This document shows positions 1 to 64,000 of a stretch of DNA of 64,000 nucleotides, piece by piece. Numbering within the stretch: the first letter of the stretch is position 1; each line of letters starts with the position of its first letter. A model generated the notes under the pieces. It had not been told where the DNA came from. It did not search any database and was given only the letters and a program-made list of their open reading frames with translations. Position numbers and translations under genes: made by a program. The stretch comes from Clostridium sp. 'deep sea'. GTDB taxonomy: Bacteria; Bacillota; UBA994; PWPR01. The stretch is from contig NZ_CP063353.1 in NCBI RefSeq assembly GCF_014931565.1, positions 2,852,001-2,916,000 on the forward strand, given 5' to 3'.

Positions 1-1
1 A

Positions 2-1207
2 AAGACTATTACCCAAGTAAAAAGAAAACCAACACCTCAGCCAGATGGGGTATCAAAAAGCTTTATTGTTAGATTCCCAATAGCTGAAAAACCAGATATC
101 TATATAAATTCTGTGCAAGTTGCAGAAGATGATATCGGTGTAAATGGCTTAGACAAAGACAGAAAATTTTACTTTAGCTATGGTAGCAACGTAATAGCAC
201 AAGATCAATCTGAACCTGTCCTAATATCTAGTGATGTAATAGAGGTTAGTTATAAAGGTCTTTATCCCATCATGGTAGTTGTAGATAGTCCGGAAGAAAT
301 TGAGAAGCGTAAGGCAAAAGAACCTGGTACTAGTGGAATCTATGAGAAGTTGGTAACAGAAACATCACTGGATACTGGCGATCAAGCTGTCGAGTTTGCA
401 GAAGGTCTAATATCTAAGTATGGGAATGTACCAGATAGAACTACTTTTAGAACTAATGTGAATGGGTTAAAAGCTGGACAATTACTAGCAATAAATAAGC
501 CTTTATACGGTTTAAATGAAAATTTTTTAATAGAGAGTGTAAATATACGTGCTAGTGGTTCAAGCAGTTTAGAGTACGATATTTCAGCCCTTGACGGCGC
601 TGCTTTAGGCGGATGGGAAGAGTTCTTTAAGGACTTACTTAAAGGACAAAGAGAATTTGTTATAGCTGAAAATGAGGTTATTATACTTCTTATATCTCTT
701 TCAGAGACATGGAAGTTTTCGCAAGAGTTAACGGTTGAGTTTATTAAGAACAAGACTCTAAATAATAACACGTTTACCTCAGTTAATGGTATGGATTTAT
801 ACACAAGTATAGGAAGTTCGGAAGAGGTGGGAGAAGTAATGGTTACAACAAACGCATTAAACTTATTAAGAGATGCATTGAATGGTGATAGCGTAAATGC
901 TGAAATTAATTATATAGCTATAGGTGATGATACTACTGCAGTTACAGGTAATGAAACTCAATTAGGTAATGAATTAAAGAGAGTTCCCATTACTTCACGC
1001 TCAAAATCTAATGATGGTGTGTTAGATACGGTTGCTGAATTACTTGATAGTGACGGAGCTTATAACATACGTGAAGTTGGTTTTATTGCTGGTGGTACAG
1101 ATACAGTTAATAGTGGAACATTAATATCTAGAGTTATCTACTCAAAAGATAAAACTACACTTGAATCACTAAGATTTAACGCAAAAAATACGATAAAGAG
1201 AGGGTGA
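2..1207 (+). CDS. Phage tail/baseplate hub-type protein, 5' end outside the window
   Basis: The frame is open from base 2, so the start codon lies left of the window; the internal GTG at 113 is not a start. About 401 residues are visible. The middle part (GLKAGQLLAINKPLYG followed by NFLIESVNI) resembles the C-terminal region of siphophage tail-hub proteins, where this segment precedes receptor-binding parts. The last 120 residues (from LNLLRDALNGD, with YIAIGDDTTAV and AYNIREVGF) resemble a phage tail-fibre or collar N-terminal module. Six bases separate it from the next tail gene, so they are probably co-transcribed. A structural tail role is fairly safe; the exact name is inferred. Confidence 0.65.
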   Translation, partial: KTITQVKRKPTPQPDGVSKSFIVRFPIAEKPDIYINSVQVAEDDIGVNGLDKDRKFYFSYGSNVIAQDQSEPVLISSDVIEVSYKGLYPIMVVVDSPEEIEKRKAKEPGTSGIYEKLVTETSLDTGDQAVEFAEGLISKYGNVPDRTTFRTNVNGLKAGQLLAINKPLYGLNENFLIESVNIRASGSSSLEYDISALDGAALGGWEEFFKDLLKGQREFVIAENEVIILLISLSETWKFSQELTVEFIKNKTLNNNTFTSVNGMDLYTSIGSSEEVGEVMVTTNALNLLRDALNGDSVNAEINYIAIGDDTTAVTGNETQLGNELKRVPITSRSKSNDGVLDTVAELLDSDGAYNIREVGFIAGGTDTVNSGTLISRVIYSKDKTTLESLRFNAKNTIKRG

Positions 1208-1213
1208 TTATAG

Positions 1214-1993
1214 TTGTATAACCCTACACAATGGCTCCCAAGGTTAAGGGAGTTTTTACTTAGGTACAAGCTAACATTAGTGCCAGGCACGACAGATACT
1301 TATGATTTCACTCTAATTGAGGGCGATGTGACCCAAGGGGGAACAGCAGCAAGCCCTGCAAATATGCAAAAGATTGAACAGGGTATAACAGATGCTCATG
1401 AGCATATAGCATTAACTAATAATCCTCATAATGTAACTGCTGAACAAATAGGATTAGACTCTATGGTATCAACTACAGGTGAAGTAGACAAGATTGTTAA
1501 AACTAACCCTGATGGTGATATTGCAGCGGGTCGATATTTAAAAGTTAGCAGTAATTATATAAGGTTTAATAATAATGTTTTAGAGGTAAGTTCTGATGGA
1601 ACTATTTGGAAAGGAGTAGGAGCATCTGTGTATAATAAATTTAATGTAATTAATTTTGAAGCAAGTTCATTACCTACAGCATTAACAACCATTGCAAGCT
1701 TTACAGGAAGCGGAATTATTAGAGAGATAGTGGCAACTAATACCTCTCAAATAAGTGGAGCATATAATATTTATTATTCAATCGATGGAGGGGTAGAGCA
1801 ACAGATAAGTAGACCAACTGCTACTAATTATGCGCTAGGAAAAGGATTAGCAGGTTCCACTTCATTTAATGGAGTTCATGGTTACGATTTGCCCGTTAAT
1901 TTAACTTTTAATTCTTCGTTCACGGTTAGAGCAAATGCTACAGGTTCAAATGTAAATTCGTTTAGTTCTAGTGTAAAATATAATTATGAGTAG
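1214..1993 (+). CDS. Phage tail fibre/appendage-like protein
   Basis: 259 residues, TTG start preceded by GAGAGGGTGA. The N-terminal third contains DFTLIEGDVTQGGTAASPANM and then a motif of the NPHNVTAEQIGLD type, which is typical of tail-fibre and tail-appendage proteins that link to the baseplate. The C-terminal half (from about residue 140) is rich in Ser, Thr, Asn and Gly with beta-strand character, as in receptor-binding tips. It sits between the hub-like gene and a small XkdW-like gene. The host receptor cannot be read from the sequence. Confidence 0.65.
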   Translation: MYNPTQWLPRLREFLLRYKLTLVPGTTDTYDFTLIEGDVTQGGTAASPANMQKIEQGITDAHEHIALTNNPHNVTAEQIGLDSMVSTTGEVDKIVKTNPDGDIAAGRYLKVSSNYIRFNNNVLEVSSDGTIWKGVGASVYNKFNVINFEASSLPTALTTIASFTGSGIIREIVATNTSQISGAYNIYYSIDGGVEQQISRPTATNYALGKGLAGSTSFNGVHGYDLPVNLTFNSSFTVRANATGSNVNSFSSSVKYNYE

Positions 1994-2001
1994 GTGAAAA
2001 T

Positions 2002-2409
2002 GTGTTAAAAATAATAGAAAATGAAATATTAATTGGTACAGATGACAATGCATACGTACATTATGGGTTTGTGACTAAAAAAGACGTATCGGTTGAAGGT
2101 AGCGTTATTAAAGTTAAATCACTAGAATTTAGCTTAGAGAATAAGCAGTATGAGGTTAACGTAAGTGATAATAGTGTAATTGGTTATGTATTAAATGATA
2201 CAAATAAAATTGGTGAATTTACAGAGGGTGTATTTACAGTAGATACAACTAATTTAACTGATATCAAATTAGAACTTGAAGGTGTGATTAAATATCTTAA
2301 GACTGAGAATGACACCTGGGTAGAATATACACCAGAACCACCTAAAAGTGAGATAGATAAACTTAAAAATCAAGTAGATCAATTGGCACTCGCAATTCTA
2401 ACAATCTAG
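2002..2409 (+). CDS. Small phage tail-region protein (XkdW-like position)
   Basis: 135 residues, GTG start eight bases after the previous stop, with a TAGGTGA ribosome site. The body is short beta-type sequence. The last 25 residues (SEIDKLKNQVDQLALAILT) form a heptad-like helix similar to the C-terminal coiled coil of XkdW-like proteins of Bacillus prophages. It lies directly before an XkdX-like gene, the usual XkdW-XkdX order. The family assignment rests on position and this C-terminal helix, so it is tentative. Confidence 0.5.
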   Translation: MLKIIENEILIGTDDNAYVHYGFVTKKDVSVEGSVIKVKSLEFSLENKQYEVNVSDNSVIGYVLNDTNKIGEFTEGVFTVDTTNLTDIKLELEGVIKYLKTENDTWVEYTPEPPKSEIDKLKNQVDQLALAILTI

Positions 2410-2421
2410 GGGGATAATATA

Positions 2422-2532
2422 ATGTACGAAGTATTACAACGACTATCAGCAAAAGGATTATTAACTGAAGCCATGAAACAAAAAGCCATATCACTTAACT
2501 GGATAACTGAACAAGAGGCTCAAACGCTCTAA
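2422..2532 (+). CDS. XkdX-family small phage protein
   Basis: 36 residues, ATG start with a GGGGGATAA ribosome site 13 bases upstream. The sequence KAISLNWITEQEAQTL matches the XkdX pattern, in which a short helix is followed by GWIT-E-EY near the C-terminus. XkdX proteins are found between tail and lysis genes in PBSX-type prophages; their molecular role is unknown. The stop codon overlaps a hairpin with a T-run (2522-2546), so the tail operon may end here before the lysis genes. Confidence 0.65.
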   Translation: MYEVLQRLSAKGLLTEAMKQKAISLNWITEQEAQTL

Positions 2533-2546
2533 ATGAGTGTTTTTTT
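2522..2546 (+). terminator. Hairpin terminator overlapping the xkdX-like stop
   Basis: AAACGCTC pairs with GAGTGTTT (one G-T pair) around a five-base loop and runs into seven or more T. It separates tail genes from the lysis cassette and may set their relative expression. Confidence 0.6.
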
Positions 2547-2572
2547 AATTTAAATAATATTGAGGTGTTAAG

Positions 2573-3022
2573 ATGAAAACTTTTTTAATGCAAGTATTTA
2601 AGAACGCTGATAGCCCAGCTATGTGGCTAGTTACAATTGCTGGAGGAGCATTCACAAGCTTAATTGGTGGGTATGACTCAATGGTAAAGATACTACTAAT
2701 ATTCATAGCTTTAGATTATATTAGCGGTATGATAGCTTCTATAATAGAGCATAAGCTTAGCAGTAAGGTTGGCTTTAAAGGTGTAGCTAAAAAAGTATTA
2801 ATATTGATGTTGGTAGTGATAGGGCACCAGGTTGATATACTTTTAGGATTTACAATTTTAAGGAGTGCAATTATTTCATTCTATATAGCTAATGAAATAA
2901 TATCAATCTTAGAGAACGTTAACCGCATGGGCTTAGAGACACCGAAAATCTTAAATATGATAATTGAGCTTTTACAAAAGAATGCAAACCCACCATTACC
3001 GGAGAATAAAGACAATGATTAA
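2573..3022 (+). CDS. Phage holin (holin_4/TcdE-like)
   Basis: 149 residues with four hydrophobic segments at about 15-33, 37-58, 70-90 and 92-112, and a charged tail. The motif NEIISILENVNRMGLETPKIL at 107-127 is the conserved end of the phage_holin_4 family (TcdE, BlhA relatives). Holins make membrane lesions that let the endolysin reach the wall. The start has an AGGTG ribosome site. The gene overlaps the amidase start by eight bases, which is the usual holin-endolysin coupling. Confidence 0.85.
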   Translation: MKTFLMQVFKNADSPAMWLVTIAGGAFTSLIGGYDSMVKILLIFIALDYISGMIASIIEHKLSSKVGFKGVAKKVLILMLVVIGHQVDILLGFTILRSAIISFYIANEIISILENVNRMGLETPKILNMIIELLQKNANPPLPENKDND

Positions 3023-3737
3023 AATAGCACTAGATCCAGGACACGGCCTTGATAGCAAGAATGGTGGCCAAGGAATGACAGAGTACGAGTTTAATTCTGC
3101 CGTTGCCGGTTATGCTCAAAAGTTACTTACCGAAGCTGGCTATGAGGTTGTACTAACCCAACCACTACATGCTAATACAGTAAGTCTATCTGAGCGTTTA
3201 AATATTGCTATTAAGAACGATGTTGACCTACTTATTAGTATTCATGCTGATTATAATAAAAGCCCTAATCCACGTGGTTTTTGGGGCTTTTATTGGCATG
3301 AAAGTGAGAAGGGTAAACAGTTTGCTGAGATATGGGAGAGACACGCAACAAAGCATTTTCCACATCCAGCCAGAGGTCTTAGAGAATGCAATCTTGGGAA
3401 GTGGCCAAACTTCTATATGACACGTGAAACTCATAGGGCTGGTATACCAGCTATTTTAATTGAACATGGATTTATGTCTAACCCGGAAGATTTGAAAATA
3501 TTAAAATCTGATAGCTTTAGGCAAATAGCAGCAATTACTATAGTAGATGCTGTTAATGAAATGTTTGGAGTACAAGTTGATTGGCGAGTGGAGATTGGTA
3601 AAAATGCATTAAATGAGTTAGTGGATAGAGGGTTAGTAGCAAATCCGGAGCAGATTGAAAACTTATATAAACCTCTACCTGCGTGGTTTCAACTTGAAAT
3701 GTTTAATAGAATAGTAAAACTTAGTGAGTCATCTTAA
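3015..3737 (+). CDS. N-acetylmuramoyl-L-alanine amidase, phage endolysin (Amidase_3)
   Basis: 240 residues. I place the start at 3015 (MIKIALDPGHG) rather than at an upstream ATG at 2964, because GGAG lies at the right distance and the protein then begins at the catalytic domain. Zinc-ligand positions of Amidase_3 are visible: His10 in DPGHG, Glu23 in the E-Y-E-F-N motif, His77 in SIHAD and the catalytic Glu150 in LIEHGF. The last 60 residues (IGKNALNELVDRGLVANPEQ) look like the short C-terminal module seen in clostridial phage amidases. It cleaves the lactyl-amide bond between MurNAc and L-Ala for lysis. Confidence 0.9.
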   Translation: MIKIALDPGHGLDSKNGGQGMTEYEFNSAVAGYAQKLLTEAGYEVVLTQPLHANTVSLSERLNIAIKNDVDLLISIHADYNKSPNPRGFWGFYWHESEKGKQFAEIWERHATKHFPHPARGLRECNLGKWPNFYMTRETHRAGIPAILIEHGFMSNPEDLKILKSDSFRQIAAITIVDAVNEMFGVQVDWRVEIGKNALNELVDRGLVANPEQIENLYKPLPAWFQLEMFNRIVKLSESS

Positions 3738-3754
3738 TTGATGGCTCTTTTTTT
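3726..3754 (+). terminator. Terminator after the lysis cassette
   Basis: GAGTCATC pairs with GATGGCTC (one G-T pair) over a six-base loop and continues into a run of T. The stem overlaps the end of the amidase gene. Confidence 0.75.
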
Positions 3755-3817
3755 ATTTTAAAGTATTTATATGCTTTGAAGTAATGGAGTATGAAAATAA
3801 TAATTAAGTAACTCTAA

Positions 3818-3848
3818 GAGATTCCACCTTAGCGGGTGGCTCTTTTTT
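3818..3848 (+). terminator. Second hairpin terminator downstream of the lysis genes
   Basis: CCACC pairs with GGTGG, flanked by GAG and CTC/TCT, then seven T. Two terminators in a row shield the following cargo genes from phage late transcription, which suggests that those genes have their own promoter. Confidence 0.6.
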
Positions 3849-4009
3849 TGGTTTGCTGAAGAGAGGATTTTATTTACTATTTTTATAAAATACTATAATA
3901 GGTTATCTTTTGTACATAAAAAGGTCTTGTAAAATATTCCAATATAATGTAATCTTAAATTGGTATATGTACATATTATAAATTGAAAGTTTACTTGTGA
4001 GGTGCTGGA

Positions 4010-4627
4010 ATGAATACATTAGTGCCAAAGATGGTATCTATTAGTCTAGAGTTATCAGATATAGATCTAAAAAGCATAGAGAAGTGTATAAGTAAGTTAA
4101 AAGAAGAGTATGGTTTTGAATCAGTTGAGCTAAACGAAGATAATATAGTGATGGAAAAAGGATCACCAGTAAGTAAGGTAGCTATTACAAAAGAGAAGAT
4201 GCAATTTTTAATCTTTTTATATTACATAAATGATGATAAAGATAATGATAAATTAATTTTAGTGTCAAAATTTTTAGAAACCATTAATTATAAAATAGAA
4301 TCAGCCCAATTTAGTAGTCTTAATAAAATAGAGTTAGTATATTTTGATGAGTTAGAAAATTTGACTGGATTTGATAACCACAAATACTTTGATGAAATTA
4401 ATAAATTAACTATAACTATTAATGGAAAGAATAATAATAACGATCTAAAAACAGAAATCGGTATAGGTGAAAGTTATGTATTCTATTCAATCAGCAATAA
4501 ATTAAAAAAAAGTTTACAGGATAGGAATGAATTGAATAGTTTACTTATTAGTAAAAAAGAACTACTTAATGAAGAATTCAATAAGTTGTGGAATGGGAAT
4601 ATCCAGAAATTTATATCTAGTTTTTAG
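4010..4627 (+). CDS. Prophage cargo protein of unknown function, first gene of a pair
   Basis: 205 residues, ATG with a GAGGTG ribosome site. I do not recognise the family. It is soluble, Lys/Glu/Asn-rich, with no signal peptide or membrane segment. The N-terminus alternates strands and helices (VSISLELSD, KCISKLKEEYGFESVEL). The C-terminus is a long helix (LKKSLQDRNELNSLLISK). It ends 17 bases before the next gene and almost certainly forms an operon with it. Location after the lysis cassette, behind two terminators and at the prophage edge, is typical for lysogenic-conversion or anti-phage genes. A sensor or antitoxin-like role for the next gene is only a guess. Confidence 0.6.
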   Translation: MNTLVPKMVSISLELSDIDLKSIEKCISKLKEEYGFESVELNEDNIVMEKGSPVSKVAITKEKMQFLIFLYYINDDKDNDKLILVSKFLETINYKIESAQFSSLNKIELVYFDELENLTGFDNHKYFDEINKLTITINGKNNNNDLKTEIGIGESYVFYSISNKLKKSLQDRNELNSLLISKKELLNEEFNKLWNGNIQKFISSF

Positions 4628-4644
4628 AAGGGAAAATTTTACTT

Positions 4645-5433
4645 ATGTCGAAACACGCTATGTTGTATAAAGTTTATAGTACTAAAGCTCTAGCAAATAA
4701 GAATGAAGCGGAAATAAAAGAATCATTAATTTATGATATTGAAAATTGTATGAATAATTCAAGACTACTATATCAGGCGATGTTTGACATGCCAGATATA
4801 GTAAAAAAGCAAATTGAAGAAGAATCATTAGGAGTTTTAGAAAAAGCTCAAGAATACCTAGAGCTAACTCGAAAAGAAGTAATCGTAAGTAAATCTGAAA
4901 GAAGTGTCTACAATAATCCTTTTGGGAGTATAATGAAGTATATACCTAAAAAGGCGGGATTTATTATGAGTGGTATTTTTTCTGATATTCCTTACATGTC
5001 AGTTGGAGAGATGGAAGACTCATTAAAATCTATTACTAGGTTAACTCCTTTAAAATGCTTTTTTGTAACAGTATTAACCACTTTAACTATGGCATTTAAT
5101 GGCTTCCCTATTGCTGTTAGATCTTTAATCGGTCTTTCAATAATTACCTTTATAACAAGAGTAATGAAAGCATTTCGTTTAGGGGAGGATAAAGCTGTAG
5201 CAACAGGGAATGCAGTAGTAAAACTCGTTTGGACATACTTGTTACTGTGTGCGTTTTTTATCTTATCTCCTGTTATTTCTGAAGATTATTTGCCAAAAGG
5301 TACTCTTTTTATTATTGGGAATTATGTGCTTATTTATAATGAGGTTCAATGTATAGTTGGGTGTGCCAATAAAATGGGACTGTATGTTCCTGAAGTATTA
5401 AAGAAAATTGGAAAAAAAGATGTTGAGTTATAG
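4645..5433 (+). CDS. Membrane protein with holin-like C-terminal domain and a cytosolic N-terminal region
   Basis: 262 residues. Residues 1-130 are hydrophilic and mostly helical. Residues about 139-155, 156-174, 193-212 and 219-238 are hydrophobic. The end (232-252, NEVQCIVGC then NKMGLYVPEVL) lines up with residues 107-127 of the prophage holin at 2573: N, E, I, N, M-G-L, P and L are shared, 10 identities of 21 without gaps apart from the frame of comparison. The four-segment layout also matches. So this looks like a holin_4-type membrane domain fused to a long soluble N-terminal domain. Its partner gene at 4010 lies just upstream. Lysis accessory, superinfection exclusion or an abortive-infection effector are all possible. 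Confidence 0.6.
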   Translation: MSKHAMLYKVYSTKALANKNEAEIKESLIYDIENCMNNSRLLYQAMFDMPDIVKKQIEEESLGVLEKAQEYLELTRKEVIVSKSERSVYNNPFGSIMKYIPKKAGFIMSGIFSDIPYMSVGEMEDSLKSITRLTPLKCFFVTVLTTLTMAFNGFPIAVRSLIGLSIITFITRVMKAFRLGEDKAVATGNAVVKLVWTYLLLCAFFILSPVISEDYLPKGTLFIIGNYVLIYNEVQCIVGCANKMGLYVPEVLKKIGKKDVEL

Positions 5434-5516
5434 TTAAAGACCAGCAAAGCCAATCAGCTAAGCTGCTCTTGAGGTTGAATATGATTTTATTAAATATCTT
5501 CTGTCATAAATGTATT

Positions 5517-5537
5517 AAGAGCTTAGGCTCTTTTTTG
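5517..5537 (+). terminator. Terminator after the cargo gene pair
   Basis: AAGAGC and GCTCTT form a perfect stem with a TTAG loop followed by T. It closes the 4010-5433 transcription unit. Confidence 0.75.
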
Positions 5538-5604
5538 TTATATGCAGGATTTGGAAGTTTGGTGTGTAATAGATATGTAAGAAATATTTAGGGAGGTAGC
5601 AATA

Positions 5605-6513
5605 TTGAAGTATATTCTGCTAGATACAAATTTATATTTAGATTTGGTCTCAAACAGATCTGTAAGTATCAACAAAAAGTGCAAAGATATTTTGCTTAAA
5701 TTGTTACAACATGATAACTGTAAGTTAGTTATACCCGAAGTTGTAATACATGAATTTGTAAGAAATGTTGATTCAATACTAAGTATAGCTAAGGATAATT
5801 TAGGTAGCACTAGAGAACTATTAAAGAGTTGTTATTGGGTAGAATATTCTAGCTATCCTATTAATACATATGAGCAAGAAATAGACGGTATTAAAAAGTA
5901 TCTGAAAAAGCTTAAAGTTTTATTAGTTAATGAATTTGATGATATAGAGAATAAAATGAAACAATGGTTTAGAGTTAATATTTTTAAGAATGCAAATTCT
6001 ATTACGGTAAGAACCAATGATTTACTTACTAAAAAGGTAATGATGAGAAGAATGCATAAATTACCCCCATTCCACAAGAAGCAAACGGAATTCGGTGATG
6101 GATTGATATTAGAAACTATTTTAAACATTAAAGAACTAATACCAGAGTTTGATAAAAGGGATAAGTTGTACTTTATAACTAGAAATTACTCAGATTTTTG
6201 TGACAGTGATAATAAGGAAAAACTTCATAATCGCATTATAGATAGTATTAGTTTGGCTGGCTTAAATGATAATATAGTTTATTCTCCTTATTTTTATAAG
6301 ACTGTAAAAGATGTTTTTGGTATCGAAATTGCCGAGGTGGAAAAATTAGAAGAAGAGATGGCACGACGTGAGGAGGAATATTTATCTGATTTAGCAGCAT
6401 ATGAAGATTATGTTACTGATAAACTTTTTGATTACCCCCATAATGAATATATTATTAATAATATGATAAATAAAGAAAAATTTGGTAAAATGCAAAAGAG
6501 TCATCATTCTTAG
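5605..6513 (+). CDS. PIN-like domain protein (possible RNase), prophage cargo
   Basis: 302 residues, TTG start with GGGAGG ribosome site at the right spacing. The N-terminus LLDTNLYLDL carries the first PIN acidic residue (Asp7), VIHEF the second (Glu50), FGDGLILE the third (Asp165), and FITRNYSDF the last (Asp197). This is the layout of PIN_4/DUF4935-like proteins, which are metal-dependent RNases or predicted RNases. The last 100 residues form a Glu-rich helical extension. No antitoxin-sized gene is next to it, so it is not a standard VapBC pair. Separate terminators isolate it from the preceding pair. A role in defence is inferred from the family and the prophage-edge position. Confidence 0.65.
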   Translation: MKYILLDTNLYLDLVSNRSVSINKKCKDILLKLLQHDNCKLVIPEVVIHEFVRNVDSILSIAKDNLGSTRELLKSCYWVEYSSYPINTYEQEIDGIKKYLKKLKVLLVNEFDDIENKMKQWFRVNIFKNANSITVRTNDLLTKKVMMRRMHKLPPFHKKQTEFGDGLILETILNIKELIPEFDKRDKLYFITRNYSDFCDSDNKEKLHNRIIDSISLAGLNDNIVYSPYFYKTVKDVFGIEIAEVEKLEEEMARREEEYLSDLAAYEDYVTDKLFDYPHNEYIINNMINKEKFGKMQKSHHS

Positions 6514-6529
6514 ATGTCTCTTTTTTTTT
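6496..6529 (+). terminator. Terminator after the PIN protein gene
   Basis: AAGAGTCATC pairs imperfectly with GATGTCTCTT around a seven-base loop and is followed by a long T-run. The last stem-forming codons belong to the PIN gene. Confidence 0.65.
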
Positions 6530-6690
6530 ACCCTTTTTTGCCGACATTTTGCCTACGGTGAATAGGTTTTTCAACAGATATTACAGACTATAATAAATTG
6601 TGATAAATTTTTTAACCCTCAAAATATATTGTAATTACAACGTTTTATAGTTGTAGTAAATCACAGGAAATAATAATAAGTTTTTTACTT
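6530..6690. other. Putative prophage right attachment region
   Basis: No gene is visible. The segment separates phage cargo from the truncated host ATPase gene. It contains a six-base inverted repeat (TACAAC ... GTTGTA, about 6637-6656) that could be part of a recombinase site. In the frame of the host gene a stop occurs at 6657-6659, and ATPase-like residues begin about 6684. The crossover point should lie between these marks. The matching left site is outside the window, so the core cannot be defined. Confidence 0.45.
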
Positions 6691-6695
6691 TAAAG

Positions 6696-7061
6696 ATGTG
6701 TATGATGTCTGGCACTAAACTCTCTGAAGAGTTACTTATGAGATTAATTATTAGCGCATTCCCCATTATGGTTTTTAAAGCCCAATTGCCAGATAGCTCT
6801 CGCAAATATATGCAAGTATTTGAGGCCTTAAAATTTAATCCTGTTACTAATATTTTAACAGGTAATATGTTATTTCAATATTTGGTTGAGGGTAGAGTGT
6901 TAAGTGAAGACAGTTCAAAAATAATAAGAATGATTGGCAAACATCAACAGCTAAATAAAATAAGTAATGATTTGGCTAATAGGCTAATTACAAATGGCTG
7001 CGACCTAAAGCTTGTAAAAAAATATGCAAACCCGCAGTGGAATGCTGGAGAGGTAAACTAA
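6696..7061 (+). pseudogene. 3' fragment of a CpaF/TadA-type pilus ATPase gene, cut by the prophage
   Basis: 121 residues from the first ATG. The sequence SGTKLSEELLMRLI, AFPIMVFKAQLPDSSRK, then a C-terminal stretch with NDLANRLITNGC, resembles the last third of CpaF-type secretion ATPases of clostridial Tad systems, downstream of the Walker boxes. No Walker A or B motif is present. The position directly before two TadB/TadC-type genes is exactly where cpaF belongs. Upstream sequence is prophage. I infer that integration split the gene, leaving this piece without a native start; excision would restore it. A short peptide could still be made, but it could not act as an ATPase. Confidence 0.7.
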
Positions 7062-7063
7062 AA

Positions 7064-7984
7064 ATGAAGTATATAATATTTTTTACTACATTTGTAGGAA
7101 TATCTATTTTATTTGGCATATCTATTTCGGATATTATTAAAGAACTAGCCAAAATAAGATGGTCAAAAGCAGTTCAGCTTACAACAACCAGTCACAGTTT
7201 AATGATAAATAATTCATCGATTAGTAGGCTTAAAAAGTATCTTTATAAAGTAGAACAAGCACTTTTATCAGCCAACATTAAGCTTAAAGCAGACACCGTA
7301 ATTCAAATTTCAATTATTCTTTTGTTATTTGGAGTAGGCTTAGGAATGTACTTTGGCAATTTATTGTTGGCTATTGTACTAGGCTTAGGGTTCTTTTTTT
7401 TACCCTACCAGTTTATTCAATACCTGCAATACAGATATCTAAAAGCACTAAATGATAGCATTAATTTAGGATTGTCTTTGGTAACTAATACCTATGTGCA
7501 AATTGAGGATTTAGTAAGCTCTATTAAGCAAAATGTAATGAGAGTAAATGAGCCCTTAAAGCAAGTATTGCTCGAATTTATTACAGATATAGAAATGATA
7601 AACCCTGATATAAACAAAGCAATTTTTAATATGAGAGCCAAAATAAACAATAAATACTTTTATAGGTGGTGTGATATTTTAATTCAGTGCCAAGATGATC
7701 GAGACCTCAGAAATGTCTTGCCCGCTATTATTACAGAAATGGCTGATGTAAGAAAACACCAAGCAGAGTACGACACAAAGATTTATGCTGTATATAAAGA
7801 CTATTTTAGTGTTTTACTGCTAACCTTAGTCAGTTTTCCGTTACTTAGAGTCTTGAATACAAATTGGTATAACATTTTAATGAACACCCCTTTAGGTAAA
7901 ATAATAGTTGCTATAACCATAACAATAATGTTTATTAGCTCTTATTATGTATTAAAATTAAGTAAGCCAATAAGCATTTTATAG
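7064..7984 (+). CDS. Tad/Flp pilus inner-membrane protein TadB-like (T2SSF domain)
   Basis: 306 residues. I choose ATG 7064 with GGAGAGG upstream; an in-frame ATG at 7037 would overlap the ATPase fragment and lacks a ribosome site. A membrane segment opens the protein (KYIIFFTTFVGISILFG). A central pair lies at about residues 85-125, and two segments close it (VLLLTLVSFPLLRV, IIVAITITIMFISSYYV). The part between carries the helical T2SSF domain. TadB and TadC form the platform that couples the ATPase to pilin assembly. It is followed at once by a TadC-like gene. Confidence 0.75.
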   Translation: MKYIIFFTTFVGISILFGISISDIIKELAKIRWSKAVQLTTTSHSLMINNSSISRLKKYLYKVEQALLSANIKLKADTVIQISIILLLFGVGLGMYFGNLLLAIVLGLGFFFLPYQFIQYLQYRYLKALNDSINLGLSLVTNTYVQIEDLVSSIKQNVMRVNEPLKQVLLEFITDIEMINPDINKAIFNMRAKINNKYFYRWCDILIQCQDDRDLRNVLPAIITEMADVRKHQAEYDTKIYAVYKDYFSVLLLTLVSFPLLRVLNTNWYNILMNTPLGKIIVAITITIMFISSYYVLKLSKPISIL

Positions 7985-7996
7985 GGAGTGATTTAG

Positions 7997-8872
7997 ATAA
8001 CAATACTACTAAAAATAATTATCTTCTTTACAATTGCTTTTGGATTTTATAGTCTCTTAACATTTGTAATTGTAACAACCGAAAGCCGAGCAGTTAAAAT
8101 GATAAAGCTAATGAAAGCCAAAGATGAAAGAAGCCTGTTTACAAAGTATGTAGAATATTTAGCTAAATATTTAAGTAAGTATATTTACTTAGAGAAGTTT
8201 ACAGCTCAAAAACTGCAAAAAGACCTCGAAAAAGTAGGCTATAAAAATAAAACCTGCCAGCAATATGTAGCAGAAATTATTGTAATTGCTTTTACTTTTG
8301 TGGCTCTTACTCTAGGCATATGGATTTTAGGACTCTACATTGTAAGCATAGGCTGTGGCTTAGTTGGCTTAGCCTTTACGATAAATAAAGGCTATGAATT
8401 ACCTGAAAAAATTACTGAAATCAATAGCCAAATTGAGTTTGAGCTACCTCAATTTATTAGGTCTTTTTCCCAGGCCTTAGAGGGCGAAAAAGATATTATT
8501 AAAATATTGGAAAAGTATCGACAAATTTGTGGACAAGCATTTAGTTATGACCTAGACGTATTAATAACTGATTTAAAAACAGGTAACATGGAAGAGGCGC
8601 TTTACAAGTTTGATGAAAGGCTTAATATTCCAATAGTCACTTCTTTTGTTTCTGGCTTAATAGGTACTGCTAAGGGAATTGATCAAAAGGTATTCTTTTA
8701 CATACTAGAGAGAGACATAAAAATGTTATCTCTTAAAAACCTAAACAAAGCCCTAGAAAAAAGGCCTAACAAAATTAAAATTGCAACTACAGGCATCGCA
8801 ATAAGCTTTATAGTAATACTAACGTATCCCTTAATAATTAATATAATAACAAGCTTAAAATTCTTAGAATAA
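7997..8872 (+). CDS. Tad/Flp pilus inner-membrane protein TadC-like (T2SSF domain), probable ATA start
   Basis: The first ATG in this frame is 8099, but the frame is open from 7997, just after a TAG. The extra 34 residues (LLKIIIFFTIAFGFYSLL and onward) form the N-terminal membrane helix expected of TadC. GGGAGTG at 7984-7990 sits six bases before ATA 7997, so an AUA start is likely; a start at a second ATA (8003) is also possible. With it the protein has 291 residues. The T2SSF domain lies around residues 135-260, followed by a last membrane helix. Partner of the preceding TadB-like protein. Confidence 0.7.
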   Translation: MTILLKIIIFFTIAFGFYSLLTFVIVTTESRAVKMIKLMKAKDERSLFTKYVEYLAKYLSKYIYLEKFTAQKLQKDLEKVGYKNKTCQQYVAEIIVIAFTFVALTLGIWILGLYIVSIGCGLVGLAFTINKGYELPEKITEINSQIEFELPQFIRSFSQALEGEKDIIKILEKYRQICGQAFSYDLDVLITDLKTGNMEEALYKFDERLNIPIVTSFVSGLIGTAKGIDQKVFFYILERDIKMLSLKNLNKALEKRPNKIKIATTGIAISFIVILTYPLIINIITSLKFLE

Positions 8873-8887
8873 ATAAGGAGAAAGTAA

Positions 8888-9094
8888 ATGAAACCAATAA
8901 ATTTTATAAAAAAATGGATAGCTAGTTTCTGCAATAGAGGTGGGGTTTTTGCTGAAACTGTAATGAAAATTGGTTTAGTAGTTATAGTTGGTGGTTTAGT
9001 ATTAGTGGTATTAAAAACAGCAATTCCTGATTTATTCACTAAGCTAATTTTAAAAATAAAGACAACCTTAGAGATAACATGCATACTTTATTAA
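8888..9094 (+). CDS. Small prepilin-like protein (Flp/TadE type)
   Basis: 68 residues. A short basic leader (residues 1-17) ends in NRGGVFAETVMKIGL. Cleavage after the first Gly would leave Glu at position +5, followed by a hydrophobic helix (VVIVGGLVLVVL). This is the type IV prepilin peptidase signature. The ribosome site is AAGGAGA. The stop overlaps the next gene by 16 bases. It is the best candidate for the main pilin subunit of this cluster. The prepilin peptidase itself is not in the window. Confidence 0.65.
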   Translation: MKPINFIKKWIASFCNRGGVFAETVMKIGLVVIVGGLVLVVLKTAIPDLFTKLILKIKTTLEITCILY

Positions 9095-9522
9095 AGCTTA
9101 AATCAGATCAACGAGGTGGTTTGTATATCTCCGATTTATTTAAAATTGTAATTGCTTTAAGCCTTATAATGTCATTTATTTATTTGCCAAAACCATTTAT
9201 TCAGTATATAAAGTTAACCCATATGTGTGAAACAATTGTGCACAGTATTGAAAGCAATGGTGCTGTTAATGAACATGTAGAGAGTTTAATTAAGGATCTT
9301 AAAGATGCCTATAATATTGAACCAATTATTAATATAGAGGGGCCATTTAAAGATGTAAATGGTGAGAGACGAATACAGCTTAAAAACCAATTTTCAGTGC
9401 AGGTAAGTGATACAGTTAAGCTAGTTATTTATCGGCCTACTTTTACCAATAGTATTGTAATTAATCTTCCTATAAGTAAAAAGATGATAGGAGTAGGACA
9501 TGTCTATTGGAAAATCTTTTAA
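9079..9522 (+). CDS. Pseudopilin-like protein (DUF4320-like)
   Basis: 147 residues. A short leader (SDQRGG) precedes a hydrophobic helix (FKIVIALSLIMSFIYL) and then a mixed globular domain. This is the layout of minor pilins. The usual Glu at +5 after the Gly cleavage point is absent. It resembles DUF4320 proteins, which accompany Tad-like clusters of Firmicutes. It overlaps both neighbours (16 and 23 bases), so translation is probably coupled and the stoichiometry controlled. Confidence 0.55.
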   Translation: MHTLLKLKSDQRGGLYISDLFKIVIALSLIMSFIYLPKPFIQYIKLTHMCETIVHSIESNGAVNEHVESLIKDLKDAYNIEPIINIEGPFKDVNGERRIQLKNQFSVQVSDTVKLVIYRPTFTNSIVINLPISKKMIGVGHVYWKIF

Positions 9523-9964
9523 TAAAAAAAACAACGCTGGCTTTATGTATCTGCAGTTAATACTTATTATAGGTATTTTTGTGGTTTTAGTACTAGAAAT
9601 TTATCGGGACTATGAGCTACATAGAACTGTACAAAATACTATGCAACGTTTAGTGAATATGTCAGTAAGCATAGCTATCTCAGAAGATACCAGAGAAGAC
9701 TTTGCCGTAATAAATGAAGCAAAGGCTAAAGAAGTTTTTAATACCTTATTGATAACAGAGCTTGGTTTAAATGCTGATAATAGTTTTGGTGATGATTATC
9801 GCCTTAATATCACTAGTTTTATTATAGTTAAACAGCCTCCTACAATAGAGGTAAAGGGAGAGATTATCGCAAGCCCATTTTTATTGCAACAAAGCATAGT
9901 TAAAAATGTAAAAGTTAAGCTACCGTTTAAAGCAAAGTCACGTACTCAACATATAGGCTATTGA
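9500..9964 (+). CDS. Pseudopilin-like protein
   Basis: 154 residues. A basic leader (GKSFNKKNNAG) is followed by FMYLQLILIIGIFVVLVLEI, a prepilin-type helix with Gln instead of Glu at +5, then a soluble domain of about 110 residues. The pattern suits a TadE/TadF-like minor pilin. It is joined to the preceding gene by a 23-base overlap and lies 18 bases before the SLH gene with a GGAG ribosome site. Confidence 0.55.
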   Translation: MSIGKSFNKKNNAGFMYLQLILIIGIFVVLVLEIYRDYELHRTVQNTMQRLVNMSVSIAISEDTREDFAVINEAKAKEVFNTLLITELGLNADNSFGDDYRLNITSFIIVKQPPTIEVKGEIIASPFLLQQSIVKNVKVKLPFKAKSRTQHIGY

Positions 9965-9982
9965 GGTAATAAAGGAGAACTT

Positions 9983-11389
9983 ATGAAAAGAATTAAAGCA
10001 ATAGTTATACTAATTGTTATGTTAACAACTGGGTTTTTTAACACTAATATTACATATGCAGAAAAGCAGTTTTCAGATATAAGCGGCCATTGGGCAAAAC
10101 AATCTATTATAGATTTAAACAAATACGGCATGATCAGTGGCTATTCCGATGGTACATTTAAACCAGATGCCACAGTAAGTAGGGCAGAACTAATTGCTTG
10201 GCTAACTAGAATAATGAAACATAAAATGGGTGAAGAAAAATACCAAGTTTCTTCAACAAAACATGATACAACATTATATAAATTAAGCGTTCCTATGAGT
10301 CTGCAGAGTTACTATGAGGACTATGCAAAGTTAAGTTTGCCAAACGGTTATTGGGCGAAACAAGCCATAGAAGAGGGTAAGTGGCTAGGTATATTACCAT
10401 ACATGGGTATAGGGCAAAAGAAGCTGTATTTAAACAAAGAGGACTATTACCAGCCTATAACCAGGGGTGAAGTAGCCTACTGTGTTACGAGAGCTGCCAG
10501 ATACTTTAAGGACGAGTTCCCCGAGGCAAATAGACTCTTTTTTAGCTATATCTACGATAAAGTAAAAGATATTCACAATAGTTGGGAGTACCCTCTACAG
10601 TGTCAAATTGCCTATATACAGGGGTTTTTTGGGGGTTATGGAGATAATACCTTTAAGCCAGAAAAGCCAATTACGAGAGCTGAAACCACAACCGTTTTGA
10701 TGAAGCTATTAGAGCCAAATAGAGCCAATCCCTTTAGGCTTGAAGATAAATCAATTCAGTTAGAACATTTATACTATATGCCGACCTGGGAGAATGGTAG
10801 CACTATAGCCACTATGAAGCCAGATAAACCAATGACGCTATATGCCCCTTACTACAGGCTAGAAGATAAGGTGGTTTATGAGGTCTTTGAGTTAGCTAAA
10901 ATAATGGAGAAGGCTTCCGCTGAAATGCATAACTATGCTGAAGGTGGATATAGAAGGTTTTCGTATAATAATAAAAATGGAATGTTATCAATTAGTTTTT
11001 CTGAAAGTTATGAAGATTACAAATTTGCATTGGATAACAATGAATATCTAAAAGACACAGTATTTGGTGATTTTAGTATGGACATGGGGTATTTAAGAAA
11101 TAGTCCAATAAGAGATAACAGAGATAACATGAATGGCTGTATTTATGAGTTTAAGTTAAACCCCCATTGGCAGATGTTAAAAAAGTATCACTGGGATACT
11201 ATTAAAGAACTCTGCGAGTTCCTATTTGCAAAAGAAGCAGATGTATTATTGAATAAGATTATTGAACATAGCAAAAAATCCTCATCTGAGTTTACAACAG
11301 ACTATTTTTACCTTAATAACAGAAAGGTGATATTTAAAGTAGGTTCTGATGGTATTTTAGTTATTAATATCGAAATTAAACAAGTATAA
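9983..11389 (+). CDS. Secreted protein with three S-layer-homology domains
   Basis: 468 residues. A signal peptide (about 1-28, ending NITYA) is followed by three SLH units: about 30-82 (FSDISGHWAK, GYSDGTFKPD, SRAELIAWL), 115-170 (YWAKQAIEEGKWLGI, TRGEVAYCV, degenerate) and 190-245 (GYGDNTFKPEKPITRAE). SLH domains bind pyruvylated wall polymers. Residues 250-468 are an unrecognised globular domain. Being in the pilus operon between pseudopilins and a giant secreted protein, it probably anchors pilus or surface structures to the wall. Confidence 0.8.
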   Translation: MKRIKAIVILIVMLTTGFFNTNITYAEKQFSDISGHWAKQSIIDLNKYGMISGYSDGTFKPDATVSRAELIAWLTRIMKHKMGEEKYQVSSTKHDTTLYKLSVPMSLQSYYEDYAKLSLPNGYWAKQAIEEGKWLGILPYMGIGQKKLYLNKEDYYQPITRGEVAYCVTRAARYFKDEFPEANRLFFSYIYDKVKDIHNSWEYPLQCQIAYIQGFFGGYGDNTFKPEKPITRAETTTVLMKLLEPNRANPFRLEDKSIQLEHLYYMPTWENGSTIATMKPDKPMTLYAPYYRLEDKVVYEVFELAKIMEKASAEMHNYAEGGYRRFSYNNKNGMLSISFSESYEDYKFALDNNEYLKDTVFGDFSMDMGYLRNSPIRDNRDNMNGCIYEFKLNPHWQMLKKYHWDTIKELCEFLFAKEADVLLNKIIEHSKKSSSEFTTDYFYLNNRKVIFKVGSDGILVINIEIKQV

Positions 11390-11407
11390 TTAAATTGGAG
11401 AAATAGC

Positions 11408-14400
11408 ATGAGAAAAAAAATAACAGTACTATTAGTACTTGTTTTATTAATAAATGCTCTCACGCCAAGAGTGGTAATAGGTGCCAGTAATAACCCTAAT
11501 GTATATCAAGGCATATCTGCTCAAATAAGCTATAGCTCTATTCAAGAAGAGTTGCCCATAGGTATATCCCAGTATAACGCTAAAAACATGCCAATTAATA
11601 CAGAGCTATGGCAAGATAAACACCTAGTAGTTTACGGAGACTATAGCACGGTTAACTATGGATCAGCCAACGTTAAGTACTACCACGAAGATGACCCCAA
11701 TAACTTAGAGTCCTATTACTTTAGGGATAGTGAGGGTAAGAAGTGTGAGTATCGCTATTTAGGTTATACACGAGAGGGTAATAAATTCCCAAACCCTAAG
11801 TTCCCAGCAGATTACCGTACAGATATTCCCCCAGAGGATATAACTTGGTACTCCTACCCTTGGAGGTTGGGAAAGCATTATATGAGAGAAATTAGTTATA
11901 CAAATAAAGAAGTAATAGCATATAAGTCTAATAGTAATAAAGCAATAGAGTATATAAATAATTCCTTAGATTGGTATATAAATAGAGCTATTGATGGACG
12001 TAATAATCAAAAATTAAAATCAAATGAAATTATGGGATTAGAAAAATTTTATTTTTTCAACGTAGACTCGCCACCTTCGGCATTACACCCAGGACGAGGC
12101 AGAATGATAAATCATTCCTACTCACGTAATAAAGACTATTACTGGACGTTTAGTATTCCAGCTGTAAAGGGTAAAAACCAAACCCCAATAGAGGCAAGAT
12201 GTACCATACTAAATAAGAATGAATTAGTTTACGATACTGGAGAGCAAAAAAAGATTGCAAAAGTAGAGGTTATAGGATTACTAAAAGACGAAGAGTTTTA
12301 CGATAATGTTTCCTATGGAATGTATAGTGGTAAAGAAGTAGATGCTTATGAGCGTTCAGTAAACTATTGTAGAGAAGATATTAAAGAATGGAATATTACC
12401 CTTAACACCCCGGGTGGACAAGCCTTAAAGGCTATTAAAAAAAGCAACAATGGTATCAATGGTGTTAAAAATGTTTTTTACGTGGAGCTTAGTAGAGACT
12501 TAGTGGATTCGGGTACAGTAGAGTTCCATGCTTCATTGTTTATAGATTATAAGACCAAAGAAAAAAGTAATACAGCAACAGCTATGGATAATGCCGATAT
12601 TACAGCCAAAGCAAGCCTTTTTTCTTATTTTGAGATTACTAACATAATAGAAAAACAAGGTTATTCGGCTTCTGCGCTTAACTATCAAGACGCTTCGGTA
12701 GGAGATATAGCTAAATATGAATGGACAATTGTAAACATGACCACTTTAGAGCAACATAGCTTTAATTACCCCATTGCAATAACAAGCAATGTGGAAAAAG
12801 AGATATTTAACTTTACTAATCCCTACATTCAAGCTAATGAAGCAGACTGTAGCTTTGAAGTAACACAAACAGTCTCTAATGATAAGGGAATGAGTAATAG
12901 CTATAAACAAACAATTAACTTTACCCGAAGTTTAGAGCCACCTGCTATTGTAGTACCAGATTGTAGTATCCCCAAAAAGGCAATTGATATGGTAGCGTTT
13001 AAACCCTCAGATAATACAGATTTAAGCGAAGCTATGAGTAAGAGTGTTACTGTAGATGGTAGAGAGGTGGATTACAATAGATTTTTTTCAGGAAACTATA
13101 CCTTTTGCGAAACAATTGGTCTGTTAGGTGCAAACGACAAGCTCGTGAAGGTTAGTGTTAATTATCAAAGTATAGATAATCAAGAGAGTCATTTTACAAC
13201 TTGGGTTTATGTGTACACTAGTAAACCACGCTTGGATTATAGTATTTCTGGCACTACTAAAGTAAATAGAAAAATAGAGCTGACTAATGTATCGGAGTCT
13301 TGTAATGATGACTATGTTTTAAACAAGTACCCCATTAGCTATAGTTGGCAAATAGAAGCCCTTGAGGGCGATATGGCAGACCTAAAAATGCGAGCAGGCT
13401 ACACCAATAATGTAAATAAAAAAGTATTTCTAACTAAAAAAGAGGGGCTGTATCGCTTTACCCTTAAAGGCAATAACGGCTTGCGAGATGGTGACCCCTA
13501 TTCAATAGATATACCTATTTATAAAGACTATAATCCAGCAGTTATCTTTAATGTTTGGAATAATGTATTGGCTCGTAATGAACAGCTCCATATTACGGTA
13601 GAGGCTGTCAGCTTAGATGATGATATTATTACCACTCAAAGCCTTAAAATACTCTATGATAAAGACGAAGATGGAGAGTTTGAAACAGAGCTTAAGAGCT
13701 ATGATAATGCCAAAAATTACGATGGATATATCCCTACAGAATTAGGCAGTTATCAAATGGTTTATGAGGTACATGAGGATTTTGGACAGGATACCTTGTT
13801 AGAGTTTATTAAACCAGAAGATGAACGATTTACTATCGAAAAACGGGAGTTTCATGTTGAAAACTTAAGCCCTATGACCAAGATGTATGTAGATATCCCT
13901 TTAGAATTTCCAGAAGCAGATATTTATATTTTAACTGACCCCAACTTAAACCTTAACAAAATTGGCGAGGTTAAGGGTAAACGTATAGATATAGTTAATA
14001 ATTTAAGACAGAGTAGCATTGTACCAGAGGTTAATATTTGGGATTTACATACCTATGTTTATTCTCAAGAGGTAACTAGAACAAGAAACACGGGTGGTAG
14101 TTACCCTTCATCAAGCATTAGCTATAGCAATAATGGCTATAGTGGTACGTTACATAAGTACCGAACGGTAAACGATGATTACAAGGTGGATAGAGGTAAG
14201 TATGTAACTAAAACGGATAGTAAAACTGCTACTGGTTCAATCAGCTCAACAGCATGGTCGGAATACGATGCCGATGGCAATTTGGTAGATTCCTATTCCC
14301 CAGGTACATATTCCATTAGCTACAACTCAGGTGGTTATAGTGGTACTCTTTATAAAACAAGTGTTAAAAAACTTGGATCTAAAACTGTAAAGCATAGTGA

Positions 14401-16117
14401 TGGTTCAAAAACACAGTATCAATATTATAGAGGTTATTATAGTGGCACTGTAACCAAAACCTATGAGGTATGGGTTGCAAAATGGGTAAGCTATGACGAT
14501 TACACAGGATACTATCGTGGAACAGTTTATAAACATGTAAAACAACCCTTTAACGATATCTTTAGAGACACCAGTGAGAAATACATAATCTATATTGCCG
14601 ATGGGAGCATTACCGGTAACAGTGACTTAAGTATGCTTAAAAATAGAAGCGATAGTAAGATTATTTATTCCAGTTCAGTAGCTAACAAGAATAATGTTCA
14701 GCATGACTTTTTTATTGAATATACAGGCAATGTAGATTCAATCTTAGCTGAAGCCCTAGAGATAATTAAAAATGAAAATCCCTATGAGCTTCAGTATACC
14801 TTACTGCTAAATAATAGTTTAAATATTAAGTTTGCTGATATTGATGCTGAAAATGACCCACTAGACAAACTAACATACCAGGTTGTACATGACCCAAATG
14901 TTTTTGATAACAACACAGGTATAGCTAGTTTTGCCAATAGTAGTTATAGTGATGGTAACTATCAGGAGATAAGTAAATCTAACCTAGACCTTAACTTTAC
15001 TAAAAAAGGTAAGTACCTAGTTTATAGAAAGATTACAGATAAACCTATTGATCATGAAAACAAAGGTTTGCATTCCAATGAGCCTAAATTAGAGGTTTTA
15101 GTACATGAAAAGCCCATAGCAGACTTTGATTTACAATGGCTATATAACTACAACACCCAAGTCTACGACACTACTTGGTTAGACAAAAGCTACGATCCAG
15201 ATTTTCAATTTAGCAGAGCAGATAAAGGCATTATTGACCGTAAAATAAGGTTTAGAAAAGTAGGTAAACCTTGGTCTTATAAAATACCTGAGACCTTAGA
15301 TGTTGGTAGTTATCAGCTAGAGTATCGTGTAAAAGATGTGTTTGCAGTATGGAGTGATGTAAAGTCCTTTAACTTTAGCTTACAAGCAAACCCACCTGTA
15401 GAGGTTGAATATACCATTAACTATGTTTGTAATAATGAGGTGTTTTATAGCGAGACCATAACAGAAATAATGCAAGGAATACCTAGCAAAACTAAAACCT
15501 TTTATGCCAGAGATTTTAATCCACTATATAAATTAGCAGATGCTCACTCAAAGATTGCTAGGGTAAGTTACCAACGTCCTAAAACAACTATTGAGTTTAA
15601 CTATAACTTTGTAGCAACAACTGAGGCAAAAATAAACATAACACTTAGTGGCAAAAGGCTGAGACCTGGCAATATTATTGCCAGTGGTTACGGAATAAAT
15701 ATAAATGCTTTAGCTAATATTACGGTAGGCTATAACAAAAACTTGCTCAGTGGCACACCCCAAATGCAGGTCATTTGGCTTGAAAACAAACCCTATGAGT
15801 GGACCTACAATAATATCTACCAGGTGGCTAATAACTATTCTATGGAATGGATTAGTGGCCCTATAGATAGCTGTGAGTTTACGTTAGAGCCCAATAACGA
15901 TAGCAATATTAAGGCCCGTAAAATCTATAGCCCTGTTGAATTAACAGATGGAGAATATGACTGTATTGTTAAATTTTACGGAGTGAAATATCCCACATGG
16001 TATATTAATAGTAAGGGTAATGTAATTAGGGGTGAGGATTTAGAATTAACCTATCAAGAGACATTTATAATTACAATAGATGGTAGTATGTATGATGATA
16101 TTAATGTGATTTCATAA
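11408..16117 (+). CDS. Very large secreted protein of the pilus cluster
   Basis: 1569 residues with a signal peptide (about 1-26). No transmembrane anchor or sortase motif is seen at the C-terminus. Most of the chain is beta-rich, with PKD/Ig-like stretches such as SVGDIAKYEWTIVN and KPIADFDLQWLYN. Residues about 888-1047 are rich in Tyr, Gly, Ser and Lys and repeat a short motif: GYSGTLHK, GYSGTLYK, YYSGTVTK, YYRGTVYK. A segment near 1330-1400 (TINYVCNNEVFY) resembles MucBP-like domains. It follows the SLH gene by 18 bases and ends at a strong terminator. I infer a surface adhesin or pilus-associated protein; the ligand is unknown. Confidence 0.7.
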   Translation: MRKKITVLLVLVLLINALTPRVVIGASNNPNVYQGISAQISYSSIQEELPIGISQYNAKNMPINTELWQDKHLVVYGDYSTVNYGSANVKYYHEDDPNNLESYYFRDSEGKKCEYRYLGYTREGNKFPNPKFPADYRTDIPPEDITWYSYPWRLGKHYMREISYTNKEVIAYKSNSNKAIEYINNSLDWYINRAIDGRNNQKLKSNEIMGLEKFYFFNVDSPPSALHPGRGRMINHSYSRNKDYYWTFSIPAVKGKNQTPIEARCTILNKNELVYDTGEQKKIAKVEVIGLLKDEEFYDNVSYGMYSGKEVDAYERSVNYCREDIKEWNITLNTPGGQALKAIKKSNNGINGVKNVFYVELSRDLVDSGTVEFHASLFIDYKTKEKSNTATAMDNADITAKASLFSYFEITNIIEKQGYSASALNYQDASVGDIAKYEWTIVNMTTLEQHSFNYPIAITSNVEKEIFNFTNPYIQANEADCSFEVTQTVSNDKGMSNSYKQTINFTRSLEPPAIVVPDCSIPKKAIDMVAFKPSDNTDLSEAMSKSVTVDGREVDYNRFFSGNYTFCETIGLLGANDKLVKVSVNYQSIDNQESHFTTWVYVYTSKPRLDYSISGTTKVNRKIELTNVSESCNDDYVLNKYPISYSWQIEALEGDMADLKMRAGYTNNVNKKVFLTKKEGLYRFTLKGNNGLRDGDPYSIDIPIYKDYNPAVIFNVWNNVLARNEQLHITVEAVSLDDDIITTQSLKILYDKDEDGEFETELKSYDNAKNYDGYIPTELGSYQMVYEVHEDFGQDTLLEFIKPEDERFTIEKREFHVENLSPMTKMYVDIPLEFPEADIYILTDPNLNLNKIGEVKGKRIDIVNNLRQSSIVPEVNIWDLHTYVYSQEVTRTRNTGGSYPSSSISYSNNGYSGTLHKYRTVNDDYKVDRGKYVTKTDSKTATGSISSTAWSEYDADGNLVDSYSPGTYSISYNSGGYSGTLYKTSVKKLGSKTVKHSDGSKTQYQYYRGYYSGTVTKTYEVWVAKWVSYDDYTGYYRGTVYKHVKQPFNDIFRDTSEKYIIYIADGSITGNSDLSMLKNRSDSKIIYSSSVANKNNVQHDFFIEYTGNVDSILAEALEIIKNENPYELQYTLLLNNSLNIKFADIDAENDPLDKLTYQVVHDPNVFDNNTGIASFANSSYSDGNYQEISKSNLDLNFTKKGKYLVYRKITDKPIDHENKGLHSNEPKLEVLVHEKPIADFDLQWLYNYNTQVYDTTWLDKSYDPDFQFSRADKGIIDRKIRFRKVGKPWSYKIPETLDVGSYQLEYRVKDVFAVWSDVKSFNFSLQANPPVEVEYTINYVCNNEVFYSETITEIMQGIPSKTKTFYARDFNPLYKLADAHSKIARVSYQRPKTTIEFNYNFVATTEAKINITLSGKRLRPGNIIASGYGININALANITVGYNKNLLSGTPQMQVIWLENKPYEWTYNNIYQVANNYSMEWISGPIDSCEFTLEPNNDSNIKARKIYSPVELTDGEYDCIVKFYGVKYPTWYINSKGNVIRGEDLELTYQETFIITIDGSMYDDINVIS

Positions 16118-16145
16118 TGCATGCAGTAAAATTGTATAGTTATAG

Positions 16146-16184
16146 TAAAAAAGTATTAGTAAAAAATAACTAATACTTTTTTAG
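16146..16184 (+). terminator. Terminator of the pilus operon
   Basis: AAAAAGTATTAGT pairs perfectly with ACTAATACTTTTT around eight bases. It lies 30 bases after the large gene. Confidence 0.8.
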
Positions 16185-16342
16185 TAACCTAATAATTTTG
16201 CATCATATATTTGTTTATTTCCTTTATTTACATTTTTATTGATTTAAACTCAGTTTTTCTAATGTATAATAAACTTATAATACTAAGACAACTATAGTTA
16301 AAAGTCGTATTTTTTAGATTAAAAAAGTGTAGGAGAATATAC

Positions 16343-16903
16343 ATGAAAAAAAAGCATAGCTTTCTAATTGCATTAATTATCTTAGCTATAGTAATAGTTT
16401 CAGTTATTAAAAATACTAAAAAAGAACAAGTATTAATGAATGATGTCTACTATAAAAATGAAATAGTTAAGCAACTTAACACAAAAAAGTCAGTAGTCAT
16501 TTTTGGCACTACGGATATTGAAGATTATCGCTTTGTAGGCTATTTAATTGGTAATACCGTACAGTCGCAAAGATGTTCTTATGCTGTATTTAAGAAGGTA
16601 GATACAGACTATTACCAAATAAATAGTGTTATATATTCCAAGAAAATGACTTCCAGAGCACAAGATATAGTAGTATCAAACTTTAGTTTTGTTAAAACGG
16701 GGAATACCGCCAGTACGATGTTTTTAATTGTACTTAGTAAAAATGCTAACCTTGCTAAGATAACCTTTGAAATTAAAAATGAAGATAATATCACAATAAA
16801 GAAAGTATATATAAATCCTTCTATCACTATTTTTGAATATCCACAGTATGATTTTACTGGTGAGTATTTATTTTATGATAAAGATGGCAACATAATAAGG
16901 TAA
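16343..16903 (+). CDS. Membrane-anchored extracellular protein of unknown function
   Basis: 186 residues, ATG with an AGGAG ribosome site. The N-terminus KKKHSFLIALIILAIVIVSVI is a signal anchor; the remainder is a soluble beta-rich domain. I do not recognise the family. It is isolated by terminators on both sides, so it is probably monocistronic. Confidence 0.6.
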   Translation: MKKKHSFLIALIILAIVIVSVIKNTKKEQVLMNDVYYKNEIVKQLNTKKSVVIFGTTDIEDYRFVGYLIGNTVQSQRCSYAVFKKVDTDYYQINSVIYSKKMTSRAQDIVVSNFSFVKTGNTASTMFLIVLSKNANLAKITFEIKNEDNITIKKVYINPSITIFEYPQYDFTGEYLFYDKDGNIIR

Positions 16904-17057
16904 TTGTATATCTACATAAGTTCTAATTTAATCATTTTAAGCTTCTATTTTTACATCTCATAAGCTGTCTACTAAATATTTATTTAAAGAGTATTAAGTA
17001 GAATAAATGATTTTACTGAGATAACCAATTAATACCTAAAATAAAAGACATAATCTA

Positions 17058-17086
17058 AGTCATTCTTAAATAGAGTGGCTTTTTAT
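17058..17086 (+). terminator. Terminator upstream of thrC
   Basis: AGTCATTCT pairs with AGAGTGGCT (two G-T pairs), loop of five, then T. It belongs to the gene at 16343. Confidence 0.55.
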
Positions 17087-17171
17087 TTTAATAAATTAAA
17101 TTAGCCAAAAAAACTCGCAGGAAAATTGAGAAATACAAAGAATTTACATTCTACAAGGGAGCAGTGATATT

Positions 17172-18224
17172 ATGTACAAAGGCGTTATAGCAAGGTATAA
17201 AGAGTTTTTGCCAGTAACCTCTAAAACCCCCATTGTTAGTCTAAATGAAGGAAATACACCCCTAATATATGCCGCCAATTTAAGTCAAGAACTAAATATA
17301 AATCTTTATTTTAAATACGAGGGTTTAAATCCTACCGGTTCGTTTAAAGATAGAGGTATGACACTTGCTGTAAGCAAAGCCAAAGAACAGGGTGCTAAGG
17401 CAATTATTTGTGCCTCTACTGGCAATACTTCTGCTTCAGCAGCAGCCTATGCTGCTCGGGCGGGGCTTAAGTGTTTGGTAGTTTTACCGAAAAATAAAGT
17501 AGCTAAGGGCAAGCTAATGCAGGCACTTGTTTATGGAGCTAAAGTTATCGAAGTTAATGGTAATTTTGATCAAGCTTTGGAGCTGGTGCAGTATGCAGCA
17601 AAAAAATTTAACATAACTATTGTGAACTCTTTAAACCCCTATAGAATTGAGTGTCAAAAAACAGCCGCTTTTGAGCTATGTGATGATCTCAAAAAATCTC
17701 CAAACTATCTCTTTATACCCGTTGGTAATGCTGGCAATATTACTGCCTATTGGCAGGGATTTAAAGAATATTACCAAGCTCAAAGAATAAACACATTACC
17801 AAAAATGATGGGTTACCAAGCGGCCGGAGCGGCACCTATTGTAGAGAATAAACTCATTAAAAACCCCGAGACCATTGCTACAGCTATTCGTATTGGAAAC
17901 CCAGTAAGTTGGCAAAAAGCTATTTTAGCCAGAGACGAATCTGGAGGCAATATAAATACTGTAACCGATAAAGAAATAACCACTGCATACCGCAAATTGG
18001 CTTATACAGAAGGTATCTTTGCTGAACCGGGGTCATGTGCAAGTTTTGCAGGGCTATTAAAAGCTCATGCTCAAAAGATTTTAAAACCCCAAAGTACAGT
18101 TGTTGCAGTTTTAACTGGTCATGGCTTAAAAGACCCCCAAATGGCAGAGATGCTAAACATGAAAATAGCTAGCATAAATGCCTGTGAAAGTGATCTAAAA
18201 ACCTTTATTGAAAGGAATCTATAG
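17172..18224 (+). CDS. thrC: Threonine synthase
   Basis: 350 residues, the length of the short bacterial ThrC class. It converts O-phosphohomoserine to threonine with pyridoxal phosphate. The PLP lysine is Lys59 in NPTGSFKDRG. The phosphate-binding stretch is STGNTSASAAAYAA. Near the C-terminus, AEPGSCASFAGLLKA and VLTGHGLKDP fit the family. The ribosome site is AGGGAGCAG. The stop lies two bases before thrB, giving a thrC-thrB operon. Confidence 0.95.
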   Translation: MYKGVIARYKEFLPVTSKTPIVSLNEGNTPLIYAANLSQELNINLYFKYEGLNPTGSFKDRGMTLAVSKAKEQGAKAIICASTGNTSASAAAYAARAGLKCLVVLPKNKVAKGKLMQALVYGAKVIEVNGNFDQALELVQYAAKKFNITIVNSLNPYRIECQKTAAFELCDDLKKSPNYLFIPVGNAGNITAYWQGFKEYYQAQRINTLPKMMGYQAAGAAPIVENKLIKNPETIATAIRIGNPVSWQKAILARDESGGNINTVTDKEITTAYRKLAYTEGIFAEPGSCASFAGLLKAHAQKILKPQSTVVAVLTGHGLKDPQMAEMLNMKIASINACESDLKTFIERNL

Positions 18225-18226
18225 CT

Positions 18227-19135
18227 ATGAAAATACGGGTGCCAGCTACAACTGCAAACTTAGGAGCTGGATTTGATTGCCTAGGATTGGCACTTGACCT
18301 ATGGCTACATGTTGAGGCAAAATATAATACCCCAGATATTAAGGTTATTACAACAGGGCAGGGTGGAGAATATTTACCTCAAAATGAACGCAATTATTTC
18401 ATTAGAACCATTAACGCTATTTTGCGAAAATGGCAAATGCCACCTCTTAAAGGCATCAATCTTTTTGTAAATAATGAAATTCCTCTTTCACGTGGTTTGG
18501 GCAGCAGTGCAGCTGTAACAGTTGCAGCTGTAAAAATAGCTTCTCAGCTAGCTAATAAAAGAGTAAGTTCAAGAGAGGCCATTAACATTGCCGGTGAAAT
18601 AGAGGGTCATGCAGATAATGTAGCTGCCGCTTATTATGGAGGACTGATTTTAACTGGAATGGTTAATAAAGAGGGTTATCAGGTTATTAAGCTACCCCTT
18701 AAACAACATGTGCCCTTAGCACTTGTTGCCATCCCCAACTATCGCATGCGTACGGCAGATGCTAGGGCAGTATTGCCTCGTAAAGTTACCCTACGAGACG
18801 CTGTATATAATAACAGTAGAACTGGCTTAGCGGTTTATGCATGGACATCTGGAGAATATCGCTTACTTAAAACGGCAATGCAGGACCGTTTACATCAGTT
18901 TTATCGTATTGGCATAATGGCGGGAGCTAAAGAAATGTTAGCTATGGCAAACTGCTGCAACAATAATTATGGAGCTGCACTAAGTGGCAGTGGTTCCACC
19001 TTAATTGCCTTTGGAGAAAAAAAGGGATTAACAGAGTTACGCACTATATGGCAAAATATTTGGGCAAAACATTCAATATCAGGAACCATAAAAATTATTA
19101 AAATATCAAGAGAAGGCGTATCTGTAGAATTATAA
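18227..19135 (+). CDS. thrB: Homoserine kinase
   Basis: 302 residues, GHMP kinase family. The ATP-binding motif PLSRGLGSSAAVT spans about 87-99, and the N-terminal VRVPATTANLGAGFD-type stretch matches ThrB. ALSGSGSTLIAF is the third GHMP motif. It supplies O-phosphohomoserine to the adjacent threonine synthase. The start is two bases after the thrC stop, which suggests coupled translation. Homoserine dehydrogenase is not in the window. Confidence 0.95.
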   Translation: MKIRVPATTANLGAGFDCLGLALDLWLHVEAKYNTPDIKVITTGQGGEYLPQNERNYFIRTINAILRKWQMPPLKGINLFVNNEIPLSRGLGSSAAVTVAAVKIASQLANKRVSSREAINIAGEIEGHADNVAAAYYGGLILTGMVNKEGYQVIKLPLKQHVPLALVAIPNYRMRTADARAVLPRKVTLRDAVYNNSRTGLAVYAWTSGEYRLLKTAMQDRLHQFYRIGIMAGAKEMLAMANCCNNNYGAALSGSGSTLIAFGEKKGLTELRTIWQNIWAKHSISGTIKIIKISREGVSVEL

Positions 19136-19160
19136 ACGCTATATGTTGTGTATTTATTAA

Positions 19161-19192
19161 AAATAACACACTATATATTGTGTTATTTTGTT
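19161..19192 (+). terminator. Terminator of thrCB
   Basis: AAATAACACA pairs perfectly with TGTGTTATTT over an eight-base loop and is followed by a T-rich stretch. Confidence 0.65.
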
Positions 19193-19220
19193 GAAAAACT
19201 CTATATTCAGGTGTTATAAT
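19191..19220 (+). promoter_or_regulatory. Promoter of nrdJ
   Basis: TTGAAA (19191-19196) and TATAAT (19215-19220), 18 bases apart, directly after the thrB terminator. No cobalamin riboswitch consensus is evident in the 80-base leader. Confidence 0.65.
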
Positions 19221-19299
19221 TGATTCCAATCAATTTTTATAAAAGTTAAAATTACAAAATAAACCAAATTTATTACTAAAAACGGAGAGGCGTGTCATA

Positions 19300-21510
19300 A
19301 TGAGATTAAGCAACAGTGCTAAAACTGTTTTAGAAAAGAGATACTTAACCAAAGTAAACGGCAAGGTTAATGAAACACCAGAGCAATTGGTGAGAAGAGT
19401 TGCTACAAATATTAGTATTATAGATAAAAATTACGGAGCAAATAAAGAGCAAGTTAAAAAAACAGAGCAAACATTTTTTAATTTAATATGGACACAAAAA
19501 TTTATTCCTAATTCACCTACCTTAATGAATGCAGGCAAAGACCTACAACAACTATCTGCCTGTTTTGTTTTACCCATAGAAGACTCCATGGAAAGCATTT
19601 TTGATACAGTTAAAAACGCTGCTTTAATTCACAAAAGCGGTGGCGGAACAGGTTTTTCTTTTTCTCGTTTACGACCTAAAAACTCTACAGTAAAAAGTAC
19701 TGGTGGAGTAGCTAGTGGCCCTGTATCTTTTATGAAAGTATTTAATGCTGCTACCGAGGCCGTTAAACAGGGTGGTGTTCGTAGGGGAGCCAATATGGCT
19801 ATTTTAAGAGTTGATCATCCAGATATCTTAGAATTTATTACCTGTAAAGAGAATAGTACAGAGTTAACTAACTTTAATATTTCAGTAGGTATAACAGATG
19901 CTTTTATGAAAGCACTTAAAGATAATACAGACTATGAGTTGATTAACCCTCACAATAAAGAGGTTGTTAAAAAGCTATCTGCTACAGATATTTGGCAAAA
20001 AATAGTTAGTGGGGCGTGGCATAACGGTGAACCAGGAATTGTTTTTTTAGATCGTTTAAATGCCGCTAATCCAACACCAGAGATTGGCGAAATTGAGAGC
20101 ACAAACCCCTGTGGAGAACAACCACTTTTACCATTTGAGTCTTGCAACTTAGGTTCAATTAATTTATCTAAATACGTAACTAATAAAGAAATTAACTGGA
20201 GTGAATTAGCCCAAACAGTGTTTGATGCTGTTCATTTTCTGGATAACGTTATAGATGCCAATAACTACCCTTTAAAACAAATTGATGAAACTACAAAAAG
20301 CAATCGTAAAATTGGTTTAGGGGTAATGGGATTTGCTGATCTACTATTAAAGCTGGAGATACCATATAACTCAGAGCAAGCAGTTGAAATGGCTGAAAAA
20401 GTAATGCAGTTTATTCAAGAACAGGGCAGAATAGCATCAACTAAGCTAGCTAAAGTTAGAGGCTCTTTCCCTAACTATGATAAAAGTATATTTAAAAATG
20501 GAGAGCCAATGCGTAATGCCACAATTACAACTATAGCTCCCACCGGAAGCATTAGCATTTTGGCTGGTTGCTCAAGTGGAATTGAGCCTGTATTTGCTTA
20601 TGCCTTTGTTAGAAATGTATTAGATAATGATCGACTAATTGAGGTTCATGCTGCCTTTGAAGATATTATGAAAGAAAAAGGCTATTACTCTCAGTCTTTA
20701 ATGGAACAGGTTTCTGATAGCGGTAATCTTCATAACACCAGCCTACCTCAAGAGACTAAAGATGTGTTTGTAACAGCCCATGATATAACACCTTATTGGC
20801 ATATGCGTATTCAAGCTGCCTTTCAAAATCATGTAGATAACGCTGTTTCTAAAACAGTTAACTTTCCTAACGAAGCAAGCCGTGAGGATGTAGCTAAGGT
20901 ATTTAAGTTAGCGTATGATCATGGCTGTAAAGGGGTTACAATATACCGTGATGGTAGTAGAGATCAACAGGTGTTAAGTGCTGGAATTAAAAGTGAGCCT
21001 GCCGTAGTAGAGGGTCACCAAATGACCCTAGATGCAGGTATGCATATTACCCCAAGACCACGACCAGAAGAGACCTTTGGCATTACTAAAAAGTATAACA
21101 TTGGCGGCTGTGGTAAACTATACGTTACCGTAAACCAAGATGAAAACGGTATTTGTGAGGTGTTTACTAATACTGGCAGTGAGGGCTGTGAGGCACTTGC
21201 CGATGCTTTAGCTCGCTTAATTAGTATTACCATACGAGCTGGAATTGATATAGAATCAATCTTAAACCAACTAAAGGGTATTCGGTGTGTAGGCTGTATT
21301 GTAGACGATGATACAGATGTACTATCTTGTCCAGATGCCATAGCTCAATCAATTGAGAAGGTTGTAAAAGGCTATGCCAGTTTACAGCTAGACTATATTG
21401 GTGGACCTCGTAATGCTGAAATTTGCCCTGAGCCTGGCTGTAATGGATTAGTAGTGCACCAAGACGGCTGTTATATCTGTCGAAACTGTGGATTTACTAA
21501 GTGTTCATAG
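19300..21510 (+). CDS. nrdJ: Adenosylcobalamin-dependent ribonucleotide reductase (class II)
   Basis: 736 residues, GGAGAGG ribosome site. It reduces ribonucleotides to deoxyribonucleotides and works without oxygen. The active-site finger NPCGEQPL and loop APTGSISILAG are present, together with GGVASGPVSF and KQGGVRRGANM. After the barrel comes a TSCPD domain (GCGKLYVTVN, GSEGCEALADALARL) and a C-terminal zinc ribbon with redox-type cysteines (CPEPGC, CYICRNCGF, ending CS). The domain order fits class II rather than class Ia or III. It stands alone between a promoter and a terminator. Confidence 0.93.
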   Translation: MRLSNSAKTVLEKRYLTKVNGKVNETPEQLVRRVATNISIIDKNYGANKEQVKKTEQTFFNLIWTQKFIPNSPTLMNAGKDLQQLSACFVLPIEDSMESIFDTVKNAALIHKSGGGTGFSFSRLRPKNSTVKSTGGVASGPVSFMKVFNAATEAVKQGGVRRGANMAILRVDHPDILEFITCKENSTELTNFNISVGITDAFMKALKDNTDYELINPHNKEVVKKLSATDIWQKIVSGAWHNGEPGIVFLDRLNAANPTPEIGEIESTNPCGEQPLLPFESCNLGSINLSKYVTNKEINWSELAQTVFDAVHFLDNVIDANNYPLKQIDETTKSNRKIGLGVMGFADLLLKLEIPYNSEQAVEMAEKVMQFIQEQGRIASTKLAKVRGSFPNYDKSIFKNGEPMRNATITTIAPTGSISILAGCSSGIEPVFAYAFVRNVLDNDRLIEVHAAFEDIMKEKGYYSQSLMEQVSDSGNLHNTSLPQETKDVFVTAHDITPYWHMRIQAAFQNHVDNAVSKTVNFPNEASREDVAKVFKLAYDHGCKGVTIYRDGSRDQQVLSAGIKSEPAVVEGHQMTLDAGMHITPRPRPEETFGITKKYNIGGCGKLYVTVNQDENGICEVFTNTGSEGCEALADALARLISITIRAGIDIESILNQLKGIRCVGCIVDDDTDVLSCPDAIAQSIEKVVKGYASLQLDYIGGPRNAEICPEPGCNGLVVHQDGCYICRNCGFTKCS

Positions 21511-21578
21511 TTAAAATACACCTAAACAAGCTATAATTTTAGATAATAGTTTTATTGTTTAATTAGTTTGTTATACTA

Positions 21579-21616
21579 AATGAGGGTTGCTTATAAAAAA
21601 GTTACCCTCATTCTTT
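21579..21616 (+). terminator. Terminator of nrdJ
   Basis: AATGAGGGT pairs with ACCCTCATT around about 14 bases and is followed by a T-rich stretch. Confidence 0.65.
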
Positions 21617-21649
21617 TAATAGATACTTAGAAAAATTGGAGTTGATTAA

Positions 21650-22669
21650 ATGCTAACTAAAGATATCCTTGTACATATTGCTACAGCTGTAACCCTACGA
21701 GAGGGTAGTGAAGGGGTAAGAACCTTTTTACGACAGGTGTATCTTAATCAGGGAATTTCTACTAAAGCCTGCTCTAAAAATATTCGATTACCATTACCTA
21801 TCACAGCTGCCCTAAAAAAGGAAGCTATTAAAGCTAACCTAATAGTTGATGGTGCAACCATGAAACTAACAGAACAGGGTGTTGAGTTTTGTGAAAAAGT
21901 TTTAGGTATAAAACAACAAACAGAGCTAGTATGCCCAAGGTGTAGTGGTTTACGGTATGTTATACCTCAAGAATTTCAGCAAGTAATGGAGCGTTTAAAG
22001 CTTTACCTATCAATGCGACCACAGGTTGATGTAACATTAGATCAGGCTCATGGAAAACCCATAACTGCTCTAAGAAGGGCTGTACTTGCTTTAGAAAAGG
22101 ATGCCTTCTTTAATAGAGAAATAGCTTTGTTTGGTGACGATGACTTAGTTTCAGTAGCGCTAATGTTGGTATGGAAACTCATATATGCTGATCAAAAATC
22201 ACCTAAAATAACTGTTTTTGATATAGATGAAAGGCTACTTGATTATATTGAAAGCATTGCTGATGAGCTAGAAATTGAGATAAACACGGTATTTTATGAT
22301 GCCAAAAACGCTATAGCGACAGAACACTTAAATAAATTTGAGGTGGCCTTTACTGATCCACCCTATACAACAGAGGGTGCTAAGCTGTTTTTAACCAGAG
22401 TTAAACAGCTATTAAAGACCCAAGTTAATTTACCCGTATTTTTCTCCTACGGTCAAAAGTCTCCCCAGGATAACCATGCCGTAATAAGAGTATTAACTGA
22501 GTTAGGATTTGCCATAGAAGAGCTAATTCCAAACTTTAACGAATACGAAGGTGCGGCAATACTAGGTGGTGTAGGCCAAATGATGGTACTTAAAAACGCC
22601 CTTACAACAAGCCCCAAACTACAAGAATTTAAGGGGTTAATATACACAAAAGAGGTTAAAGAAAAATAA
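21650..22669 (+). CDS. bpsA: BpsA-like N4-bis(aminopropyl)spermidine synthase
   Basis: 339 residues. An N-terminal winged-helix-like domain (about 1-90) is followed by a CPRC zinc-type motif, then a Rossmann domain with GDDDLVSVALML, TVFDIDERLLDYI and TDPPYTTEGAKLF. GDDD and DPPY are characteristic active-site motifs of BpsA (DUF43), which adds aminopropyl groups to spermidine to make branched polyamines. The family was described from thermophiles but has relatives in Clostridia. The product in this organism cannot be read from sequence. It is a single-gene unit with its own terminator. Confidence 0.8.
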   Translation: MLTKDILVHIATAVTLREGSEGVRTFLRQVYLNQGISTKACSKNIRLPLPITAALKKEAIKANLIVDGATMKLTEQGVEFCEKVLGIKQQTELVCPRCSGLRYVIPQEFQQVMERLKLYLSMRPQVDVTLDQAHGKPITALRRAVLALEKDAFFNREIALFGDDDLVSVALMLVWKLIYADQKSPKITVFDIDERLLDYIESIADELEIEINTVFYDAKNAIATEHLNKFEVAFTDPPYTTEGAKLFLTRVKQLLKTQVNLPVFFSYGQKSPQDNHAVIRVLTELGFAIEELIPNFNEYEGAAILGGVGQMMVLKNALTTSPKLQEFKGLIYTKEVKEK

Positions 22670-22673
22670 CGAT

Positions 22674-22710
22674 AAAAGCTGACCGTATTTAAGGTTAGCT
22701 TTTGTTTATT
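22674..22710 (+). terminator. Terminator of the bpsA-like gene
   Basis: AAAAGCTGACC pairs with GGTTAGCTTT(T) (one G-T pair) over an eight-base loop, then T-rich sequence. Confidence 0.65.
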
Positions 22711-22904
22711 ATATATCGCGAAGCCCACCCCGTAACCCAAAGGGATAGCCAAAGCACTCAGCTCCAAAGGGCTACGATGTAAAACAAGTGCAAACCAAAA
22801 AAATTGTTTAAAAAGGTTGGTTTATAAGCCGTTCTATTATAATATATAGGGGTAAAATATAGATTAGCTTTTAAGTATGAGATTTTATGATGGGATTGAT
22901 GCAA

Positions 22905-23861
22905 ATGACATTTACTGCCGATGCTAAAAAAGAATGTGCACGTCTTGAAATGAAAGACCGATGCTGTATTCTTAGTGAATTAGCAGCCTTTGTCAGAATT
23001 AATGGTGTTTTAGAGCTAGCTGGAGCTGGTAAATTAGGTATTAGCATGAGTACTGAAAACCCAGCCACTGCAAGGCGTATGTACAAACTTATTAAGTTTG
23101 TAATGGACCTAGATACAAATGTATTTGTACGCCGTAAAGTAAAGCTACGCAAAAACTATACCTATATGGTAAGTATTCGTCCATCTACTAAAACCCATGA
23201 TTTGCTTATCCAGCTAGGTATTATGGATAAAAACTATGCTATTATACCAGGTGTAAGTAGCAAGTTTATGAATTCTCAGTGTTGTAGAAGAGCATACTTA
23301 AGAGGAAGTTTTTTAGCATCTGGAGCAGTTAGTGATCCCAAAAGAGGGCGTTACCATTGTGAATTATTAACGCACGACAGCATTCATAAGGATCACTTAA
23401 AACACCTGTCATCAATAGAGGGTATACAATGGGGTGAAGTTGAGAAAAAAAATGATATAGTTTTATACCTTAAAGATAGCAGTTTAATAACAGTTCTTTT
23501 AAATCTAATAGGTGCAACATCAGCAGCCTTAAACTATGAAAACGCTCGGGTATACAGAGAGGTACGTAATAGAGTTAATCGTTTAGTTAACTCCGAAACA
23601 GCAAACCTTAACAAAACCCTTAAGGCGGCTTGGCGTCAGGCAGAAAAAATACAGATTATAGATAAATCTGTAGGACTAAGCACTTTACCAATATCTTTAC
23701 GTGAGGTAGCTAAGCTTAGGGTAAATAATCCAGAGCTCAGTCTTTCAGAGCTGGCCCTGCTAATGAAAAAACCAATTAGTAAATCTGCTGTGAATTACAG
23801 GCTGCGCAAAATTGAACAGTTGGCAGACAGTCTTGAATCAAATTTAAAAGGCAAAGAATAA
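22905..23861 (+). CDS. whiA: WhiA-family DNA-binding protein
   Basis: 318 residues from ATG 22905 (MTFTADAKKECARLEM), which matches the usual WhiA N-terminus; an ATG 18 bases earlier lacks a better ribosome site. The N-terminal half is the LAGLIDADG-like scaffold (CCRRAYLRGSFLASGAVSDP). The C-terminal half is a helix-turn-helix (LREVAKLRVNNPELSLSELALLM). WhiA affects division or sporulation genes in Gram-positives. In many relatives it follows rapZ and yvcK; here it stands alone upstream of the glycolytic operon. Confidence 0.92.
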   Translation: MTFTADAKKECARLEMKDRCCILSELAAFVRINGVLELAGAGKLGISMSTENPATARRMYKLIKFVMDLDTNVFVRRKVKLRKNYTYMVSIRPSTKTHDLLIQLGIMDKNYAIIPGVSSKFMNSQCCRRAYLRGSFLASGAVSDPKRGRYHCELLTHDSIHKDHLKHLSSIEGIQWGEVEKKNDIVLYLKDSSLITVLLNLIGATSAALNYENARVYREVRNRVNRLVNSETANLNKTLKAAWRQAEKIQIIDKSVGLSTLPISLREVAKLRVNNPELSLSELALLMKKPISKSAVNYRLRKIEQLADSLESNLKGKE

Positions 23862-23924
23862 ACTAAAAATGTGGAGTTTAGGATAAATTAATAGTACACT
23901 ATATAAAGAAGTTTATAATAGCAG

Positions 23925-23961
23925 TGTATAGCAAATAAACGATAAAAGTCTGCTATATACA
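23925..23961. promoter_or_regulatory. Imperfect inverted repeat upstream of the glycolytic operon
   Basis: TGTATAGCA and TGCTATATACA form a dyad about 60-100 bases before gap. It has no T-run and could be an operator or leader structure. No CggR gene is nearby, so the regulator is unknown. Confidence 0.3.
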
Positions 23962-24023
23962 TAACAATTTGAATAAATAGTTTAAAATCAATTCAAATGA
24001 ATTACTTTTTAGGAGGATTAGAT

Positions 24024-25028
24024 ATGACAGTAAGAGTAGGAATTAATGGTTTTGGTCGTATTGGTCGTCAAGTATTTAGAGTTGCTCACGCTAACCCCCA
24101 AGTTGAGGTTGTGGCAATTAATGATTTAGGTTCACCCGATCAAATGGCTTATTTATTAAAGCATGACAGCAACTATGGTTCTTTTGATGCAGAAGTAAAG
24201 GTAGAAGGAACAAACCTAATAGTAGACGGCAAAGCAATAAAAATTACCTCAGAGCGTAATCCTGCTGATTTAAAGTGGGGCGAGTTAAACACCGAAATAG
24301 TACTAGAGTGCACAGGCATGTTCCGTGATAAGGCAAAAGCCAGTTTGCATATTGAAGCAGGTGCTAAAAAAGTAATAGTTTCTGCTCCTTGTAAAGATGC
24401 TGACTACACAATAGTGTTAGGTGTAAATGATGAAGGCTATAAACCAGAAGAACACCATATTTTATCTAATGCATCTTGCACAACAAACTGCTTAGCTCCA
24501 GTAGCTAAGGTATTAGATGAAAACTTTGGAATTAAGCGCGGATTTATGACAACTATTCATGCCTATACTAATGACCAGAAAATTTTAGATGGCCCCCATA
24601 AAAAAGACTTTAGACGTGCTCGTGCTGCTGCTGTCTCTATAATACCTACCTCAACAGGTGCTGCCAAAGCTATAGGCACTGTTTTACCTCAGTTGGCTGG
24701 CAAACTTAGTGGAATGGCAATGCGTGTTCCTACCCCTACAGGTTCAATTGTTGATTTAACAGTAGAGTTAAATAAAAACGTAACAGCTGAAGAAGTTAAC
24801 AAAGCGTTTGAACTAGAAGCCAAAAACAAAATGAATGGTGTATTAGGTATTAGCTATGAGCCATTAGTTTCAGTAGATTATATTGGCGATAGTCGTTCAT
24901 CAATTGTAGATGCACTTTCTACAACAGTTAACGATGATAATATGTTAAAAGTTTTATCTTGGTATGATAACGAGTGGGGTTATTCTAGTAGAATGATTGA
25001 CCTTGCCGTATTTGTTGCCCAAAAATAA
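24024..25028 (+). CDS. gap: Glyceraldehyde-3-phosphate dehydrogenase
   Basis: 334 residues. Start at 24024, with AGGAGG nine bases upstream; an in-frame ATG at 23997 would bury this site. The NAD-binding fold opens with VGINGFGRIGRQVFR. The catalytic Cys152 sits in SNASCTTNCLAPV, with His later in the HAYTNDQ stretch. First gene of the operon gap-pgk-tpiA-gpmI-eno. It oxidises GAP to 1,3-bisphosphoglycerate in the cytosol. Confidence 0.97.
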   Translation: MTVRVGINGFGRIGRQVFRVAHANPQVEVVAINDLGSPDQMAYLLKHDSNYGSFDAEVKVEGTNLIVDGKAIKITSERNPADLKWGELNTEIVLECTGMFRDKAKASLHIEAGAKKVIVSAPCKDADYTIVLGVNDEGYKPEEHHILSNASCTTNCLAPVAKVLDENFGIKRGFMTTIHAYTNDQKILDGPHKKDFRRARAAAVSIIPTSTGAAKAIGTVLPQLAGKLSGMAMRVPTPTGSIVDLTVELNKNVTAEEVNKAFELEAKNKMNGVLGISYEPLVSVDYIGDSRSSIVDALSTTVNDDNMLKVLSWYDNEWGYSSRMIDLAVFVAQK

Positions 25029-25048
25029 CCCAATATTAGGAGTATCTA

Positions 25049-26236
25049 ATGAAAAAAAAGTTAGTTAGTGATCTTAACTTGCAAAATAAAAGAGTATTAA
25101 TGAGAGTAGACTTTAATGTTCCCTTAAAAGAAGGTGAAGTCACCGATGATACTCGTATTCAAGCGGCATTACCAACAATTAAATATATAATTGAACAGGG
25201 CGCCTCATTAATACTAATTAGTCATTTAGGAAGACCAAAAGGAAAAGTAAATATCGACTACTCTTTAGCCCCCGTAGCTTTGCACTTAAGTAAGCTTGTA
25301 GATACCAAAGTTAGTTTTATCAATAAAACAATTGGTGATGAGGTTAAAGAACAGGTAAAAAAACTACCCAGTGGAGAGATACTTATTTTAGAGAACCTTC
25401 GGTTTGATTCCAGAGAAAAGCAAAATGACTTACAGTTTGCTAAAGAACTAGCTCAGTATGCAGATATTTATGTTAACGATGCCTTTGGGGTTAGCCATAG
25501 AGCCCATGCCTCGGTTGAGGCATTAGCTAAATTAATGGCAGACAAAGCTGTAGCAGGATTTTTACTCGAAAAAGAAATAGACTATGCTACAAAAATTCTG
25601 GAAAACCCTAACAGACCATTTACAGCAATATTAGGTGGAAAAAAAGTTAGTGATAAAATTAAAGTAATTGAGTCACTATTATTAAAAGTAAACAACTTAA
25701 TAATTGGTGGTGGTATGGCAAATACCTTTTTAAAGGCTATGAATTATGAGGTTGGTAAATCTTTTGTAGAAGAAGATAAAGTAGCGTTAGCTAAAGAGCT
25801 GTTAGTTGCAGCCCAAGAAAAGGGTGTTAATATTTACTTGCCAGTAGATGTTATTACAGCAACTGAGTTTTCAGAATCAGCCGAACCCCATTATTTTGAT
25901 GTAGATAATATACCCCCAAATGAAATGATATTAGATATAGGACCAGCTACCTGTGAAGAGTACTCTGCCATTTTAAAAGAATCTAAATTAGTAGTATGGA
26001 ATGGTCCAATGGGCGTGTTTGAACTAGATCCATTTTCGGTAGGAACTAGAACCCTAGCTGCCCATTTAGCAGTAAATGATGCAGAGGTAGTAGTGGGTGG
26101 TGGAGACTCTGCCGCAGCTGTTAAACAATTTGGTTATGGAGATGAAATGAACCATATTTCAACTGGTGGGGGCTCTTTTTTAGAAATGATGGAAGGCAAA
26201 GTGCTACCAGGTTTAGCCGCATTGGCAGATAAATAG
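25049..26236 (+). CDS. pgk: Phosphoglycerate kinase
   Basis: 395 residues, AGGAGT ribosome site, 20 bases after gap. Substrate-site motifs VLMRVDFNVPLKEG and LISHLGRPKGK, the hinge stretch LENLRFD, and the C-terminal GGGDSAAAVKQFG nucleotide loop are all present. It transfers the acyl phosphate of 1,3-bisphosphoglycerate to ADP. Intact and of normal length. Confidence 0.97.
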   Translation: MKKKLVSDLNLQNKRVLMRVDFNVPLKEGEVTDDTRIQAALPTIKYIIEQGASLILISHLGRPKGKVNIDYSLAPVALHLSKLVDTKVSFINKTIGDEVKEQVKKLPSGEILILENLRFDSREKQNDLQFAKELAQYADIYVNDAFGVSHRAHASVEALAKLMADKAVAGFLLEKEIDYATKILENPNRPFTAILGGKKVSDKIKVIESLLLKVNNLIIGGGMANTFLKAMNYEVGKSFVEEDKVALAKELLVAAQEKGVNIYLPVDVITATEFSESAEPHYFDVDNIPPNEMILDIGPATCEEYSAILKESKLVVWNGPMGVFELDPFSVGTRTLAAHLAVNDAEVVVGGGDSAAAVKQFGYGDEMNHISTGGGSFLEMMEGKVLPGLAALADK

Positions 26237-26247
26237 GAGTATAAATA

Positions 26248-26995
26248 ATGAGAAAACCAATAATTGCAGGTAACCATAAAATGAATTTAACACCTGCACA
26301 AACAGAATCACTCTTAAAAGAACTCAAAAATAACATAGCTAATTATGGGCAAGTAGAAATAATTATTTGCCCACCCTTTACATCTTTAGCTATTGCTAAG
26401 ATAACAACAGAAAACACCAATATTCAATTAGGTGCCCAAAATGTTCATCAAGCAGAAAAGGGAGCCTTTACCGGTGAAATTTCAGCGCCTATGCTTAAAG
26501 AAATTGGCTGTGATTGGATTATATGTGGACACTCAGAGCGTCGTCACATATACCAAGAAAGCAATGAAATAGTAAATAATAAAATTAAAGCAACCTTAAA
26601 TGCAGGTTTAAAACCAATATTATGTGTTGGTGAAACCAGTGAAGAGCGTGAACAGCATAAAACAAATGAAGTATTGCAGAATCAGTTAAAGGGAAGCTTG
26701 GCAGGATTAACAGAAGCACAACTGCAAACACTAGTAGTAGCTTATGAGCCTGTTTGGGCTATAGGTACTGGTAAAACAGCTACCCCTAATGATGCAAATA
26801 CTGGCTGTAGCTTTATTAGAGAGCAAATAGCTAACATGTATGGAAAAAAACTAGCTGAAAATACTCGTATTTTATATGGTGGAAGCGTTAAGCCAGCCAA
26901 TGTAAAACAATTAATGAGTGAAATCGATATAGATGGAGCATTAGTTGGTGGAGCTAGCCTCAAAAGTGCTGACTTTACTGCTATAGTTAAATTCA

Positions 26996-27003
<8 letters not shown>
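26248..27003 (+). CDS. tpiA: Triosephosphate isomerase
   Basis: 251 residues. Lys11 lies in AGNHKMN, where His replaces the common Trp. His95 is in CGHSERR, and the catalytic Glu in YEPVWAIGTGKT. The last loop LYGGSVKPAN binds phosphate. The stop overlaps the start of gpmI by eight bases. It interconverts dihydroxyacetone phosphate and GAP. Confidence 0.97.
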
Positions 27004-29805
<2,802 letters not shown>

Positions 29806-29814
29806 TAAAACTTA

Positions 29815-29843
29815 TTGTCACTTTAAGATAGTTGTGTTAAAAT
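29815..29843 (+). promoter_or_regulatory. Promoter upstream of secG
   Basis: TTGTCA and TAAAAT are 17 bases apart, and TAAAAT ends about 34 bases before the secG start codon. Confidence 0.55.
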
Positions 29844-29876
29844 ACAGACCTGTAAACAAACTTAGGAGGTGGGTAA

Positions 29877-30098
29877 ATGAATATCGTATTACATGTGGTT
29901 CTTGTCGCCTCAGCATTAGTATTAATCGCTAGTGTGTTACTACAATCAGGACGCGCAGCAGGATTGGGCGCTATCGGTGGAGGAGCAGATCAATTTTTTG
30001 GTCAGGGAGAAAAGCTTGATCGAATATTTTCCAGGGTCACAACTGCTTCCGCTGTTTTGTTTATGATAAGCACACTAATGATAACCGTTTTGCAGTAG
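29877..30098 (+). CDS. secG: Preprotein translocase subunit SecG
   Basis: 73 residues, two membrane helices (about 3-22 and 53-72) joined by a Gly-rich loop with the family motif LLQSGRAAGLGAIGGGADQFFG. SecG aids SecYEG-mediated protein export. The ribosome site is AGGAGG. It commonly precedes rnr in Firmicutes; here hppA and a HAD gene lie between. Confidence 0.93.
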   Translation: MNIVLHVVLVASALVLIASVLLQSGRAAGLGAIGGGADQFFGQGEKLDRIFSRVTTASAVLFMISTLMITVLQ

Positions 30099-30105
30099 GC
30101 GGATT

Positions 30106-30137
30106 ATGCCTCGACCCCACGGGTTAGGGGCATTTAT
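30106..30137 (+). terminator. Hairpin between secG and hppA
   Basis: ATGCCTC pairs with GGGGCAT (one G-T pair), with CCC/GGG available inside. The T-run is weak (TTTATTAT), so this may attenuate rather than stop transcription. Confidence 0.45.
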
Positions 30138-30167
30138 TATGTACTAATTTATCCCGGAGGAAACATA

Positions 30168-32132
30168 ATGGATATGAAAATGATTCTTTGGCTCGCTCCA
30201 GTACTTGGAGCAATAGCGCTTGGATTCGCCCTAATTCTATCTTCAAGCATTAATAAGCGAGATGCCGGAAATAAACGCATGCTTGAAATCGGTAAGGCAA
30301 TTCAAGATGGTTCTATGGCGTTTTTAAAACGTGAATATCGTACTTTAGCAATATTCGTTGTTCTCGTTTTTGGTGTTATTGTATGGAAAATTAAACTTGA
30401 AACTGGTATTGCATTTTTAGTGGGTGCTTTATGTTCAGTATTGGCTGGTTACATAGGAATGAATGTAGCTACAAGGGCTAATATTAGAACCGCAAGTGCA
30501 GCTCGTAAGGGGTTAAACCCTGCCTTAAAAGTTGCCTTTACAGGTGGTACTGTAATGGGTATGTCTGTTGTAGGTTTAGGTTTATTGGGTTTAGGTGTTC
30601 TTTACTATATTTATCGTGATGCTACTATAGTAAACGGTTTTGCCCTTGGTGCTAGTTCAATTGCCTTGTTTGCTCGTGTTGGTGGTGGAATATTTACTAA
30701 AGCCGCTGATGTAGGTGCTGACTTAGTAGGTAAAGTAGAAGCTGGTATTCCAGAAGATGACCCTCGTAACCCTGCTGTAATCGCAGATAACGTTGGTGAT
30801 AACGTGGGTGATGTAGCTGGTATGGGTGCTGATTTATTTGAATCTTATGTTGGTTCTTTAATTGCTGCTATTGCAATTGGAACAACTGTTTATAATATGA
30901 ATGGTGTATATTTACCATTACTAATAGCTGCAATTGGTATTGTTGCCAGTATCATTGGTAGCCGTTTTGTAAAAACAAATGATGACAGTAAAATTCAATC
31001 TGCATTACACAATGGTGTATATATTGCTGGTGCTTTAACCCTAATAGGTTCTTACTTTGCAGTTACTCAAACTGTTGGTGATATCAATGTATTTTGGGCT
31101 ATTGTAGCTGGTTTAGTTGGTGGAATTGTTATTGGACAAGTTACCGAGTATTACACAGGTGCAGAACACAAACCAGTACAGTCTATTGCGGAGGCCTCTA
31201 AAACTGGTCCTGCAACCAATATTATTACAGGTTTGTCTGTAGGTATGAAGAGTACTGCTATCCCTGTTTTAATTATTTGTGCTGCTATCTACATCTCATT
31301 TGAGTTTGCTGGATTATATGGCATTGCTTTAGCTGCTGTAGGTATGTTAGCTACAACTGGTATTACAGTTGCAGTAGATGCATATGGTCCTATTGCGGAT
31401 AACGCTGGTGGTATTGCTGAAATGGCCGAGTTAGGTGAAGATGTAAGAAAAATTACAGACTCTTTAGATGCTGTAGGTAACACAACAGCTGCTATGGGTA
31501 AAGGCTTTGCAATTGGTTCTGCTGCTTTAACAGCATTGGGATTATTCTCAGCTTACTCCAAAACAGTTGGTTTAGAAGGTATTAACCTCTTAGACGCAAA
31601 AGTAATCATTGGCTTATTTATTGGTGGTATGTTACCGTTCTTATTCTCAGCTATTACCATGCAGGCTGTAGGGAAATCTGCTTTTGATATGATAGAAGAA
31701 GTAAGACGTCAGTTCCGTGAAATTCCTGGAATCATGGAAGGAAAAGGTAAACCAGACTATGCTCGCTGTGTAGATATTTCTACTAAAGCCGCTTTAAGAG
31801 AGATGATTATTCCTGGTTTATTGGCTGTAATTGTACCTGTTTTAGTAGGTATGACTCTAGGAGCTGAGGCTTTAGGTGGTTTATTAGCTGGTGCTTTAGT
31901 TGCTGGATTAATGATGGCTATTATGATGGCTAATGCTGGTGGTGCATGGGATAACGCTAAAAAGTATGTAGAGGGCGGAGCCCATGGTGGTAAAGGTACA
32001 GAAACACATGCTGCATCAGTTGTAGGTGATACAGTAGGTGATCCATTTAAGGATACCTCAGGACCATCTATTAATATCTTAATTAAGTTAATGACAATTG
32101 TTGCTTTAGTATTTGCACCATTGTTTATGTAA
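30168..32132 (+). CDS. hppA: Membrane-bound ion-pumping pyrophosphatase, K+-dependent type
   Basis: 654 residues with about 15 membrane helices. The pyrophosphate site motif [20 protein letters not shown] and the [17 protein letters not shown] stretch are intact; the last motif is [15 protein letters not shown]. At the K+-dependence site, [10 protein letters not shown] carries Ala where K+-independent proton pumps have Lys. That places it in the K+-stimulated group, which includes Na+ pumps and H+ pumps; the ion cannot be fixed from sequence alone. It couples pyrophosphate hydrolysis to ion export. Confidence 0.93.
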
Positions 32133-32142
32133 TAAATAACAC

Positions 32143-32178
32143 AAAAGACTGCTCATATAAAGTGGGTGGTCTTTTTTT
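32143..32178 (+). terminator. Terminator of hppA
   Basis: AAAAGAC pairs with GTCTTTT and the stem can extend through G-T pairs; a T-run follows. Confidence 0.7.
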
Positions 32179-32225
32179 ACTATTATAATAAGCAAAAAGT
32201 AAAATTAATCTTAATTCAAAGTTGA

Positions 32226-32255
32226 AAAAGCCTAAGTTAAATGTTAGGCTTTTTT
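32226..32255 (+). terminator. Second terminator downstream of hppA
   Basis: AAAAGCCTAA and TTAGGCTTTT form a perfect stem with an eight-base loop and T-run. Confidence 0.8.
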
Positions 32256-32290
32256 ATATGAAAGTAAAAAATATCAGTGGGAGAAGCTAA

Positions 32291-33121
32291 ATGAAATATA
32301 AAATGGTTTGCATAGATTTAGACGGTACGTTACTAAATAAAAACCACCAAATTAGTAATTATAATTTATCAATACTTAAAAAACTAAAAGAAAAAGGCGT
32401 TGTTATATCCTTAGTAACAGGTAGACGTTATAAAAGTGCCCTAGAATTTGCCCAAAAAATAGAATTAGAAGCACCTTTAATTTGTTTTAATGGTGGCATG
32501 ATAATTAATACCAAAACAGAGCAAATAATTCACAGCTCAACGCTGCCCAAAGACTATGCCAAGAGAGTTATTAAAGAATGGGTTAAAACAGGGGCGCCAA
32601 CCTTTGCCTATGAAACCACATTAAAAGACCCCGATGTATATAATCAAAATGACAGTGATCATCACCAAATTAGGGGCTATTTTAAACATGAAAAACAGGC
32701 CATAAAAAAACATCAAGACTTAGCAGGAAAGCTACATTTTGAACCCTTATGTATAAAAACATTTGGTTATGAAGCCCATATTGAATCTTGTGATAGCTTA
32801 AGAGAGCAGTTTATTGACGATAGAGTTTTATGGCTTAAAACAAAAGATCCTAACAATACCTATTACTTAGAAATATACCCTATTGCAGCAAAAAAATCAT
32901 TTGGTTTAAAGTGGCTTAGTGAACACTATAATATAGCTCAAGAGCAGATTATAGCTATTGGTGATAACTTAAATGATTTAGATATGTTAGAGTGGGCAGG
33001 CTGTGGTGTTGCTATGGGTAATGCTTTGCCAGAAGTTAAAGAGGTTGCTAATTTAATTACAGATACTTGTGATAATGATGGGGTAGGTAAAATATTGGAG
33101 CAATTATTTTTAGGGCTGTAA
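32291..33121 (+). CDS. HAD-superfamily Cof-type phosphatase
   Basis: 276 residues. Motif I CIDLDGTLL, motif II LVTGRRYKSA, and motif IV GDNLNDLDMLEWAG are intact, with a C2B cap between (about 80-190). Such Cof/YidA-like enzymes hydrolyse sugar phosphates and flavin-type phosphates; the substrate cannot be inferred. GGGAGAAG ribosome site. It converges on the small membrane protein gene at 33149. Confidence 0.85.
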   Translation: MKYKMVCIDLDGTLLNKNHQISNYNLSILKKLKEKGVVISLVTGRRYKSALEFAQKIELEAPLICFNGGMIINTKTEQIIHSSTLPKDYAKRVIKEWVKTGAPTFAYETTLKDPDVYNQNDSDHHQIRGYFKHEKQAIKKHQDLAGKLHFEPLCIKTFGYEAHIESCDSLREQFIDDRVLWLKTKDPNNTYYLEIYPIAAKKSFGLKWLSEHYNIAQEQIIAIGDNLNDLDMLEWAGCGVAMGNALPEVKEVANLITDTCDNDGVGKILEQLFLGL

Positions 33122-33148
33122 CAAGTGTGATTTGAAAAAAAAACAACT

Positions 33149-33499
33149 TTATCTCTCAACAATTCTGGCAGAGGTAGCTAATGCAACAGCTAGTAACACA
33201 TAATAACAAATTCTGGGTAACCCTGTGGGAAAAATTGATGAGAAACTGCCAAGTAAAATACCCAAAGTTAACCAGAAAAAAAATTCCGCTAAAGCTGGTC
33301 CAATTTTTCTTCTCATCAGAACAGCCAAGCTGAATAAGTAAAATACCCCATTAATTATTAAAAAAACACAAAGAATATAAAAAAAACTCTGAGTTTTAAT
33401 AAAAGCAACACTAATACCTTCAACATTACGTAATCCTAATATAGTTAAACCTAATACAATAGCAAATAAGCTAGAAAAAAACGTTTTTCGTGGATTCAC
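33149..33499 (-). CDS. Small integral membrane protein, unknown
   Basis: I place the start at a GTG (33499) preceded on its strand by AAGGGATG; an upstream TTG at 33559 has no clear ribosome site. 116 residues, four hydrophobic segments (LFAIVLGLTILGL, FFYILCVFLIINGVFYLF, ALAEFFFWLTLGILLG, CYYVLLAVALATSA). I do not recognise a family. It is read toward the HAD gene and away from rnr. Confidence 0.5.
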   Translation of the reverse strand: MNPRKTFFSSLFAIVLGLTILGLRNVEGISVAFIKTQSFFYILCVFLIINGVFYLFSLAVLMRRKIGPALAEFFFWLTLGILLGSFSSIFPTGLPRICYYVLLAVALATSARIVER

Positions 33500-33559
33500 T
33501 AAACTCACATCCCTTAAAAACATTTGGTTATTATTAACTAATATGATAAACTGATTCAA

Positions 33560-33907
33560 TTAACTACACTTAATTAAATAAAACATTCAAAAAGCAGTAT
33601 AAAAGATTGCTGTTGAGAAAAATTAATATTATTAAATGTTGAACTTAAAACAGTCTTTTGCCTATTTAGCTCACTATTACAATAAAACAATCAGAGACCC
33701 AATATGTCATAGAACCGAAGCATTAAAGCTTACATGACTTACCTACTGCTGTAGTAGGTGTTAATAAATCATATAGTTCAATGTTAAAAATTACAGAAAA
33801 ACTTGGTTTATAAATAAAATAACTTAAAACATGTGATAATATAAGTAGGCTGTAATATAGGGTTAAAAAATCCGCAGTAGATAACTTAAAAATTCGGTGG
33901 TGAAAAC
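33560..33907. other. Divergent intergenic region upstream of rnr
   Basis: No gene is visible in this 348-base A+T-rich stretch. It lies between divergent genes and should hold both promoters. A short perfect hairpin, ACCTAC ... GTAGGT (33741-33759), has no T-run and could be an operator. Confidence 0.4.
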
Positions 33908-36067
33908 TTGATTAATAAAAAAGAATTACTTATTTTAATGGATGAAAAAAACTACAAACCACAAACTTTAGAAGAGCTCATAAAAGAACTAGAGCTTAAA
34001 AACACCAAAAAAGCTGACTTAAAACAGCTATTAGCTGAACTTGAGAGTGAAGGTTTAGTTATAAAAACAAGATATGGTAGATACGGACTTCCCCATAGAA
34101 TGAACTTGGTACTTGGTAAATTACAGGGCAATAAAAGTGGTTATGCCTTTTTACTATCCGATAGAGAAGAAGAGGATGTCTTTATATCATCCGAAAAACT
34201 AAATGGCGCAATGCATGGTGATAAAGTTATTGCTAGGCTTTACTGGCCAGTAGAGGGTAAAAAGAAACGTGAAGGTGAAGTAATTCGCATAATTAAACGT
34301 GCTCGTACTTCAATTGTAGGTAGAATGGAAATAATTAAACGTAATCATGGCTTCATAATTCCAGACAGTAAACGCCTTGGTAGAGATTTTTATGTAGCAA
34401 AAAGTGACTTTAACGGAGCCAAAAACGGCGATAAAGTAGTTGCTGACATAACCTCATGGCCAATGAAACGTCGCGCCCCTGAGGCTAAAGTAACTAAAAT
34501 ACTAGGTAAAGAAGGAGATAAAGGGGTTGATACCTTATCTGTTATCCATCAATATGATTTACCTTTAGAGTTTCCAGAAAGCGTATTGGCAGAGGCCAAA
34601 AAAGTTGCTAAAGAGCCTAATAAACAAGAAATTGCCAAGAGAAAAGATTTAAGAGATGTACAAACAATAACCATAGATGGTGCAGATGCCAGAGACTTAG
34701 ATGATGCCATAACCCTAGAAAAACTAACAAATGGTAATTACAAACTTGGGGTACATATTGCAGATGTTGGCCACTATGTAAAAAGAGGAACAAAGCTGGA
34801 TATAGAGGCTCTAAAAAGAGGAACATCAGTTTATTTTCCAGACAGAGTTTTGCCAATGTTACCAACAGAGTTATCTAATGGCATCTGTAGCTTGCACCCA
34901 GAGGTAGATAGATTAACCTTAAGTGCCATAATGCAAGTAACAAATGAAGGTAAAGTAAAAGACTATGAAATAGTAGAATCCATAATTCATAGCAATGCCA
35001 GATTAACCTATACCGAAGTAAATGAAATCCTTGTAAATGAAAACAAAGAAACCATAAATAAGTATCAAGAACTAGTGCCATTATTAAAAATAGCAGGTGA
35101 GTTAGCTAAAATATTGAGATCTAAACGAATTAATAGAGGTAGCATAGATTTTGATTTTCCTGAGGCTAAAATTAAAGTAGATGAAAATTCGGGAAGACCA
35201 GTAGAAATTAAACCCCGTTCGCGTACCTTTGCCGACAGCATTATTGAAGAATTTATGCTGTTAGCTAATGAAACAGTAGCCTCACATTATTACTGGCTGC
35301 AAACACCCTTTGTTTATAGAGTTCATGATGAACCTGACCTAGAAAAAATGCTAGAACTAAACAGATTTTTAAATAACTTTGGTATCTACGTTAAGGGAGT
35401 GCAGAGTGGGCAGTTTCATCCTAAAGCAGTACAGCAAGTACTTGATGAAGCCAATGGTAAAAAAGAAGAGCAATTAATCAACACAGTAGTATTACGGTCT
35501 ATGCAAAGAGCAGAGTATAAACCCGAATGTGACGGTCATTTTGGCTTAGCCGCCAAGTTCTATAGTCACTTTACATCTCCAATAAGGAGATACCCAGACT
35601 TGACTATTCATCGTATTATTAAACAGCTTATTAAAAGCAAAGGTAAATTAACCGAGAACGAGCGTTTAGAACTTGAGGAATTTGTGGATCATGCCTCATA
35701 TCAATCAACAGAGCGAGAAAGAATAGCAGATGAAGCTGAGCGTGATATAGATGACTTACTTAAAGTTGAATACATGGCAGGTAACATAGGTAACGAATAT
35801 ACAGGTGTAATAAGTGGAGTAGTAACTGCAGGCTTTTTTGTTGAACTACCTAATACTATAGAAGGATTTGTGCATGTAAGCTCACTAGTAGATGACTACT
35901 ACCTACTTGAACGTGAAAAATTTCGTTTTATAGGGCAAAGAGGTGGTCGAATATTTAGACTAGGGGATAAAGTACAGGTAGTAGTAAATAGTGTAAGCAT
36001 TGAAAATAGAAGAATAGAATTTACCCTAACTGAATCACCACTGCGGACTAAAAAGCATGAAAAGTAA
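33908..36067 (+). CDS. rnr: Ribonuclease R
   Basis: 719 residues, TTG start with GGTGGTGA upstream. An N-terminal winged-helix (1-65) is followed by two cold-shock domains (about 70-215), the RNB nuclease domain (about 250-580) with DGADARDLDDAITLE, whose aspartates bind the metal, and GLAAKFYSHFTSPIRRYPDL, then a C-terminal S1 domain (EYTGVISGVVTAGFFVEL) with a Lys-rich end. It is a processive 3'-5' exoribonuclease that helps degrade structured RNA. It overlaps the deacetylase gene by 11 bases. smpB, its common neighbour, is absent here. Confidence 0.95.
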   Translation: MINKKELLILMDEKNYKPQTLEELIKELELKNTKKADLKQLLAELESEGLVIKTRYGRYGLPHRMNLVLGKLQGNKSGYAFLLSDREEEDVFISSEKLNGAMHGDKVIARLYWPVEGKKKREGEVIRIIKRARTSIVGRMEIIKRNHGFIIPDSKRLGRDFYVAKSDFNGAKNGDKVVADITSWPMKRRAPEAKVTKILGKEGDKGVDTLSVIHQYDLPLEFPESVLAEAKKVAKEPNKQEIAKRKDLRDVQTITIDGADARDLDDAITLEKLTNGNYKLGVHIADVGHYVKRGTKLDIEALKRGTSVYFPDRVLPMLPTELSNGICSLHPEVDRLTLSAIMQVTNEGKVKDYEIVESIIHSNARLTYTEVNEILVNENKETINKYQELVPLLKIAGELAKILRSKRINRGSIDFDFPEAKIKVDENSGRPVEIKPRSRTFADSIIEEFMLLANETVASHYYWLQTPFVYRVHDEPDLEKMLELNRFLNNFGIYVKGVQSGQFHPKAVQQVLDEANGKKEEQLINTVVLRSMQRAEYKPECDGHFGLAAKFYSHFTSPIRRYPDLTIHRIIKQLIKSKGKLTENERLELEEFVDHASYQSTERERIADEAERDIDDLLKVEYMAGNIGNEYTGVISGVVTAGFFVELPNTIEGFVHVSSLVDDYYLLEREKFRFIGQRGGRIFRLGDKVQVVVNSVSIENRRIEFTLTESPLRTKKHEK

Positions 36068-36857
36068 ACAGCTTGTAGTAGTAGCCGTAATAATAATGCT
36101 TGTTACAGCCTTGGTAATGTCACAATCAACTAACACAAACTATATTAAACAAAGTGTAATAATAAGTAAACACCAAAAAAAAATTGAGCAAATAATTGTT
36201 AAAAACCAAAGTAAAATACCTATATTAATGTACCATGCATTTTCAGAAACAAACTCCGAATTATGTGTTTCTCCTAAGGATTTTGCTTTACAAATGCAAT
36301 GGTTAGCAGACAACAACTATAGTCCTATAACGCTAAAGCAGTTATACGAACACTGGAATAACAAAAGTCCAATACCAACAAAACCAATTGTTTTAACCTT
36401 TGATGATGGCTACCTAGATAACTACACGGTAGCCTATCAAGAAATGAAAAAACATGGTTTTGTAGGAGTACTATTTATCTATGCAGATAAATTTAATAGA
36501 GGTAACAATGTAACAATTGAGCAGGTTAAAGAAATGTATGATTATGGCTGGGAGATAGGAAACCATAGCTATTATCATAGAGAACTAACTAGAGTTAATG
36601 ATACAGCTTTAATCACAGAGACTAAAACAGCTAAAACCAAATTAGTAGAGTTAACTGGTGCTGAAATAACCTCTTTTTGTTATCCTGCTGGAAAATACAA
36701 TGATAAAGTTATTGAAGCTGTCAAAAATTCAGAACATATTATAGCTGTAACTACCAATTACGGTTATTCAAAGCTAGATCAAGGAATTTTAAGTCTATCT
36801 CGGGTTCGTATTAATCGAAGTGATAAACTAAAAGGCTACATCCGAAAACTTTCGTAG
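36057..36857 (+). CDS. Polysaccharide deacetylase (NodB domain), membrane anchored
   Basis: 266 residues. An N-terminal signal anchor (about 6-22) leads to a NodB domain: PILMYHAFSE, VLTFDDGYLDNY (metal-binding Asp pair), NHSYYHRELT (His ligands) and SFCYPAGKYN. It removes N- or O-acetyl groups from wall or extracellular glycans outside the membrane. Overlap with rnr suggests coupled expression. Peptidoglycan, chitin or xylan as substrate is not resolved. Confidence 0.88.
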   Translation: MKSKQLVVVAVIIMLVTALVMSQSTNTNYIKQSVIISKHQKKIEQIIVKNQSKIPILMYHAFSETNSELCVSPKDFALQMQWLADNNYSPITLKQLYEHWNNKSPIPTKPIVLTFDDGYLDNYTVAYQEMKKHGFVGVLFIYADKFNRGNNVTIEQVKEMYDYGWEIGNHSYYHRELTRVNDTALITETKTAKTKLVELTGAEITSFCYPAGKYNDKVIEAVKNSEHIIAVTTNYGYSKLDQGILSLSRVRINRSDKLKGYIRKLS

Positions 36858-36982
36858 AGGGCTCACGTGGAATTAAAGATAAAATTTCAATAACTGTTAA
36901 TTAACTTTTATAGTCAGAGTTTCCTTAATGAAAAAAAATGTAATTCTAATTAATATTTTTATCAAAAATAAAGACTACGACA

Positions 36983-37015
36983 AACATCAAGTATGCACTA
37001 CGCATACTTGATGTT
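36983..37015. terminator. Bidirectional hairpin between convergent genes
   Basis: A 14-base perfect inverted repeat (AACATCAAGTATGC and its complement) with a five-base loop. It lies between two genes read toward each other, with no long T-run on the + side. Confidence 0.6.
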
Positions 37016-37035
37016 GTAATAGTCAAAAACAAATA

Positions 37036-37899
37036 CTAAATTTTATTAACCGATTGTTTTCGTTTAGAAATCAAAGCATTCAACTCTCCGCCACATAAAA
37101 TAATAGTACTACTCATATATAGCCAAATTAGCAAAATGAAAATACCTGCCAAACTTCCATATGCTACATCATAATTGTTATAATTATTAACATAATAAGC
37201 AAATCCTAATGAGGCGATTAACCAGCCAAAGGTAGAGAAAAAAGCCCCCGGAATAGTTTCCCGCCAAGCAACATGGTGATTAGGTAAATACCTATAGATA
37301 ATCATAAAAAATAGTAGTAAAATAACAATTGAAAAAACGTACCTAATAATATTCCAAAAGGGATTAAACCATTGAGAGATACCAATTAAAGAGAATACAT
37401 GTAGGCTTATTAGCCTACCAAAAACCTGAGTAGACAAAACAACAGCTATAGATGGAATAAATAACAAAGTAATAAAAAAAGCTAAACCCCATACTGTAAA
37501 AATTGAGCGAGTTTCTTTAACCTTATAGGCCTTATTTAACACATAAATAATAGCAACTACTGCTCGCATCGGTAAATAAAAAGCGACTATAACACTCGCT
37601 GAAAACAGCGTGCTAGTGGAGGCATTAATAGTTTCTTTAATTAAACTATAAATAAAATTATAGGCCTCTGCAGGCAATAAAAAATAAAGAAACTTTAGAG
37701 TGGCATCTATCACATCTTGGTTAGAACTAGTAATAAAAACAGCCAAACTTATAAATGGAATCATCGCTAAAATTAAATAATAACTAGTTTGAGCTCCCAA
37801 AGAAAACAGTTCATCTTCGTATATCTTTTGCCAAAAGGTAATTATTGCTTTTATGTATTTATTTTTGAATTTTATTTCTGAAAAAAAGTTCTTTTTCAT
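37036..37899 (-). CDS. YihY/BrkB-family inner membrane protein
   Basis: 287 residues with six hydrophobic segments. Family marks include DELFSLGAQTSYYLILAMIPF near residue 30 and YLPNHHVAWRETIPGAFFST, ending GSLAGIFILLIWLYMSSTIIL with GGELNA. The family was once called ribonuclease BN in error and is not a nuclease. Its transport or envelope role is unsettled. The ribosome site on the minus strand is weak (GGGG). Confidence 0.85.
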   Translation of the reverse strand: MKKNFFSEIKFKNKYIKAIITFWQKIYEDELFSLGAQTSYYLILAMIPFISLAVFITSSNQDVIDATLKFLYFLLPAEAYNFIYSLIKETINASTSTLFSASVIVAFYLPMRAVVAIIYVLNKAYKVKETRSIFTVWGLAFFITLLFIPSIAVVLSTQVFGRLISLHVFSLIGISQWFNPFWNIIRYVFSIVILLLFFMIIYRYLPNHHVAWRETIPGAFFSTFGWLIASLGFAYYVNNYNNYDVAYGSLAGIFILLIWLYMSSTIILCGGELNALISKRKQSVNKI

Positions 37900-37975
37900 A
37901 ACATATACCCCAATCTTCTTAACCTAATGTTAACAAAAAAAATAGGGCAAGTAAAACAAGAATAGGAAGCTAACC

Positions 37976-38593
37976 ATGAAAAATAAAATATCAAACTACA
38001 TTCATCGCTATATTAATCTACCAAATAACACCTTAAATATAGTATCTAAACAATATAAATCAATGCCTCATGCATTGCCTCATATTGAACAAGAAACAGG
38101 TAGCCTTTTACACAATATCATACTCGGTAAGTCTGCTAAACAGGTCTTAGAGCTAGGTACCTGTTTAGGCTATTCTACAATTTGGATGGCAGAGGCCTTG
38201 AAACTAACAGGTGGTAAACTATTAACAATAGAAAAAGATGAAAATCTTTATTGGCAGGCACGTAATAACCTAAAACAAGCAGGTCTTATGCACATTGTAG
38301 AGTTGGTATGTGCTGACGTAACAGAGGTATTACCGTGTTTGGCCAAGCAGTATGATATAATTTTTCAGGATTGTCAAAAAAATTTGTACCAACCCTTAAT
38401 AAATGAATGTTATCGTTTAACAAAAACATCGGGATTGATAATTGCTGATGATACGCTTTTAGCTGTAACGAATAAATACCTAAGCATCAGAAAAGCGGTA
38501 GATAATTATAACAAAGCCATTTTTGCTGACCAAAGATTTTATAGCACAATTGTGCCAGTTGGAGATGGCTTAACAATTAGTGTAAAGATATAA
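37976..38593 (+). CDS. Class I SAM-dependent O-methyltransferase
   Basis: 205 residues, AGGAAG ribosome site. The SAM-binding motif is VLELGTCLGYSTIWMA, the acidic motif LTIEKDE, and the metal-site region IIFQDCQKN and IIADDTLL. These place it among caffeoyl-CoA/catechol-type O-methyltransferases of bacteria (YrrM-like). The acceptor is unknown. The stop lies 17 bases before a broken desulfhydrase-like gene, probably an operon. Confidence 0.8.
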   Translation: MKNKISNYIHRYINLPNNTLNIVSKQYKSMPHALPHIEQETGSLLHNIILGKSAKQVLELGTCLGYSTIWMAEALKLTGGKLLTIEKDENLYWQARNNLKQAGLMHIVELVCADVTEVLPCLAKQYDIIFQDCQKNLYQPLINECYRLTKTSGLIIADDTLLAVTNKYLSIRKAVDNYNKAIFADQRFYSTIVPVGDGLTISVKI

Positions 38594-38610
38594 AAAAGAG
38601 GAGAGATATA

Positions 38611-39607
38611 ATGTTTAAAGAACAATTTCCTAGGGTAGAGTTAGATTTATGGCCAACACCAATACATAAACTAAAAAGATATGGTGAACTAATAGGTTTA
38701 AATAATTTATACATGAAAACGACATGATATCTCATTAGTTGGACTTGGTGGCAATAAACTAAGAAAATTAGAGTTTTGGTTAGGTGAGGCATTACAAAAA
38801 AATTGTGATACAATTTTGGTGGCTGGAGGTGCTCAATCTAACTTAGTAAGACTTACAGCAGCTGCCTGTGCTAAAATTGGTTTAAAATGCATAGCAATAC
38901 ATAACTCTGCTAAACCTGAAAGCTTGCAGGGAAATACCTTACTAAATAAGCTATTTGCTGTTGAATCACTTTACTATGGCAATATTAGCGAAGACGAAAG
39001 AAATATTAAGAGCCAAGAGCTTTTTAATAACTTAATTGCACAGGGTTATAAACCCTATATTATTAATGATGAGTTTATTGGAACCTTGGGATACACAGAG
39101 TGTGCAGAGGAAATTTATTATCAAAATAAAAAAAATAAGCTAAACATCAAAAACATAGTAATAGTAGGGGCAATGGCGTTTACCTCTAGTGGCTTTATTT
39201 ATGGGAATAACCTGTTACCAAAACCTTTTACAACCCATGTTATAAGTGTAGAGTATAAAAAAGAAAAACTAGATCAACTAATACAAAGCAAAACTTTACA
39301 ATTGAAGCAGCTTACCGGAGTTAATCCTATTCACGATTACCTAAAAAATACTTTTACCTATGACGACTATATGGGTGAAGGATGGGCTGTACCAACCAAG
39401 TCAGCTATGCAACAGATATATAACTTAGCAAAAACAGAAGCAATAATAGCAGATCATGTTTATAACGCTAAAACATTAGCTGGATTAGCTGGTTTAGTAA
39501 AAAGAGGCATCTTAAAAAAACATGAACCAACCTGCATAATCCATACAGGAGGATCACCATCGGTATTTGGCTACGCAGACTTAATAACTGAGTTTAGTAA
39601 TAACTAA
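38611..39607 (+). pseudogene. D-cysteine desulfhydrase/ACC deaminase-like gene with +1 frameshift
   Basis: The frame opens at ATG 38611 with GGAGAG upstream and encodes MFKEQFPRVELDLWPTP, then stops at TGA 38725. Removing one A from the AAAA run at 38716-38719 restores an uninterrupted frame of about 331 residues, through GLGGNKLRKLEFW (PLP lysine motif) and GGAQSNLVRLTAAACAKIG to a stop at 39607. Only this one-base change separates it from a complete fold-type-II PLP enzyme that breaks D-cysteine or ACC. It may be a true pseudogene, a reversible slip, or a sequencing error. Confidence 0.8.
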
Positions 39608-39615
39608 TAATTAAA

Positions 39616-39651
39616 AATATAATAGGCAATATAATAATTGCCTATTATATT
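39616..39651. terminator. Bidirectional terminator
   Basis: A 15-base perfect inverted repeat (AATATAATAGGCAAT and its complement) with a six-base loop lies between convergent genes. Confidence 0.7.
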
Positions 39652-39698
39652 AATGAAAATAATTATAGTTACTTAATGTTTATGTAACAAACAGAATC

Positions 39699-40199
39699 TC
39701 ATGAGCTAATAAAAATAGGTGTATTTAAAGGATAGTATGTGAAATATACAAACATAAAAATCATTAATAATATAACAAAACCAGCTATAAACAAAGCCAA
39801 AGAATTAGGATTAGTATTGTATTTTGGCCTAAGTTTGTAGGCAATAAATTCACCGCTAAATGCAGCTACTAAAGTAATTAAAATATCTACCGCCATAAGA
39901 TGTTTGCCAATAATATTAGTATAGGTATAAAAAATCATAGGTACTAGTAAAACCATAACGATTAAAGATACAGCATAGCCAACTAAATACCGATTTTTTT
40001 TGCCTCCGCTAAATATAATACTAAACAAATAATACAGTAACCCAGCAAAAAAAATCATCTTCATGTGTTCCCAAACACTCTCATTTGCAGGACTAATTGG
40101 TTTAAAAATCTCAAGCTTTGTAATATCAAACAAACTATGCAAGAGCACAGCTAAAACAAAGATAATAATAGTACCCCAAAAAGAAAACCGTTTTTTCAT
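39699..40199 (-). CDS. DUF6512-like membrane protein
   Basis: 166 residues with about five membrane helices. The motif PANESVWEHMKMIFF near residue 37 is the hallmark of DUF6512 proteins, which have no assigned function. AAGGAGAG ribosome site on the minus strand. It is separate from the following pentapeptide gene by 94 bases. Confidence 0.75.
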   Translation of the reverse strand: MKKRFSFWGTIIIFVLAVLLHSLFDITKLEIFKPISPANESVWEHMKMIFFAGLLYYLFSIIFSGGKKNRYLVGYAVSLIVMVLLVPMIFYTYTNIIGKHLMAVDILITLVAAFSGEFIAYKLRPKYNTNPNSLALFIAGFVILLMIFMFVYFTYYPLNTPIFISS

Positions 40200-40293
40200 T
40201 AAGAACTCTCCTTTCTCATAATGACTATAAACTAAAAATGGCCCTACTACATATATATACCTTTATAGTCAAGAGAAGTCTTAATTATAGTAT

Positions 40294-40941
40294 TTACAAA
40301 ATACGTAAATTTAATAGTTTAGCGAAATCTAAACATTGTACGGTTTCAATTATAAGTCCCTTTAAATACTCCACACTAAAAGCAGATCCTTCAATAATAG
40401 ATGTTCGTAGATCAGTATTATTAAATCGTATATTAGAAAAATCACTACTAGCTAAATTGCACTCAATAAAATTAACATTATGCAATTTGCCACTAGAAAA
40501 ATCGCTTTCAGCCATACTGCAATGAGAGAAAATAACATTTTTCATGTTTATGTAGCGTGAGGCGTAATAATCTGCCTGACATTTACCAAAATAAACATCT
40601 CTAAAAGTAGACTCTGGAAAGCTAGTGCCAATAAGCCTACAGTTCATAAACTCAACTTTATTAAAAACTGCATCTTCAAACTCACAGCCTGCCAAGTCAC
40701 AGTTAATAAAACTAACATTACCTAAGTCAAGCCTATTAAATTTACAGTTTTCAAATACACAATTTTCAAATATAGCACTTCTTATAATAATTAAACGCTC
40801 ATTAACATCATTAAATTCCTTATTTTTAAATATGCATTGCTCTAAAGAGTCTTCCTCAACAAACAAATAATCATTCATCTCTTGAAGATACTCTGTCTCA
40901 GGTAAGTTAACTGCTAATACTTCAATCTTTTTTAATTTCAT
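40294..40941 (-). CDS. Pentapeptide-repeat protein
   Basis: 215 residues. From about residue 45, repeats of the A(D/N)LXX type run on, for example FENCVFENCKFNRLDLGNVS, FINCDLAGCEFEDAVFNKVE and FSHCSMAESDFSSGKLHNVN. These fold as a right-handed quadrilateral beta helix. Some relatives protect gyrase by DNA mimicry, but most have unknown roles and here nothing indicates quinolone resistance. It diverges from glnS. Confidence 0.82.
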   Translation of the reverse strand: MKLKKIEVLAVNLPETEYLQEMNDYLFVEEDSLEQCIFKNKEFNDVNERLIIIRSAIFENCVFENCKFNRLDLGNVSFINCDLAGCEFEDAVFNKVEFMNCRLIGTSFPESTFRDVYFGKCQADYYASRYINMKNVIFSHCSMAESDFSSGKLHNVNFIECNLASSDFSNIRFNNTDLRTSIIEGSAFSVEYLKGLIIETVQCLDFAKLLNLRIL

Positions 40942-41114
40942 GTTTAAACTCCATTTAACAAATAATCACGAATACCTTTATAATAATACACCAATTAATA
41001 ATTAAATACTATTTCTTAATTCCATAAGGTAACGATTTGACAATTAGCTTACTAAATAACTTTTGTTAAGATATAATATGTGCTAAAATAAACAAAAACG
41101 AAAGGGGCATAAAA

Positions 41115-42776
41115 GTGACAAAAGCAAAACCCATAGAGGCCTCTAATTTTATAGAAAAGTTTATTAATGAAGATATAGAAAACGGTGTTTACGATGTAAT
41201 ACATACCCGTTTTCCACCCGAGCCAAATGGCTTTTTACACATTGGACATGTCAAGGCTGTTATGATTGATTTTGGTACAGCTAAAAAATACCAAGGTATG
41301 TGTAATTTAAGGTTTGATGACACAAACCCTGATGCTGAAGACGATGAATTTGTAGAATCAATCAAGAATGATATTCATTGGTTAGGTTTTGACTGGCAAG
41401 ATCGTTTGTATTTTTGCTCAGATTATTTTCAACAAATATACGAAATAGCTGTTAATATGATTAAAAACGGAGATGCTTACGTTGACCACTGTAGCAAAGA
41501 AGAAATAAGAGAAAACAGAGGCTCTTTTACCAAGCCAGGTATAGATAGCCCCTATCGTAATCGCTCAGTTGAAGAGAACCTAATGCTTTTTAATAAAATG
41601 AAAAATGGTGAATTTGGCGAGGGTCAATGTGTTTTAAGAGCTAAAATAGATATGCAAAGCCCCAACCTTAATATGCGGGATCCTGTTATGTATCGTATTT
41701 CTTACACTACACACCACCGTACAGGAGATAAATGGTGTATTTATCCTATGTATGACTTCTCACACCCTTTAGGAGATGCGTTTGAGGGTGTAAGCCATTC
41801 ACTTTGCTCAAAAGAGTACGAAGATCATCGACCTTTATATAACTGGTTTGTAAATCACTCGGGCGTAGAACATAAACCCCGTCAAATAGAGTTTGCGCGA
41901 ATAAATGTAACAAATGCCTTAACAAGTAAGCGTAAAATAAAGCAACTTACAGAACTAGGTTTAGTAGAAGACTGGACAGACCCACGGTTAGTAACTGTAT
42001 CGGGATTAAGACGTAGGGGATATACAGCAAATGCTTTATTAAACTTTGTTAAAGCAGCCGGAGTAGCTAAAGCAGATAGCGTGGTAGACTTTAGCATGTT
42101 AGAGTATGAAATTAGGGAGGACTTAAAACAAAAATCACCATGTGTAATGGCAGTTTTACGACCCCTAAAAGTAACAATAACTAACTATCCAGAGTCAGTA
42201 ACAGAGCAACTAGAGGGAGATAATAATCCTAAAAATCAAGAGCTAGGCAAAAGACAAATAAGCTTTGGTAAAAATATCTATATTGATAGGAAAGATTTCA
42301 CTGAAAATCCACCTAAAAAATATAAACGGTTGGCACCAGGATTAGAGGTAAGACTAAAGCATGCTTACTTCATAAAATGTAATGAGGTTGTCAAAGACCC
42401 CCATACAGGTGAAGTGATAGAACTACTATGTACCTATGATAAACAAACCAAGAGTGGTTCTGGCTTTAAAGATCGAAAACCTAATGGCACCATACATTGG
42501 GTGCATGCAGATAGTTGCCAAGAGATAGAGGTTCGTATCTTTAATAACCTCTTTAAAGAAGGTCAAGAAAATAATAGCAATTTACACGAAGCAATCAACC
42601 CAGAGTCTCGTATAGTTTTACCAAATGCATGTATTGAAAAGGGTTATAAAGACATAAATATTAATGATCGATATCAGTTTATTAGAGATGGCTACTATGT
42701 AATTGAAAAAAATGATAATAATAAAATCATATTTAATAAAATTGTGTCTTTAAAAAGCAACTGGAAAAAGAAATAA
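41115..42776 (+). CDS. glnS: Glutaminyl-tRNA synthetase
   Basis: 553 residues, GTG start with AAAGGGG upstream. Class I signature PPEPNGFLHIGHVK (HIGH at 42-45) and a TSKRKI variant of KMSKS at about 269 are present. The GlnRS-type specificity region RFDDTNPDAED and the anticodon-binding beta barrels at the C-terminus (about 340-550) make GlnRS more likely than GluRS. Many Firmicutes instead use GatCAB; presence here means direct Gln charging is possible. It is a single-gene unit. Confidence 0.95.
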   Translation: MTKAKPIEASNFIEKFINEDIENGVYDVIHTRFPPEPNGFLHIGHVKAVMIDFGTAKKYQGMCNLRFDDTNPDAEDDEFVESIKNDIHWLGFDWQDRLYFCSDYFQQIYEIAVNMIKNGDAYVDHCSKEEIRENRGSFTKPGIDSPYRNRSVEENLMLFNKMKNGEFGEGQCVLRAKIDMQSPNLNMRDPVMYRISYTTHHRTGDKWCIYPMYDFSHPLGDAFEGVSHSLCSKEYEDHRPLYNWFVNHSGVEHKPRQIEFARINVTNALTSKRKIKQLTELGLVEDWTDPRLVTVSGLRRRGYTANALLNFVKAAGVAKADSVVDFSMLEYEIREDLKQKSPCVMAVLRPLKVTITNYPESVTEQLEGDNNPKNQELGKRQISFGKNIYIDRKDFTENPPKKYKRLAPGLEVRLKHAYFIKCNEVVKDPHTGEVIELLCTYDKQTKSGSGFKDRKPNGTIHWVHADSCQEIEVRIFNNLFKEGQENNSNLHEAINPESRIVLPNACIEKGYKDININDRYQFIRDGYYVIEKNDNNKIIFNKIVSLKSNWKKK

Positions 42777-42797
42777 TTTAGAGAATAAAGAGTATCA

Positions 42798-42842
42798 CAC
42801 CCCTATTTCAAGACGTTAGGTCTAGGAATAGGGGTGTTTTAT
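42798..42842 (+). terminator. Terminator of glnS
   Basis: ACACCCCTATT pairs perfectly with AATAGGGGTGT around a loop of 18 bases and is followed by T. Confidence 0.8.
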
Positions 42843-43053
42843 TTATAGGGGAGATGAATTCTTTAGCATGACCGCAAACAGTTTACATAAGGTATCAGCA
42901 AATAATGGTATTTAGCAAAAACTATATAACAAAAATATTATTACTGTTATAATAGAATACATATTAAATATTAGTTTTATTAATGAATAATTAAACAAAT
43001 AAGACTTATAGTTATAATAAAAAACACATACGTAAATATACTTGGAGATAACT

Positions 43054-44019
43054 ATGAAAACAAAAAATAAACTAATAATTCTAATACTTTTAGTAGTATT
43101 GGCTGGTTGTAATATTACAAATAAAACCCCTCAAACAACAAAACCTATCAATAATAAAGATTACTTAGTTATTTATATAAATGACAATAAGGTTTACTTA
43201 AAAAACATAAAAACAAATGAATCTTGGATTGTTTATGAGCCTAAAGAGGTAATTGATTTTATTATACCTAACCCTACCATGAAAGTTATAGCCTATACAA
43301 CTAAAGAAAACCAAAATAAAGAGAAACAGCTTAAAATATATGATTGGGGTAAAGATCAACATTTTGAGGTCAGTAGTGTACAGTCAGAAATGCCTGTAAT
43401 AACCTGGTCAGGTGATGGCTGTTACCTAATGAAATATGAATCCCAAATAGGTAATTGGGGCAATGCGTTAATTTATAACTTTGTTACTCAAAGAGTGAGC
43501 TGTGAACTTACATCCATAGCTGAGCCAACTTGGAATGTTGATAGTAACAGAATTTTAGCCCATATTCCCCAGCATTTACAGAATAAAATACCCTTTGATA
43601 ACGGAAATTCGAGCACCTTAATTGTTTATGATGTTGCGGACAAAGAATTTAAAACAATACTTGAAGGTAATGAAGAAGTAATTTATAGGTCACTAAAATG
43701 GCTAGCTGAAAATGAAATAGCGTATAGAAGATTTAATGTTAAAAGTGCAGAAGAACAGATTCATAGGCTTAACCTTATTAGTGGTAAAGATGACAACATA
43801 ACAGATAAAGTTAACGAACTAATATTTGTAAATCCACCAGTGCCAAAAGAGTTTTATGAATATCAATACTATCAACTTACAGCAGATCATAACTTCGCTA
43901 TTTTATGTATCATGAGCGAAAAACTGAATAGTATAGAGCTTTATAACAAAGAAACTGGCAAAATAAAAAACTTATCATCTGGATATTGTGCCTCATGGGT
44001 TAATTGGAAAATGAAGTAA
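43054..44019 (+). CDS. Lipoprotein with a TolB/WD40-like beta-propeller fold (probable)
   Basis: 321 residues. Start at ATG 43054, with GGAGA upstream; the TTG at 43042 overlaps that site. Signal peptide with lipobox LAGC (Cys about 20), so it is lipid-anchored outside the membrane. The rest holds repeats of beta strands with VITWSGDGCYLM and EPTWNVDSNRIL, as in TolB-type propellers. Function unknown. It is not joined to a neighbour. Confidence 0.65.
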   Translation: MKTKNKLIILILLVVLAGCNITNKTPQTTKPINNKDYLVIYINDNKVYLKNIKTNESWIVYEPKEVIDFIIPNPTMKVIAYTTKENQNKEKQLKIYDWGKDQHFEVSSVQSEMPVITWSGDGCYLMKYESQIGNWGNALIYNFVTQRVSCELTSIAEPTWNVDSNRILAHIPQHLQNKIPFDNGNSSTLIVYDVADKEFKTILEGNEEVIYRSLKWLAENEIAYRRFNVKSAEEQIHRLNLISGKDDNITDKVNELIFVNPPVPKEFYEYQYYQLTADHNFAILCIMSEKLNSIELYNKETGKIKNLSSGYCASWVNWKMK

Positions 44020-44712
44020 TTAGTTATATTTGGTTATAAAGAGTAGTGTAAAAGATTTCTATTTTTTTTATTCTCTTTTTTGTAAAAAATTATTACATTA
44101 AAAACTGGAAATGTTTTTGTGTCTAAATAAATTTTCTGAAAATCTAGCAACAATAACAACGAGAAACTAATTTAAATATAGAACTGCCAAAATCAAAGAT
44201 TTTATGTGTAAAACACAATGATTTTGGCAATTTAATTTATGCTAAAATATAATAATTTTTGGATTATTAAATACTTATCTATAGTTTTCCTCACAAATAT
44301 AGTTATCAAAGTCACGGGTAAACCGAGATGATAATTGATTTTCCCGATGCTTAGGTACCTAAACTAAATGACCTTGTAAGTAGCGATAGAAATATTCTTA
44401 AGTAAGTAACATAAGTATTACCTTAAAGTAAAAGAGGACAGTCTTTCACTATAGAAAACTCCATCATCATCAAACTTAGAATTAGATGCAGTATTCACAT
44501 TAATTAGTATAATTAATATCATAAAATAATTCTTTAATACAGTATATTTATTGATTAAATTACATTAAATGTTTTTTATGAACTTATAATGTAACTATTT
44601 TAATCTAAAAAGATGTTAATGTATGGATTAATTAATATAGATTATACTTAATATATTTATTATACATTGAAAGATAAATATATGATATATTTAATACAAA
44701 GGGGGAGTTTTT
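44020..44712. other. Long non-coding stretch
   Basis: About 690 bases, very A+T-rich, with no gene I can support on either strand. The clearest structure is the hairpin at 44185-44229. A ribosome site GGGGGAG lies at the right end for the next gene. Nothing else stands out. Confidence 0.5.
44185..44229. other. Perfect 11-base inverted repeat with nested stem
   Basis: TGCCAAAATCA pairs with TGATTTTGGCA around 23 bases that contain a smaller TGTGT/ACACA stem. No long T-run follows, so it is not a simple terminator. It could be an RNA structure or small RNA element. Confidence 0.4.
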
Positions 44713-45645
44713 TTGAGCAAAAAAAAAATGGGAGTTTTTTTTGTTGGAGTAGTTTTTATGTTTATTGTAATTATAGGGATGATACAAACAACAAATACAT
44801 TCACATATAAAAAATTAACAAAATCCTCACAAATACCAGCGGTTGTTAAACAAGAGCTAGATAAGGTTAATTTGCAAAGAGGCATATATTTTTTTTCAAA
44901 TCAATTTACAGGAAGTGATTCGTATTTAGTTATTTGTGGGGGTAATGAGTTTCGTGCTGGTTATGATGTAGATGTAAAATCAGTTAAATATGTGTCTATA
45001 GTTTCAAATAGTTCAGAGCCTGTACGTCAAGATGGTAGTCATTCATCTTTATATGGGTTCTATGAATTTAATCTTGATGAAAAACAATCAAAAATTGCAT
45101 ATAATTATAGTGAAAAACGTAATTATCCTATTATTGTATATAGAATTAAAAGCGATATAAACTATTACTGGCTTAAGATTAATTGTGAAAAAGCAATAAA
45201 TATAAATCATTGGAGCAGTGCTGGTCAAACATCTATACAATCAAAAGATTGGGTATGTAAAGTTATTAGGAGCGAACACGAAATGCCTAAGTATATAAAT
45301 TTATTAAACAGTCTTGAAAGTGGAGTTACAAAAGAGTTAACTAATTCTGAGTATAGTGATACAACAAGTATCCTGATTACGGGAAAACAAGGAGAGCCTC
45401 CTTTTAGAGCCGTTATTGAAGCAGTACATTGGCAAGATATTTCTACATATCATAAACCTAAATCACCAAATACAGGGCACTTTGAAATAGTTATCAGAAA
45501 AAAATATAGTACTGAAGATACTATGGAACATAATTCAATACCATACTCCATAGTTACAATGAAGACTCTAGAAAATTATGATTTTATTAGAGCTAATGAT
45601 ATTGTAATAATTGATGACAAGCTAAACTGGACACAGATACACTAA
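44713..45645 (+). CDS. Membrane-anchored PrcB-like protein (tentative)
   Basis: 310 residues, TTG start with GGGGGAG at a good distance. N-terminal signal anchor (about 6-26). Residues about 65-145 (YLVICGGNEFRAGYDVDVK, PIIVYRIKS) resemble the PrcB C-terminal beta domain. The remaining 160 residues are unrecognised (a second repeat near TSILITGKQGEPPF may be similar). The operon ends at the hairpin that also carries the ribosome site of the next gene. Confidence 0.5.
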   Translation: MSKKKMGVFFVGVVFMFIVIIGMIQTTNTFTYKKLTKSSQIPAVVKQELDKVNLQRGIYFFSNQFTGSDSYLVICGGNEFRAGYDVDVKSVKYVSIVSNSSEPVRQDGSHSSLYGFYEFNLDEKQSKIAYNYSEKRNYPIIVYRIKSDINYYWLKINCEKAININHWSSAGQTSIQSKDWVCKVIRSEHEMPKYINLLNSLESGVTKELTNSEYSDTTSILITGKQGEPPFRAVIEAVHWQDISTYHKPKSPNTGHFEIVIRKKYSTEDTMEHNSIPYSIVTMKTLENYDFIRANDIVIIDDKLNWTQIH

Positions 45646-45669
45646 TTATAGAATACTTAAATTAGAATA

Positions 45670-45725
45670 AAACACCTCACTTCAACAAATATTAACTACA
45701 TATAGTTGAAGCGAGGTGTTTTTTT
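45670..45725 (+). promoter_or_regulatory. Terminator hairpin that includes the next gene's ribosome site
   Basis: AAACACCTCACTTCAAC pairs with GTTGAAGCGAGGTGTTT (one G-T pair) around an 18-base loop, followed by seven T, then ATG 45726. The ribosome site GAGGTG of the downstream gene is the 3' arm of the stem. One element can therefore end upstream transcription and hide the ribosome site in any read-through RNA. Confidence 0.7.
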
Positions 45726-46678
45726 ATGAAAGCAAAAATCACAGGATATGGCACAGAACATTTTGGGAAGCTTAAAGCTGTTTTGTTAAATAGACCGTAT
45801 AATGCCTTAAAACGGATAAGAGAAAACAATTATAGCGATTATTTATGGGATACAGTTCCCGATATAGATAAATACCTACAAGAACATGAAGAGTATCAAA
45901 AACTACTAGAATCTTTAGGTATAGAAGTATATTTAGTACATAAACTTGTTGAAAAAAATAAAGAACTCTTAAACTATCTCCCAAACTTAGCTTATATGCA
46001 CGATACAGCTGCTGTGAGTAGTAAAGGTGCTATCGTTTCTAGTATGTCTACCCCAGCCCGTAATGCCGAGAGCATTGCTGTTAAAGAAGCCTTAGTTAAT
46101 TTAGGAATACCAATTTTTCATCATTTTAAAGAAGATGAGGCTTTTGAAGGCTGTTTATTGATTTCTCCAACTACCATGTTAATAGCCAATACAGAGAGAC
46201 ATTCCTCTTACGTAATAAAGCGGTTTATAACTAAAGCGTTAGGCATCTTTGAGCAAGTAATCTATGTAGATATACCACAAGAGCGTCGCTTTATGCATCC
46301 AGATATGATATTTAACCGTGTCACCAAAAACTTAGCACTGTACTTTCCACCTGCTTATAAAAACGTATTGTTATACACAAAGAATGGACATAAAACAATA
46401 GATTTTAAAACCCATATGGAAAAAAATCAAGTTGAATTAATAGCAATGAATACTCGGGAGCAATTGTATTGGGGGTCTTCATTTGTACCTATAGAACCTG
46501 GTCTTCATTTGTACCTATAGAACCTGGTAAAATAGTACATTACGATTTCTCTTTAAACAAAGATACGCGCAAATATCTTAAACAGCGAGCTGTAGAAATA
46601 ATAGACTTCCACCCAGAGAATCTCTTAGCTGGTGGAGGTAGTTTAAGATGTTTAACCCTTAGGCTGTGGCGAGAGTAA
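45726..46678 (+). pseudogene. Arginine deiminase/DDAH-family gene disrupted by a tandem duplication
   Basis: As it stands the reading frame ends at TAG 46518-46520 (264 residues). A 26-base unit is present twice in tandem at 46476-46527. Removing one copy gives a 308-residue protein that continues through GKIVHYDFSLNKDTRK to NLLAGGGSLRCLTLRLWRE. That C-terminus holds the catalytic Cys of the guanidine-modifying superfamily; the interrupted protein lacks it. Other family marks are VLLNRPYNALKR near the N-terminus, FEGCLL in place of FEGGD, and RRFMHPDMIF with a conserved His. The natural substrate (arginine, dimethylarginine or other) is not resolved. Confidence 0.8.
46476..46527 (+). repeat. 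26-base tandem duplication inside the deiminase-family gene
   Basis: Two perfect copies of a 26-base unit starting TCTTCATTTG and ending AACCTGG. Because 26 is not a multiple of three, the second copy shifts the frame. Loss of one copy by slippage would restore the gene. Confidence 0.95.
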
Positions 46679-46793
46679 TATAATTTTTGATGTCTAATAT
46701 TACACAAATAGCATAATAAATGAAAGTATTATGAATTAAAGATGCTTTTGTAATGTTGTAATTTATTGTAGTAAAGTAATTTATACAAGTAAT

Positions 46794-46825
46794 AAAGAGC
46801 TTATGTTTATGTAGAGCTCTTTTTT
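46794..46825 (+). terminator. Terminator downstream of the deiminase-family gene
   Basis: AAAGAGCT and AGCTCTTT form a perfect stem with T-run. Confidence 0.7.
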
Positions 46826-46900
46826 ATATAAAAAATATACCTAACAATTCAATATTTCACATTTATAAAAACACTGATTCAATCCATATCCTAATTTGAA

Positions 46901-46929
46901 TTGACTTATGTTTAAATCAATATTATTAT
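46901..46929 (+). promoter_or_regulatory. Promoter of the ABC transporter operon
   Basis: TTGACT (46901-46906) and TATTAT (46924-46929) are 17 bases apart, about 45 bases upstream of the first permease gene. Confidence 0.7.
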
Positions 46930-46972
46930 TTTAGTATTATCTAAAAATGCTTGTTTTTGAGGAGAGTGAAAT

Positions 46973-48259
46973 ATGAGATTAATAACACATTTACTAAAAA
47001 ACTCTTTAAAACTAGACTTTAAAATGCTAATACCCTTTTTTGTGACCATAGTAATTATTGTATTAGTAACCTCTGCATCTACGGTTTCGGGGAATCTATT
47101 TGTGGAAGAGTCTCGTGATCCTGCTATTAAAGAGTTTGCAGGTGAAGTTTGTGTTTATAAAAGCTATAAAAAGGCCAAATTTGCGGTAGGTGCTACTGGC
47201 GTAGCCCAACAGTGGTATACTCAGCTGTTTGAGCCTTCAGATATTTTGGGAATAGCTGATTTGAATACAATCACATATGACTTAAACATCTGGGGAAAAC
47301 ATAGCTTTTTACACCAGATGGACACTAAAATACTAGGAAGAAACTATACTGAAAATACTCCACCATGGGAAATAAAAAAGGGAAAGCTACCGACTGTAAC
47401 TGATATTGCTGAATGGGAGAAACAGGGTAGACCAGTTACTGTATTAATATCAGATAAAATGCCTCTTGAAATCAGAGACTATATTAAAGTTGGTGATAAG
47501 TTTGAGCTATTTATACCAGCTGTAATAGAGTCTGGGGGGGTGCTTAATCTCAAGGGTGCCGCTAATACTGTAATGTTACCTAAAGATACCGTAGATATGG
47601 ACTACCTAAGTTATGATAAAGGACACTGGTTATCCTGTACAATAGCAGCTGTAGGTAGAGATGGATTAGGAACCGCAGGAGAAAGCATTGTAGTAATGCC
47701 GCTTAATATATTACAGCATCTAACAGGTGCTGGTTCAAAAATTAATAGAGCCGGAATCTCTCTAGCTAATACCTCAGAAGAAGAGCTGCTTAAGCTAGCT
47801 GATAGCGTTAGTCAAAAATATAATAGCTTTTATGGGCTAAGAACCACAGATATGTTTATTGGTACCTTTAAAAACCTAAATAGCTTGGAAAAACATGCTG
47901 ATTTATTAATCTACTCTATTTATTTTATCGGATCTTTAATGGTAACTTGTGTTTTAATATTATTGCTACGTAATAGAAGGGCTTCAGATGTACAGCTAAT
48001 TACTTTAGGAATAAATAGAAGTACCTTAGCTATGATAGCAATTATTGAGATTTTTATTGTATCTGTTTTATCAGTTCTTGCAGGGGCTTTAATACCAATG
48101 TTATTATCATTAATTCGGAGTGGCTCTATTGTGATGCAGTCTCAAAAAATGCTCAGATTCTTTTTAATAGTACCCTTTAACTTAATAATAACTGTAATAG
48201 TAACACAGCTTATGTTACCAAATAGTAAACAATGTTTGGAGGCTTTACGTTATGAATAA
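46973..48259 (+). CDS. ABC transporter permease, FtsX-like, large subunit
   Basis: 428 residues, GAGGAGAG ribosome site. One N-terminal helix (about 20-40), an extracytoplasmic domain of about 260 residues, then three helices (about 312-335, 350-378, 395-415): the MacB/FtsX layout. It overlaps the ATPase gene by eight bases. Such transporters usually move lipoproteins, peptides or act as mechanotransducers, not importers. Confidence 0.75.
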   Translation: MRLITHLLKNSLKLDFKMLIPFFVTIVIIVLVTSASTVSGNLFVEESRDPAIKEFAGEVCVYKSYKKAKFAVGATGVAQQWYTQLFEPSDILGIADLNTITYDLNIWGKHSFLHQMDTKILGRNYTENTPPWEIKKGKLPTVTDIAEWEKQGRPVTVLISDKMPLEIRDYIKVGDKFELFIPAVIESGGVLNLKGAANTVMLPKDTVDMDYLSYDKGHWLSCTIAAVGRDGLGTAGESIVVMPLNILQHLTGAGSKINRAGISLANTSEEELLKLADSVSQKYNSFYGLRTTDMFIGTFKNLNSLEKHADLLIYSIYFIGSLMVTCVLILLLRNRRASDVQLITLGINRSTLAMIAIIEIFIVSVLSVLAGALIPMLLSLIRSGSIVMQSQKMLRFFLIVPFNLIITVIVTQLMLPNSKQCLEALRYE

Positions 48260-48938
48260 ATCGCTAGTGATGAAAAATGTATATAAAGCATATGGAGAAG
48301 ATGAAAGCAGAATAGAGATATTAAAAAACGTAGATTTAAGTTTAGAGCCAGGCGAATTTGTAATGATGTTAGGTCCCTCTGGTACAGGAAAATCAACAAT
48401 ACTTCATCTAATAGCAGGGCTTACCCCAGTCGATAAGGGTAGTATTGAAGTCTGTGGTACCGATGTTGAAAAGTGTAACAAAAATCAAATACTAAAGCTG
48501 AGAAGAGAAAAAATAGGTTTTGTGTTTCAAGATTTTAGGTTACTACAAGGCTTAACAGCTCTCGAAAATGTAATGGTGCCTTTATATTCAATTGGTAAAA
48601 ATAAAACTGAGGCCCACAACACAGCTACTAAGTTACTAACCTTATTGGGATTAGAATCAAGATTAAATCATTATCCACGTAAAATGTCTGGTGGTGAGCA
48701 ACAGCGAGTCGGTATAGCGAGGGCTTTAGCAAATGATCCCAAAGTTATACTAGCAGATGAGCCTACAGGCAACCTCGATCAAAAACTAGCTCATAGTGTA
48801 GTGCAAACTCTTGCTAGTTTACCGAAAAAAATAGGCACCTCAATTTTAATGGTTACCCACAACCCCGAACTAACACAATACGCAACAAGGGTTGTAAAAT
48901 TAAATGATGGTCATTTAGAGGTGATCAGCAATGGCTAG
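48252..48938 (+). CDS. ABC transporter ATP-binding protein (LolD/MacB type)
   Basis: 228 residues. Walker [10 protein letters not shown] (about 40), Q-loop FQDFRLL, signature [16 protein letters not shown] and Walker [13 protein letters not shown] are intact. It overlaps both permease genes by eight bases, so the three form one transporter. Confidence 0.92.
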
Positions 48939-49488
48939 TTTAGCACTAAAAATGGCAATGCAGGAATGGAAAAAAATAATACTAATAGCCATAGTATTAG
49001 CTTTTGCTGGGTCAATGTTTATATACTACAATGCTGTAATGAGCGAAATGCGCTATTTTTCAGTTAATAACTTAAACCCCAATGATGAAGATAAATTTGA
49101 GGGAATGAAAGTACCTAAAACTCGTTCAGAAATACTGGTATCGGCAATGACTATGCTTATTGTCTTGGCGGCTACCCTTTTTCAATTAAATATGTTAGTA
49201 GTAGATATGATAAATAAAAAGAAAGAATACTTTGCCCTTAAAGTAATTGGTGTATCTGAAGAGAAAGTAGAACTCTTCCCCCTAATGTATTCTTTATTAG
49301 CTAGTATGTTATCTACTATAATACTATTTGCTTTTTGGTTAATTGTATTTCCAAACATAAAAAATATACTAAGTATTCATCATGTAAGTTTTGGCTTGAT
49401 CTTATTGGTTGCGGTAGTGTTTTTTGCTTTAAGTGTTATCATTGGTGTTAAAGCTCGCTATATTGCTGAATATATGGATACAAAATAA
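48931..49488 (+). CDS. ABC transporter permease, short FtsX-like subunit
   Basis: 185 residues with four membrane helices (about 15-33, 70-92, 108-130, 150-172) but only a short loop of about 35 residues between helix 1 and 2. This is the FtsX membrane core without a large external domain. It pairs with the long permease at 46973 to give an asymmetric dimer. It ends at a strong terminator. Confidence 0.7.
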   Translation: MASLALKMAMQEWKKIILIAIVLAFAGSMFIYYNAVMSEMRYFSVNNLNPNDEDKFEGMKVPKTRSEILVSAMTMLIVLAATLFQLNMLVVDMINKKKEYFALKVIGVSEEKVELFPLMYSLLASMLSTIILFAFWLIVFPNIKNILSIHHVSFGLILLVAVVFFALSVIIGVKARYIAEYMDTK

Positions 49489-49490
49489 TA

Positions 49491-49523
49491 ATAAAGGTTT
49501 TGCTGTATGCAAAACCTTTATTT
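49491..49523 (+). terminator. Terminator of the ABC operon
   Basis: ATAAAGGTTTTGC pairs perfectly with GCAAAACCTTTAT around five bases, right after the stop codon. Confidence 0.85.
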
Positions 49524-49761
49524 ATTTGGTAAATTTGGTGCTTCATGATATTATAAATATATATTCTCATAAAATAATATGAATTATATGTAAATTTAGT
49601 AAGCCTTTTTAGTTCAATACCATATCAAAATAGCTAGAAATTGTTAAGAACACTTCAAGAGAAATATACATAAAACTTAATAATGCAAACAACTAGTTAA
49701 AATTATAATAAAAAAGTTGTTTTGGTTTCACCGTGACTAGAGAAAATGGGAGGGATTTTCA

Positions 49762-49842
49762 ATGTCTGGTTTAAGACCTTATTTGCAATCTTATTGTATA
49801 TCATCTCAGCAAAAAATCATCCTTTTACTTCAAAAAACTTAA
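49762..49842 (+). CDS. Candidate 26-residue protein with its own ribosome site and terminator
   Basis: ATG 49762 follows GGGAGGGA by six bases, a strong ribosome site. The peptide is MSGLRPYLQSYCISS plus QQKIILLLQKT. It is amphipathic with two Cys-free halves apart from one Cys. A hairpin with T-run starts 48 bases after the stop. The unit therefore has the parts of a real small gene in an otherwise empty 540-base gap. I do not recognise the peptide. A chance ORF near an RNA element is the alternative. Confidence 0.35.
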   Translation: MSGLRPYLQSYCISSQQKIILLLQKT

Positions 49843-49889
49843 ATAAAAATTTTAGAGTAATAACTTAAGTTACTTAAGTTGTGCTGTTT

Positions 49890-49928
49890 AAAGCTGTGAT
49901 GTTAATTTAAATATTACAGCTTTTGTTG
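49890..49928 (+). terminator. Terminator after the small ORF
   Basis: AAAGCTGTGAT pairs with ATTACAGCTTT (one G-T pair) over a 12-base loop and is followed by TTGTTG. Confidence 0.6.
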
Positions 49929-50027
49929 TAATTGTTTCTATAGTTAATAGCTCTGATTATTAGAGATTTAGTAAAGAATAAACCAATATGTCTATCATTA
50001 AACTAGATTTTAGGAAGGAGAGAAAAA

Positions 50028-51833
50028 ATGAAATCATTTATAATTACCGACATTGGCAGTACAACTACTAAAGCGTTATGGATAGCTAATAAAAATGGCA
50101 GATATAGATTGTTAGGAAGGGCAGAATCACCAACAACAGTAGAATCCCCTTACGAAGACGTAACTATTGGGGTAAGTAGAGCATTAAAAAAACTAGAGAA
50201 ACAGTGTAATCAGCAATTTGAAGATAGCAACAACATAGTAGTGCCAACTGTTGAATACTATTCGTCTAGTAGCGCTGGAGGAGGATTACAAGTATTAGTC
50301 ATTGGTCTATTTAGTAAAGTAACTGCTATAAGTGCTCAAAAAGCAGCCTTAGGAGCAGGGGCAATACTGCTTGATGTTATCTCTAATGATGATAAAAGAA
50401 CATTGTTTGAAAGAATAGAAATAATACGTCAAATTCGTCCAGACATGATTTTATTAACTGGTGGATTAGACGGAGGCGATACCGATTTTGTAGTTGAGTT
50501 TTCAGATGTTATAAACTCTGCAAACCCACAACCACGCTTTGGGGAGACCTTAAAATTACCTGTAATATTTGCAGGTAATAAAAACGCTATCCCCCTAATT
50601 AAAGATACCTTAGGAGATAACTTCGATTTACATATAACAGATAATATCCGTCCGGAAATGGATTTAGAGAACCTCCAGCCGGCCCGTAGAGAACTGCATG
50701 AGTTGTTCTTAAGCCATGTTATGCAACAGGCACCAGGCTACCCTAAAGTAACTAAAGCTGTTAAGGCCGATATAATGCCTACTCCTTTGGCTTTTGGCTA
50801 CATAATATCCGAGCTCAGTAGACAAAAAAAAGTAAATATATTATCAATGGATATAGGAGGTGCAACAACAGATATATTCTCTGTGATTAACAATAACTTT
50901 AATCGTACAGTTAGTGCTAACTATGGTATGTCATATAGTGTGGCTAATGTTATGCAGCAATGTGGTATTCAAAACATAAAAAGATGGTTACCTTTTGAAA
51001 TTGATAATGTAGTGTTAGAGGATATAATTGGCCAAAAAATGCTATATCCAACTAGCCTGCCTAACACCGTATTGCATTTAATGGTTGAGCAAGCAGTTGC
51101 CCGAGAAGCAATAAAATTATCAGTAAAACATCACAGTGATTTAATTAGAGAACTACCTCAAAAAAGAGATAGAGGATTAAAAAAACTACTGAATCAATCT
51201 AGAAAAAAAGAAAAATGGCATGAAACTAAAAGCCTAATAGATATGAGCGATATAGGCTTAATTATTGGAAGTGGAGGAGTATTGTCGCATGCTCCTAAGC
51301 GTAATCAGGCAGCTCTAATGCTCATAGACTCTTGCAAACCCCAAGGGGTAACCCGTTTAGCTGTTGACAGTGTGTTTATGATGCCTCACTTAGGTGTTTT
51401 AGCTCAAAACCACCCCGAGATAGCCCTACAAGTTTTAAATGATGATTGCTTTATACCATTAGGTACGGTAATCAGTGGCACAGGTAACCTTAAAAAAGGA
51501 GAAAAAGCAGCGGTAGTTTCAGGCGAAATAAGTGGCAAACCTCTTAAACAGATTGTAAATGCAGGAGAGCTAAAGTGTATAAAATTGACTAATGCTTGTA
51601 ATCTAGAGTTAAAAATTGAGTGTTATAAAGGTGTGACTATCGGGAAAGACAAAAAGCAAGTTCTTAATGTATTAGGTGATGTTGTGGGTCTTATTATAGA
51701 TATGAGAGATTGCTGTCAACAAAATCTAACTGCAAATACTAATGAAGAACATGTGCTAGCGATTAATGCATTTACCCAGGCTGAAATAAATGAAGCGAGG
51801 AGGTTAGCTAATGAAATTAGTAGAGATTACTAG
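50028..51833 (+). CDS. MutL/GlmL-family ASKHA ATPase-like protein, no mutase nearby
   Basis: 601 residues, GGAAGGAGAG ribosome site. The nucleotide fold opens with DIGSTTTKALWI and has LTGGLDGGDTDFVVEF and LSMDIGGATTDIFSV, which are the marks of the GlmL/MutL family. In known operons this protein stands next to B12-dependent glutamate or ornithine/lysine aminomutases and may repair or load cofactor. No mutase subunit or B12-binding domain lies in this window. It overlaps the next gene by 23 bases and probably forms an operon with 51811, 52908 and 53938. The family call is good; its role here is open. Confidence 0.8.
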   Translation: MKSFIITDIGSTTTKALWIANKNGRYRLLGRAESPTTVESPYEDVTIGVSRALKKLEKQCNQQFEDSNNIVVPTVEYYSSSSAGGGLQVLVIGLFSKVTAISAQKAALGAGAILLDVISNDDKRTLFERIEIIRQIRPDMILLTGGLDGGDTDFVVEFSDVINSANPQPRFGETLKLPVIFAGNKNAIPLIKDTLGDNFDLHITDNIRPEMDLENLQPARRELHELFLSHVMQQAPGYPKVTKAVKADIMPTPLAFGYIISELSRQKKVNILSMDIGGATTDIFSVINNNFNRTVSANYGMSYSVANVMQQCGIQNIKRWLPFEIDNVVLEDIIGQKMLYPTSLPNTVLHLMVEQAVAREAIKLSVKHHSDLIRELPQKRDRGLKKLLNQSRKKEKWHETKSLIDMSDIGLIIGSGGVLSHAPKRNQAALMLIDSCKPQGVTRLAVDSVFMMPHLGVLAQNHPEIALQVLNDDCFIPLGTVISGTGNLKKGEKAAVVSGEISGKPLKQIVNAGELKCIKLTNACNLELKIECYKGVTIGKDKKQVLNVLGDVVGLIIDMRDCCQQNLTANTNEEHVLAINAFTQAEINEARRLANEISRDY

Positions 51834-52893
51834 AAAACGCAAACTACCTTATGCTGGTTCAGTAATGGTTGAACTGGGGCAACAAGTTAGCAATACAGAT
51901 TTAGTTGCTCAAATGAACTATTTTCCAGGACTTGTTAAAAAATTAAATGTAGCTAAATCCCTATCAATAAATCCTCAAAAGCTTATCGATGTTATATGCG
52001 TAGAACAAGGAAAATTAGTTAAAGAAGGGGAGTTAATTGCATTTAACTCTAGATGGCACAGAGCACAGTTTATGAAAGCCCCCCAGAGTGGAATCATTGG
52101 TATGATATCTAGACACTTAGGTATTGTGTACTTAAGAAAGTTAATCAAGTACAACACCAATACTTATGAAGTTTTTAATATTGAGCAACTACTCGATTCA
52201 AACTCTCGTTTTGCCAAAAAGAGTATCCTAGTAAATGTTGGTGACTCAGTATCGCCTGGTCAGATTATTGCTAACTTAATGTACTCAAAAGGCAGATTTA
52301 AAATAAAATATGTAACAACAAATCTCTTTGGTACTGTGGTTGAAATAAAGAATAATATAATAACCATCAAAAACTCTCAAAAAAGCCCAAAAAAATATGC
52401 TTATTTATCTGGAACAGTAACTGAGATAGAGCCTAACTGGTCTGTTACAATTAAATCGGAGGCCTATAAACTAACTGGGGTATATGGTCTAGGTGGAGAA
52501 ATAAGCGGTCAATTACGAATAATAAAAAGCCCAAAATTAACAGTAGAACAGCTAACTGAACAAGATAAAAGCAAAATAATACTTACACAAGGGTTTATAA
52601 CTAAAGCTGTATTATTAAAATCTAAAGAGATAGGTGTAGCTGCTATTATTGCATCAAGCTGTAATTTGGCTACCCTTAGAGAATATGCAGGTAAAAACTT
52701 TATACCTGGTATAACTGGTAGTGAAGATATCACTACAGGGGTTGTGTTGTTAAAAGGGTTTAACATAAGTGAGCTAAATAAAGAAGTGTTCAGTGAATTG
52801 CAAAACTACAATAACTGTGAATGTTCTATTAATGGGACAACTCATATACGAGCAGGTGCTATACGACCGGAGATACTAATTTTTCCAAAATAA
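51811..52893 (+). CDS. Unknown protein with two lipoyl/biotinyl-like beta segments
   Basis: 360 residues, GAGGAGG ribosome site inside the end of the MutL-like gene. Two regions look like a lipoyl-type hammerhead: about 60-115 (VCVEQGKLVKEGELIAF then APQSGIIGMIS) and 140-190 (VNVGDSVSPGQIIANL then NLFGTVVEIKNNI). No lysine at the usual lipoate or biotin position can be named. Residues about 240-325 form a separate domain (IGVAAIIASS, GVVLLKGF). The C-terminus is IRAGAIRPEILIF. I do not recognise the family. Its coupling to the MutL-like gene suggests a shared complex. Confidence 0.55.
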   Translation: MKLVEITRKRKLPYAGSVMVELGQQVSNTDLVAQMNYFPGLVKKLNVAKSLSINPQKLIDVICVEQGKLVKEGELIAFNSRWHRAQFMKAPQSGIIGMISRHLGIVYLRKLIKYNTNTYEVFNIEQLLDSNSRFAKKSILVNVGDSVSPGQIIANLMYSKGRFKIKYVTTNLFGTVVEIKNNIITIKNSQKSPKKYAYLSGTVTEIEPNWSVTIKSEAYKLTGVYGLGGEISGQLRIIKSPKLTVEQLTEQDKSKIILTQGFITKAVLLKSKEIGVAAIIASSCNLATLREYAGKNFIPGITGSEDITTGVVLLKGFNISELNKEVFSELQNYNNCECSINGTTHIRAGAIRPEILIFPK

Positions 52894-52907
52894 CAGGAGT
52901 TGATGCT

Positions 52908-53906
52908 ATGAAACTAAATTTATTTTGTATGAAAGGTAATGAATTCTATAACACAAATAAAAAGCTGCTACTATGCCCTAACTTTAAACGCTTACTATCT
53001 CAAATTAATGATTTTTCCGAGTTAAATAATAAACAAGTAGAATTATTTACAAAGCATGGATGGCTAACAAAAGAGAATGACATTGTGAAGTCTACATTTC
53101 CAATACTAGATACAAACAATTGCATTGCTATAGAAAAACGAGTTGAAGACTGGTTACCAACTACAATTGAGCTACTTAGTAAAAGCCTTAGCGAACTTAA
53201 AGATCTCTTAAAAAACCAATATAGTAGTTATATTCATAACATTGTTTTGCATATAATTTTAGATTCTTTGTGGCAACAACTTTGGTTGAAAATCATTAAA
53301 CCAGTTAAAAAGGGATGCATTGTACTAGTTAAAGAAGAACACGAGCTTAATGCCCTATTCACTAATATCGCAGTACTTAATAATAATTTGATTATGTTAT
53401 ATGGAGAGACGTCTTTACAACACAATAACAAAATGATGTGTAATAAATTAAACAACAAGTATATGATAAGGCTACTCTGTAGTGTAGATAATTCATGGTT
53501 AGTTTATCCATATGACCAACAAGAGTTCATATTAATGGAAATGAATCTTGTAAAGAGAATGAAAATAAAGGGTAGTATTGAGGACTATTTTAAATTAACA
53601 ATACCAATAGTAAACAAAAAAATGATTACAGAAATGTTATCAGTACTAAAGCAAGTATCAGTAATTGGTTATAACCAGTTAAAAATCCTAATAAAAATAC
53701 TTAATAAAAATAACAGAACCAGCTATATAGGACTTGATTGTGTATATCAGGAGGATTACTTACAGGCTTCATTCTTTGTAATAAAACATGCTATAGTTAA
53801 AGCCCTTATTTGCAATGATTGTATACCTGATTTTGTAGCAGTTCCATATTTAAATGAGCTAACTACTCGTTTACTTTATAAAAATGTAAGTTTAACAGAT
53901 ATGTAA
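52908..53906 (+). CDS. Unknown protein, first of a diverged paralogous pair
   Basis: 332 residues, GGAGTTG ribosome site. I do not recognise the family. The motif order is the same as in the next protein: a short winged-helix-like part ending in STFPIL, a long helix, NIVLHIILDSLWQQLW, then GCIVLVKEEHE. A helical C-terminal part ends in IPDFVAVPYLN. Lys/Asn-rich. It lies 15 bases after the lipoyl-like gene and 32 before its paralogue. Confidence 0.55.
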   Translation: MKLNLFCMKGNEFYNTNKKLLLCPNFKRLLSQINDFSELNNKQVELFTKHGWLTKENDIVKSTFPILDTNNCIAIEKRVEDWLPTTIELLSKSLSELKDLLKNQYSSYIHNIVLHIILDSLWQQLWLKIIKPVKKGCIVLVKEEHELNALFTNIAVLNNNLIMLYGETSLQHNNKMMCNKLNNKYMIRLLCSVDNSWLVYPYDQQEFILMEMNLVKRMKIKGSIEDYFKLTIPIVNKKMITEMLSVLKQVSVIGYNQLKILIKILNKNNRTSYIGLDCVYQEDYLQASFFVIKHAIVKALICNDCIPDFVAVPYLNELTTRLLYKNVSLTDM

Positions 53907-53937
53907 AACTTAGTAATATAAAGAAAGGCGATAAAGA

Positions 53938-54882
53938 ATGTATAGATTCATATATCAAATATATAATAAAAAAAGCTTTTTAAGCAACTATCACAACCTT
54001 CTATCTTTAAATATTAATCAGCAAGATTTTGAGGCTGTAGCAGGTTTACCTAATACAGCAACAGCTCTTCGCATTGAAATCATTAGTGCATTACAAAAAA
54101 GTGATCTATTGATAGAATGTGAAACAGGTTTTGTACCAACTTTTCCAATCCTAACTCCATTATTGGGTAACAAAATAGCAAGTTATATAAAAAAATACTG
54201 TCAAGAAGCAGCAAGTAAAATAACGGCTCAGCTAGGTGACAAAATTGCTAAGTCTTATCGTGCTACTTTACTAATTAATATTACACTTGGTTACTTATGG
54301 CAGGCTATTCTCAATAGAAAATGCAAGACAGGATCCACTGGAAGTATAGTGTTATTAAGAGAGTGTGAAAATAACCCTACATTATATATAGACGGAATTG
54401 GTCCTGGATTAGGTTCATATATAACATGGGCCAAAACCCCTTTGCAAAAAAATAATAAACAACTTAACATTGCCTTTGGTGATAAACATGTAAAGAATAC
54501 CTTTCATTCAATTAAACAAGATGGAAGTATGATACCTTATGGCAATGCAAGAGAAAAGCTTACCGCACTTAAAATAGCACAATTAACGAGTGACCCAAAC
54601 AACCCTGTGAGTAGGTTACTATTAGCTGAACCAGGTATTACCCCTCATATAATAAAGCAGCTAAAACATGATCTAGTAGACTTAAGTATTATAGGTGTAG
54701 AATCAATTGAGCAAATAGCAAAAGTTAGCCAGCAAGCATATACTAACCTTATGAAGAATGGTATAGTAAGTAAAATCTACTTTACTCAAGCTATGTATTA
54801 TGTATATAGTAATGAACTGGTAAAACAGCTTATTAACATTGGGTACATGCCAAAACTCAGGGCTATACCAACTCTAGTTTAA
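53938..54882 (+). CDS. Unknown protein, second of a diverged paralogous pair
   Basis: 314 residues, AAAGGCG ribosome site. It shares with the preceding protein VPTFPILTPLL (versus STFPIL), INITLGYLWQAIL (versus HIILDSLWQQLW), GSIVLLRECE (versus GCIVLVKEEHE) and a matching C-terminus (GYMPKLRAIPTLV versus CIPDFVAVPYLN). The two were therefore probably made by tandem duplication. A Gly/Pro-rich loop (IDGIGPGLGSY) at about 153 could bind a ligand. Function unknown. Last gene of the operon, 70 bases before the rRNA promoter. Confidence 0.55.
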   Translation: MYRFIYQIYNKKSFLSNYHNLLSLNINQQDFEAVAGLPNTATALRIEIISALQKSDLLIECETGFVPTFPILTPLLGNKIASYIKKYCQEAASKITAQLGDKIAKSYRATLLINITLGYLWQAILNRKCKTGSTGSIVLLRECENNPTLYIDGIGPGLGSYITWAKTPLQKNNKQLNIAFGDKHVKNTFHSIKQDGSMIPYGNAREKLTALKIAQLTSDPNNPVSRLLLAEPGITPHIIKQLKHDLVDLSIIGVESIEQIAKVSQQAYTNLMKNGIVSKIYFTQAMYYVYSNELVKQLINIGYMPKLRAIPTLV

Positions 54883-54951
54883 GATTTATATTGTATAAAC
54901 AATGTTTATCATAATATTATAAAAAGATATTAAAAAATACTAAAATTGTTC

Positions 54952-54980
54952 TTGACAATAGTGGTGGCGGGTGATATTAT
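54952..54980 (+). promoter_or_regulatory. rRNA operon 1 promoter
   Basis: TTGACA and TATTAT with a 17-base spacer. The same sequence recurs in front of the second rRNA operon. A boxA-like antitermination motif (GAACATTGAGAA) follows in the leader at about 55019. Confidence 0.85.
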
Positions 54981-55087
54981 ATACAAGTCGCCGAAAGCGG
55001 GGACGAAAAAAGAGAGTAGAACATTGAGAATTAAATAGTAGTAGAATAGGGCTCTTAAAAAAGTAACAAAGTCAGTAACGTTAAAAG

Positions 55088-59620
<4,533 letters not shown>

Positions 59621-59650
59621 AATTTCTATGTAGTTTTCAGTGTTCTATGA

Positions 59651-59768
59651 AAACCGCTGAAAATGCACGCTCTCTGCGTTGTACGATTGTTTATTCATTC
59701 AGCATACAACTTGTATAGCTTTATTTCATAAACAATCTAGCGCCTTGACAGCATACATTTTCAACAAT
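59651..59768 (+). repeat. MITE-like element, left of the 5S gene
   Basis: A 118-base segment with ends AAACCGCTGAAAATGC and CATTTTCAACAAT, which are themselves imperfect inverted repeats. It matches the segment 59973-60092 in inverted orientation: 28 of 31 bases at the outer end and 27 of 31 at the inner end, with a more diverged middle. Confidence 0.75.
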
Positions 59769-59793
59769 TTTCAACTTAGAGCATTAACAAGTT

Positions 59794-59910
59794 TATGGCG
59801 GCGATGGCAAAGGGGTCACACCTGTTCCCTTACCGAACACAGAAGTTAAGCCCTTTAGCGCCGATGGTACTTGGCTGGTGACGGCCTGGGAGAGTAGGAC
59901 GCTGCCATAT
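59794..59910 (+). rRNA. 5S ribosomal RNA
   Basis: About 117 bases with the usual CACACCTGTTCCCTTACCGA region and the GGGAGAGTAGGACGCTGCC end. It follows the 23S gene by about 170 bases, including the left repeat. Confidence 0.93.
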
Positions 59911-59918
59911 TAAATTTA

Positions 59919-59952
59919 GAAAAAGACTGTACGATATGTGCAGTCTTTTTTC
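59919..59952 (+). terminator. Terminator of rRNA operon 1
   Basis: AAAAAGACTGTAC pairs with GTGCAGTCTTTTT over a five-base loop and T-run. Confidence 0.85.
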
Positions 59953-59972
59953 TAGTTGGCTCTGGTGTGGGA

Positions 59973-60092
59973 ATTGCTGAAAATGTTTTCTGTCAAGGCG
60001 CTTAAAATTTAACAGCTGTGCGTAATACATAGCGTATGCGTGCAGTTGATAAATTTTTTTGCAACGCGGAGAGAGAGCATTTTCAGCGGTTT
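59973..60092 (-). repeat. MITE-like element, right of the 5S gene, inverted copy
   Basis: Inverted relative to 59651-59768 with nearly the same length (120 versus 118 bases). It joins directly to a 5S fragment. The ends GCTGAAAATG and CATTTTCAGC are terminal inverted repeats. Confidence 0.75.
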
Positions 60093-60165
60093 CCGTTAAG
60101 TACTTTAGCGCCGATGGTCACTTGGCTGGTGACGGCCTGGGAGAGTAGGACGCTGCCATATTAAA
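60093..60165 (+). pseudogene. Truncated 5S rRNA copy
   Basis: Contains the 3' two-thirds of a 5S gene, from GTTAAGTACTTTAGCGCCG to the GACGCTGCC end, with a few differences. The 5' part is replaced by the right repeat. It retains a terminator. Confidence 0.85.
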
Positions 60166-60171
60166 TTTCTT

Positions 60172-60206
60172 AAAAGAGTATTTGCATATGCTAATACTCT
60201 TTTTTC
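60172..60206 (+). terminator. Terminator after the truncated 5S copy
   Basis: AAAAGAGTATT pairs with AATACTCTTTTTT around about ten bases. Confidence 0.8.
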
Positions 60207-60207
60207 G

Positions 60208-60842
60208 TTATTTCCACGAATGATTTTTGGAACAAAATATCTTACCTTTACCCATCTATAATTAACGCTAGCTCTGCGTCATACGAGCTAATTTTCTAAA
60301 AAATACTGCAACGTATAATCTTTGTAGAGAATTCTCTCTATTCCTGAATCTAGCTTGTAAGTCATCGCATAATGATAGCTTTAAGGCTGTTGAGAGTATA
60401 GAAATACCATACTAACTGTACCTATGTAGGGAATGTGCCTCCGTGCCGTTCCATGTTTGGCATTACCTAAACGTACCAAGCAGGAGCTAATCAAAAGAAC
60501 ATCCCTATACCTCTCTGGTGGTACATTTTATGAGGACTTACCTTAGATAGTAGCTTCTTCACAGCTTTAAGAAAACACTTCTCCTCGTGATATAATTTTT
60601 TTAATCAATAGTCAGCCATAAGTCATGTTGTTTAGTTAACACAAAAGGGGGGCTCCCTCCAGATTATAATAATATAATGCATATAGAACTTCTAGGTAGT
60701 TAGCTTGTGTAGTTATGTTGTCTGGTATAACGGCAACTATGCTAATATTAGCTATGTCCTAAATACATTACATTCGTAGAAAAACCAGCCTAGTTCAGAT
60801 ATTACGAAAACATATCAGTTACCGAATCTTATGTTATGCATT
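60208..60842. other. Intergenic stretch between rRNA operon 1 and the toxin-antitoxin pair
   Basis: About 630 bases with no gene I can support. The minus-strand reading near 60420-60500 has short coding-like pieces broken by stops, possibly a decayed gene, but I cannot name it. A short palindrome AGAGAATTCTCT is at about 60331. Confidence 0.4.
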
Positions 60843-60876
60843 TTGCTGTAAAATTTAACGTTTTATTTTACAGCAA
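60843..60876. promoter_or_regulatory. Operator/promoter of the toxin-antitoxin operon
   Basis: A 12-base perfect inverted repeat (TTGCTGTAAAAT and its complement) with ten bases between. A TATAAT lies at 60884-60889, just downstream, so binding would block transcription. Autoregulation by antitoxin-toxin complex is normal for this family. Confidence 0.6.
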
Positions 60877-60913
60877 GTTTGTATATAATATAAATAAAGA
60901 GGAGGGATTTAAC

Positions 60914-61162
60914 ATGCCTAATATAATGCCTGTATCTGATCTTCGTAATTATACCGATGTATTAAAAAATGTAGATGTAGATTCACCTGTTTTTTTAACT
61001 AAAAATGGCAGAGGTCGTTACGTAATTGTTGATATAAAAGAATATGAAAAACAAGAGGCAAAGCTTAAGCTCTTGGCTATGCTTCAAGAGAGCGAAGAAT
61101 CAGTAAAGAATGGTGATGAGTGGTTAACATTAAATCAAGTAAAAAAAGACTTAGAGGTCTAA
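60914..61162 (+). CDS. Antitoxin, Phd/YefM family
   Basis: 82 residues from ATG 60914 with GAGGAGGGA upstream; an ATG at 60836 would place the operator inside the gene and is less likely. The Phd/YefM N-terminus is MPVSDLRNYTDVLKNV with SPVFLTKNGRGRYVIVDIKEYE. The C-terminus is helical and should wrap the toxin. It directly precedes the toxin gene. Confidence 0.88.
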   Translation: MPNIMPVSDLRNYTDVLKNVDVDSPVFLTKNGRGRYVIVDIKEYEKQEAKLKLLAMLQESEESVKNGDEWLTLNQVKKDLEV

Positions 61163-61163
61163 A

Positions 61164-61493
61164 ATGCTTAAATTGCGCTTTAGCCCACTAGCTAGTAAAG
61201 ATTTAAACGAGATTAATCAATATATAATAGAAGATACCTGTGATGAGCGTGTTGCTAACAAAACTCTAAATAACATCTTAAGCAAGGCCTTATTATTGGA
61301 GAACTTGCCGTTAATGGGTAATAGCTTAAAAGCCAAAATAGATATGGCGACAGATTATCGTTATTTAGTGGCAGGGTCATATTTACTGTTTTATAAAGTA
61401 GAAAAAGAGTTTATTTCTATTTATAGAGTAATTCATAGTAGAAGGGATTTTGTAAAAGTATTATTTGAGAATGATAGACAAGGCAGTTTGTAG
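61164..61493 (+). CDS. Toxin, RelE/ParE family
   Basis: 109 residues, starting two bases after the antitoxin stop. The fold reads FSPLASKDLNEINQYI, a beta sheet YRYLVAGSYLLFYKV, and IYRVIHSRRDF. The Arg/Tyr positions suit ParE/RelE proteins, which cut mRNA at the ribosome or poison gyrase; sequence alone does not decide which. Confidence 0.85.
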   Translation: MLKLRFSPLASKDLNEINQYIIEDTCDERVANKTLNNILSKALLLENLPLMGNSLKAKIDMATDYRYLVAGSYLLFYKVEKEFISIYRVIHSRRDFVKVLFENDRQGSL

Positions 61494-61858
61494 ATTACTG
61501 TCTTATCTCTGTTATCTCTACTTAGTACTATTAAGCTACTGCTAATGTGTTTTTAAACATAACCTTTTGTAGTTGGTAATGAAATCTCTATACTCTATCT
61601 GTTATATTATAAGAGACTAGCTTATATAGTAGGTAATTAGCTATAGTTTATATAATAGTGAACTGCTTATAATAGCCCATACCCCTTAAAGATAATAATT
61701 AAAAATTATAAATAAATAATTTCTTAATCTTAAACAAATACTAGTATAGAATAGCCAAATATTATTGCCTATAGATTAAGCTAAACCAGTGTGATATAAA
61801 CATAATTCAGGTTAACTTAAGGTTATATGAATTAATTTATAAAAAACATTAATTAATC
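61494..61858. other. Intergenic stretch before rRNA operon 2
   Basis: About 365 bases, A+T-rich, no gene seen. A short stem at the toxin stop (AAGGCAGT, ACTGTCTT) may act as a weak terminator. Nothing else stands out. Confidence 0.5.
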
Positions 61859-61859
61859 C

Positions 61860-61888
61860 TTGACAATAGTGGTGGCGGGTGATATTAT
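61860..61888 (+). promoter_or_regulatory. rRNA operon 2 promoter
   Basis: Identical to the operon 1 promoter (TTGACA, 17 bases, TATTAT). The region of identity begins at about 61859. Confidence 0.85.
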
Positions 61889-61995
61889 ATACAAGTCGCC
61901 GAAAGCGGGGACGAAAAAAGAGAGTAGAACATTGAGAATTAAATAGTAGTAGAATAGGGCTCTTAAAAAAGTAACAAAGTCAGTAACGTTAAAAG

Positions 61996-63520
<1,525 letters not shown>

Positions 63521-63603
63521 AGACTAAGAAAACTATTCTACACTATTTAATTCTGAGGGTTGTACCCTCTTTATTTTACAGAACATTGAAAACTGCATAG
63601 AGA

Positions 63604-64000
63604 GGTCAAGTAAAAAAGAGCATATGGCGGATGCCTAGGCGCCAAGAGTCGAAGAAGGACGTAGCCAGCAACGATAAGCTGTGGGGAGCTGCAAGCAAGC
63701 GTTAAATCCACAGATTTCCGAATGGGGAAACCCAGTGGGTAGAAGGCCCACTACCGCTAAGTGAACAAAATAGCTTAGTAGGAGGCAACCAGGAGAACTG
63801 AACCATCTAAGTATCCTGAGGAAGAGAAAGAAACATCGATTCCCTGAGTAGCGGCGAGCGGAAGGGGAAGAGCCCAAACCAAGTACTTGTACTTGGGGTT
63901 GAGGACTCCAATAATCGAGTGGAATCTAATTGAATGGGAAGGGAAGCCCAGCCGTAGAGCGTGATAGCCGCGTAAATGAAAGAGGAAGCAAGAGTGGAGT
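63604..64000 (+). rRNA. 23S ribosomal RNA, operon 2, 5' part
   Basis: The first 397 bases match operon 1 with no difference I could see. The gene continues beyond the window. Confidence 0.93.

Follow-up and report, generated by a model that had tools for sequence, protein, structure and literature searches.

A temperate prophage splits a CpaF-type ATPase gene of a Tad-like pilus cluster in Clostridium sp. 'deep sea'

The genome of Clostridium sp. 'deep sea' is a single closed contig of 3,831,732 bp (NZ_CP063353.1). In the 64,000-nucleotide stretch analysed here (the window, genome positions 2,852,001–2,916,000), the end of a gene for a CpaF-type ATPase lies directly against prophage DNA. Where is the rest of this gene, can it be put back together, and is its interruption an accident of phage integration, a switch that the host can use, or a permanent loss? 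The most economical explanation, to which we assign a probability of about 0.9, is that a temperate phage with a tyrosine integrase uses a 14-bp site in the ATPase gene, and that the disruption is incidental and reversible.

A gene in two parts

The 3' fragment of the ATPase gene is an open reading frame on the plus strand at window positions 6696–7061. It begins MCMMSGTKLSEELL, comprises the last 121 of 482 codons (residues 362–482 of the protein obtained by joining the two parts) and aligns with the C-terminal end of CpaF-type ATPases. The initial annotation, given for positions 6530–7061, had described a C-terminal third of the ATPase joined to prophage sequence. A C-terminal piece does adjoin the prophage, but it amounts to about a quarter of the protein, and the first 166 bp or so of that span (6530–6695) belong to the attP arm of the prophage.

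The far end of the prophage, to which the initial annotation had pointed for the missing 5' part and a repeated core, lies outside the window and holds both. The 5' part occupies genome positions 2821045–2822232 (9045–10232 of the flanking locus, L005), matches Pfam T2SSE at 107 bits and contains a Walker A motif; up to the end of the core it runs from 2821045 to 2822141 (L005:9045–10141). Beside its end is the stop codon of the gene for a tyrosine integrase, which lies on the minus strand. An unrelated gene at this upstream flank is ruled out, as the sequence found there is the 5' part of the same ATPase gene.

The two junctions share the 14-bp core ATGTGTATGATGTC, identical at 14 of 14 positions in attL (genome 2,822,128; 2822128–2822141) and attR (genome 2,858,696; window 6696–6709, plus strand), where it encodes the residues MCMMS of the ATPase. 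The cores are 36,568 bp apart, with the 5' part of the gene upstream of the 3' part. Exactly two copies of the core exist in the 3.83-Mb genome, and no further copy appears when one mismatch is allowed. A shared word of at least 14 bp is rare by chance, arising in 1 of 2000 dinucleotide-shuffled versions of the 300-bp regions at the two junctions.

When the flanks are joined computationally at the core they give a single in-frame protein of 482 residues, and both halves of the gene are free of frameshifts and stops. The predicted attB reads, from flank to flank, ...GACAGAATATTAACT-ATGTGTATGATGTC-TGGCACTAAACTC..., and the proposal that precise excision would restore the ATPase is thus borne out on paper. 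Uninterrupted homologues are colinear with the joined protein across the junction in a genome of the same genus (71% identity) and in one of the same family (52%). More unbroken homologues, with 50, 49 and 37% identity, occur in metagenome-assembled genomes named Clostridiales, Oscillospiraceae and Eubacteriaceae, respectively. The core falls within a conserved coding motif, TMCMMSGTKLSE, and 12 or 13 of its 14 bases are identical in four homologues. The prophage splitting a CpaF-type ATPase gene, as first noticed from the sequence, is therefore confirmed as real and well defined.

The phage and its attachment sites

The whole prophage extends from 2822128 to 2858695 (36,568 bp). Its right end fills window positions 1–6695 on the plus strand with tail genes, a holin gene (2573–3022), an amidase endolysin gene (2964–3737), a second holin-like gene with a long N-terminal extension (4645–5433) and a PIN-domain gene (PIN_12; 5605–6513) right beside attR. 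One prophage thus carries two differing holin-family proteins. The PIN_12 gene is probably phage cargo, and it gave no clear match in a defence library.

Elsewhere in the prophage, frames are open for a repressor, an antirepressor, a DNA polymerase, a helicase-primase, a second helicase, the large terminase, portal, protease, capsid, neck and tail proteins and the tape measure, as they are for the holin and the endolysin. The large terminase shares 73% identity with its counterpart in Geobacillus phage GBSV1. The repressor candidate (L005:11468–13318) is a fusion of 617 aa, combining three HTH domains, an ImmA-like peptidase domain and zinc ribbons. Since all core modules have open frames, this temperate tailed phage looks complete, and it is probably still active.

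The tyrosine integrase adjoining attL (phrog_1) has an arm-binding domain (Arm-DNA-bind_4), a SAM-like domain (SAM_3) and a catalytic domain (Phage_integrase). A 74-aa Xis-like HTH protein is encoded at L005:14724, and it has kin in related elements located at rlmD (described later in the text). Two 15-bp repeats are found on the phage side only. The first, TTGTAATTACAACGT, is at window 6629–6643 (no strand assigned) and recurs in the left arm at position 2822162 of the genome, the offsets being −67 and +34. The second, CATTTTGCCTACGGT, is at window 6545–6559 (plus strand) and again in the left arm at genome position 2822206, with offsets of −151 and +78 and a partial third copy at genome 2822220. 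In attP the repeats would enclose the core in nested fashion, as the arm sites of an integrase are expected to do, and we infer this function for them. Neither an excised circle nor a sequence bearing attB came to light. The two exact attP patterns found no match among viral contigs, where the records of this species may be absent, and none of the viral contigs carries a half of cpaF.

The identical 14-bp cores, the restored frame and the complete-looking phage together point to site-specific integration of the ordinary kind, with a coding sequence as its target, which on paper can be reversed. The phage-encoded integrase would have placed the phage in the 14-bp site of the CpaF-type (TadA/VirB11-like) ATPase gene, dividing it in the lysogen into a left fragment of 395 residues and a separate C-terminal piece. 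Excision between the cores by the integrase and Xis, presumably on induction, would rebuild the exact 482-codon gene.

What the lysogen may lose

The 395-aa open reading frame of the left fragment consists of 366 native residues followed by 29 encoded by the phage. It was first proposed that no pilus could be assembled for want of the Walker motifs, but Walker A (GATSSGKT), Walker B and the His box all survive in this fragment. Could the insertion then be neutral, the left fragment with its phage-encoded tail still being a working ATPase? The retained motifs would allow it. In solved CpaF structures, however, the homology extends far beyond the break, up to about residue 381 of the chain; the missing C-terminal region is conserved in all homologues aligned; and the 29-residue tail has no clear match to the lost stretch and does not replace it. 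A working truncated enzyme is accordingly very improbable. Incidental disruption by the phage remains the preferred explanation, and the ATPase is most likely inactive in the lysogen because a conserved C-terminal part is lost, a different reason from the one originally given. From this we infer the loss of the pilus.

Another ATPase might stand in for the split one. A second, complete CpaF of 423 aa is encoded in its own Tad-like locus at 1.98 Mb, with CpaE-like and TadB-like neighbours, and a PilB gene is found at 0.47 Mb. The possibility that a complete cpaF exists elsewhere in the genome, raised at the outset as an objection, is thus true as far as it goes, but the protein is a paralogue with 29% identity to the split ATPase and not the same gene. 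An intact copy of the split gene is ruled out, this paralogue and PilB being all that the genome offers. Substitution by the CpaF paralogue is possible though unlikely because of the low identity.

The split gene belongs to a cluster that was initially described as a Tad pilus. The ATPase is indeed of the CpaF/TadA type, and the best solved relatives of its intact homologue are CpaF proteins, but the system is divergent from a typical Tad pilus. The TadA model TIGR03819 scores 113.7 bits, below its cut-off of 373, and the CpaB model TIGR03177 scores 46.6 bits against a cut-off of 71. The CpaE-like protein is assigned by position, with no family match. The TadB- and TadC-like membrane proteins have no match to Pfam T2SSF and are placed by position and size, and for this reason we call the cluster 'Tad-like'. 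On the plus strand, downstream of the ATPase fragment, are the TadB-like membrane protein (7037–7984; an open frame, 54% identical to its homologue in the same genus, with no Pfam match) and the TadC-like membrane protein (8099–8872, named by position, with homology extending upstream to about 7997). These are followed at 8888–9964 by a small pilin-like membrane protein of 68 aa with no Pfam match, a DUF4320 protein and a third small, pseudopilin-like protein. Next come a surface protein with an S-layer-homology-like start (9983–11389) and a secreted surface protein of 1569 aa (11408–16117), both with homologues in the clusters of relatives. The gene order from the CpaE-like gene through the surface proteins is identical in the same-genus genome.

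Just upstream of the pilus cluster, at L005:2639–6145 (genome 2814639–2818145), lies a conjugation module with TrbL/VirB6-like, PrgI-like and VirB4-like genes; the same-genus genome carries an ABC transporter in its place. The VirB4-like gene is divided into frames of 204 and 577 aa. It was considered as a pseudogene and this was rejected, as the gene of a relative (locus L071) is split in the same way (221 and 591 aa), and the second frame has its own ribosome-binding site, which also counts against a pseudogene.

The remainder of the pilus cluster had been taken as intact. Its downstream frames are open, but the start region of tadC (window 7985–8105) is anomalous and intactness is not certain. 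A GTG at 7988 is followed by an in-frame TAG at 7994–7996, upstream of the first ATG; the sequence is GTG-ATT-TAG-ATA here and GTG-AAT-CAG-ATA in the same-genus gene. In both genomes the ATA that follows lies at the usual distance from a ribosome-binding site. The tadC frame may be stopped at codon 3, or the two genomes may share a rare start codon, ATA. This TAG, where the relative has CAG, is what favours a fixed knock-out, in which the phage can no longer excise, or the pilus cluster is already decaying, and the gene has simply been lost. The anomaly may, however, be a mere question of start site, the core modules of the phage are all open and the att sites are perfect, so that a fixed loss appears unlikely.

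Choice of site and known precedents

Related integrases, at E values up to 1e-70, are present in 7 of 398 genomes of the phylum, that of Clostridium sp. 'deep sea' included; the same-genus relative has none. The nearest of those in other phylum genomes are 58–59% identical and located at the 3' end of rlmD (rumA). Three of the integrase's nearest kin, and likewise one viral contig, are situated at rlmD and none is at cpaF; no instance of the same phage family in cpaF of another species was found among the 398 genomes. Both ends could be located for one such element, of 15 kb, in genome G241 (locus L061, about 2299258–2314073). It carries genes for a related integrase and an Xis-like protein, lies at the 3' end of rlmD between 15-bp border repeats with the core ACATACGGGACATGT, and supplies a replacement end for rlmD. 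By eye the cpaF core had seemed to resemble the end of rlmD, but this was dropped because the true rlmD core is in a different register.

In the elements at rlmD, the target gene, the core and the integrase are oriented as in the present prophage, and the Xis-like gene is similar. These elements differ in effect: there the last rlmD codons are swapped and the gene stays whole, whereas here cpaF is truncated and acquires a foreign tail of 29 codons. With one case found, the use of cpaF appears to be a shift of target in this integrase lineage rather than a conserved arrangement.

Precedents for split genes that are rebuilt by excision are well known. The comK prophages of Listeria monocytogenes (A118, phi10403S) undergo regulated excision without lysis, which rebuilds comK (PMC6872733). 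They are likewise siphovirus-type prophages, of about 40 kb, within a coding sequence that precise excision restores, but their target is a competence regulator, not a pilus ATPase, and regulated excision is known for them, whereas for the present prophage it is a hypothesis. In Bacillus, SP-beta in spsM and skin in sigK are a prophage and a prophage-like element whose excision reconstitutes the split gene (PMC4191935, PMC5025042); both are tied to sporulation, a link of which there is no sign here. The comYC prophages of Streptococcus and Lactococcus also interrupt a gene whose product belongs to a type IV-pilus-like machine, hitting the major competence pilin in several species, and have been explained as a block to transformation (PMC4774983). 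Their target is a pilin and is hit recurrently; a single case in a CpaF-type ATPase, with no recurrence found, is seen here.

Should the present prophage be counted with these as a case of active lysogeny? The initial annotation had likened it to the comK phages and put forward a switch as conjecture, and such it remains. A host condition would then regulate excision, restoring the ATPase and switching the pilus on, in a subpopulation or a particular state, without lysis, and re-integration would switch it off. The precise in-frame restoration, the intact integrase and Xis-like gene, the unbroken frames of both ATPase halves and the precedents (PMC6872733, PMC4191935) are in keeping with such a switch. 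A recent insertion would also leave the frame unbroken, however, and the phage retains a full lytic set. Related insertions are seen only at rlmD 3' ends, so that the cpaF site is not a maintained feature of the integrase lineage, and the same-genus relative lacks a related integrase. The start region of tadC is doubtful. There is no sign of regulation or of benefit to the host, and what supports a switch is limited to reversibility. Active lysogeny is therefore quite unlikely, and incidental, reversible disruption is preferred.

Each element of this picture has a clear precedent in the literature, save the target: none of the open papers searched describes a CpaF-type ATPase gene split by a prophage. 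A pilus assembly ATPase thus joins the host genes split by excisable prophages, namely comK, comYC, sigK, spsM and hlb. An integrase lineage with kin at the harmless 3' end of rlmD here occupies a costly coding site, and the exact attB/attP pair is now defined and can be tested by PCR. If regulated excision were to prove true, carriage of the phage would control surface pili in Clostridium sp. 'deep sea'.

Follow-up and report, generated by a model that had tools for sequence, protein, structure and literature searches.

A four-gene operon lies at 50028-54882 on the forward strand of the 64,000-nucleotide stretch of Clostridium sp. 'deep sea' DNA analysed here (the window). Its four open reading frames are intact and tightly spaced, at the positions that an earlier note on this DNA had assigned to them. 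The note had also stated that no transporter is present, which has to be corrected, as an FtsX/MacB-like ABC transporter lies just upstream.

46973-49488, + strand: FtsX/MacB-like ABC transporter of three genes (permease, 428 aa; ATPase, 228 aa; permease, 185 aa)
49490-49522, + strand: terminator-like hairpin, 3' of the ABC genes
50028-51833, + strand: mutL (gene 1), 601 aa, long MutL-family ASKHA protein, predicted ATPase
51811-51833, + strand: mutL/lip overlap of 23 bp; a ribosome site, GAGGAGG, lies upstream
51811-52893, + strand: lip (gene 2), 360 aa, barrel-sandwich protein, here called Lip
52908-53906, + strand: gene C (gene 3), 332 aa, soluble protein without a known family
53938-54882, + strand: gene D (gene 4), 314 aa, soluble protein without a known family

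The overlap and its GAGGAGG site make translational coupling of mutL and lip likely, as the earlier note had proposed. Spacers of 14 nt (lip to C) and 31 nt (C to D) follow, and ribosome sites precede both C and D. In a sister genome (G332) the gene order and reading frames of the operon are kept, and MutL is 73% identical with synonymous sites saturated; therefore, MutL is under purifying selection. A role in anti-phage defence found no support from PADLOC, which gave zero matches to known defence systems for the nine proteins submitted.

C and D are distant paralogues of each other (BLASTP E 2e-10, 23% identity), and open reading frames, profiles and BLASTP together bear out the description of the locus as an operon of a MutL, a barrel-sandwich protein and two paralogues. 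Neither has a relative in Pfam, NCBIfam or the PDB, and C has no transmembrane segment. With identities to G332 of just 21% for C (the gene at the same place) and 32% for D, they are fast-evolving, lineage-specific soluble partners. The AlphaFold model of D (pLDDT 86 from 10 sequences) places near the N terminus a helix-helix-hairpin that is only reminiscent of a winged helix. MutL-Lip might then be a regulatory switch that senses a ligand or ATP state, with winged-helix-like C and D controlling nearby transcription and no membrane complex needed for the window copy. This would suit two soluble, fast-evolving proteins, and a paralogous MutL-Lip pair (L007) does sit after an ArsR-type HTH protein. 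However, D has no significant Foldseek or profile match to any DNA-binding protein or other PDB entry, and MutL-Lip elsewhere accompanies membrane proteins rather than regulators. We regard such a switch as unlikely.

The ABC genes are a neighbour of the operon and at most a candidate part of it. A gap of 540 bp and the terminator-like hairpin separate the two; the hairpin weakly suggests that the mutL operon is on a transcript of its own, such hairpins being about as frequent in the real sequence as in shuffled sequence (5 against 3.6). Upstream of mutL, FtsX/MacB-like ABC genes are found in the window, in G332 (where an MFS gene lies in between) and at four further loci; at two others, related MFS genes take that position. 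No MFS remnant was found in the 540-bp gap of the window. From these arrangements, MutL-Lip modules could be accessories that drive or regulate adjacent FtsX-type ABC or MFS exporters. ABC transporters are common, however, and in another genome (G374) this operon stands without ABC neighbours. Between the window and the other loci only the ATPases align, the permeases being not detectably homologous, and we rejected the transporter as an orthologous constant neighbour across families. With the hairpin and gap also against it, we think an exporter accessory quite unlikely.

The long MutLs and B12-dependent mutases

Residues 5-474 of the window MutL match PF13941 (MutL) at E 4.3e-111 (372.3 bits, gathering cut-off 27), and a C-terminal extension of about 130 aa follows the domain. 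Three ASKHA motifs are invariant in the five MutL paralogues of this genome: phosphate-1 (GSTTTKA), phosphate-2 (DIGGATTD) and adenosine (IGSGGVLSH). From these intact motifs, we infer that MutL binds and hydrolyses ATP. A PDB profile search with MutL gave nothing useful.

The best NCBIfam relative of the protein is GlmL, a name that would make it an accessory protein, a reactivase, displaced from its B12-dependent mutase. PF13941 is indeed shared, and a sister MutL copy (L009) sits behind histidine-degradation genes, which yield glutamate. However, the window MutL falls below every curated cut-off for mutase-accessory MutLs, namely those for GlmL, Or-4 and glmL_fam (222.6 against 475, 215.8 against 600 and 149.3 against 204.05; models NF040745, NF040744 and TIGR01319). 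No B12 mutase gene was seen in the ORF lists of the window, in line with the earlier note, and none of the five MutLs of the genome adjoins mutase genes. The sole match to glutamate mutase E (PF06368) in the genome is weak and falls on methylmalonyl-CoA mutase (MCM). A B12-binding search of the genome returned MCM, MetH, a radical SAM protein, KamE and three weak matches; MCM has its own MeaB, lysine 5,6-aminomutase is located elsewhere, and these enzymes, with MetH and the radical SAM protein, lie far from every MutL.

Of short MutLs (about 460 aa) from the same phylum, 20 of 20 adjoin glutamate or ornithine mutase genes; among long MutLs (about 600 aa), just 1 of 109 has a mutase-type match near it (Fisher p about 1e-22). 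A single branch of the tree, with SH-aLRT 100, parts 29 long MutLs from 20 short GlmL/Or-4 ones and, by this phylogeny, the long proteins are a clade apart. The mutase-accessory label is thus rejected for the window MutL, and the reading behind it is strongly contradicted, to the point that we give it almost no credence. The earlier note had said that a mutase conserved beside these genes in relatives would refute it; the comparisons turned up no such neighbour and uphold its suggestion that the ASKHA family is put to another use here.

Lip and its pairing with MutL

Lip shows a barrel-sandwich signal, matching RnfC_N at 27.7 bits, just over the cut-off of 25.6; this and its AlphaFold model (pLDDT 93.4) support a pair of barrel-sandwich segments within its N-terminal half. 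The earlier note had spoken of two lipoyl-like segments. The best Foldseek match of its C-terminal domain is a swivelling beta/beta/alpha domain. Most relatives end in a KOW domain, which the window Lip does not have. These relatives number at least 579 when an alignment is the query; the single window Lip as query gave none.

Across 37 sequences no acceptor lysine is conserved in any hairpin column of barrel 1, which does not fit a biotin or lipoyl carrier. Together with the swivelling domain, this counts against the cofactor-handling role that the earlier note had floated. It also bears on whether MutL is an ATP-dependent enzyme like the hydantoinase/oxoprolinase relatives, with the swivelling domain of Lip as a mobile carrier. 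MutL does match Hydantoinase_A weakly (E 7.6e-6, above the gathering score), but a HyuB-like or other catalytic partner is absent from every neighbourhood read, and the constant partners are membrane proteins; we find such an enzyme improbable. Still more doubtful, and very improbable in our judgement, is a redox module with Lip as an electron-transfer subunit like RnfC, PrdC or NqrA. Besides the RnfC_N match there are weak PrdC and NqrA matches, but only the barrel-sandwich segment takes part in them, with scores far below cut-off (rnfC 21.6 against 246, on the Lip paralogue of L007; PrdC 18.9 against 490). The remainder of Lip is the swivelling domain, and no cysteine is found among the invariant residues.

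MutL has evolved in step with Lip. Their trees agree with a Mantel r of 0.84 (shuffled maximum 0.31) and have 43 supported bipartitions in common. The two are paired at 100 of 109 loci, a proportion biased by the Lip-baited collection of loci, and four of the five MutLs in the genome of the window have a Lip. A MAG named Symbiobacterium thermophilum has two MutL-Lip pairs.

Constant partners in other genomes

The search of other genomes for constant neighbours, which the earlier note had recommended, brought up not a mutase but a small protein (S) together with the four membrane proteins M1 (DUF6754, PF20539), M2, M3 and M4. Their core order is (T)-S-MutL-Lip-M1(DUF6754)-M2-M3-M4, as a single operon in Planctomycetes, Latescibacteria, Zixibacteria, Brocadia, Bathyarchaeota and Bacillota. 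Six loci have the order S-mutL-lip-M1-M2-M3-M4, two carry archaeal variants, and at four Bacillota loci the membrane cassette precedes mutL-lip. Hydropathy and K/R flanks place a domain of M1 probably in the cytosol and one of M3 probably outside. PDB profile searches with M1 and M3 gave nothing useful. Among 398 genomes, 29 had both Lip and DUF6754 and 366 neither, with 1 and 2 in the mismatched classes (three mismatches in all; p about 1e-40), and at many Lip-found loci of other phyla no M gene lies within 10 kb.

By targeted searches, the genome of the window has five MutLs; its M1-M4 cassettes number seven and stand in tandem, and it thus has a long MutL-Lip pair along with DUF6754. The earlier note, made from the letters alone, had sight of neither the DUF6754 membrane system nor the five MutL copies. 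The window operon itself has no S, M1-M4 or DUF6754 gene; C and D stand in their place, and profile comparison ruled out their homology to S, T, M1-M4, Lip or MutL. As the operon also lies about 0.8 Mb from the cassettes, its link to the membrane system is by homology alone. Our best reading of its gene content is a paralogous copy of the MutL-Lip half, with C and D as two lineage-specific soluble partners.

Interpretation and known systems

We consider the chances about even that the window operon duplicates the cytosolic half of a widespread, undescribed membrane system that uses ATP. MutL would bind and hydrolyse ATP, and Lip, with its barrel-sandwich and swivelling domains, would be an adaptor relaying the conformational change to a membrane partner, which in the core system would be M1-M4. 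The action on that complex might be assembly, gating or reloading. The window copy may act in trans on a cassette, or on an exporter nearby, and C and D may be its specificity or regulatory subunits. More speculatively, because seven cassettes accompany five MutLs in this genome, several membrane modules may share a single type of ATPase-adaptor. With a confidence slightly short of even, we extend the proposal to long MutL-Lip as the general ATPase-adaptor of an undescribed membrane machine, S-MutL-Lip-DUF6754-M2-M3-M4, in Bacteria and Archaea. In some lineages it would have given rise to several ATPase modules and tandem membrane cassettes whose partners are exchanged, and the window operon would be a specialised module with C/D subunits of its own.

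Searches of the literature on DUF6754, PF13941, TIGR01319 and GlmL accessory proteins, with most subscription journals outside their range, found no paper on the system, which is ancient and apparently undescribed. It spans about ten phyla or more, with archaea and anammox bacteria among its carriers, and no role has been described for it. DUF6754, the mark of the membrane system that accompanies long MutL-Lip, is a family name only, without a described function or system. In some genomes the core genes form a single compact set, which makes the function of the system directly testable.

Several known systems resemble parts of this one. RnfC and NqrA are peripheral subunits of membrane complexes, and they and PrdC have a barrel-sandwich domain in common with Lip; Lip is without their remaining parts and has instead the swivelling domain and, in its relatives, often a KOW domain. 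Biotin and lipoyl carrier domains have the same fold as the Lip segments but keep the acceptor lysine. ASKHA proteins of the PilM/FtsA type are actin-like ATPases recruited to membrane complexes and, although of a different ASKHA family, they offer an analogy to how MutL might work. Group II ECF transporters have a shared ATPase and exchangeable membrane modules; here too we suggest an analogy of working, with an ASKHA instead of an ABC ATPase and with sharing suggested by gene counts alone. GlmL and Or-4 belong to the Pfam family of the window MutL and have its ASKHA core, nucleotide motifs intact, but differ from the window MutL in length, in its C-terminal extension, in clade and in its Lip partner. 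Automatic annotation may name long MutLs after B12 mutases, so masking a conserved multi-gene membrane system. The neighbour test parts the two kinds cleanly, and our results suggest a simple rule, that a MutL of about 600 aa adjoining a barrel-sandwich protein is not GlmL.

The mutL operon and its surroundings

Four closely packed, intact open reading frames occupy the + strand at the positions given in the earlier note, and, as that note had it, the MutL gene is coupled to the next gene, which encodes the barrel-sandwich protein Lip, by an overlap.

Features of the operon and its flanks
46973-49488: three-gene ABC transporter, just upstream of the mutL operon
49490-49522: terminator-like hairpin, after the ABC transporter genes
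50028-51833, +: mutL, intact ORF
51811-52893, +: lip, intact ORF, 23-bp overlap with mutL
52908-53906, +: gene C, intact ORF
53938-54882, +: gene D, intact ORF
from 55090: rRNA operon, 208 bp past D

The last two genes are indeed paralogues (E 2e-10), with zero matches in a Pfam search. The claim that no transporter is present fails, however, given the ABC transporter, which the hairpin and a 540-bp gap separate from mutL. PF13941 matches MutL at residues 5-474 (E 4.3e-111); the RnfC_N match of Lip lies just over its gathering score and the Biotin_lipoyl match under it.

Identity to the same-place genes of the sister genome is 73% for MutL, 56% for Lip, 32% for D and 21% for C, and the synonymous sites of MutL and Lip are saturated; at 73% identity, MutL is therefore held by selection. 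C and D diverge quickly, as subunits for specificity or regulation might. The predicted D structure (pLDDT 86, ten sequences) has no significant PDB match; near the N terminus it has a helix-helix-hairpin that does no more than recall a winged helix. Searches located C/D-like genes in the family of the window's genome and in a single further family within the class. In two genomes a sister MutL-Lip-C/D operon directly follows the histidine-degradation genes hutH, hutU, ftcD, hutI and fchA (L009:6854-17865 and L049:4329-13586).

Another Lip with a C/D-like pair, lacking MutL, lies elsewhere in the window's genome (L211:10956-19387; G000 C1 about 545-553 kb), upstream of two peptide-maturase-like radical SAM proteins with an ABC-exporter-like protein between them; these genes may form a modified-peptide cluster. 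Exporters recur near MutL-Lip, being FtsX-like ABC at four loci (L060, L066, L139, L144) and MFS at two (L050, L075), but those ABC permeases have no detectable homology to the window's, so the adjacency is a hint and not a rule.

Several other features were seen. Near an orphan C/D homologue of the sister genome (L213:905-2227; G332 C58), spurious ORFs encode repeated peptides, which suggests a CRISPR-like repeat array. Two tandem rRNA operons (55090-64000; 16S at 55090 and 61998) flank a YefM/ParE-type toxin-antitoxin pair (60836-61493), and the window's left end (113-5433) carries tail, holin and amidase-like genes of phage type, probably a prophage edge, judged by eye only.

MutL and the mutase accessories

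The window MutL is not a mutase accessory. It misses every curated cut-off for GlmL and Or-4, the accessory proteins of B12-dependent glutamate and ornithine mutases, and for the wider glmL_fam. Its genome, a single 3.83-Mb contig, encodes five long MutL paralogues (open frames about 608-634 aa), and none of the five has a mutase neighbour. A search for B12-binding domains returned methylmalonyl-CoA mutase with MeaB, MetH, a radical SAM protein and lysine 5,6-aminomutase (named by eye from sequence, three weak matches left out), all sited away from the MutL genes; the sole match to glutamate mutase E (PF06368) in the genome was weak and fell on methylmalonyl-CoA mutase.

Twenty ordinary MutLs (447-511 aa) from other genomes of the phylum, picked regardless of neighbours, served as a positive control. 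All 20 adjoin genes, recognised from sequence, for a glutamate mutase (GlmS/GlmE-like) or an ornithine mutase (OraS/OraE-like), whereas a small-subunit-type match lies within 6 kb of only 1 of 109 long MutLs (L071; Fisher p about 1e-22). Maximum-likelihood analysis of 29 long and 20 short MutLs gave a tree in which one branch parts the two kinds (SH-aLRT 100).

Lip and the membrane partners

MutL and Lip are a co-evolving pair. Lip follows MutL in four of the genome's five copies; the fifth long MutL (L008:8700-10496; G000 C1 about 3.75 Mb), without any Lip, lies beside AraC-type regulators and two ABC exporters. The pairing rate across loci, 100/109, is biased because Lip served as bait in collecting them. 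That bias does not touch the agreement between the MutL and Lip trees (95 pairs; Mantel r 0.84, shuffled maximum 0.31), which have 54 of 92 bipartitions in common; for 43 of these, support is good in both trees. Kinship among the host genomes adds to the agreement.

The predicted Lip structure (pLDDT 93.4) gave its best Foldseek E-values with RNA polymerase beta' chains, of poor overall superposition but in keeping with barrel-sandwich segments. For the C-terminal domain the best match was 2hi6, a swivelling beta/beta/alpha protein (probability 1.00, TM 0.60 on target, 3.8 A); protease-associated domains rank below it (TM about 0.4). Most Lips end in a NusG-like KOW domain, absent from the window Lip and its nearest kin. 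The sequence match and the model support the 'two lipoyl-like segments' of the earlier note as barrel-sandwich segments. Lip has no conserved hairpin lysine, which makes a lipoyl or biotin carrier unlikely.

In four Bacillota loci (L077, L079, L085, L086) the membrane proteins M1 (DUF6754, PF20539), M2, M3 and M4 directly precede the MutL-Lip pair. Among 398 genomes of the phylum, 30 have strong Lip matches, 31 have DUF6754 and 29 have both (Fisher p about 1e-40, kinship ignored). Among the matches listed in a GTDB genome scan, Lip relatives occur in records named Bathyarchaeota, WOR-3, Poribacteria, Latescibacteria, Brocadia, Planctomycetes, Gemmatimonadetes, Fimbriimonadales, Zixibacteria and others, several of these lineages having the order S-mutL-lip-M1-M2-M3-M4. 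S is a small protein of ~105-147 aa with no TM segment, preceded in some loci by T, a two-TM protein. Across 79 loci, S occurs in 22 and at least one M gene in 32, and 16 combine mutL and lip with three or more M genes. The window's genome holds seven tandem M1-M4 cassettes outside the window (L100, L101; G000 C1:2074364-2096929, 2.074-2.097 Mb). A simple hydropathy and charge rule places the M1 domain in the cytosol and the M3 domain outside; in other phyla, some M1s carry an additional N-terminal region, fibronectin type III-like by eye.

A proposed MutL-Lip system

The analysis shows family, motifs, pairing, co-occurrence, gene order and predicted fold. In our model, MutL would hydrolyse ATP, Lip would be the adaptor, the membrane complex would be their target, and C and D would be subunits of the specialised window copy. 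The complex may serve transport, surface-structure assembly or membrane quality control. We know of no described system with the S-MutL-Lip-DUF6754-M2-M3-M4 composition, and a search of the accessible literature found no paper on it. Its components are known folds or DUF-numbered families; the novelty lies in the system as a whole, and the operon in the window is a paralogous version of it. Partner exchange would fit a genome with several cassettes and several ATPases, by analogy only with group II ECF transporters, in which such exchange takes place.
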